Below, in pieces: positions 1-32,352 of a DNA stretch of 32,352 bases (its first letter is position 1; each line of letters starts with the position of its first letter). The DNA lies in the IMG/VR virus record IMGVR_UViG_3300010391_000069, positions 1 through 32,352 of that record; one strand, given 5' to 3'. The DNA comes from a virus. The notes beneath the pieces were generated by a model. It searched no databases. It was not told where the DNA came from and saw only the letters and a list, made by a program, of their open reading frames with translations. A program made the translations under genes and the position numbers.

Positions 1-1759
1 CGTAAAGGTCAATGTGAGATTTTGGAAAGTTATAGACGGTAAAGAGGAAGATTTGACTGGAATTGAGCGATCTGATACTAATAATGTTATCCGGGCTTAT
101 ATGGGCAGTTATGAAGATTTTCTTCTTACCAGTCTCAGTGTCCAGAGGTCTGGAAAGTATGAAACTTCGTTTATTGACCTGGGCGACTCTGGACGTAAAG
201 ATCTCCTCGCTCAGTTTCTAGGACTAAATATATTTGATATATTACATGAAACCGCAAACAAAAAACTAAATGAAATCGTTTCGGTTTTAAAGGTTTACAA
301 AAACGAAAAAATTGAAGAAGAGCTGGTGGTCAATTACGATGCTTTATCTCAAGCTCAATTTATTTGGGATCCGGAGAATAAAAAATTGACCGATCTTCAA
401 ATCAAGAAAGAAGATATACAGAAAAAAATAACTGAAAATTTCGTTAAATATATTAAAGTTGAAGGAGTTCCTGATATTTCTGAAAAGGAAATCAAACAGA
501 AAGTTGAGGATGACAAGGGTCTTATACTTCATCATCAGTCTATATTAGATTCATTAACTAAAGATATGAAAGAATGTAATGAAATGATGACGACCACCGG
601 AAAACAAATTAAAGATTTAAAAGAAAAAGATGTTTTAAAATCATATGAACGATGGCAAAAACTTAATAATGAAAAAGATGTAATAAGTGTTGAACTTTCT
701 CAAAAAATTACAGAAGCTAGGTCATTAAAAGAAAAATCAAATAGATTAGAAAATTACAAGTTTGATCCTAAGTGTAAATTCTGTGTAAAAAATGCTGATG
801 AAGTATTTGTTGAAGCAGCTAAGGCTAGTCAAGAATTGGAAAAATATAAACCGGTAGTAGATGATCTTGTTTATAAAAAAATAGAATTGACCAAGAAAAT
901 TGATGAATTAAAATCTGCAGAATCAGATTATAAATCATATAATTCTTCGGTGAAAGAGTTAACCTATATTCAGGAAACATATTTGGTTCGTCTTAAACAA
1001 TTTGATGATCGTTTGGGATTTAGAGAAAAACAAGAGAAAGAACTTTCTATTTGGGAGAAAAAATTAGAAGAATTTAATAACCATAAAGATGCTATTGTTA
1101 ATAATGGTGAAGTATCATCCAAAGACGAAGAACTTAAAAAGCAATTACAATTAGTAATTTACGAAGAGAATAAACAGAATCAACTCGTTCATAATTTGCT
1201 TGGTAAAATATCTGTTTTTCGTTCTAAAATTGAAGAACTTAAAAAAAAGTTAGACAAGGTTAAAGAGATTGAAAAACAATACAAAGCATATGATCTATAT
1301 GTTCAATCAGTATGCCGCGATGGTATTCCTTATGAGGTTATAACCGCTGCTGTTCCTCATATTGAAGGTGAAGTTAACACCATTTTAAGTCAAATTGTGG
1401 AATTTCATGCTAAGTTTGATGTAGATGGTAAAAATATCATTCCTTATATCGTTTACGATGAAAGACGATGGCTTATGAGTCTTGGAAGTGGCATGGAGCA
1501 ATTTATATTATCTACTGCTATACGAGTAGCTTTAACCAATTTAAGTAATTTGCCAAGAGCTAATTTCCTAGTAATTGATGAAGGTTTTGGAGTGTTAGCT
1601 GCTGAAAATTTATCTACAATGCAGACATTATTTCACTTTTTAAAGACCAATTTTGACTTCGTAATTATCGTATCTCACTTAGATGCCTTGAAGGACATGG
1701 TTGATAGTCAAATGGAAATATCTAAAATAGATGGATTTTCTAAGGTCAATTACATCTAA
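1..1759 (+). CDS. 46: Recombination endonuclease subunit, gp46/SbcC/Rad50 family, 5' end outside window
   Basis: The reading frame is open back to base 2, so the GTG at 14 is internal and the N-terminal part with Walker A lies upstream of the window. Counting from that GTG, a long coiled coil surrounds a zinc-hook CxxC (C254, C257). An ABC signature-like LGSGMEQF follows near residue 490, then a Walker B/D-loop FLVIDEGFG near 517-525 and a switch-type SH in IIVSH. This order is that of the SMC-like ATPases that pair with an Mre11/gp47 nuclease and process DNA ends in phage recombination-dependent replication. The gp47 partner is expected upstream but cannot be seen. The gene ends TAA; no terminator is obvious in the 74 nt that follow. 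Confidence 0.92.
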   Translation, partial: VKVNVRFWKVIDGKEEDLTGIERSDTNNVIRAYMGSYEDFLLTSLSVQRSGKYETSFIDLGDSGRKDLLAQFLGLNIFDILHETANKKLNEIVSVLKVYKNEKIEEELVVNYDALSQAQFIWDPENKKLTDLQIKKEDIQKKITENFVKYIKVEGVPDISEKEIKQKVEDDKGLILHHQSILDSLTKDMKECNEMMTTTGKQIKDLKEKDVLKSYERWQKLNNEKDVISVELSQKITEARSLKEKSNRLENYKFDPKCKFCVKNADEVFVEAAKASQELEKYKPVVDDLVYKKIELTKKIDELKSAESDYKSYNSSVKELTYIQETYLVRLKQFDDRLGFREKQEKELSIWEKKLEEFNNHKDAIVNNGEVSSKDEELKKQLQLVIYEENKQNQLVHNLLGKISVFRSKIEELKKKLDKVKEIEKQYKAYDLYVQSVCRDGIPYEVITAAVPHIEGEVNTILSQIVEFHAKFDVDGKNIIPYIVYDERRWLMSLGSGMEQFILSTAIRVALTNLSNLPRANFLVIDEGFGVLAAENLSTMQTLFHFLKTNFDFVIIVSHLDALKDMVDSQMEISKIDGFSKVNYI

Positions 1760-1820
1760 AATAGACTAATTTTAAGCAATAGATATAACGTTATATGGTA
1801 TTATAATACTGTATAACGTA

Positions 1821-1828
1821 TATTTATG
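1821..1828 (+). promoter_or_regulatory. Candidate late-promoter element (TATTTATG variant)
   Basis: A TATTTATG octamer lies 5 nt before the ATG at 1834 in the intergenic stretch after gene 46. It differs by one base from the TATTTATA found before several other transcription units here. Just upstream are AT-rich palindromic stretches around ATAACGTTAT. Promoter activity is inferred from position and recurrence only. Confidence 0.4.
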
Positions 1829-1833
1829 TCCAT

Positions 1834-1941
1834 ATGACAGATGTAGAATACAGGAGAAATTGTCCAACATGCAATAAAATATCTGATTGGAAAAGATTTA
1901 AAAATGGAATCGATAAAACCCCCAATATAATGATATGTTAA
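1834..1941 (+). CDS. Small 35-aa CxxC reading frame (leader gene or homing-endonuclease remnant)
   Basis: An ATG 5 nt after the promoter-like motif opens 35 codons ending in TAA. The start MTDVEYRRNCPTCNK has one CxxC pair and resembles the N-terminal zinc knuckle of free-standing phage homing endonucleases, but everything after it is missing. The stop overlaps the start of the next gene in the string ATGTTAA, an arrangement that suits translational coupling, and the downstream gene has no obvious ribosome binding site of its own. It may therefore be a functional leader peptide or only the stub of a deleted endonuclease. I cannot tell which. Confidence 0.4.
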   Translation: MTDVEYRRNCPTCNKISDWKRFKNGIDKTPNIMIC

Positions 1942-4118
1942 ACTTACTTCCGAGTTTTGGAAAGCAGGGGGTGTCATACGGGCTTTCTACAATTATAGCC
2001 GATGTTAATGACACTCAATATTTATCCAAATATTTTGTAATTTCCGAGTTTTCTTCTAAGTTTACAGCAGGTAGAAATTCTTTTAGCCTAAATGGATCCA
2101 CTTTTCTTCTTCCTGGATCAGAAATATTCATAGAATGTTTAGACTCAGCAGGACACAATCTTTTCATAGAAATGGCCACAACGACAGATGCAACTGCTAA
2201 ATCATATGCTTATAAAGAAGGAACTTCTTATATTTTTTCTATACATGTTTATAATGACATTGCTGATGGTGTAGGTAAAATTATATGTTATGGAACTTTA
2301 GCTGATAATAGAACAGTAAAATGGCAGCAAAATATAATAATAGATAAAACTTTAAATAATTCATCAAGAGTTAGATTTTATAATGACCCAATTCTTGAAG
2401 TAAATTCTGTTTTAACTCCTGTATTAAATAGTGATATTTCTCTTAATACTAAACAACCTGTCGTATTTGCGGGGAATGGTTATTCTTTAGCTATAATTCC
2501 ACAAAAAGATACAAATTTTTCATCGGTAAATATGAGAAATACTAATATAGATTATAGATTTGTAGTTGATTCTCCTTCTGTAATAGGAAATATATTAGAT
2601 GATAAGGATGGATTTAATTCTCAAATGATAGGTTCTAAGATAATTCTTTCTATAAATAAAATACAAAAACCTTTTTCTTCTCAAGAAATCATTCCAACTG
2701 AACAAAACTTTTCTTCTATAATATCTAATGTAACAACTAATAATACACTTAGATTGACCACTCCTTATTTTTATTCTGATCAAAATAATAATCAAATAAT
2801 AACTAATATTTCTGATGCAAATTTTGTTATTACATATCCCTATATAAATTATAATTTAACATCAAGTTATCAAACATCTAGTATAAATGATATTTCTTAT
2901 ATTATAAAACAATCATATGCTGATATAATTTATAGAAATATAAGAACATTTACTGGATTTTTAGCAAGACATAAAATTTATAGAAAAAGTTTAGTTTCCA
3001 ATGCTGATTTTTCTGTTATAGCTGATGAACCAATATTCGTTAATGAACAACTAAGAGATAATTTAACTCAAAATAAATTTTATGAATTATTGGGAAAATT
3101 TTATAATGACCAACATATATCTCGTTATTGGTTTACAAGTTCAAATAATTTACAAATGGTTCACACACCAAATGTATTTATAGATTCTTGCCAATTAACA
3201 TCCTCTAATTATAATTCTTTATTAGGAAATGATTATATAATAGTTAAAAATGATTCTGTTAATATTGATAGAAATGCTATTTATATTCCATTTAATTTGG
3301 ATCAGTTTAATAATACATCTGGATCAGCATATGATTCTAATTTTATAGCACTTAAATCTAATGTTCAATATATTTTACAGGTAGATGCAGTTATTCAAAA
3401 AGATTATCCTTCTGTGGATTCTCGATTAGAATTTTATTTCACAAGTTCTATATCTGCAGCTAAAAGTAATCAAAATTTTAATAGTAAATATGGAATTAAA
3501 TTAGCGACATTAAATGCAGATAAAATGGGAAATTATAATAATTTTAATAATGAATATTTTTTCTTTATACCACAGGAAGATTTATATGGAACAATGGTTA
3601 TAGTTCCATATAAATGCCAACCATATTTAAAAAATATCTCATTTAGAGTTTATGGTGATGATGGATTTTCGCCTGATTTATTTATATCACGGGTTCCTTG
3701 GCCGATAGTTATACCAAATGAAGCATATCAAATAAAATCGGAATTATTTGATATAAATCATAATTTAGTTTACTCCAATTTATATGTAGTTCAAAATTTT
3801 GACCCGTCAGGAAGTTCTCTGACTCCTTATATACCCGGAGGAGGAATATATCAAACCACATTTTTTCCTACATTAACTCCTAGATCTGATTCAGAAATAA
3901 GTTATAGTAGATTAGTAACAAGAATTGATAATTCTTCGCCACCTGGTCAATTAAAATATACACCTATAGTTGATTCAGGAGTGAATAATGAATATATATA
4001 TGTTTTAACAGGTTCTCTTAACACTTATGATGTATTAAGAGGACAATCAATTAATTCTATATATTCAAGAAAAATATATTGGGATGGTTCTGGAAATAAA
4101 CAAGTTGAAACTATATAA
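1935..4118 (+). CDS. Large hypothetical protein, probably virion structural
   Basis: This 727-aa protein is rich in Asn, Ser, Thr, Tyr and Ile and poor in charged residues, with no transmembrane stretch or catalytic motif that I recognise. Such composition is typical of beta-rich phage fibre, baseplate or decoration proteins. Polar segments of short alternating hydrophobic residues run through its whole length. It lies between the recombination gene and the terminase/portal block, in T4-like phages often occupied by tail or neck genes. The start overlaps the 35-codon frame by 7 nt. Codon use is very AT-rich (many ATA and TTA), more so than in the capsid gene. The structural role is inferred from composition and context only. 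Confidence 0.5.
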   Translation: MLNLLPSFGKQGVSYGLSTIIADVNDTQYLSKYFVISEFSSKFTAGRNSFSLNGSTFLLPGSEIFIECLDSAGHNLFIEMATTTDATAKSYAYKEGTSYIFSIHVYNDIADGVGKIICYGTLADNRTVKWQQNIIIDKTLNNSSRVRFYNDPILEVNSVLTPVLNSDISLNTKQPVVFAGNGYSLAIIPQKDTNFSSVNMRNTNIDYRFVVDSPSVIGNILDDKDGFNSQMIGSKIILSINKIQKPFSSQEIIPTEQNFSSIISNVTTNNTLRLTTPYFYSDQNNNQIITNISDANFVITYPYINYNLTSSYQTSSINDISYIIKQSYADIIYRNIRTFTGFLARHKIYRKSLVSNADFSVIADEPIFVNEQLRDNLTQNKFYELLGKFYNDQHISRYWFTSSNNLQMVHTPNVFIDSCQLTSSNYNSLLGNDYIIVKNDSVNIDRNAIYIPFNLDQFNNTSGSAYDSNFIALKSNVQYILQVDAVIQKDYPSVDSRLEFYFTSSISAAKSNQNFNSKYGIKLATLNADKMGNYNNFNNEYFFFIPQEDLYGTMVIVPYKCQPYLKNISFRVYGDDGFSPDLFISRVPWPIVIPNEAYQIKSELFDINHNLVYSNLYVVQNFDPSGSSLTPYIPGGGIYQTTFFPTLTPRSDSEISYSRLVTRIDNSSPPGQLKYTPIVDSGVNNEYIYVLTGSLNTYDVLRGQSINSIYSRKIYWDGSGNKQVETI

Positions 4119-4185
4119 AAATATTTTAACAATTTATTAAATAATATATAAACATATGAATGTTCATTTAAAAAAGGAATAAATT

Positions 4186-4779
4186 ATGGCGCGAAGACGA
4201 TGGAATTTAGAAACAATACAACAGGTGATGGATGGTGAACAACCCTTCATTCAAGTTGGTTACACAGGCCCAAGTAAACGCAAAAAAGAAGGCGATGAAT
4301 GGGAAGATGGTAAAGGCATAAAATGGACTATAAGAAATGGAGCAAAAATAAGAATAAATCCACAAGCCGATTTAATTCGTGATTTGGTAAAAAGAAAATG
4401 CTCCGTATGTGGGTTTGATATAGGAATGCTTGGAAATCGTCTTGATGAAAAGATGTATTCTAAAACAGGAAAATGTTTTGATTGTATTCAACTTGAAGAA
4501 ACTTTAATGGTTTGTAATGGAACATTTCAAAAATATAGTGATAAAAAGATGTTAAAAAATAAATTATCTACAGCAAGAGAATTTCGTAGAAATGTTCTTG
4601 AAACCATTGATTTTTTGAAAAAAGATGATTGTAAAGTTGAAATGGTTCATGCTAACGGAACAATGACTACATTTGTCGGAGCACAAAATGAAAAATTACT
4701 TAAAGAAGCAGAAGTTGATTTAGAAAAAGTTGATAAATTGATTGTTGAATTAGAAGAAGATGTTAAACAATTAAATTGA
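4186..4779 (+). CDS. Zinc-binding protein preceding the large terminase
   Basis: The 197-aa product starts with a basic MARRRWN segment. It has a candidate zinc site made of two CxxC pairs (CSVC near residue 72 and CFDC near residue 98) and ends in an acidic, heptad-like helix (about residues 160-197). The ATG follows an AAGGAA ribosome binding site. The stop is separated from the terminase ATG by 1 nt, so the two are probably co-translated. The position directly before the large terminase is where many phages encode the small terminase or a packaging accessory factor. The zinc finger is not a usual feature of T4 gp16, so I keep the function open. Confidence 0.6.
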   Translation: MARRRWNLETIQQVMDGEQPFIQVGYTGPSKRKKEGDEWEDGKGIKWTIRNGAKIRINPQADLIRDLVKRKCSVCGFDIGMLGNRLDEKMYSKTGKCFDCIQLEETLMVCNGTFQKYSDKKMLKNKLSTAREFRRNVLETIDFLKKDDCKVEMVHANGTMTTFVGAQNEKLLKEAEVDLEKVDKLIVELEEDVKQLN

Positions 4780-4780
4780 T

Positions 4781-6426
4781 ATGCCCGACGAGATAGATTT
4801 GAGGTTGTGGATTAGAGAAGAATACAAAAAATGCGCCTCTGACCCGATATATTTCATGAGGAAATATGTAAAAATTCAGAATCCAAATGAAGGTGGAACT
4901 GTACCTTTTAATCTTTATCCATTTCAGGAAGATACACTTAATAGATTTCATGATGATAGATTTCTTCTTATTCTTAAATCTCGTCAGTTAGGTATTACCA
5001 CTCTTGTATCTGCTTATTCTCTATGGCAGATGTTATTTAATGGTGATAGAAATATTCTTGTTATTTCTATTAAACAAGAAATTTCCAAGGAAATCATAAC
5101 CAAAGTTAGATTTGCTAATGAACACTTACCCTCTTGGTTAAAAATTCAAGCAACGGAAGATAACCGATTATCTCTCCGTTTAAAGAATGGTTCTATGATC
5201 GCTGCTACATCTTCAGCAAAAGATGCTGGTCGTTCAAAAGCTTTAAGTTTACTGGTTCTTGATGAAGCCGCTTTCATTGATGAGGCTAGAGAAATCTGGA
5301 CTTCCGCTTTTAATACTTTGTCAACTGGAGGTCGTGCAATCGTTCTATCTACTCCTAATGGTGTTGGAAATTGGTTTCATGAGATGTGGACAAATGCTGA
5401 AAAGAAAAAGAATGATTTTACAACTCTACGACTTTACTGGAATCTTCATCCAAAACGTGATCAGAGATGGAGAGATGAGCAAGAGAAACAACTTGGACAA
5501 AGAGGAGCCAGCCAAGAATGTGATTGTGACTTTCTAACCTCTGGTACAAATGTAATTGATCTTAAAATTCTTGAAGAATATGCATTAAATGCTATTTGTA
5601 TTGAAGGAGATCCTAGACCAGAAATGGGAGTTAAAGATCCAATTGAATTTAGATATTCAAATTTTTTATGGATTTGGGAACTTCCAAAAGAAGAAAAAAG
5701 TTATGTAGTATGTGCTGATCCTGCTAGAGGAGACGGTAATGACTATTCTGCAGCACATGTTTAAATATAGAAACTCTTGAACAGGTTGCTGAATTTAAAC
5801 AACAAATACCACCAAAAGAATTTGCAGATATTTTGGTAAATCTAGCTACTGAATATAATGACTCTTTACTCATAGTAGAATATAATGGTCTTGGGCCTGC
5901 CGTATTACAACGAATTGTTGATAGAAACTATAAGAACACGTTTTATAGTAGTTTAGATTTAAAAGTGGTAGAAGTTCAACGACAAATTTCTAGTAGATAT
6001 TATGCTGAAGAGAAAAAATTAAAACCTGGATTTACTACTACTTTAAGTACAAGACCACTTCTAATTTCAAAATTGGAAGCATATTTTCGTGAAAGAATAG
6101 TTGATATTCATTCTTCTAGAACCATTGATGAATTGAGAACTTTCATTTGGGAAAATGGTAAGGCTCAAGCCGCTGAACACTATAATGATGATTTAACTAT
6201 GGCTCTTTGTTTGGGGTTGTGGGTTAGAGATACATCTATTAGATTGAGACAAGAAGGTGTAATTCTTAGCAGAAATATGTTAGATAAAATATCAGTTAAA
6301 AGATCTAATGAAGATAATACTCCGATTTACACTGCTAGAACCGCTACTAGTGGTAAATCTCAATGGGAAATGAGGGTTGTTGGTAAACCAGGGGACATTG
6401 AGTCATTGACGTGGTTATTAAGATAA
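4781..6426 (+). CDS. terL: Terminase large subunit, T4 gp17 type, with one apparent frame break
   Basis: This is the DNA-packaging motor ATPase and headful nuclease. The N-terminal ATPase half shows a Walker A-like KSRQLGITT at residues 66-74, Walker B LLVLDEAAF near 158-165 and the coupling motif LSTPNG near 189-194. The nuclease half shows ADPARGDGNDYSA (first Asp D313), IVEYNG and a terminal NDDLTMALC. Frame 1 stops at TAA 5762-5764 directly after that DYSAAHV. From 5763 the family sequence (IETLEQVAEF and onward) continues in the -1 frame to 6426. Adding one T to the TTT at 5760-5762 restores a continuous protein of about 548 aa. I therefore treat it as one gene and the break as a one-base deletion or sequencing error. 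Confidence 0.93.
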
Positions 6427-6433
6427 ATGACTA

Positions 6434-6441
6434 TATTTATA
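6434..6441 (+). promoter_or_regulatory. Candidate late-promoter element TATTTATA before the portal gene
   Basis: TATTTATA lies in the 47-nt gap between terminase and portal, 32 nt before the portal ATG. The leader that follows contains a clear AAGGAA ribosome binding site, so this would be a normal leadered transcript. Confidence 0.45.
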
Positions 6442-6473
6442 TAATATACACATTGAAATAAAGGAAACAAAAA

Positions 6474-9400
6474 ATGGCAAATCCAATAATAAGACCGGAA
6501 ATGAGAATGAATAGTGATGAAGTAGACGTAAAACAAATGTCGTTGTTTGCACGTTTAAAGAAAATCTTTGCAACCGGTGTAGTTGTTCGTAATGTTGGTG
6601 GTAAGAAACTTAAAGTAAAAGATACCGGAGACCTAATGTATGCGACAGACCGAAACAGTCTTCGTGACCGTTTTAATCGTGTTCGTTCTACATCATATAA
6701 TGCCTATACAAGAGATTTTTCATTAGCGTATCAAGCAGCACGCATTGACCTATTTAGGGATTATGATTGTGTAGGACCAGATACCATTATACCTCTACCA
6801 GACGGAACTTATCCTACTATAGCTGAATTGACTGAAAAATATAAAGATAAACCACAGGAGAGATTTTATGTTTATTCTTATGACCATGTTAGTAAATCAA
6901 TAAAATTGGGCAGAGCATTTCATCCTAGGAAGAAAGGACAGAGAGTTGGATTTAAAGTTACTTTTGATAATGGTCAATATGTTATTGGTAGTATTAAACA
7001 TCCATTTTTAATGAGAGATGGAACATACAAAACCATTTTTGATCTTAAAGTTGGAGAAAGTGTGATGCCGTTTTATCAGAATAGTAATAAAAAGGGATAT
7101 AGAGGATTATATAATTTTTCTAAAGGATGGCAAACCGAACATAAAATTGTTGCAGAACAATTTAATAGACCTTTAAATGAAAATGAAGTTGTACATCATA
7201 AAAATTTTAAACCATCCATAAATCTTCCTGATAATTTAATGATTATGACAAAATCTGAACATTCTGCATATCATATGAATATTTCTACCAAAAAGATTTG
7301 GTCAAAAGAAAATAAACCTATTATGTTAGAAAAAGTAAGAAACTCATATGGTTACAAAAATAGAAAGTTTCATAAATGGAATGGTGAAAGACAGGGTGAA
7401 AATAATCCTTTTTACGGAAAAATACATACTGAAGAGTCAAATGATCAACGATCAAAAACGCTGAAAGAAGTGTTTGTTGATAGAGATCAAACCGGTGAAA
7501 ATAATCCAAAACATAGAGACGATCTTTCCGTCGAAGTATTGAGGATGAAGGCTGTTGAGTATTATAAAGAAAACGGGAAATTGACTTCTTGGGGATTGGT
7601 AAAAAATATTGGGTGTGATTATTCCGTTTTACAAAATAGATTGAAAAATTTTAATACTGATTGGAAATCATTCAAAAATGATGTAGTTTCTACTCTTAAT
7701 CATAAAATAATATCCGTTGAATGTATAGGACCGTTAGAAGTGTATGATTTTACCGTTGAAAAATATCATAACTTTGCGACTGATAGTTGCTTCGTCGCGA
7801 ACACTATGGACATGGATCCGATCATAGCGTCTGCTCTCGATATTTATTCAGACGAAAGTTTAACGGTTAACGAATATGGTAAAGTGATGGTAGTTCACGC
7901 AGAAGATGATAATATTAAAGGCATTTTAACCAATCTTTTTTATGATGTTCTTAATATTGAGCATAATCTCTGGTCTTGGACTAGAAATATGTGTAAATAT
8001 GGTGATTTTTACATGAGATTATATATCTCCCCTGAATATGGTGTTTATCAAATTGAACCTATTTCTGCTTATAATGTTGAACGTCTTGAGAATACAGATC
8101 CACTCAATAAGAACTACGTTAAATTCCAAATTCGTCCTACCGATACATCACAAGTAGAAACATTAGAATCGTTTGAATGTGCTCACTTTAGATTACTTTC
8201 TGATTCTAACTTTTTGCCATATGGTAAATCAATGATTGAAGGTGCTCGGCGTGCTGGAAACAATTATCACTACTTGAAGATGCTATGTTAATCAATCGTA
8301 TCATGCGTGCTCCTGAGAGACGTATTTTCAAGATTGATATTGGTAATATTCCTCCTGGAGAAGTTGATGCTTTTATGGAGAAAATGATGGCTAAAACCAA
8401 GAAAGTTCCATATGTTGATCAACAAACCGGAGATTATAATCTTCGCTTTAATCTTATGAACATGGTAGAAGATTTTTATCTTCCTGTTCGTGGTACTGAT
8501 AGTGGAACTTCCATTGAAACTTTAAGTGGTATTGAATGGACTGGTATTGATGATATTGAATACGTTCGTAATAAAATGATGGCAGCTTTGAAGATTCCGA
8601 AGGCTTTCTTGGGTTATGAAGAAGAACTTTCTGGTAAGGCCACGTTAGCGTCAGAAGACGTAAGATTTGCTAGAACCATTCAAAGAGTTCAAAGAATTCT
8701 TATTTCAGAATTAGAAAAGATTGCTATTGTTCATTTATATTCTCAGGGGTATCGTGATGAATCTCTTGTTAATTTTAAGATTGAACTTACTAATCCATCA
8801 ACGATCTTTGAAAAGGAAAAGATTGAAGTGTGGAGTAATAAGGTAGATGTAGCTTCAAGAATGATGGAAATCAAACTCTTTCCTAAAACTTGGGTTTATA
8901 AGAATGTATTCAATCTTTCTGTTGATGATATTGAAGGATTACAAGATGAGATTGTTGATGATTCTAAACAACTTTATCGTTTTCGCTCTATTGAGGAAGA
9001 AGGTAATGATCCAGCTCAACCATTCAAGAAAATCAATCCAAATGCTCAGCCTGGCCAAGGCGGAGGAATGGGTGGATTACCTCCCCCTGATATGGGGGGC
9101 GGATTAGGCGGAGGATTAGGCGGAGGATTAGGCGGAGCTGATTTAAGTGGCGGAGGATTGGGTGGAGGATTGGGAGGTGGATCACCTCCTTTAATGGAAA
9201 CAGAAGAGAGTGATAAAGATGTGGTTAATGAACTTCCAAATCAACCAGATCCTATGTCTCCCACGGATTCTGAAATATCTGAGGAACACGGTGTCCATTC
9301 AGATGAATATAAAAGAACTCGTGATCAAACTGGAGAACATAAAGCATCAGATCATCCATTTGGAGAAGATCCTGATGGCCATTTAGAAATAAAAACTGCT

Positions 9401-9631
9401 ATGGCAACAGGTAGAGCAGATAGAAGATTAACGAATAAATCTTCCAAAGTTTCTCCTTTAGCTTTAGAAGCTGAAAGACAACGTAAAGTAGATACTATGA
9501 AAAAAGGTAATATAATTACTAGCCTTGAGGCATATCTTACCAAGAATAGGGGGAATGAAAAGAAAACATTAATTAAAGAAAATGATGGAAATAAGTCTAT
9601 AATGGACCCGGATGTGCTAATTGATGAGTAA
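6474..9631 (+). CDS. 20: Portal (head-tail vertex) protein, T4 gp20 type, with intein and one frame break
   Basis: The portal dodecamer seeds the prohead and docks the terminase. The extein starts MANPIIRPEM and includes the gp20-type segments MDMDPIIASALDIY, MRAPERRIFKIDIGN and FLGYEEELSGKATLASED. A 345-residue intein interrupts it between Y-D and T-M (residues 99-443). Near 8252-8258 the frame breaks: frame 1 runs out at TAA 8291 with an unlikely tail. The -1 frame reads WKQLSLLEDAMLINR, the expected family sequence, and continues to 9631. One extra base (for example GCT TGG instead of GCTGG) restores a precursor of about 1052 aa, or about 707 aa after splicing. The C-terminus carries a Gly/Leu-rich repeat and a charged tail (about residues 860-1052) not found in T4 gp20. 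Confidence 0.93.
6768..7802 (+). other. Intein with HNH/NUMOD homing endonuclease domain in the portal protein
   Basis: Splicing block A is CVGPDTIIPLPDG starting at Cys99. Block B is GSIKHPFLM. The C-terminal blocks are VYDFTVEKYHNFATDS and the terminal FVAN with Asn443, followed by Thr444 as the +1 extein residue. The usual penultimate His is Ala here. Between the splicing blocks lie an HNH-type nuclease (VVHHKNFKPSINLPDNL and SEHSAYH), two NUMOD3-like DNA-binding motifs (ENNPFYGKIHTEES; ENNPKHRDDLS) and a helix-turn-helix-like segment (SWGLVKNIGCDYSVLQNRL). The element is 345 codons, in frame and apparently intact, so it should be able both to splice and to home. The insertion point lies in a conserved part of the portal, as is typical of inteins. 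Confidence 0.92.
9097..9182 (+). repeat. Tandem GGCGGAGGATTA-type repeats encoding a Gly-Gly-Gly-Leu linker
   Basis: Near-identical 12-base units encode repeated GGGL in the C-terminal tail of the portal protein. A similar Gly/Leu repeat, also followed by a PP-x-ME segment, occurs in the minus-strand protein at 22533-23033. Repeats of this kind can vary in copy number by slippage or recombination. Confidence 0.85.
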
Positions 9632-9662
9632 GGAAATAATACATTTTCGTGTAATATTACCA

Positions 9663-9670
9663 TATTTATA
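9663..9670 (+). promoter_or_regulatory. Candidate late-promoter element TATTTATA
   Basis: TATTTATA lies between the portal stop and the next gene, 21 nt before the ATG at 9692. A 14-codon frame (9673-9717) begins 2 nt after it and overlaps the gene start; it is probably not a gene. Confidence 0.45.
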
Positions 9671-9691
9671 AAATGAAGAAGAGTTTGATAT

Positions 9692-10578
9692 ATGTTGAAG
9701 AAAATGCGCCACTCTAAGTTTAGAAATACCGGCATTTTGTTTGAGCTTTTGACGAGGCAAATAACAGCTGATATTATTGCCGGAAATGAAGATTCCAAGG
9801 CAAAAAATATACTATTTAGGTACTTTAAAGAGAATACCGAACTCGGTAAAGAGTGGCGGCTTTATAACTTTATATTAAATGAAAAAGTAAGAGATCTGCA
9901 ATATGCGGAACGATTTTTATCTGTTATATTGGAACAACGAAAGAAACTAAGTAGCTCGAAATTAGCTAAAGAAAAATATCAACTTATAAGAGAAATTAAG
10001 GAAACCTATCCAATAGATGAATTCCTGAAATCTAACATCCGAAACTACAAGGCGTTAGCATCAATATTCAAACTCTTCGAAGATGCTTCTTCAAAGGATG
10101 TTAAGTTTGACGTTAGGGAAGTATTTCAAGCTAAAAATCATTTAGTTGAACATGTATCAGATAGAAAAAAGTCACCAAGCGAGGAAGAAGATCTTCTTAA
10201 ATTCTATGAGCAACAGAATGAAGAAATTCGTTTATTGTCTTATCGATTATTAGTAGATGGTCTTAATAAGAAAGATAAATCACTTGATGACAATCAAAAA
10301 TCCGTGTTGCGAGAGTATATTAATAATGTCTCGAATACTAATTCTCTTGGGTCCTTTATCTTGAGAAGATTAGCGACGTTAAGGCGCAGCTTGCTGAGCT
10401 TAGTACCAAGATAAAGGACTCTGAGGTAGTTAAGATTAAGATAAATGAAGTAATTCATCAATTAAATAAAATAAAACCAACCAAATTAGTTCGCGATAAT
10501 ACTATTATGGTAGTTCTTTTATCATACGAATTATTAAAAGAAATAAAAAGTAAAGTAAATGAAGGTAGGAAAACTTAA
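9692..10578 (+). CDS. Conserved head-module protein of unknown function, with one frame break
   Basis: The product starts MLKKMRHSKFRNTGILFELL and is helical, charged and free of membrane segments. I recall similar proteins beside the portal and protease genes of T4-like marine phages, where they count as structural or head proteins without a set role. Frame 1 ends at 10414 in an implausible Arg/Leu tail. The -1 frame from about 10357 reads YLEKISDVKAQLAELS and stays open, with good protein character, to TAA 10576-10578. Adding one T to TTT at 10355-10357 gives a continuous protein of about 295 aa. The restored end overlaps the next gene by 20 nt. An alternative start is the internal ATG at 9704. 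Confidence 0.75.
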
Positions 10579-11272
10579 AATATTATTAAAACATATCATT
10601 TCTGAAATGATTGCTAACAAAGATGTAGAACCCGATGTCTGTGGGGCTGTTAATATTGGAGAAGACAAACTTTCAGAAGATATTGATCCTAGATTATCAG
10701 ATATTGTTTCTGCTCATTTAAAGGAAATGGGTAAGTTTGAAGATGCTAGGTTGTTAAAATATTCTAATAATATTAAAGAATTGTACAGTTATTTAAGAGA
10801 AAACGTATTTTTTAAAGATGCTCCAACTGCACAATTTATAGATCAGTGTATGAGTGAGTTAAGAGGAAAAGCAGAGGAACAAACAGGAACAGGAGCAGTT
10901 GCCGGATTTTCTCCTCCGTTTACTGGTGGTCCTCGAAGAAGGAAAAAGAGAAAAGTAGATGAAAGTAATTTTGTAAATAAAGTAAAAGAGAGGATTAGAA
11001 CATCGGTTAATACAGCTAAAACGATGGCTAATGAAAAGACTAATCCAGATGGAACATATTCTGATGATATGGAAGATCCTACTAAGACGAATAGAATTAT
11101 GGGATTAGCTGAAGAAACTAGTTCTGGAGCAGTTTTCTCTGGTGGTCCAACCATTCAAACTCCAGCGTGGGGAACACGTAACCGTGAAGGATCTCCTAGA
11201 GCTATTGCCGCAAGTAAGTCTCTCGGATATAAGCCCGTAAAAAGTATTTCTACCAAGGAAAAAAAGATATGA
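10559..11272 (+). CDS. Head-module protein with possible gp21-type processing leader
   Basis: The 237-aa product has a basic, hydrophobic N-terminus (MKVGKLKILLKHIISEMI) holding an I-S-E that fits a gp21-type cleavage site. A helical domain follows (about residues 45-105), then a strongly basic patch PRRRKKRKVDE near 135. Two copies of a short pattern, GTGAVAGFSPPF near 121 and SSGAVFSGGP near 189, resemble one another and similar strings in neighbouring genes. The basic patch could contact DNA. The gene overlaps its predecessor by 20 nt and its successor by 4 nt (ATGA). I do not recognise a family with a known function; a minor or internal head protein is the likeliest role. Confidence 0.65.
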   Translation: MKVGKLKILLKHIISEMIANKDVEPDVCGAVNIGEDKLSEDIDPRLSDIVSAHLKEMGKFEDARLLKYSNNIKELYSYLRENVFFKDAPTAQFIDQCMSELRGKAEEQTGTGAVAGFSPPFTGGPRRRKKRKVDESNFVNKVKERIRTSVNTAKTMANEKTNPDGTYSDDMEDPTKTNRIMGLAEETSSGAVFSGGPTIQTPAWGTRNREGSPRAIAASKSLGYKPVKSISTKEKKI

Positions 11273-12549
11273 TTAAGTTAAAGTCAATGTTAAATATTAC
11301 GGAACAGGCTCCCCAGCCTATGCCGGCTATAGGTGGTGCTCCACAGCCTATGCAGGCCCCAGCACCACTTGCAACAGCCGATCAACCATCCATTCCAGAA
11401 GAGCCAACAACTCCTGAACCTGATACAGATACTACTCCATCACCTGAAGATCCAGGTGAATATGATTGGACAAAAGATTTTCGTGCATTTGAAGATGCAA
11501 AAAATAAAGCTGAATCTCAAGCTAAGAAAAAACTTATTGATAAGATGAATAAACAACTTGTTGGTAAGAAAGTTACCACAAATGCTTCTCGTGGATATGG
11601 TCAACCAAAGACGGATCATACAATTGAACAAGTTAAAAAACTTAGTGTAGAGTTTTGGTATAAAGAATGGGTGGTTATTCTTCAAGATGAAAACGATAAA
11701 AAGTATTTCTTGACACCTGGTGTTAATATTAAGATTGAACAGGGTGGAGAATCAGGTTGTACTGAAGATCAAGCACCCGGAGAACCTGATGCTGCTGCAA
11801 CTGGTGCAACAGGAGAAGAACAACCAAATGCTGAAGTTCCAACTTCTACTGGAACCACTGGGGCTCCAGACCCTATGATGGGAGCAGGTACCGGAACAGC
11901 TATGGGTGCTCAACCTGAAGCAATGCCAACACAGGGACCTGGAGATCCAAATGTAGCAATGGCACAACCAGGAATGACAGGAACAACACCTCCTCCAGTT
12001 CCAGGACAACAACCACCTCAACCAGTTCCTCCAGAACAATTACCACCACCAAAGAAAAAGAAATTAGCTGAAGCTCCAAAAGAAAATTATAAAACGTGCC
12101 CAAGATGTAAAGGTAGTGGATCTCAAACAGATAAAGGTTGGCCAATGTGTAATCATTGCCAAGGAACGGGTAAAGTTGTAGATAAAGATAATGTTCCTTA
12201 TAGCAATCAAACAGAAACAATAAATAAAGATTTAAGATTTTTATTAGAATTTATGTCAGATGATGTTAGGGACTCCAAAGGAAATGTAGATTTCACACCT
12301 TATATCAAAGGAGTTAAAACCGCTATTAATGAAGGAAGAAATGCAAGTGTATATAGAGCCAAAATAGAAATTCCTATTAAACATATGAAACCATCTATTG
12401 ATGCAAGAGACGTTAAACTTGCTGCTCAAGAAGCTTTATGGTCTTCAGGAAATGTAGATTCTAGATTTAGTAGAGGTTCTATTAATGTTTCTCAAGTAGG
12501 GAGAATGTATATAATGGAATTTGTAAAGCAGAATGCATGGAAATCTTAA
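11269..12549 (+). CDS. Pro/Gly-rich head-module protein with a DnaJ-type zinc motif
   Basis: The 426-aa product starts MIKLKSMLNITE followed by a proline-rich linker, so it looks like a leader with an I-T-E processing site. A folded segment (about residues 63-160, starting DWTKDFRAFEDAKNKAES) comes next. A long low-complexity Pro/Gly/Thr/Ala region covers about 165-262. Then comes a zinc motif CPRCKGSGS and CNHCQGTGK (about 275-303) with the CxxCxGxG pattern of the DnaJ cysteine-rich domain. A C-terminal domain of about 120 residues follows. No J-domain HPD is present. The zinc motif may bind unfolded protein or simply brace the fold. The start overlaps the previous stop by 4 nt. The function is not known to me. 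Confidence 0.65.
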   Translation: MIKLKSMLNITEQAPQPMPAIGGAPQPMQAPAPLATADQPSIPEEPTTPEPDTDTTPSPEDPGEYDWTKDFRAFEDAKNKAESQAKKKLIDKMNKQLVGKKVTTNASRGYGQPKTDHTIEQVKKLSVEFWYKEWVVILQDENDKKYFLTPGVNIKIEQGGESGCTEDQAPGEPDAAATGATGEEQPNAEVPTSTGTTGAPDPMMGAGTGTAMGAQPEAMPTQGPGDPNVAMAQPGMTGTTPPPVPGQQPPQPVPPEQLPPPKKKKLAEAPKENYKTCPRCKGSGSQTDKGWPMCNHCQGTGKVVDKDNVPYSNQTETINKDLRFLLEFMSDDVRDSKGNVDFTPYIKGVKTAINEGRNASVYRAKIEIPIKHMKPSIDARDVKLAAQEALWSSGNVDSRFSRGSINVSQVGRMYIMEFVKQNAWKS

Positions 12550-12550
12550 T

Positions 12551-13072
12551 ATGAAAAAATTATTCGAAAATGTAGAGGGAAATAAGTTTAATCTTATTTC
12601 AGAAAATATAGAAGAAAGTGAACCGAAATCTTCTTTAGTACGTAAAGGTCTCAAGAAAGTATTCTCTGAAGGAGAAAAAGAATACTCATATAAGAAATTA
12701 CAGGGAGTTGGTATGGGATATATAAGAGATATTGCAGAAGCTAAAAAGTGTGCTTTACAAGAAGCAAGAGAATTGGCTTTAGAGTTTGGTTATAGAGATG
12801 AAGAAGAAGAGCAGAAGTTTGTGAAGGAAATTGGTCATAGTGAATATGATATGGGAAATTCAGAAGAAAAACGAGAAGTTCAGATTGGAAAAAGATTAAT
12901 CACTTTATCTCATCAGTTAAATACTACCTCACATGGAGCGCCATCTGCTATTAAAGCTATTCAACACGATATTGAGACTATAGCACAAGAACTTATTGAT
13001 TTACATACAGGCAAAGCAGTAACAAAACCTGGAACAGGCGGAGTGTCTTATAAACCTGGGAGTATTTACTAA
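12551..13072 (+). CDS. Hypothetical head-module protein
   Basis: I chose the ATG at 12551, 1 nt after the previous stop, over the upstream in-frame ATG at 12533 because it avoids overlap and gives the leader MKKLFENVEGNKFNLISE. That leader again ends in I-S-E, matching the possible gp21 processing motif. The rest is 173 aa in total, mostly charged and helical, with a disordered Gly/Pro C-terminus (KPGTGGVSYKPGSIY). It sits directly before the protease gene, 2 nt away. No family is recognised. Confidence 0.65.
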   Translation: MKKLFENVEGNKFNLISENIEESEPKSSLVRKGLKKVFSEGEKEYSYKKLQGVGMGYIRDIAEAKKCALQEARELALEFGYRDEEEEQKFVKEIGHSEYDMGNSEEKREVQIGKRLITLSHQLNTTSHGAPSAIKAIQHDIETIAQELIDLHTGKAVTKPGTGGVSYKPGSIY

Positions 13073-13074
13073 AT

Positions 13075-13707
13075 ATGGATAATCGACAACTATTAATAAA
13101 TTGTATATCATTTGAACCAGTCAAGGATACTCTCTTTGAAGAGGCTAGTCGTGACCCGATGAGGAAACTAGTAGTAAAGGGTATTTTACAACGGGCTGGT
13201 ATTAAAAATCAAAATGGTAGAGTTTATCCAAAAGAAATTTTGGTTAGAGAATCCAGAAAATACGAAGAAAATTTCATTAAAGAAAGACGTGCAATTGGCG
13301 AATTAGACCATCCAGAATCTTCGGTGGTCAATCTTCAAAATGTTTCTCATAATGTAGTTGAGATGCATTGGGAGGGAGATGATCTTGTTGGTACAGTTGA
13401 AGTGTTGCCGACTCCAAATGGAAACATTTTAAGAGAATTATTTCGTTCAAATATTCGTTTAGGTATTTCTAGTCGTGGTTTAGGAACAATTAAGAAGGGT
13501 GTAAATGAAGATGCAGATTTCGTTCAAGATGATTTTGAACTTATTGCTTTTGATTTTGTAAGTAATCCCTCTACAAGAGGAGCATTTATGTTTCCTGCTG
13601 GTGCTCTTAGTGAAGGTGTTAATTCAAATGTTGTGAAAAATCCAGTTAATAATAAGTGGGAAACCATTGAAAATATTATACGGGATATATTAACAGAAAT
13701 AAGTTAA
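13075..13707 (+). CDS. 21: Prohead core protease, T4 gp21 type (S77 serine protease)
   Basis: This 210-aa protein matches the phage prohead protease family. The catalytic His is in GELDHPESS (H79) and the Ser in LGISSRGLG (S132 or S133). The family block DDFELIAFDFVSNPST follows, with an Asp at 160. The conserved RAGIKNQNGRVYP near residues 40-52 is also typical. In T4 the enzyme cuts scaffold, capsid and internal head proteins after I/L-x-E and then itself; possible self-cleavage sites here are TLFE near residue 22 and ILTE near the C-terminus. The gene sits 2 nt after its predecessor and 1 nt before the next gene, so it is part of one head operon. Confidence 0.93.
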   Translation: MDNRQLLINCISFEPVKDTLFEEASRDPMRKLVVKGILQRAGIKNQNGRVYPKEILVRESRKYEENFIKERRAIGELDHPESSVVNLQNVSHNVVEMHWEGDDLVGTVEVLPTPNGNILRELFRSNIRLGISSRGLGTIKKGVNEDADFVQDDFELIAFDFVSNPSTRGAFMFPAGALSEGVNSNVVKNPVNNKWETIENIIRDILTEIS

Positions 13708-13708
13708 T

Positions 13709-14788
13709 ATGGATAATAAAATATTAACAGAAGATGGTCTTGAGGAGGATGAAGTTGATGAAGTCAGACGATATACAGATTATAGAGGACTAACTCCTTC
13801 ACAAAATCAAGGAGAGAGAGGTATTGAACCTTATCCAGTAGATACGAGGATTGACGATAAACACGCAGCGGAGTTATACAAAAAAGCAAAGTGGTTTCGT
13901 TCCAAAGAAGGACCAGCGACTGAAACTAATCCAGAACATAGAAGAACAGATGCGAAAAATCTTGCTCACCTAAAACAGAGTAGAGATTTTATATCTCATC
14001 TCAAAAGTAAAGGTGAAGTTGATGAAGGATTTTTTGATAAATTTACAAAACGAAAATCTCCTGGATCTATGGGTCGTTATATGCAAGGTTATAATAAGCC
14101 CACTGCTAAGCAACAACTTCCTACTCAGCCAGTAGCAAAGCCTACTGTTCAACCACCAGTTATTAAAAACCAACCTGGTAAATCAACTGGATTTTTGGGC
14201 AATTATATGAAAGGTTATAATAAACCTATTCAGCAACTGGCTCCAGTTCCAAAACCGCCTACAGCAATTCCTCCTGTTATTCCGAAACCAGTGGCAGCTC
14301 CTCCAGTCATTCCACCTCCTGTTATTCCAAAACAGGTTCCGACGCCTATGGCAGTGCCTCCGGTTATTCCAAAAACTTCTACTAAATCATATACAAGTCC
14401 GGTTCCTCCAATGATAGGAAAACAACAACAGTCAACAAAACTACCAGCTTTTCAACCAACCAAACCTGAGCCTCCGGATGAGAGTCCGTTTAATTATGCT
14501 CCTCAAATTAAAACAACAGATCCTAGATTGAGAATACTTCCTCATCAAACATTAAAAATGGCGCCCCAAAAGCCTCCGGCCGATCCTTCATTAAAAATGA
14601 TGTCTCAAGTTCAAACTCCTTCAATTTCTCAACCAGAACCAGTGCAATCAAAACCAGTAAAAGGAAAGAAAACAACTAATTTGCCTATTAGAGGAAAGGT
14701 TGGAACTTATAAATTAGAAGAAACTATCACCAAAGATCAACTTAAAAGTATAATAAAAGAAGTTGCTAAAGTTTTAAAAGAATCATAA
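13709..14788 (+). CDS. Proline-rich hypothetical head-module protein
   Basis: The 359-aa product has an acidic start MDNKILTEDGLEED with an L-T-E that fits a gp21 site. Residues about 20-110 form a charged segment. A low-complexity Pro/Val/Ile/Lys region (about 125-240) follows, with repeated P-x-VIPKP units and two copies of a longer element, GRYMQGYNKP and GNYMKGYNKP. A helical C-terminus (EETITKDQLKSIIKEVAKV) ends the protein. The nucleotide repeats are short and imperfect and are coding, not a separate element. A terminator follows within 25 nt, so this is the last gene of the operon. Function unknown; an extended or disordered virion or scaffold-associated protein is likely. Confidence 0.6.
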   Translation: MDNKILTEDGLEEDEVDEVRRYTDYRGLTPSQNQGERGIEPYPVDTRIDDKHAAELYKKAKWFRSKEGPATETNPEHRRTDAKNLAHLKQSRDFISHLKSKGEVDEGFFDKFTKRKSPGSMGRYMQGYNKPTAKQQLPTQPVAKPTVQPPVIKNQPGKSTGFLGNYMKGYNKPIQQLAPVPKPPTAIPPVIPKPVAAPPVIPPPVIPKQVPTPMAVPPVIPKTSTKSYTSPVPPMIGKQQQSTKLPAFQPTKPEPPDESPFNYAPQIKTTDPRLRILPHQTLKMAPQKPPADPSLKMMSQVQTPSISQPEPVQSKPVKGKKTTNLPIRGKVGTYKLEETITKDQLKSIIKEVAKVLKES

Positions 14789-14808
14789 TAATCATATAAT
14801 AAATTTAC

Positions 14809-14854
14809 ATCTTTCGTTTGTGTGTTATTGTTAACTCATGACGAAAGATTTTTT
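14809..14854 (+). terminator. Rho-independent terminator after the protease operon
   Basis: Arms ATCTTTCGT (14809-14817) and ACGAAAGAT (14841-14849) are perfectly complementary over 9 bp around a 23-nt loop, and the second arm runs into a T-tract. It marks the end of the head operon and the beginning of the accessory block. Confidence 0.7.
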
Positions 14855-14876
14855 ATTGTTTTATAATCATTTTTAC

Positions 14877-14884
14877 TATTTATT
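14877..14884 (+). promoter_or_regulatory. Candidate promoter element (TATTTATT) before the homing endonuclease
   Basis: TATTTATT, one base off the TATTTATA motif, lies 23 nt before the ATG at 14908. A strong AGGAGGAG ribosome binding site (about 14893-14900) follows, the best in the window. Confidence 0.35.
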
Positions 14885-14907
14885 CTTGGTATAGGAGGAG
14901 ATAGTAT

Positions 14908-15873
14908 ATGATAAATGAAATTTATATAAATGACATTAAACTTACATCGGAAAAGAATTTACCTACTAGAAATTCTATTAAAAAAGTTGATATAATATGT
15001 TTAAATTGTAAATCTGTAAGGACATTAAAAATATTTAGAAATTCATTTTTTAATACACCATATAAATGTATTTCCTGTAATAAAAAAGGAAATAATAATC
15101 CCTTTTATGGAAAGCATCATACAGATAAATCTAAAGAAAATATAGGTGGAGCATCCAAAAATTATTCCGGTATAAATAATCCCTTTTATGGAAAACATCA
15201 TTCTAAAGAAACTATAGAAAAATTAAAATCTAATATTAAATGTTTTCATATAGGTATTGGAAATCCTTTCTATGGAAAACACCATACAGATGAATCTAAA
15301 GAAAAAATAATAGAAAAAAATCTATTATATAGAAAAAATAATTTAGATATAATATTAGAAAATCAATTAAAAAATCTTAATCATTCTAAAAATGATTTTT
15401 TAATAATGTTAAATGATTATATTAATAATCCTCATAACAGAAAATCTATGTCTGATAAATATAATATAGATTTTAGGACTATGCAATATTATTGGTTATA
15501 TTTTAAATTTATAACCTATAAAGAATTAAAAGATTTAAAAATTCGTAAAAAATTATATTCCAATCCATCAAAACCAGAATCAGATTTATATGAATTATTA
15601 AAAAACGAATATGGAGATGTTAATGTAAAACAAAATTATGAAATAAATGGATATTATTATGATATATGTCTATTTAATAAATTCGTAATAGAATACGATG
15701 GATACTATTGGCACAAAATCATTAAAAATAAAAATGATGAAATTAAAAATGATATTGCAAAAAAACAAGGATATCTAATTTATAGAATTACGGAGAATGA
15801 AAATCGATTAACAGATTTAAATAAATCACTTAATGATATAAAAACTTTACTTTTTAATAATGGTGTTGTATGA
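14908..15873 (+). CDS. Free-standing homing endonuclease, NUMOD3 repeats plus Vsr-like (EDxHD) nuclease
   Basis: The 321-aa product has two N-terminal CxxC pairs (C31/C34, C54/C57). Three NUMOD3 DNA-binding repeats follow around NNPFYGKHH (about residues 62-75, 90-102 and 118-130). A DUF559/Vsr-like nuclease domain closes the protein: E224 in SKPESDLYELL, then YDICLFNKFVIEYDGYYWH (D252 to H269). This layout matches the EDxHD homing endonucleases, of which I-Bth0305I is the described example. Such genes spread by cutting alleles that lack them. It lies just after the terminator and overlaps the next gene by 14 nt, as expected of a mobile gene wedged into a junction. Its codon use is more A-rich than that of the neighbouring head genes. 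Confidence 0.88.
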   Translation: MINEIYINDIKLTSEKNLPTRNSIKKVDIICLNCKSVRTLKIFRNSFFNTPYKCISCNKKGNNNPFYGKHHTDKSKENIGGASKNYSGINNPFYGKHHSKETIEKLKSNIKCFHIGIGNPFYGKHHTDESKEKIIEKNLLYRKNNLDIILENQLKNLNHSKNDFLIMLNDYINNPHNRKSMSDKYNIDFRTMQYYWLYFKFITYKELKDLKIRKKLYSNPSKPESDLYELLKNEYGDVNVKQNYEINGYYYDICLFNKFVIEYDGYYWHKIIKNKNDEIKNDIAKKQGYLIYRITENENRLTDLNKSLNDIKTLLFNNGVV

Positions 15874-16831
15874 TATACAAGTGAATGATTTTATATTATC
15901 TTACGACAATGTATATTTAAGACCTAAATATTCTGAATTAAAAAGCAGAGATGATGCTGATACATCTGTAGAATTTTTAGGAAAAAGATTTAAACTTCCT
16001 GTTATACCATCTAATATGCAAGATGTTATAAATTGGAAACTTGCTAGTGATTTAGTATTAAATGGATATTTTTATATTATGCATAGATTTGATAATGCTA
16101 ATTTGAAAATGCCCGAGGCCGTTAAAGAAATTGATTGTTTTAGAAGTATAAGTGTAGGTGTAAATCAAAATTCCAAAGACGAATTGATAAAATTTCAAGA
16201 ATCTAACACTAATATAGAATTTATAACAATCGATACTGCACATGGTCATCATGTAAAAACAAAAGAAATGATATCATGGATTAAAAAAACTTTTACGAAA
16301 AAAACAAAAATAATTGCTGGAAATGTTGCTACATCAGATGGTTATAAATTTTTATGTGATTTGGGAGTAGATGCTGTTAAATGTGGAATAGGTGGTGGAT
16401 CAATATGTAGCACAAAATTTCAAACAGGATTTCATTTACCGACTCTTCAATCAGTGTATGAATGTTCCAATTTAGGATTAAATATACCAATTATTGCCGA
16501 TGGTGGAGCAAAATACTATGGGGATATTGCTAAAGCATTAACTCTAGGTGCCACAATGGTTATGTCAGGGGGTTGGTTTGCTTCTTGTATTGACTCACCA
16601 GCAAAGATTGTGAGTGGTAAGAAAGTATATCGTGGTTCTACATCATATGAAGCAAAAGGAAATAATAGACATGTAGAAGGAAGAACTCTTGAATTGGAAG
16701 AAGGCTTAACTTATCAACAAAGAATGGAAGAGATTAAACAAGCATTACAAAGTAGTATATCATATGCGGGAGGCGAAGATTTAACAGCATTTAACTTTGT
16801 AGAGTTTGAAAGAATTTTACCGTATTATTAA
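15860..16831 (+). CDS. guaC: GMP reductase / IMP dehydrogenase family enzyme
   Basis: This 323-aa TIM-barrel enzyme acts in purine nucleotide interconversion. Family signatures are LSYDNVYLRP at the N-terminus, the phosphate and nucleotide segment IIAGNVATSDG near 151-161, the catalytic loop GIGGGSICSTK with Cys183, IIADGGAKYYGDIAKAL near 211-227, and YRGSTSYEAKG near 257-267. No CBS domain pair is present. The length and the HVEGRT segment fit GMP reductase (GMP to IMP, NADPH-dependent) better than IMP dehydrogenase. The substrate cannot be proved from sequence, so the symbol is tentative. It could rebalance purine pools during phage DNA synthesis. The start ATG lies within the end of the homing endonuclease. 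Confidence 0.85.
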   Translation: MVLYDIQVNDFILSYDNVYLRPKYSELKSRDDADTSVEFLGKRFKLPVIPSNMQDVINWKLASDLVLNGYFYIMHRFDNANLKMPEAVKEIDCFRSISVGVNQNSKDELIKFQESNTNIEFITIDTAHGHHVKTKEMISWIKKTFTKKTKIIAGNVATSDGYKFLCDLGVDAVKCGIGGGSICSTKFQTGFHLPTLQSVYECSNLGLNIPIIADGGAKYYGDIAKALTLGATMVMSGGWFASCIDSPAKIVSGKKVYRGSTSYEAKGNNRHVEGRTLELEEGLTYQQRMEEIKQALQSSISYAGGEDLTAFNFVEFERILPYY

Positions 16832-16833
16832 TT

Positions 16834-17043
16834 ATGAAAGCATATAAATTAGTTTGGGGAACATACGATCAAGAAGGAGAGTGGGAAAAGATTTATAAAA
16901 CAGAGGAACTGGTTCGTGAGGCGTATGAAAAAGAAAAAAAAGAGAATGTTGAAGATGATACCTTTGAAGAATATAAATTGGGGAAATCATTTGGTATTGA
17001 CGGTTGTAATTGTGAGTGGTATGAAATAGATATTATAGATTAA
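16834..17043 (+). CDS. Small acidic hypothetical protein
   Basis: This 69-aa frame starts 2 nt after the guaC-like stop and ends 2 nt before the next ATG, so it sits in a compact operon. It is rich in Glu, Lys, Tyr and Trp (MKAYKLVWGTYDQEGEWEK) and forms one small soluble domain with no signal or membrane segment. No family is recognised. Confidence 0.6.
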   Translation: MKAYKLVWGTYDQEGEWEKIYKTEELVREAYEKEKKENVEDDTFEEYKLGKSFGIDGCNCEWYEIDIID

Positions 17044-17045
17044 TT

Positions 17046-17258
17046 ATGTCAAAAAATTATTCATTTCAAAAAACGGTTTATCGTATTAGACATCTTATGC
17101 CTACTAATTTTGGTTGGTATGAAGGAAATACATCGATAGGAACTTTTGAGTTTTTAACAGAAAAAAACGCAAGACGATATATTAAAGAACAAAAAATGAA
17201 AGATGTGGTCATTGATAAAGTTAAAATCTCTACCACAGAAAGTATTATAACATCATGA
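17046..17258 (+). CDS. Small basic hypothetical protein
   Basis: The frame encodes 70 aa (MSKNYSFQKTVYRIRHLM) and is basic and soluble. It overlaps the next gene by 4 nt (ATGA), a coupling signal that supports both being real. No family is recognised. Confidence 0.6.
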   Translation: MSKNYSFQKTVYRIRHLMPTNFGWYEGNTSIGTFEFLTEKNARRYIKEQKMKDVVIDKVKISTTESIITS

Positions 17259-17548
17259 GACTTTGGAATTACGCAAAAGACTTTAAATCTACTTCTGAGG
17301 TTTCATCCTCATTTCATACTAATATATCTCGTGGATACTGGAAGACAGATGAAAAAGGAAAAAGAACCTTTGTTTCATATGATACAAATGAAATGGGAGA
17401 ACTTCATAGTTTTCTTAGTCCTGGAAAAGATCATTATAAACACATGAAGTGGAATAAGACAAAAGATTGGAAAGATAAAGAAAAAGCAAAGAAGTCTAAA
17501 TGGAAAAAAACAGAAATTACAGGCGGTTTAAATACAATAAGCAAATGA
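17255..17548 (+). CDS. Hypothetical protein with Lys-rich C-terminus
   Basis: This 97-aa product has an aromatic and polar N-terminal part (MRLWNYAKDFKSTSEVSSSF). Its last 35 residues carry dense Lys/Trp (WKDKEKAKKSKWKK), suggesting contact with nucleic acid. It overlaps its neighbours on both sides by 4 nt. No family is recognised. Confidence 0.6.
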   Translation: MRLWNYAKDFKSTSEVSSSFHTNISRGYWKTDEKGKRTFVSYDTNEMGELHSFLSPGKDHYKHMKWNKTKDWKDKEKAKKSKWKKTEITGGLNTISK

Positions 17549-17946
17549 ATTTACCAGAATATAAAGAATTTGGATTTTATGGTATAAATATTTTATCACC
17601 AAAAGAAATATTTGATAATTTCTATTACATAGAAACACCAGCATTTGTTATAGATACTAAAGGCATTCCCTGTGGTTATGATGATTTTAGCAAACAAGAT
17701 TTTGATGATCGAAAAACCATACCCAAGTTATGTCTTACATATCATCTTTGCACTGTGTTGAACAAATATGAATATTCAATTTGTAGAAATGACAAATTTA
17801 AGAATAAAATCATAGTCAAAATCAAAAAAAGTGGTATTGTTTATGTTCATGCTGTATATCTTGGAGAGGTTTTTATTAACTTAAAAAGTAAGAAAAGATT
17901 TAGACATGTTTATGTCAGAGGAAGTTTTAACAACGATAAATTATAA
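17545..17946 (+). CDS. Hypothetical protein
   Basis: The 133-aa frame is taken from the ATG at 17545, which makes an ATGA overlap with the previous gene; an in-frame ATG at 17500 would overlap by 49 nt and is less likely. The product (MNLPEYKEFGFYGINILSP) has mixed alpha/beta character and several aromatic residues, with no membrane segment and no motif that I recognise. Confidence 0.6.
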   Translation: MNLPEYKEFGFYGINILSPKEIFDNFYYIETPAFVIDTKGIPCGYDDFSKQDFDDRKTIPKLCLTYHLCTVLNKYEYSICRNDKFKNKIIVKIKKSGIVYVHAVYLGEVFINLKSKKRFRHVYVRGSFNNDKL

Positions 17947-17955
17947 ATAAAAATT

Positions 17956-18384
17956 ATGAGTAAAGTAGGTATTGAAGAAGTAGAGGCAAAGCTGTTAGAA
18001 AATAAAATTGATGCAATTAAAGTTGCTCAAATTGTTAAACAGCTTGAAGAAGTTGTTGAGGAACTTAAAGCTGAAAAGGATACGACTCCAAAACCTAAGT
18101 GGGAATATGTAATTGTTCTTAATGATACGGACGGCCTCCTTACTGGCAAAGAGATTGCTGGCTGGGTGGTTCAACAAGAACAGGATGCAGATGCAGGATT
18201 GGTTCTTTCAAAGTTAAGAGAAGCTGCTAAAGCATGTAATGAAGCAGCCAAGAGAAAGAAGAATTACATTACAGATTTAGTTAGTCTTTTTGAAAGTCTT
18301 AAACCAAAGTGGACCAAAGAAAAGAAAATTAAGATCAAAACCAAAGAACTTACAAGAGTTCTTATAACCAATGGAAAGTTTTAA
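17956..18384 (+). CDS. Hypothetical protein with N-terminal coiled coil
   Basis: The 142-aa product begins with a heptad-rich helix (about residues 5-42, IVKQLEEVVEELKAEKD). A compact domain follows, including WEYVIVLNDTDGLLTGKEIAGWVVQQ, and then a basic tail. It resembles small conserved proteins of unknown function in other large phages, but I cannot name a family. Its stop shares a base with the next start (TAATG). Confidence 0.6.
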   Translation: MSKVGIEEVEAKLLENKIDAIKVAQIVKQLEEVVEELKAEKDTTPKPKWEYVIVLNDTDGLLTGKEIAGWVVQQEQDADAGLVLSKLREAAKACNEAAKRKKNYITDLVSLFESLKPKWTKEKKIKIKTKELTRVLITNGKF

Positions 18385-18626
18385 TGATTACAGCTTCACA
18401 AGCTCATAAACTCTCTAGAGAGAATAGAACAATGCATATTGTCGCAAGACAATTGGAATTCGTTTATAATTGGATTTATGGTAGAGCTATATTGGGTGAA
18501 TCAAAGTGCAATTGGATTGCTCCAGAAGAGTTTACCAAAGACGAAATTAAGCACATTGTTGAAAATGTTAGGGAAAGAGGGTTTGAAATAGAGAGACACC
18601 GAGATATTTATACCTTCTACTGGTGA
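18384..18626 (+). CDS. Small hypothetical protein
   Basis: This 80-aa frame (MITASQAHKLSRENRTMHIV) overlaps the previous stop by one base and ends 1 nt before the start of the interrupted gene. The N-terminus recalls short helical phage proteins that begin with ITA.A..LS. The function is not known. Confidence 0.6.
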   Translation: MITASQAHKLSRENRTMHIVARQLEFVYNWIYGRAILGESKCNWIAPEEFTKDEIKHIVENVRERGFEIERHRDIYTFYW

Positions 18627-18726
18627 TATGTACATTAAATTCTACTATAGAAAAATGTTCCATAAAACCAAACATTCAAAAGGTAAATGGGTTTGGGATG
18701 GTATAAAACATACAGAATGTCAACAA

Positions 18727-18749
18727 CCCCTACCCTAAAGGGATAGGGG
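18727..18749. repeat. Subterminal hairpin, tnpB-side end of the element
   Basis: CCCCTACCC pairs with GGG-A-TAGGGG across a TAAA loop, a 9-bp stem with a bulged A at 18743. It would be the folded DNA substrate for TnpA. On the minus strand it lies where the TnpB guide RNA (omega RNA) is expected to end, next to the flanking phage sequence. The tnpB stop codon (18730-18732) is inside the stem. Confidence 0.8.
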
Positions 18750-19869
18750 CTTGAACGGCCCCGAGGAGCGGGGACTTATATTCATTTGGCGTATTGACTG
18801 ACGCCTGCCCATCAAGTATGTTTCCATACGAAACGGGAAGTTTGGACCTCTTTGCTATATTCATAGCAGCATTAAGGTCAGCATCATACACAAGTCCACT
18901 TTTCGCAAAGAACCTACAACCTCTCCTATTACCTTCCAGCAATCCAGTCATACTATCAATCTGGGAAGTGTATTGGGGGCTAACAAGAACAACGCTCTTT
19001 CCAGCGTTTTCTGCCTTATAGGTTATTACTCTGCGAAGTTCGTATAATGGAACTTGTCCGATGCTATGTTTGTTTTGGTATTTGTTTTTCTTTCGTTTTA
19101 TGCTTTTCAGGTTCTCTAAACAAATGGTATCAGCATTAGTGTTAAGAACTATATTGGAAATCAAATGTGTTTGTTTCTTATTCTTATTTCTCTCTTTTCG
19201 TCTCAAAGAATATCTCAATTTCTTTCTGGCTGCTTTAGTTCCTTTGGACTTAAGTTCATCCTTAATATGCCGCAATCGTCTTTTGTCTCCGTTAAACTTT
19301 CTATCAATAATCACTCTGCCATCACTCATAGCAGCAGACCTGCGAATACCTAAATCAACTCCCAATGCTAATCTCTGCTTCACTTTCTCAACCTTATTCT
19401 CAAAAGAGAAAGCAATACAAATCTTTCCACTATCCTCATAGATAAGCGGGTCTTTGTATTGGTATTTTTCCATCAATTCTTTCAATCGTGGATACACAAC
19501 AAACTTAAATGTTTGTCTTTTGCCTGTGGTGGTGATACGAATAGAGAACTTATCAGGTATAGAGTAAAGTCGCTTATCTAATCTCATTGATAGGTTCTTC
19601 TTCTCAATCAATTTCTTTTTATGATTATTGGATTTAGCAGACCGATAGGAAGAAAGAACTTCCTGCTCTGCTTTGATTACAACTTGCGAAGGTATTTCTG
19701 GATTGGATTTGCGAACATTGTGATATACTTTGGAGTGTAGAACTACAAGAGAGTTTTTCTGCTCTGGTAGTTGTTGTTTAGAAGCATAATTGAATACAAA
19801 ACGATGGAACTCAAGCAACTTTTTCAGTTCTTGACTATCTCCTAAAATCGTGGTATTGTATGTAATCAT
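18730..19869 (-). CDS. tnpB: TnpB RNA-guided nuclease, zinc-finger cysteines absent
   Basis: I start at the internal ATG (MITYNTTILGDSQ), giving 379 aa; the frame is open 15 codons further upstream. The RuvC-like residues are in place: D172 in GVDLGIRRSAAMSDG, E252 in ICLENLKSIKRKK and D330 in YDADLNAAMNIA. Usually a four-cysteine zinc finger (two CxxC) lies between the last two. Here that stretch reads YTSQIDSMTGLLEGNRRGC and FFAKSGLV, so the CxxC pairs are replaced. I recall the SQID...TGLLEG pattern from other TnpB proteins, so this may be a natural subgroup rather than decay. TnpB is guided by an RNA made from the element end and cuts empty donor sites, which helps keep the element. Confidence 0.9.
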   Translation of the reverse strand: MITYNTTILGDSQELKKLLEFHRFVFNYASKQQLPEQKNSLVVLHSKVYHNVRKSNPEIPSQVVIKAEQEVLSSYRSAKSNNHKKKLIEKKNLSMRLDKRLYSIPDKFSIRITTTGKRQTFKFVVYPRLKELMEKYQYKDPLIYEDSGKICIAFSFENKVEKVKQRLALGVDLGIRRSAAMSDGRVIIDRKFNGDKRRLRHIKDELKSKGTKAARKKLRYSLRRKERNKNKKQTHLISNIVLNTNADTICLENLKSIKRKKNKYQNKHSIGQVPLYELRRVITYKAENAGKSVVLVSPQYTSQIDSMTGLLEGNRRGCRFFAKSGLVYDADLNAAMNIAKRSKLPVSYGNILDGQASVNTPNEYKSPLLGAVQAPIPLG

Positions 19870-19890
19870 ACTTGAGTATGAGTATAAGTA

Positions 19891-19937
19891 TATCATACAA
19901 AGAGAAAAAATCAATCTTTTTCGTATTTTGTATGATA
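19891..19937. promoter_or_regulatory. 11-bp inverted repeat in the tnpB-tnpA divergent region
   Basis: TATCATACAAA (19891-19901) and TTTGTATGATA (19927-19937) form a perfect inverted repeat with 25 nt between, in the gap between the divergent transposition genes. It could be an operator for joint control or a stem in the tnpA leader that hides translation; the right arm ends 10 nt before the tnpA ATG. Confidence 0.6.
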
Positions 19938-19947
19938 GTTATTGTAT

Positions 19948-20358
19948 ATGAGTAAAAAACAGAATTATCATCACGGGTCGCATAGCAAGTATTTACTTCA
20001 ATGCCATTTGGTTTTTGCTACGAAATATAGAAAAAGGATTTTGAGTGGACAACTGGATGACGATTTGAAGCAAATAATGTTGGACATATCCAATGAGAAA
20101 GGTATAACTATTGTAGCAATGGAAACAGATTTGGACCATATACACTTAATGGTTGACTATTCCCCTACTAAATCCGTTTTGGAAATGGTGAATAATTTCA
20201 AGTCAATTTCAACCTTTAGGATATACAAGAAGCATAGAGCATTTCTTAAAGGACATTTTTGGAAAGAGAATACATTATTTAGTGATGGATACTTTGTATG
20301 TTCGGTTGGAGAAGCATCACCAGAAGCAATTAAGAAATACATTGAAACACAAGGATAA
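19948..20358 (+). CDS. tnpA: IS200/IS605 Y1 transposase TnpA
   Basis: The 136-aa product has the normal length of the family. It shows the N-terminal YLLQCHLVFATKYRKRIL, the HUH metal-binding pair in DLDHIHLMVDY (H64, H66) and the catalytic tyrosine Y131 in AIKKYIETQG. It cuts and rejoins single-stranded DNA at the hairpin ends, moving on the lagging strand at replication forks. An in-frame TTG at 19942 is an alternative start; I prefer the ATG at 19948 (MSKKQNYHHG). The gene appears intact. A phage with many forks would be a good vehicle. Confidence 0.95.
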   Translation: MSKKQNYHHGSHSKYLLQCHLVFATKYRKRILSGQLDDDLKQIMLDISNEKGITIVAMETDLDHIHLMVDYSPTKSVLEMVNNFKSISTFRIYKKHRAFLKGHFWKENTLFSDGYFVCSVGEASPEAIKKYIETQG

Positions 20359-20372
20359 TTTTGTCGTTTCCT

Positions 20373-20395
20373 CCCCTACGCTAAAGCGGTAGGGG
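20373..20395. repeat. Subterminal hairpin, tnpA-side end of the element
   Basis: CCCCTACGC pairs with GC-G-GTAGGGG around a TAAA loop, a 9-bp stem with a bulged G at 20388. Its shape closely mirrors the hairpin at the other end, as expected of paired TnpA recognition structures. Confidence 0.8.
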
Positions 20396-20507
20396 TTTCT
20401 ACGACAAGCCGATATGAAAATACTCTGTATGAATACCTTCCTCCAAATGTATCTCCATTGATAGTAGAATATCTATGGTTAGACGAAGATTACTCAATAT
20501 AACCGTA

Positions 20508-20540
20508 TTGACAAATCCTTCTTTGGTGGTATATTATAAT
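20508..20540 (+). promoter_or_regulatory. Sigma70-like promoter
   Basis: TTGACA at 20508-20513 is followed after 16 nt by TATATT (20530-20535), with a TATAAT at 20535-20540 that is too far (21 nt) for ideal spacing. The ATG at 20542 follows at once, so a transcript from here would be nearly leaderless or would serve the genes further on. It resembles host-type early phage promoters and lies just after the interrupted gene. Confidence 0.5.
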
Positions 20541-20541
20541 C

Positions 20542-20700
20542 ATGAAGAAAAAGAAGTATTGGTATCGGTTTACATATGAAGAATGTCCGGTTTGTGGCAG
20601 TGGGGATGAATATAAGGAAAGAGTATATCGTAAACCAAAACCCAAAAATGTTATGAAAAGGCACATTTATAAACAGGTTTGGGACTATTGTGAGTTATAA
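20542..20700 (+). CDS. Small Lys-rich protein with a CxxC knuckle
   Basis: This 52-aa frame (MKKKKYWYRFTYEECPVCGS) has one CPVC pair and a further Cys near the C-terminus (VWDYCEL), so it may hold a small zinc site. It ends directly against the next ATG with no gap. The lysine-rich start and aromatic content are common in small phage proteins; no family is recognised. Confidence 0.6.
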   Translation: MKKKKYWYRFTYEECPVCGSGDEYKERVYRKPKPKNVMKRHIYKQVWDYCEL

Positions 20701-20889
20701 ATGTTAATTTTGAATTACGAGGAAACATTAGAATATTACAAAATATCAAAATTAAAGCATTTTGATAGTAATATCAATACATGGCCATTATATCATACAC
20801 AGATTTCTAAATTTTTAGAAAAAGTAATAAAGAAATATGATGTAGAAAAAGATACTCTTTCATTCAATCTTAATTTCTATTATATATGA
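20701..20889 (+). CDS. Small hypothetical protein
   Basis: A 62-aa frame (MLILNYEETLEYYKISKLKH) starts immediately after the previous stop and overlaps the next gene by 4 nt (ATGA). It is rich in Tyr, Lys and Asn, soluble, and has no motif that I recognise. Support for it being real comes mainly from its tight packing. Confidence 0.5.
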   Translation: MLILNYEETLEYYKISKLKHFDSNINTWPLYHTQISKFLEKVIKKYDVEKDTLSFNLNFYYI

Positions 20890-21407
20890 AAAAAGCGTTA
20901 GTAATAAAAGCCGAAAGGACGATGGAAAAGGTTAGAGCCTTAACTCGTCATATTCGTAATGTTGAGGATAACGCCCTTTTGCTAGGTGAAAGGCTTATTA
21001 TGAATGGTGAAATTGATTTAGGACACCATTTAATTGCTAATGGTTTTGGACATGATTTAAGTAAGTTTAGTGGAATTGAGTGGGATGAATTGATCATCGG
21101 ACCTCCTACCGAAAAAGAAGAAAATAAACTTAAACTAAAAATGGCAGTTTATCAACATCAATCGGTTAACAAACATCACCCCGAAGCATGGCCTAATGGT
21201 ATTAAAGAGATGCCCGATGTTTTTTTACTGGAAATGATTTGTGACTGGAAAAGTCGATCTGAGGAATTTGGTACATCTCTTAAGGATTGGATTAATGAGG
21301 CCGCTGTTAAAAAATGGGGATTTTCTAATGATGATGAAATATACAAAAAAATAATGAAATATGTAGATATTTTGTGTGAAACACCATTTCAAAATTTAGA
21401 AAAATGA
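20886..21407 (+). CDS. DUF5662-like, HD-like protein
   Basis: The 173-aa product has histidine and aspartate clusters in the order HHLIANGFGHDLSKF (about residues 53-67), YQHQSVNKHHPEAW (about 89-102) and LLEMICDWKSRSEEFG (about 113-128). This pattern matches a small metal-binding, HD-like family found in phages and bacteria that I know as DUF5662; its reaction is unsettled. The His/Asp set suggests a metal-dependent phosphohydrolase-like fold. The gene is translationally coupled (ATGA) on both sides. Confidence 0.7.
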   Translation: MKKALVIKAERTMEKVRALTRHIRNVEDNALLLGERLIMNGEIDLGHHLIANGFGHDLSKFSGIEWDELIIGPPTEKEENKLKLKMAVYQHQSVNKHHPEAWPNGIKEMPDVFLLEMICDWKSRSEEFGTSLKDWINEAAVKKWGFSNDDEIYKKIMKYVDILCETPFQNLEK

Positions 21408-21517
21408 AAATTATTAAACCTTTTGTTGCTTTTTTTATAGTGTTAATTGGTATAGTAGGAGTATTCTTTATGATTCTAAAGAAGTCATTATGTACAAAAG
21501 GAAAGGCGACCAATTAA
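21404..21517 (+). CDS. 37-aa single-pass membrane peptide
   Basis: The ATG overlaps the previous stop (ATGA). After MKIIKP comes a hydrophobic run (residues 7-25, FVAFFIVLIGIVGVFFMIL) and then a basic tail with one Cys, so the N-in or N-out membrane anchor is nearly all there is. It is the last gene of its operon and its stop lies inside the terminator stem. Small membrane peptides of this kind occur in phage early regions. Function unknown. Confidence 0.5.
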   Translation: MKIIKPFVAFFIVLIGIVGVFFMILKKSLCTKGKATN

Positions 21518-21530
21518 GGCCGCCTTTTCT
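21501..21530. terminator. Probable terminator between convergent operons
   Basis: AAGGCGACC and GGCCGCCTT can pair with one mismatch around AATTAA, and a T-rich tract follows. It lies between the plus-strand small-gene operon and the minus-strand operon that ends at 21551. Confidence 0.5.
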
Positions 21531-21550
21531 CCCATCCCGAACGAATAAAA

Positions 21551-22126
21551 TTATCCCCTAGATAACATAGCGTTTGGAGTTGTTTCGGTATCGGTTTGTT
21601 CACATGTTCCAATTTCACTCATATTAAGTTCTGTTTGTACATCTTCAGGAACAGCACCCGATGTTTCGGTTTCATTTATGGCTTCCATTGAATAATATCT
21701 TTCCATGATATTACCATAATCTTCATATAGAGCAGCCAATTGACCTTGTTTACCTACACATTCCTGAGCTAACTTTTGAAATTCTTTAACAATACCATCC
21801 ATCTGCTTAAAGTCACGTTGTACAGTTTCCTTTTGAATGAAATCTGAATTGTTTTCATTCATAGCATATTTCTTCGCCATTATTGCTAATTCACTTAGTT
21901 CTTTGGCTGCCTCTCTAATGGCTGTATCTCCACGCAAGGATTGACCATGCTTACCAAATCTTCCAATCATTTCCAACATTTTTTTCTTCTCTCCTTGAGA
22001 CAGAGTATTAGATGGTTCACCAAACTTGCCAGTTTTTTCAGGAATCTTATCCATATTTTCGATAATTTCCTTTAAACTAAATGGTCGGACTGTTAGATCT
22101 TCTTTTATAAAATTTACTTGTTTCAT
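21551..22126 (-). CDS. Hypothetical helical protein of the minus-strand cluster
   Basis: The 191-aa product (MKQVNFIKEDLTVRPFSLKE) is helical and charged, with a disordered acidic C-terminus. The string INETETSGAV near residue 155 joins an I-N-E with the SGAV pattern also seen in the head-module protein at 10559-11272. The start codon lies 4 nt downstream of a TATTTATA motif on this strand, and no Shine-Dalgarno sequence fits in between. No family is recognised; a head-associated role is a guess from these shared motifs. Confidence 0.6.
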   Translation of the reverse strand: MKQVNFIKEDLTVRPFSLKEIIENMDKIPEKTGKFGEPSNTLSQGEKKKMLEMIGRFGKHGQSLRGDTAIREAAKELSELAIMAKKYAMNENNSDFIQKETVQRDFKQMDGIVKEFQKLAQECVGKQGQLAALYEDYGNIMERYYSMEAINETETSGAVPEDVQTELNMSEIGTCEQTDTETTPNAMLSRG

Positions 22127-22130
22127 ATGC

Positions 22131-22138
22131 TATAAATA
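22131..22138 (-). promoter_or_regulatory. Candidate late-promoter element TATTTATA (minus strand)
   Basis: Read on the minus strand, TATTTATA ends 4 nt before the ATG of the gene at 21551-22126. There is no room for a ribosome binding site, so a promoter here would give a leaderless message. Confidence 0.45.
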
Positions 22139-22158
22139 TCTTTCTATTTGTGAATGTG

Positions 22159-22536
22159 TTAACTTTTGTAGGGTTCATTAGCAAACTTCTGATCGTATTT
22201 TGTAAAGTATTCGGTTAACTCTGTAAATGTAGGAAATACATGTTTTATGGGATTATTTTCTTCTTCCTCGTTTTTTTGAGGCATATTATCATAATCAACC
22301 GATTCTGCATTTTCTGGTTTACTAGTTTTAGAATAATCCTCTACTACAAATCCCAAACCCCTTTTGTGATGAACTTTAATATGTGGATTTTTTAAAGCAA
22401 ATGAATATTGACCATCTGGCTTAAAATCCATATCATTCATGAAATCATAATCGGTTATTTTCCAATTATCAAGAGGAGTTAGATTCTTCCCCTCTTCTTG
22501 TTGTAATCTATGAAGAATTTCCTTTAATTTTATCAT
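22159..22536 (-). CDS. Hypothetical protein starting MIKLKEIL
   Basis: The 125-aa product starts MIKLKEILHRLQQEEGKN, sharing its first residues with the proteins at 11269 and 31627-32157, which begin with the same MIKLK. The body has GLGFVVEDYSK near residue 60 and an acidic stretch KNEEEENN near 90. Its start overlaps the preceding stop by 4 nt (ATGA). The shared leader suggests a common targeting signal. No family is recognised. Confidence 0.6.
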   Translation of the reverse strand: MIKLKEILHRLQQEEGKNLTPLDNWKITDYDFMNDMDFKPDGQYSFALKNPHIKVHHKRGLGFVVEDYSKTSKPENAESVDYDNMPQKNEEEENNPIKHVFPTFTELTEYFTKYDQKFANEPYKS

Positions 22537-23033
22537 AATACTACATCTTTTAGAAATTCAACAAGAATTGCTCCACCTTTAATTTCATCTTTAAATGTAT
22601 TTGATTTTTTAATTGTAATATCATCAATACCCATTTCCTTTTTACGTTGGTCATCAGATTTTGGAGTACCTACCATTGGTGCTGTTGTGGTTTGAGGACC
22701 CATAGACATTAGTGAAGGAGTATTATTCATTCCCATTGCTGGTTGGGCACCCATCGGAGCAGAAGTCCCCATTGGATCTATTGGCATTTGTTCATTAAGT
22801 TTTTCAGGCCAATTTACATATATTTTTGATTCGTTCTTTGGAAGATGTTTTTTCCAATATTCTTTGCTTTCTTCGTATGGATCCGTTCCACTTGCAAAAT
22901 CAGGATTGGTTGGAACACTCATATCATTTGATGGAGTTGGTTGATCAGGAGTTCCTAAATTTTCCATCATAGGTGGACCACCAAGTCCGCCACCTAAACC
23001 ACCACCAAGACCACCACCAAGACCTCCGCCCAC
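22533..23033 (-). CDS. Gly/Leu-repeat protein, in frame with the upstream gene across a TAG
   Basis: From a GTG at 23033 the frame encodes 166 aa: a GGGL repeat, then GPPMMENLGTP, a Pro/Met/Thr-rich middle and a short folded C-terminus (DDITIKKSNTFKDEIKGG). The Gly repeat and following segment resemble the portal tail. An AGGAGG lies 4 nt before the GTG and would serve as a ribosome binding site, but the same bases are Gly codons. The frame continues without another stop into the upstream gene through a single TAG (23052-23054). It may therefore be the second half of one gene with a nonsense codon or readthrough. Confidence 0.55.
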   Translation of the reverse strand: MGGGLGGGLGGGLGGGLGGPPMMENLGTPDQPTPSNDMSVPTNPDFASGTDPYEESKEYWKKHLPKNESKIYVNWPEKLNEQMPIDPMGTSAPMGAQPAMGMNNTPSLMSMGPQTTTAPMVGTPKSDDQRKKEMGIDDITIKKSNTFKDEIKGGAILVEFLKDVVL

Positions 23034-23051
23034 ATTTCCTCCTGGTTGTTG

Positions 23052-23576
23052 CTATTGTTTATCTTGAGGACTTTCTGGTTTAGTTTGTTTAATAAAAGCA
23101 ACATATACAAAATCTGCACCCTCACGCAATTTTTTTACAATTATTGTAGAACTATTTCTAAATGTATCTGTAATTTCATATCTAATAGAATTAGCTTCAA
23201 TCTTTTTTGGTTTCTTTTCTTGAAATGTATTAACCGCTTCTAATTCTTTTTCTGAAAATCTTTGACCAAGAAAACGTTTTACATATTCTTCGTATTTTCC
23301 TTCAACATTAAATTCCTTTGTGATGACATTCTCTTTTGTTCCTTTATCTTCATTTGGATAATAAAATTCATCAACAACACCCCGGGAATCTTTTAGAACG
23401 GCTAAAACAGCTTTTTTCATTTTTAATTCAGCTTTTAGTTTGGTAAAATCTTCAATATCACTATCTGTCATTGAATCAGCTACTTTGTGAAGATGTGTAT
23501 CTCCATAATTAGGATTGTGCTTGGCGTGTTTGACGGCCAGGAAAAATCTTCTCTGCTTTTCATTTTGTGCGGGCAT
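23052..23576 (-). CDS. Hypothetical protein with an N-terminal QRRFF/KVADSM motif
   Basis: The 174-aa product starts MPAQNEKQRRFFLAVKHAKH and includes HKVADSMTDSDIEDF near residue 30-45. This resembles a short motif of small phage and bacterial proteins (DUF3008-like, KVAxSM..xD..DFA), but I am not sure of the match. A lysine-rich alpha/beta part follows. The ATG has a GGAG ribosome binding site and overlaps the end of the homing endonuclease by 17 nt. It ends in the only phage TAG stop besides that at 30685, with the next frame continuing in phase. As one frame, the two would give 347 aa. Confidence 0.6.
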   Translation of the reverse strand: MPAQNEKQRRFFLAVKHAKHNPNYGDTHLHKVADSMTDSDIEDFTKLKAELKMKKAVLAVLKDSRGVVDEFYYPNEDKGTKENVITKEFNVEGKYEEYVKRFLGQRFSEKELEAVNTFQEKKPKKIEANSIRYEITDTFRNSSTIIVKKLREGADFVYVAFIKQTKPESPQDKQ

Positions 23577-24333
23577 TGATATACTCCATTATTTTGTTTT
23601 GAACCAAGTCAAAATCTTTGTTTATTTCTGTTCCTTTGAATCGTAATACAATATAATTATTTTCATTTAATTTTTTATTTACTATGTTATCACGTTGTAT
23701 AGCATTTGGTAGACTATGCCAATAGTCTCCATCCGCAAATATAACTATATTTGGTTTTATAAGAAAGTCAGCATTTACTATATCTTTTATACGTGGTTGA
23801 TATTCAAATAATACATTTTTATCCGTTAAAAATTTTTTAAGTTTAAGTTCTATATCAGTTCCTCCAAATTTTTGTTTTGGTAAAAGATGTATCATTCTAC
23901 AAGAACAACTACAATATTTTCTGTTTTTCTTTGGAAGATCTATAATTTCTTTACTACAATTTAAACAGTTTGTTTTTATTCTCATATTTTCACAATGAGA
24001 TTTCCAATATTTTCTTGAGCAAAATAGACCATATCCTTTATTAGAACGATAAATAGGAATAAAAAACTCACCATTACACAATTTACAGAAATGAAGTTGA
24101 TTACCACCTTTCCATTTGGGATGTTTTTCCAATTTTAATCCTTTTTTTCTATTTGCTTCTAAAGTATTGCATGATACTAATATTTTTTTAGTATATTCTA
24201 GATTTTCTCTGTGTAATTTCTTAACATTATAACTGCAATTACAAGATCTACTACAAAAGTTCTTTTTTATTACATCTCGGTTAATTTTCAGTATGAGGTG
24301 TTTTCCAATATTACTAAAATCCAAATGTTTCAT
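23560..24333 (-). CDS. Free-standing homing endonuclease, zinc knuckles plus Vsr-like (EDxHD) nuclease
   Basis: The 257-aa product has several Cys pairs (CSRSCNC near 27-33, CKLC at 83-86, CLNC at 123-126, CSCSC at 141-145), suggesting two or three zinc knuckles. A Vsr/DUF559-like nuclease follows: E162 in GGTDIELKL, D189 in NADFLI, and FADGDYWHS with H206. The nuclease resembles that of the gene at 14908-15873, though the DNA-binding parts differ. The gene has a TATTTATA motif 6 nt before its ATG and overlaps the start of the next gene by 17 nt. It lies directly beside the scaffold gene, the usual type of homing site. Confidence 0.82.
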   Translation of the reverse strand: MKHLDFSNIGKHLILKINRDVIKKNFCSRSCNCSYNVKKLHRENLEYTKKILVSCNTLEANRKKGLKLEKHPKWKGGNQLHFCKLCNGEFFIPIYRSNKGYGLFCSRKYWKSHCENMRIKTNCLNCSKEIIDLPKKNRKYCSCSCRMIHLLPKQKFGGTDIELKLKKFLTDKNVLFEYQPRIKDIVNADFLIKPNIVIFADGDYWHSLPNAIQRDNIVNKKLNENNYIVLRFKGTEINKDFDLVQNKIMEYINARTK

Positions 24334-24339
24334 ATATAC

Positions 24340-24347
24340 TATAAATA
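24340..24347 (-). promoter_or_regulatory. Candidate late-promoter element TATTTATA (minus strand)
   Basis: The motif ends 6 nt before the endonuclease ATG at 24333 and faces away from the plus-strand copy at 24387-24394, making a divergent pair in a 146-nt gap. Confidence 0.45.
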
Positions 24348-24386
24348 TTTACAATTTTTTATAACTTTACAATTTATCAATATACT

Positions 24387-24394
24387 TATTTATA
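24387..24394 (+). promoter_or_regulatory. Candidate late-promoter element TATTTATA before the scaffold gene
   Basis: The motif lies 85 nt before the scaffold ATG (24480). A 13-codon frame starting at 24398 lies in the leader. An AGGA ribosome binding site precedes the scaffold start. Confidence 0.45.
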
Positions 24395-24479
24395 GAAATG
24401 CAGCAATCCTTTGCTGCCAATCGTTTTAAACTTCATTGAAATTCCAATAATTTCAGAAAATCATAGGAAAAACAATTAT

Positions 24480-26076
24480 ATGATCAAAAGCGAACTATTA
24501 AAAGAAGCCATTGCTGATGCTAAAGCAGTCAAAGTTACTGCGTATGCTAATGCCAGAGCTTCCTTACAAGAACGCTTCGACAAGAGATTTGAAGCAGTAT
24601 TTGCTGAAAAACTCCGTAACGAAGCTCAAGAAGAAGAGGAAGAGGGTCTACAAGAAGTAGAAGCTCCAAATCAAGTATCAGGAGCCGGTGGAGAAGCTAA
24701 AGGTCCAGCGACCAAAGCAGTATCCAAAGGACAACCAAAGAAGAAATCTGATGCCAATACCAACTGGAATGTTGTTCGTATGGGCCAAGGTCCAACCGAT
24801 GTTCCATCTGCAGACAATAAGATTGACGAAACTGGAGGAAGAAGAAGAAGGTAAAGTATCAGAGCAATATGAAGAAGAGGAAGAGGCTAAGATGGACGAA
24901 GGCGGATTCTCTTCAGAAGATTTAGACGAAATCATCAAAGAACTCGAAGCTGAAGTTACTGGTGAAGAAGAAGGTAGACAGGTTGAAGAACCAGTTTTGC
25001 CCCCATCTCCTGAAACTCCAGGCGAAGAAATTCCAGGAGAAGAACCAACACCAGAAAGTGAACCAGGCGGTGATGAAGAATCCCCAGAAGGAGAACTACC
25101 TCCTAAATTTGATGACCAAACGGGAGAACCTCTACCTGGAACCGATGTATCAGACGATGCATTGCCAGGAGATGCTCCAGAAGTAGGTCAAGATGATGCA
25201 ATGGCTGATATGCCTCCAGGCGGCGAAGAAGTTCCAGGAGAAGTTCCAATGGGTCAACCCCCAGAACAGCCACCAGTACCAGGAATGTCAGGTCAAGAAG
25301 ACCAAGAAGAAATTAGTCTTGAAGAACTTCTTGCTGCTTTGAACGAAGAAGCTGAAGAAGAAGAGGAATCAGTAGATGAGGGTAAGCTTCCTCCTTGGAT
25401 TAAGAAAAAGGGTGACAAGAAAGAAGAGGAAGATGAGGGTAAAATGGATGAAATCGCTAACCAAGGTATTCCTAAGACAAATCAGGAATCCAAGGCAAGT
25501 GTTAAGGGTTATCCAAAGACCGCTCCAGAGAAAACTTCTCCAGGATCACACCAAGTAACCGGTAAAAACCACAATATCAGCGGTAAAGGTAATGTTGGAA
25601 CCGGTGCAGTCGGTGGTCTAAGTGAAATCAAGAAATACAAAGTTGCTCTTGCTGAATCTTATAAGACCATTGAGTTCCTCCGTGGACAGATTAATGAGGT
25701 CAACTTGCTGAATGCTAAACTGCTTTACACGAACAAGCTGTTTAAGGAATTCGCAACAGTTATCGATGAACCATATCGTATGAAGATCGTCGAAGCTTTT
25801 GATCTTACAAAGAGCGTTCGTGAAGTTAAGCTGGCATACGCCTTATTGGCGGAGTCCCTTAATTTCGGTAGCAAGCGTGTAATTCAGAGTAGACCAGCCC
25901 AAAAGTCTGATCCTACGAAGAGATCCATTGCAAAGCAGATTACCGAAGGGTATGCATCGAAGCCAGTAGCATCAACAAGACCAGTGCAAGTAATTAATGA
26001 AAACACTGACTTTATGGTAGCTAGATTCCAAAAACTCGCAGGAATCAAAGCACCAGTTGCAAATGCTAAGAAGTAA
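24480..26076 (+). CDS. 22: Prohead scaffold/core protein, T4 gp22 type, with one frame break
   Basis: I start at the ATG of MIKSELLKEAIADAKAV, 12 nt after an AGGA. Frame 1 stops at 24854 in a Gly/Arg run. The correct acidic continuation (EEEEEGKVSEQYEEEEEAKM) is read in the +1 frame to 26076; removing one base within GGAGGAAG (about 24832-24851) gives 531 aa. The order is a helical start, an acidic Pro/Glu-rich middle, and a helical C-terminal part with NLLNAKLLYTNKLFKEF, typical of gp22. Several I/L-x-E sites (ALAES, LLAES, KQITEG, VINEN) fit destruction by the gp21 protease after assembly. The gene lies 41 nt before the capsid gene, as in T4. Confidence 0.88.
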
Positions 26077-26117
26077 TAATAAGCGGGTATTAAACAATAA
26101 AACAAAAAGAGAAAAAT

Positions 26118-27881
26118 ATGGAAAATATTAAGTCATTATTGACAAATACTTCTAATCCTCAAGCTCATTTGATGCAGACAACCCGTGGTCTTGTGACCAA
26201 GTGGGATAGGACTGGTCTTCTTGAAGGTATTAAAAGTGATACAGAAAAATCAAATATGTCTGTTCTGCTTGAGAACCAAGCTCTACAGCTTATTAACGAA
26301 GCTACCTCAACGGGTACTTCAGCTAACTCTGAACAGTGGGCCGGTGTTGCACTGCCTCTAGTAAGACGTGTATTCGCTGAGTTTGCTGCTAAGGAGTTCG
26401 TCTCCGTTCAGCCAATGAATCTGCCATCAGGTCTTGTATTCTACTTGGACTTCAAGTATGGTATAACCCAAGGTGGTCAGCCGGCTGACAGTGCAACAGT
26501 ATATCAATCACTATTCGGTGGTACGGGAACCAAACTTGGTTCTACAGACAATACCGTGGGTGGTTTGTATGGTGCAGGCAAGTTTGCTTATACCATTAAT
26601 GATAGAGTTATAACTGCAAGTGTTACAACTGCAGTAGCAACCCTTGAAGATATTAATTGGTTATCTAATTATTATACTCAAGTAGCTCAATCTGGATCTG
26701 TTCAACAAGTTTTGAATAGTATCTCAACATCATTCGCTTCTGGACAAATCTACAGAGTAACGACAACGAATCTTCTAGCCGGTACGACCGGAGCAGGCAA
26801 TGTATTTGATGCTAGTGCAATTCGTTCATTTGTTCCTTGTTCTACAGGTTCAGGTGCCGGTGCTTGGTATTTCCCATCATTCACTAAGCAGAGTGGAACA
26901 GAAGTTCAATTCGTAATGTCTGGTTCTGTAGTCGCTGGCGAAAGTGTAGCTGAATTGTCAGGTTCTGGAATGAAGGTCATTTATAGCGTTCAACCAAAGG
27001 ATAGTAACCGTGGTGACTTTGAAGATGCTACCAGTACTTCTGTTGGTTCATATTTTAACCCAGCAGGTAAATCAACAACCGATACTGGTCTTAACAAGGA
27101 CATTGGTATTCCAGAAGTCAACCTTGAGTTGAAGAGCGAACCTATCGTAGCTAAGACTCGTAAGTTGAAGGCAGTCTGGACCCCAGAATTGGCTCAGGAC
27201 TTGAATGCTTATCACAGCATTGATGCCGAAGCTGAACTTACCGCTCTATTGAGCGAGTATGTATCGATGGAAATCGATCTGGAAATCCTCGACATGTTGA
27301 TCGTAAACGCACCAGCAATCAATACTGAACGTTGGAGTGCTAAGATTAACCGTGAAATCGTCTCAGACGGTTCGGGTGGATATATGGCAGTTGATCAAGT
27401 AACGGCAGGAGCCGGTGGATATTATACCAAGGCAACTTGGTATCAGACCCTTGGTAACAAGGTTCAGAAGGTATCCAACAGGATTCATCAGTTAACTCTC
27501 CGTGGTGGTGCCAACTTTCTGGTTGTCTCCCCATCGGTAGCAACGATTCTGGAATCTATTCCAGGCTACGTTGTAAGCACTGACGGTGATCAAGCTAAGT
27601 TCGCTATGGGCGTAAGCCGCGTAGGATCCTTCGCTAATCGCTTCCAGGTTTACAAGAACCCATACATGATTGACAACGTCATTCTAATGGGCTTCCGTGG
27701 AAATAACTTCCTCGAAACCGGTGCTGTATATGCTCCGTACATTCCATTGGTCCAGACCCCGTTGGTCTATGACCCAGTGAACTTTACGCCTCGCAGGGGC
27801 GTAATGACAAGGTACGCTAAGAAGATAGTACGTCCCGAGTTTTATGGAAAATTGCTAATAGCAGATTTGGACACGGTATAA
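26118..27881 (+). CDS. 23: Major capsid protein, T4 gp23 type
   Basis: The 587-aa product has an N-terminal leader ending in LQLINEATSTG; cleavage after E61 would fit gp21 processing, as T4 gp23 loses a similar leader at FLTE-A. HK97-fold family segments follow: VRRVFAEFAAKEFVSVQPMN (about residues 79-100), the FLDLKYG-like FYLDFKYG, the central ELKSEPIVAKTRKLKAVWTP, and the terminal TRYAKKIVRPEFYG. It is longer than T4 gp23 (521 aa); part of the excess lies in a Ser/Gly/Thr-rich insertion at about 150-320. Codon use is less AT-rich than the rest of the window, typical of a very highly expressed gene. A strong terminator follows 24 nt later. Confidence 0.95.
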   Translation: MENIKSLLTNTSNPQAHLMQTTRGLVTKWDRTGLLEGIKSDTEKSNMSVLLENQALQLINEATSTGTSANSEQWAGVALPLVRRVFAEFAAKEFVSVQPMNLPSGLVFYLDFKYGITQGGQPADSATVYQSLFGGTGTKLGSTDNTVGGLYGAGKFAYTINDRVITASVTTAVATLEDINWLSNYYTQVAQSGSVQQVLNSISTSFASGQIYRVTTTNLLAGTTGAGNVFDASAIRSFVPCSTGSGAGAWYFPSFTKQSGTEVQFVMSGSVVAGESVAELSGSGMKVIYSVQPKDSNRGDFEDATSTSVGSYFNPAGKSTTDTGLNKDIGIPEVNLELKSEPIVAKTRKLKAVWTPELAQDLNAYHSIDAEAELTALLSEYVSMEIDLEILDMLIVNAPAINTERWSAKINREIVSDGSGGYMAVDQVTAGAGGYYTKATWYQTLGNKVQKVSNRIHQLTLRGGANFLVVSPSVATILESIPGYVVSTDGDQAKFAMGVSRVGSFANRFQVYKNPYMIDNVILMGFRGNNFLETGAVYAPYIPLVQTPLVYDPVNFTPRRGVMTRYAKKIVRPEFYGKLLIADLDTV

Positions 27882-27905
27882 TCTAATCACCATTAAAATA
27901 ATCAC

Positions 27906-27930
27906 GAAAACCCCCATTTTGGGGGTTTTC
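27906..27930 (+). terminator. Rho-independent terminator after the capsid gene
   Basis: GAAAACCCCC and GGGGGTTTTC form a perfect 10-bp stem around a 5-nt ATTTT loop. The last stem bases supply a T-tract of four, so it is a strong hairpin with a modest tract. Confidence 0.85.
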
Positions 27931-27957
27931 CTTTGTACCACAAATAATAATCAATAG

Positions 27958-27990
27958 GAGCCTTGATTTATAAATCAAGGCTCTTTTTTT
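27958..27990 (+). terminator. Second terminator: 26-nt perfect palindrome plus T7
   Basis: GAGCCTTGATTTA at 27958-27970 is directly followed by its exact reverse complement to 27983, then seven T. The symmetry would let it work from either strand, although only the plus side has the T-tract. It insulates the ParB/ART genes from the capsid transcript. Confidence 0.85.
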
Positions 27991-28011
27991 GTCCTTGTAT
28001 GTAATTCTGTA

Positions 28012-28019
28012 TATTTATA
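28012..28019 (+). promoter_or_regulatory. Candidate late-promoter element TATTTATA
   Basis: The motif follows the double terminator and ends 5 nt before the ATG at 28025, with no ribosome binding site in between. Because it restarts transcription after a terminator, it is the best placed of the candidates. Confidence 0.5.
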
Positions 28020-28024
28020 CTCAT

Positions 28025-30685
28025 ATGATGAATTTGATGGATACTCTGAAAAAAGGAATAGATAGAGAAGATGCTATTCTTATAGAAAAATTTCCTATTA
28101 AATCATTATCTTTATCAAAAAAAGCTATAAATGCTGGTATGGTAGATGTAAGAAAAGGAAGTGGGAGTTTCACAAAAGGACCGGTAGAAGTAATGTATAA
28201 TATTGAAAATGGTCAGTTTATTATTACCGATGGTTATCATAGAATTGTAGATTATTTATCAAAAAAGAAACAATTTATACCAATCAAAATCTGGTCTACC
28301 ACTTATTCTGATTATCATGCTAATATTCAGAAAGATGATTTATTTTTTGAGCCAATTCCTTTGAATAGTTTTCCTTCTTTTGGTGAAGATGTTTTATTAG
28401 AAGAACAAACCAATATACTAAACAATCTAAATTTTAAGAAGTGGTTTGGTAATAGTAAAGTTGTTGATAAAGACGGAAATCCATTAAAAATGTATCATGG
28501 AACCGGAAGTGATTTTACAAAATTTGAGCATGAGAAAACAGGAGGAGTAGGATTTTATTTCACATCAGATCCAGAAGAAGCAAATATATATGCTGGTTTT
28601 AGGCGTGGAGAAAATATGAATGTTATGCCAGTTTATCTAAGTATTAAAAATCCGGCAACCACTGAAATTGAAGAATCTATTGCTAAAGAATTGCAAGGAA
28701 GACTTGGTGGAAACCCACGATTACATATAAATAGAGTACTTCAACAACGGGGATATGATGGAATAATCAGAGGCACTCATATGATTGCTTTTTCTCCTAA
28801 TCAAATTAAATCTGCTATAGGAAATACAGGAAATTTTGATATTAATGATCCAAATATTCTTAAAGAAGTAGTAGAAGAACTTGTTAAAGAAGCATTATTT
28901 GACCCCACATCGCATTCTGGCGGTCTTCATAAAGTTTCCAAAAACTTTTGGTTAAATCCTGATGGAAAGTTTATACCCATTCCAATGCAAGGACATAATA
29001 CTTGGGCGTCAACATATGTTCAAGGTTGGCCGGAGAAATATGCACAAAAATTACAACTAATGAATCCTCAAAATGTGTTATACCGAGAAAATTGGATAAA
29101 GGTTGTTTTGTATGATATTTGGGAAGATCCCGTTCTTAGAATAGAATATTATCCAGAAGTTCCTCCAAACCAAACTCAAGAGTTGGCATTGAGGAGATTT
29201 ATTCAAGAGTTTAATGCTGATAAAAACCATAAAAATAAAATAACTCATATTCAGGATGATACCAAAAGAACAAGAATACAACTTCAGGAATCTATTGGCG
29301 GCCAAAAATATGATTATATTGGTGGTATCTTTGAAGGAGAAGTAAGAGCTGAAAGACTTCCTTTTGGAAAAGCGAGATTTAGAGCTCATAGTGAGTTTAC
29401 TGGTTTATATTCAGGACAGAACCACACAAATTGGAGATACTATGCTGATAAAAATAAAGTAATGTGGAATCTTCATCCAGATCCAGAAAATGTAGAAAAA
29501 GTAAATAGGTTTTTAGAAGAAAGAGGAATATTAAATCCTACACATTCTTCGATATATAGAAGATTGGGGGAAAACACAAAAGCATTAAATGAATGGCACC
29601 AAAATTTTCCACTAAAAGTTGCTATAGATCCTTCTAGTAATGTGGCGTATTTTTGGAGAGGAAATAGACCAGCGGGACGTTTTTTATTAACAGGAAATTC
29701 AAATCATCCTTTATTATCAGTAGGCGTACAAAGAAGTTTACAAGGAACTGGAATTGGTCATGCGATGATTGAATTTGCTTTTAGAAAAACAAAATTAAAT
29801 ACACTTAATATATATTCTGCTAATAGTTCTAGATCATTTTACTTAAAAATTGGTGGAGTTAAAACTAAACATCCTTCCATTATTGAGATACATAAATCAA
29901 ATTTTAAACCGCCGAAATGGAAATTTGAAGAAGTACCGTTTAATACTGAATTAAAATTTAATTACAAAACAGGAAGTGACACAAGTATGGATTCTAACTA
30001 TGGTATTCATGAAGATGTTGAACCATTAGATGAACGAATGTCCTTCGCTGATCTCTATGATGATACAGATGATGAAAGAATATTCAAGTCCAAACTTCCA
30101 GGAATGCGTGTTCGACCAATGGCAATCTCAATGGAAAATGGAAATGAAACTTGGAACTTTGGTTATACTTCTCAAGAAAAGGCTCAATATAAAAGACATA
30201 GAGATAAAGTAGGTCATAAAGGTAGAATTATTTTCTTTAAAGATAGTGTAGAACCAGATGATAATGCAGAAGATCTTGAGTGTATGGTTGATTGTGATTG
30301 TAAGGATTTTCAAATGCGGTTTGCTTATGTTGATGCTCAACAAGATGCTAGTATGATTGGTCCAAATAGTTTGAATAAAGCTATAAACAGACCTCCATTA
30401 AAAACAAATCCAGAAGGTGATACAAAACTTTGTAAACATTTAGCGGCTCTTATTCGTTATTTGGTAACCAATCTTGATCGAGCAAGGGAAAGAGCCCATC
30501 TTCGCAGAAGACCATTTAATATTTTTGAAGAAATGGATGCATTAACTGGTAAGAAGAATGATACCACAAATTATTATGATAAAGAGAATGGTTTAAATGA
30601 GGGTGTAAATAAAATTGGTTATGATAGAACACGATCATTCCGATTTGCCTATGGATTGGGATGCCATCGATATTCCTACAGATAG
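28025..30685 (+). CDS. Multidomain ParB-like / ADP-ribosyltransferase / GNAT / SWIM-like protein
   Basis: The open frame reaches back into the terminator, so I start at ATG 28025 (28028 and 28037 are alternatives), giving 886 aa. Domains in order: a ParB-like fold with TDGYHRIVDYL (residues 68-78); an ADP-ribosyltransferase-like domain (about 134-280) with KMYHGTGSDF, GVGFYFTSDPEEANIY, GYDGIIRG and PNQIKSAIGN, the pattern of the ART domain of phage polyvalent proteins; an unknown region (about 290-510); a GNAT acetyltransferase with acetyl-CoA loop QRSLQGTGIGHAMIEFA (about 569-585) and NSSRSFYLKIGG; and a SWIM-like zinc motif C757-x-C759 and C803-x-H805. It ends in TAG, and the next frame overlaps by 65 nt. 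Possibly packaged and injected to modify host proteins (inference). Confidence 0.8.
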   Translation: MMNLMDTLKKGIDREDAILIEKFPIKSLSLSKKAINAGMVDVRKGSGSFTKGPVEVMYNIENGQFIITDGYHRIVDYLSKKKQFIPIKIWSTTYSDYHANIQKDDLFFEPIPLNSFPSFGEDVLLEEQTNILNNLNFKKWFGNSKVVDKDGNPLKMYHGTGSDFTKFEHEKTGGVGFYFTSDPEEANIYAGFRRGENMNVMPVYLSIKNPATTEIEESIAKELQGRLGGNPRLHINRVLQQRGYDGIIRGTHMIAFSPNQIKSAIGNTGNFDINDPNILKEVVEELVKEALFDPTSHSGGLHKVSKNFWLNPDGKFIPIPMQGHNTWASTYVQGWPEKYAQKLQLMNPQNVLYRENWIKVVLYDIWEDPVLRIEYYPEVPPNQTQELALRRFIQEFNADKNHKNKITHIQDDTKRTRIQLQESIGGQKYDYIGGIFEGEVRAERLPFGKARFRAHSEFTGLYSGQNHTNWRYYADKNKVMWNLHPDPENVEKVNRFLEERGILNPTHSSIYRRLGENTKALNEWHQNFPLKVAIDPSSNVAYFWRGNRPAGRFLLTGNSNHPLLSVGVQRSLQGTGIGHAMIEFAFRKTKLNTLNIYSANSSRSFYLKIGGVKTKHPSIIEIHKSNFKPPKWKFEEVPFNTELKFNYKTGSDTSMDSNYGIHEDVEPLDERMSFADLYDDTDDERIFKSKLPGMRVRPMAISMENGNETWNFGYTSQEKAQYKRHRDKVGHKGRIIFFKDSVEPDDNAEDLECMVDCDCKDFQMRFAYVDAQQDASMIGPNSLNKAINRPPLKTNPEGDTKLCKHLAALIRYLVTNLDRARERAHLRRRPFNIFEEMDALTGKKNDTTNYYDKENGLNEGVNKIGYDRTRSFRFAYGLGCHRYSYR

Positions 30686-31688
30686 AAAATGGGATGAATA
30701 TTCTGTAAGAAAGTTTGTTGGTTTACCAAATAATTTTATTGCTATATATCCTGCTATTATAGATCTTAATGAATTAGAAGCTCATACAGGAGGAGATGAA
30801 GAAAGTAGAATAGATGATTATACATATGATGATTTTAGATTCAAAAAACGAGGATTTCCACCAATAATAGTAAGAAGAGATTTATCAGATCGTCTAATTG
30901 TGGTAGATGGAAATCATCGAGTTTATTGGGCTCAACGACATGAGAATTATCAAACTATTGGAGCTTGGGTTATTGATGAAATAATGCAGAGAGATATAAT
31001 GCATAAAAATAAACAAAATATTAAAGAAACTAGAATTATAACTCCAGAAGAATCTCTATATGAAGGATATATTACTTTATATCATGGAACCACTTGGCCT
31101 CTTGCTCTTAAAGCCAAAAAAGGAGAACTAGGACCTCAAGATATGGAGAAACTGATTATAGATGTTTTAGTCAATGTTTATCACGAAACTCCTCAGGATG
31201 CTAAAAAATATTATGACAAATATTCTGAATCAAGAAAAAAAGATCCAAAAGCATTATTTTTAACTACCAACAAAGAGAGTGCTAAAGCATATGCTACAGC
31301 ATCAACTAAATATGGGGGAGAAATATTTTTAGATGTTCTTAGTCCTTATTTATGGGAAAAAAATAAAATAATTAGGTTAGATTCATTTAAAATTCTAAAA
31401 ACTGATCAACCGGCTATTGTTACTGTAAATGTTCCAATTTCTATGGTTTTAACACACCCACATTGGGTCACTCCATTAAGAGATCGCCTTAGAAGTATAT
31501 TTGACCCCAGAAAAAGAATACAATATGGAAGAGATACTTGGAAAGATCTTAATCTTGATAATTTACGAATAGAGGTATTTGTTAAAGAAAATATACCAGC
31601 AAGATTTGTTCAGAGAATTGACAGAATTAAAAGTTTACCGGATTCACAATTGGCGCCTGCCACCGGCTCTCCTCCACTCCCTCAATAA
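30621..31688 (+). CDS. Second ParB-like / ADP-ribosyltransferase protein
   Basis: From ATG 30621 the product has 355 aa; an in-frame TTG lies 6 nt upstream. A ParB-like domain occupies about residues 40-125, with IIVRRDLSDRLIVVDGNHRV (DGNHR at 96-100). An ADP-ribosyltransferase-like domain follows, with ITLYHGTTWPLALKAKKGEL (YHGT at 154-157), ALFLTTNKESAKAYATAS near 211-228 and a closing EVFVKENIPARFV near 318-330, where E318 may be the catalytic Glu. The leader SLYEG just before the ART domain contains an L-Y-E that might be a gp21 site. The start overlaps the previous gene by 65 nt in the +1 frame, so the two could also be one protein broken by an indel. The 3' end overlaps the convergent gene by 62 nt. 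Confidence 0.75.
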   Translation: MIEHDHSDLPMDWDAIDIPTDRKWDEYSVRKFVGLPNNFIAIYPAIIDLNELEAHTGGDEESRIDDYTYDDFRFKKRGFPPIIVRRDLSDRLIVVDGNHRVYWAQRHENYQTIGAWVIDEIMQRDIMHKNKQNIKETRIITPEESLYEGYITLYHGTTWPLALKAKKGELGPQDMEKLIIDVLVNVYHETPQDAKKYYDKYSESRKKDPKALFLTTNKESAKAYATASTKYGGEIFLDVLSPYLWEKNKIIRLDSFKILKTDQPAIVTVNVPISMVLTHPHWVTPLRDRLRSIFDPRKRIQYGRDTWKDLNLDNLRIEVFVKENIPARFVQRIDRIKSLPDSQLAPATGSPPLPQ

Positions 31689-32157
31689 AGGGAGAAATCT
31701 TCGGACTTTGTAAAGCTTCTTTGAAACATTGATGCCAAGTCTTTTGGATAGGATTTCCTACTTCATTTAATTCAGGATTATTATATATTTTCTTGGCTTC
31801 AGAGACCCAGGTACTTGATACTTTATTCGTATGAGATCTAACTCTTTCGTATAATTTTGCGTTTGTATCTCCCTTTTTCTTAAGACCCTTTGTCTTTATT
31901 TTAATACGATATTTGGTTGGTTCTCCTTCCGTTATCGTTATACTTGCGGTTGATTGCTTGTTATGCCAGTTATTGGACTCTTTATACAGAAACCATCCAT
32001 CACCTTCTACGATCCCATCCCAGCTTTCTTTGTCGTCTGGAGAGCCAGGGAGAGGGCGTAATTGACTATCCTGCGATGACATAGACCCCATGCCTATCGT
32101 ATTTCCACCATAAGCACCAGCTCCTTCAAGGAATATAAGGGTTTTTAACTTAATCAT
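31627..32157 (-). CDS. Hypothetical protein with MIKLK leader
   Basis: The 176-aa product begins MIKLKTLIFLEGAGAYGG, sharing MIKLK with two other proteins here and having an L-E followed by a Gly/Ala stretch, as a processing site might. The rest is soluble, with SWDGIVEGDGWFLYKESNNW near 44-63 and a basic segment KGLKKKGDTNAKLYERVRS. The ATG lies 3 nt after a TATTTATA motif on this strand. The 3' end overlaps the convergent ParB/ART gene by 62 nt. No family is recognised. Confidence 0.6.
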   Translation of the reverse strand: MIKLKTLIFLEGAGAYGGNTIGMGSMSSQDSQLRPLPGSPDDKESWDGIVEGDGWFLYKESNNWHNKQSTASITITEGEPTKYRIKIKTKGLKKKGDTNAKLYERVRSHTNKVSSTWVSEAKKIYNNPELNEVGNPIQKTWHQCFKEALQSPKISPFIEGVEESRWQAPIVNPVNF

Positions 32158-32160
32158 ATT

Positions 32161-32168
32161 TATAAATA
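32161..32168 (-). promoter_or_regulatory. Candidate late-promoter element TATTTATA (minus strand)
   Basis: Read on the minus strand, the motif lies between the stop of the upstream partial gene (32170) and the ATG at 32157, 3 nt before the latter, with no space for a ribosome binding site. Confidence 0.45.
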
Positions 32169-32169
32169 G

Positions 32170-32352
32170 TTAAGAGGTGTCATAATCTCTACCTTTTGGG
32201 CGTCTTATCATAGTTCTGTAAAATGGATTGGAAAATTGATACGTCATGCTTCTACCCCAGTTTGGTCTAAAACCAAATCTTTTATAAAATCTAAATAATG
32301 CTTCTTTGTGTCTTGGTTCTGTAGATGGATGTAAGGTTAGGTGAAAACTCCC
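32170..32352 (-). CDS. C-terminal end of a GNAT-like protein (5' end outside window)
   Basis: The minus-strand frame is open from the window edge for 60 codons and ends in TAA at 32170-32172. It reads FHLTLHPSTEPRHKEALFRF then YKRFGFRPNWGRSMTY. The arrangement L-x-V/L-x-P followed by A-L-x-F-Y-K-R-F-G-F is typical of the last strands of GNAT acetyltransferases. The N-terminal part with the acetyl-CoA loop is beyond the window, so the assignment is tentative. Confidence 0.6.
   Translation of the reverse strand, partial: GSFHLTLHPSTEPRHKEALFRFYKRFGFRPNWGRSMTYQFSNPFYRTMIRRPKGRDYDTS

What the first reader, a model, noticed from the sequence alone, without database searches (positions are those of the whole stretch)
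28025..31688. Tandem ParB-like + ADP-ribosyltransferase proteins beside the capsid gene, one also with GNAT and SWIM-like modules
Two adjacent genes both pair a ParB-like domain (DGYHR / DGNHR) with an ART-like domain (YHGT). The first adds a GNAT domain and a CxC...CxH zinc motif. So one phage locus carries two possible ADP-ribosylation activities and one acetylation activity. They follow the major capsid gene behind a double terminator with their own promoter-like motif, so they may be late and head-associated. T4 Alt is the known case of a packaged ART that modifies host RNA polymerase. Here the link to ParB-like domains (some of which are now known as CTP or NTP switches or nucleases) may indicate a DNA-bound or injected host-takeover system. 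I know of no described equivalent with this exact order.
Basis: partly seen in the sequence, partly recalled or inferred. Interest (0 to 1): 0.8.

Follow-up and report, generated by a model that had tools for sequence, protein, structure and literature searches.

The report
Modular phage head cargo with ADP-ribosyltransferases
Next to the capsid gene of an uncultured T4-like virus of bacteria lie two multi-enzyme proteins assembled from pieces that its relatives make as separate proteins with a short head-packaging tag, so they are probably packed in the virus head, perhaps cut apart there, and injected to take over the host.

Summary
p1 (28025-30685) carries a ParB-like DGYHR module, an ART-PolyVal domain (Pfam E 7e-27, H-Y-D residues intact), a GNAT domain and a CxC..CxH module. 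p2 (about 30621-31688) carries ParB-like DGNHR and ART-like modules. Support for the ParB folds is weak, and p2's active site is incomplete.

New here: in relatives with similar gp23, p1's ART, SWIM-like and WxxPxG modules and p2's ART occur as separate genes starting with a shared tag, MIKLKxLLxE. The motif is 490-fold enriched at N-termini. It resembles T4 capsid-targeting sequences, which gp21 cuts after L/I-x-E. All seven ART-PolyVal genes in nine related records are tagged. The Glu before the SWIM-like module is invariant in 21 sequences, N-terminal or internal. p1 and p2 keep L/I-x-E at or near module junctions. p1 starts with a weakly tag-like sequence 5 nt after a clade-wide ATTTATA element.

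Best reading: p1, p2 and neighbouring p3 are head cargo, packaged by targeting sequences, possibly cut apart by the prohead protease, and injected. Packaging, cleavage and activity are inferred. This is a new variant of known kinds (polyvalent effectors; T4 targeting sequences). The T4 Alt comparison holds for delivery, not for ART clade.

The parts
11269..12549 (+). Head-core gene two genes upstream of gp21, with N-terminal tag MIKLKSMLNITE
   Evidence: tag PSSM score 11.95, above all internal Met sites
13075..13707 (+). gp21-type prohead protease, the presumed processing enzyme
   Evidence: Peptidase_S77 E 8e-26
26118..27881 (+). Major capsid protein gp23; N-terminus MENIKSLLTN is tag-like; LLE|G where the N-terminal propeptide would be removed
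   Evidence: PF07068 E 7e-72
27906..27985 (.). Two terminator-like hairpins after gp23
   Evidence: count not above shuffles
28013..28019 (+). ATTTATA late-promoter-like element, 5 nt before the p1 ATG
28025..30685 (+). p1: ParB-like / ART / mid / GNAT / SWIM-like polypeptide; last ~22 codons not coding-like
28025..28054 (+). Divergent targeting-tag-like N-terminus MMNLMDTLKK
   Evidence: scores above 99.9% of 5323 internal Met sites, but far below true tags
28070..28357 (+). ParB/Srx-like module (DGYHR); weak support
28394..28402 (+). Junction 1: LLE just before the ART, where separate homologues have the end of the tag (LILE, LLFE); alignment offset 2-3 residues
28433..28834 (+). ART-PolyVal domain; H158, Y178, D245 conserved
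   Evidence: PF18760 E 7e-27; model pLDDT about 90 or more over most of the ART
28859..28906 (+). Junction 2: second-type tag element LKEVVEELVKEALFDP
   Evidence: only hit of the type-2 motif in p1
28946..29296 (+). Mid domain (WxxPxG...HxxWA); separate tagged versions in L011, L084, L021
   Evidence: E 4e-7 to L003, 1e-4 to L084
29630..29866 (+). GNAT acetyltransferase-like domain (QGTGIG)
   Evidence: PF13673 24.0 bits, E 4e-5
30026..30034 (+). Junction 3: LDE before RMSF; this Glu is invariant in 21 of 21 family members
30035..30538 (+). SWIM-like zinc module; ligands C/C at 30293-30301 and C/H at 30431-30439
   Evidence: E 3e-30 to L003
30593..30601 (+). Junction 4: LNE|G just before the switch of coding frame (weakest site; no free homologue to align)
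30621..31688 (+). p2: ParB-like + ART-like protein, or the C-terminal part of p1 if a frameshift joins them
30651..31034 (+). ParB/Srx-like module (DGNHR)
   Evidence: phrog_1033 E 2.8e-4
31020..31028 (+). Junction 5: IKE|TRII, aligned exactly with LLE|TRII, the tag end of the separate homologue
31029..31541 (+). ART-like module of p2 (His kept, Phe at the Tyr position)
   Evidence: 47% identity, E 3e-39 to L098:13443-13979; Pfam E 1.6e-4
31627..32157 (-). p3: tagged (MIKLKTLIFLE) small protein; family found beside, or fused to, the SWIM-like module in relatives
   Evidence: ATTTATA element 3 nt upstream

Best explanation
p1, p2 and p3 belong to a late, head-delivered effector set of an uncultured T4-like myovirus. 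Shown by sequence: relatives carry the ART, SWIM-like and mid modules of p1 and the ART of p2 as separate genes that begin with a common short N-terminal tag. The tag is also on head-core proteins. p1 and p2 are fusions of such modules, with L/I-x-E-type sites kept at the junctions. Inferred: the tag is a capsid-targeting propeptide that binds the scaffold core. The proteins are built into the prohead. The gp21-type protease removes the tags, and may also cut p1 and p2 at their internal sites into separate ParB-like, ART, GNAT and SWIM-like pieces. The pieces enter the cell with the DNA. There the ART would ADP-ribosylate host components and the GNAT would acetylate others. The ParB-like and SWIM-like modules would act on or near nucleic acid.
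For: Tag: 54 of 3045 N-terminal positions against 10 of 276,086 elsewhere, 490-fold; 45 DNA matches against 3 for the reversed pattern. It sits on unrelated folds. Of 53 tagged proteins scanned, 7 match ART-PolyVal, 4 GNAT and 3 Nudix; two are tRNA nucleotidyltransferase-like, and single ones match 2H-type, Acb1, lysozyme and cell-wall hydrolase models. All 7 ART-PolyVal genes in nine related records are tagged. Separate tagged homologues exist for p1's ART (L098, L201), p2's ART (L098, E 3e-39), the mid module (L084, E 1e-4; L011 and L021 by motif only) and the SWIM-like module. The Glu before the SWIM-like module is invariant in 21 of 21, as are the zinc ligands. T4 gp21 cuts after L/I-x-E and targeting sequences are 10-19 residues (PMC9026906). 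Internal junctions: 40 of 64 have [LIVM]xE within 8 residues, against 27% expected, binomial p 5e-9. p1 has one type-2 tag hit, at the ART/mid junction. The p1 ART model's only significant PDB match is a cyanophage A4 pre-ejectosome protein, E 3e-4.
Against: No virion proteomics or cleavage data. The window is a 32 kb metagenomic fragment without a cultured host. p1's own N-terminus is only weakly tag-like, and p2's is not tag-like. L/I-x-E is a short motif; several sites in p1 lie away from junctions, so cutting into pieces is less certain than packaging. Related sequences are not independent, so the p values are optimistic. The ParB folds are weakly supported, and p2 may be inactive as an ART.
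Confidence: 0.7

Rival explanations
1. Ordinary polyvalent-type effectors made inside the infected cell (late lysis or anti-defence functions) and not packaged; the tag directs them to some other site, such as a replication or assembly compartment.
For: No proteomics. In jumbo relatives tags also occur far from gp23, at several places in 353-369 kb genomes.
Against: The tag is shared with head-core proteins beside gp21 and resembles the gp23 N-terminus. It ends in the gp21-type L/I-x-E motif. Interspersed GIY-YIG homing-endonuclease genes and tail-fibre-like genes are not tagged.
Confidence: 0.18
2. A variant of the best explanation: p1 and p2 are packaged but not cut inside. They act as intact multi-domain polyvalent proteins, and the internal L/I-x-E and tag-like sequences are fusion scars.
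For: p2's internal tag remnant is degenerate (MHKNKQNIKE). Large intact polyvalent proteins are known (PMC5512222).
Against: The junction Glu before the SWIM-like module is invariant across separate and fused versions, which a neutral scar would not be.
Confidence: 0.4
3. Decayed or structural proteins: enzyme-like folds kept only as head-stabilising or decoration parts.
For: p2 ART has Phe at the Tyr position and no Asp-Gly found; p2's internal tag is degenerate.
Against: p1 H158, Y178 and D245 are all conserved in a 46-sequence set; the cargo types change between relatives, unlike structural parts.
Confidence: 0.1

Closest known systems
Polyvalent proteins of phages and conjugative elements (Iyer et al. 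2017, PMC5512222)
   Same: Multi-domain phage proteins; same ART family (Tox-ART-HYD2 clade, Pfam ART-PolyVal); ART next to GNAT is described there; ParB-like domains too; late-gene context and predicted injection.
   Different: The DdrB-type ParB, metallopeptidase and LPD hallmarks were not found. Modules are joined at capsid-targeting/prohead-protease-like sites and exist separately with the same tag; I found no description of this in the papers searched.
T4 internal head proteins IPI-III and Alt with capsid targeting sequences (PMC9026906)
   Same: Short N-terminal propeptide ending in L/I-x-E; T4-type gp20/gp21/gp23 head; Alt is a packaged, injected ART.
   Different: Alt has R-S-E, p1 has H-Y-D. 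The tag sequence is different (MIKLKxLLxE). Many cargo genes per genome, including fused ones with internal tag remnants.
Phage P1 Dar/Ddr head-packaged antirestriction proteins (PMC12810830)
   Same: Several proteins packaged in the head and co-injected; DdrB is a polyvalent prototype with a ParB-like domain (PMC5512222).
   Different: Different capsid system and proteins; no shared MIKLK-type tag described there.
Cyanophage A4 pre-ejectosome protein (PDB 9k3a chain B)
   Same: Only significant PDB fold match to the p1 ART model, E 3e-4; an ejection protein inside a capsid.
   Different: A podovirus ejectosome (title as cited in PMC12810830); TM-scores are low (0.28/0.09), so a partial match only.

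Membership tests
ART-PolyVal (PF18760) | Profile match above the curated cut-off | tested here: met
   p1 95.4 bits against 31.2; p2 22.9 bits, below cut-off
ART-PolyVal / Tox-ART-HYD2 clade | H-Y-D active-site residues | tested here: met
   p1 H158 46/46, Y178 aromatic 42/46, D245 46/46. Not met or unclear in p2 (H157, F215, no Asp-Gly)
T4 Alt/VIP2 clade | R-S-E catalytic triad | tested here: not met
   p1 carries H-Y-D instead; clade definition from PMC5512222
Polyvalent proteins | Several effector domains in one phage polypeptide near late genes | tested here: met
   directly after gp23
Polyvalent proteins | DdrB-type ParB, metallopeptidase or LPD domains | tested here: not met
   no such Pfam match in p1 or p2
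Capsid targeting sequence (T4 CTS) | Short N-terminal propeptide ending in L/I-x-E, shared by unrelated head proteins | tested here: met
   for p3 and relatives
Capsid targeting sequence (T4 CTS) | Same tag at the N-terminus of p1 | tested here: inconclusive
   MMNLMDTLKK scores above 99.9% of internal Met sites but far below true tags
Capsid targeting sequence (T4 CTS) | Directs packaging and is removed by the prohead protease | not testable with these tools
   needs virion proteomics or a packaging assay
ParB/Srx (PF02195) | Pfam ParB_N match | tested here: not met
ParB/Srx superfamily | Conserved D-G-x-H-R in a ParB-like context | tested here: inconclusive
   DG and HR invariant in 4; phrog_1033 E 2.8e-4 for p2; SbnI E 0.04; no confident model
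GNAT acetyltransferase | Profile match with QxxGxG motif | tested here: met
   24.0 bits against 23.6 on the segment; below cut-off on the whole protein
SWIM zinc finger | CxC...CxH with a profile match | tested here: inconclusive
   ligands invariant 21/21 but no Pfam SWIM match and a long loop (~43 residues)

The most novel reading that the evidence does not exclude
A T4-like clade encodes an interchangeable set of injected effectors marked by a readable targeting code (MIKLKxLLxE and a second helical tag), rich in ADP-ribosyltransferases. p1 (and perhaps p1-p2 together) is a head-cargo polyprotein that is packaged as one chain and cut by the prohead protease into several effectors inside the capsid. 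The tag would then let one read the injected proteome of uncultured phages from sequence alone.
Probability: 0.45. Interest if true: 0.85.

Novelty: new variant of a known kind. Interest (0 to 1): 0.66.

Why it matters
Which proteins a phage injects with its DNA is known for only a few phages. If this tag is a capsid-targeting code, the injected effectors of a whole clade of uncultured T4-like phages (ARTs, acetyltransferases, Nudix, 2H/anti-CBASS-like enzymes) can be listed from sequence and tested. A processed polyprotein inside the head would be a delivery mode I have not found described.

Tried and rejected
Whole-protein searches of viral contigs with p1 and with p2 found nothing, and tblastn of p2 against phages found nothing; p1 there matched mainly through its ART.

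AlphaFold of p2 gave pLDDT 38 and was discarded. In the p1 model only the ART is confident; the ParB-like part is below 50, so no fold claim is made for it.

Membership of the T4 Alt clade was rejected (H-Y-D, not R-S-E). Pfam ParB_N was rejected as a formal assignment.

A p2-ART alignment search found only the contig already in hand, so p2's ART subfamily is narrow.

Flavobacterium phage immuto has no MIKLK tag. Two genes upstream of its terminase start with a different shared N-terminus, F[DN]L[KR][KS]FL[VT]EN, so tag sequences may differ between phages. I did not pursue this.

Sigma-70-type promoter matches were not above shuffles.

The idea that every internal L/I-x-E in p1 is a cut site was not accepted: 17 sites occur, many inside domains.
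Full report
SETTING. The window is a 32,352-base IMG/VR record. It carries a T4-type head region: terminase piece, gp20 portal, gp21 protease, a scaffold-like gene and gp23. gp23 is about 51% identical to those of Microcystis phage Mel-JY01 and Flavobacterium phage immuto, and up to 77% identical to those of many uncultured contigs. The finding lies directly after gp23.

OBSERVATION. p1 starts best at ATG 28025. It holds a ParB-like module (DGYHR), an ART-PolyVal domain (E 6.8e-27), a middle domain, a GNAT domain (24.0 bits against cut-off 23.6 on the segment) and a CxC..CxH module. p2 holds a ParB-like module (phrog_1033 E 2.8e-4) and an ART-like module (Pfam E 1.6e-4, below cut-off; 47% identity to a separate relative). 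The ART of p1 keeps H158, Y178 and D245 (46/46, aromatic 42/46, 46/46). Its model is confident over the ART (blocks mostly about 90 or more). Its only PDB match below E 0.001 is a cyanophage A4 pre-ejectosome protein (E 2.9e-4, partial, low TM-score); tankyrase and PARP-1 appear below it without significance. The ParB-like parts rest on motifs and weak profile hits; no confident model was obtained.

THE TAG. Reading the genes after gp23 in relatives showed one N-terminal sequence on unrelated proteins: MIKLKxLLxE. Tested over 1015 proteins, the motif occurs at 54 of 3045 N-terminal positions and 10 of 276,086 others, 490-fold. As DNA it gives 45 matches against 3 for the reversed control in 19 records. 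Of 53 tagged proteins scanned, matches were to ART-PolyVal (7), GNAT (4), Nudix (3), tRNA-nucleotidyltransferase-like (2) and HD (2), and singly to thymidylate kinase, 2H, the Acb1 anti-CBASS model, lysozyme and a cell-wall hydrolase. Head-core genes near gp21 carry it too (window 11269, L061:6092), and the clade's gp23 N-terminus (M.[ND][IV]K[SE]LLTN) is tag-like. In nine related records all seven ART-PolyVal genes are tagged. Interspersed GIY-YIG homing-endonuclease genes and tail-fibre-like genes are not. T4 targets internal proteins and Alt to the head with short propeptides that gp21 removes after L/I-x-E (PMC9026906). The tag has the same place, length and ending.

P1 AND P2 ARE FUSIONS OF TAGGED MODULES. 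The ART of p1 has separate tagged homologues: L098 'MINLKHLILE|SVTNTSEFKRWFG' and L201 'MIKLKVLLFE|GMTDTPEFKQWFG', against p1 'DVLLE|EQTNILNNLNFKKWFG' (spacing differs by 2-3 residues). The ART of p2 has one in L098: 'MIKLKSLLE|TRIIDPQTSL' against p2 'MHKNKQNIKE|TRIITPEESL', an exact alignment in which even a Met and a degenerate tag seem to survive. The SWIM-like module has many: 'MIKLKDLLLE|KMSF', 'MIKLRDLLCE|RMSF', 'MISFANIMRKMLLE|RMSF' against p1 'EPLDE|RMSF'. Across 21 family members that Glu is invariant, as are the four zinc ligands; the residue two before it is Leu or Ile in nearly all (Val in L084). Other fused proteins keep the element inside: L084 (tag-ART-ParB-x-SWIM, 'TVTE|RMSY'), L098 (Nudix-thymidylate kinase-SWIM, 'EVLTE|RYSF'), L102 (mid-SWIM-p3-like, 'QLLTE|RMSF'). 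Over all internal junctions found by mapping separate mature parts onto longer proteins, 40 of 64 have [LIVM]xE within 8 residues, against 27% background (p 5e-9, relatedness ignored). A second, helical tag type is enriched 59-fold at N-termini and has exactly one hit in p1, at the ART/mid junction.

EXPRESSION. An ATTTATA element ends 3-7 nt before ATG in 154 of 1233 ORFs, with a sharp peak at 4 nt. p1 has it at 5 nt and p3 at 3 nt. This supports p1's start at 28025 and suggests late, possibly leaderless, transcription (inference). p2 has no such element, and codon usage switches from the p1 to the p2 frame at 30605-30620. p2 is therefore probably read from p1's transcript, or joined to p1 by a frameshift; a sequencing error cannot be excluded.

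MECHANISM. Most likely: late synthesis, incorporation in the prohead core through the tags, removal of the tags by the gp21-type protease, injection with the DNA, and modification of host targets by ART and GNAT. Shown: the modules, the tag, its statistics, the separate tagged homologues and the conserved sites. Inferred: packaging, cutting, injection, targets. Cutting of p1 and p2 into separate effectors is plausible (invariant junction Glu) but less certain than packaging.

COMPARISON. Polyvalent proteins (PMC5512222) already include this ART family, ART next to GNAT, and ParB-like domains; T4 Alt and the internal proteins are the model for targeting sequences. p1 works like Alt in delivery but is not of its clade (H-Y-D, not R-S-E). 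What I did not find in the papers searched is a clade-wide shared targeting tag on a changing effector set, and head-cargo fusions that keep the tag's cut site at module junctions. Verdict: new variant of a known kind.

LIMITS. Metagenomic fragments; no proteomics; statistics not corrected for common descent; short motif; ParB assignments weak; p2 catalysis doubtful; literature search limited to open-licence papers.

Noticed in passing
loci L001-L112 (gp23-bearing relatives) and window 28013-28019, 32161-32167: ATTTATA ends 3-7 nt before the start codon in 154 of 1233 ORFs, peak exactly 4 nt (82); looks like a late -10 element giving leaderless mRNAs.
   Followed up: partly
L199 (PP395634 60276-62718): Cultured Microcystis phage Mel-JY01 has tagged genes MIKLKSLLQE / MIKLKSLLKE / MIKLMSLVTE with ART-like WHLTT..SA motifs, annotated only as hypothetical; a testable isolate.
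   Followed up: partly
L202 (G007:C1:231000-237300): Run of five tagged genes in a 353 kb phage record: GNAT-like, 2H-like, unknown, ART, tRNA-nucleotidyltransferase-like.
   Followed up: partly
window 6474-9631: Portal gene gp20 carries an intein-splicing domain with HNH endonuclease, and its reading frame is continued by a second ORF at 8285.
   Followed up: no
window 18730-20358: TnpB/OrfB-like gene (minus strand) beside a short plus-strand ORF that looks like an IS200 transposase: an IS200/IS605-type insertion within the head region.
   Followed up: no
window 15860-16831: IMP dehydrogenase/GMP reductase-like gene between gp21 and the scaffold gene.
   Followed up: no
window 31627-32157 (-) and L102:7641-9197: p3 family: small tagged protein often near the SWIM-like gene and fused to it in L102; function unknown.
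   Followed up: partly
L083 (MW353176) 22588-23888: Flavobacterium phage immuto has a different shared N-terminus (F[DN]L[KR][KS]FL[VT]EN) on two genes upstream of its terminase: maybe another phage-specific targeting sequence.
   Followed up: no
gp23 N-termini, L001-L102: gp23 in this clade begins M(x)[IV]K[SEQ]LLTN, similar to the cargo tag, perhaps because both bind the scaffold.
   Followed up: partly
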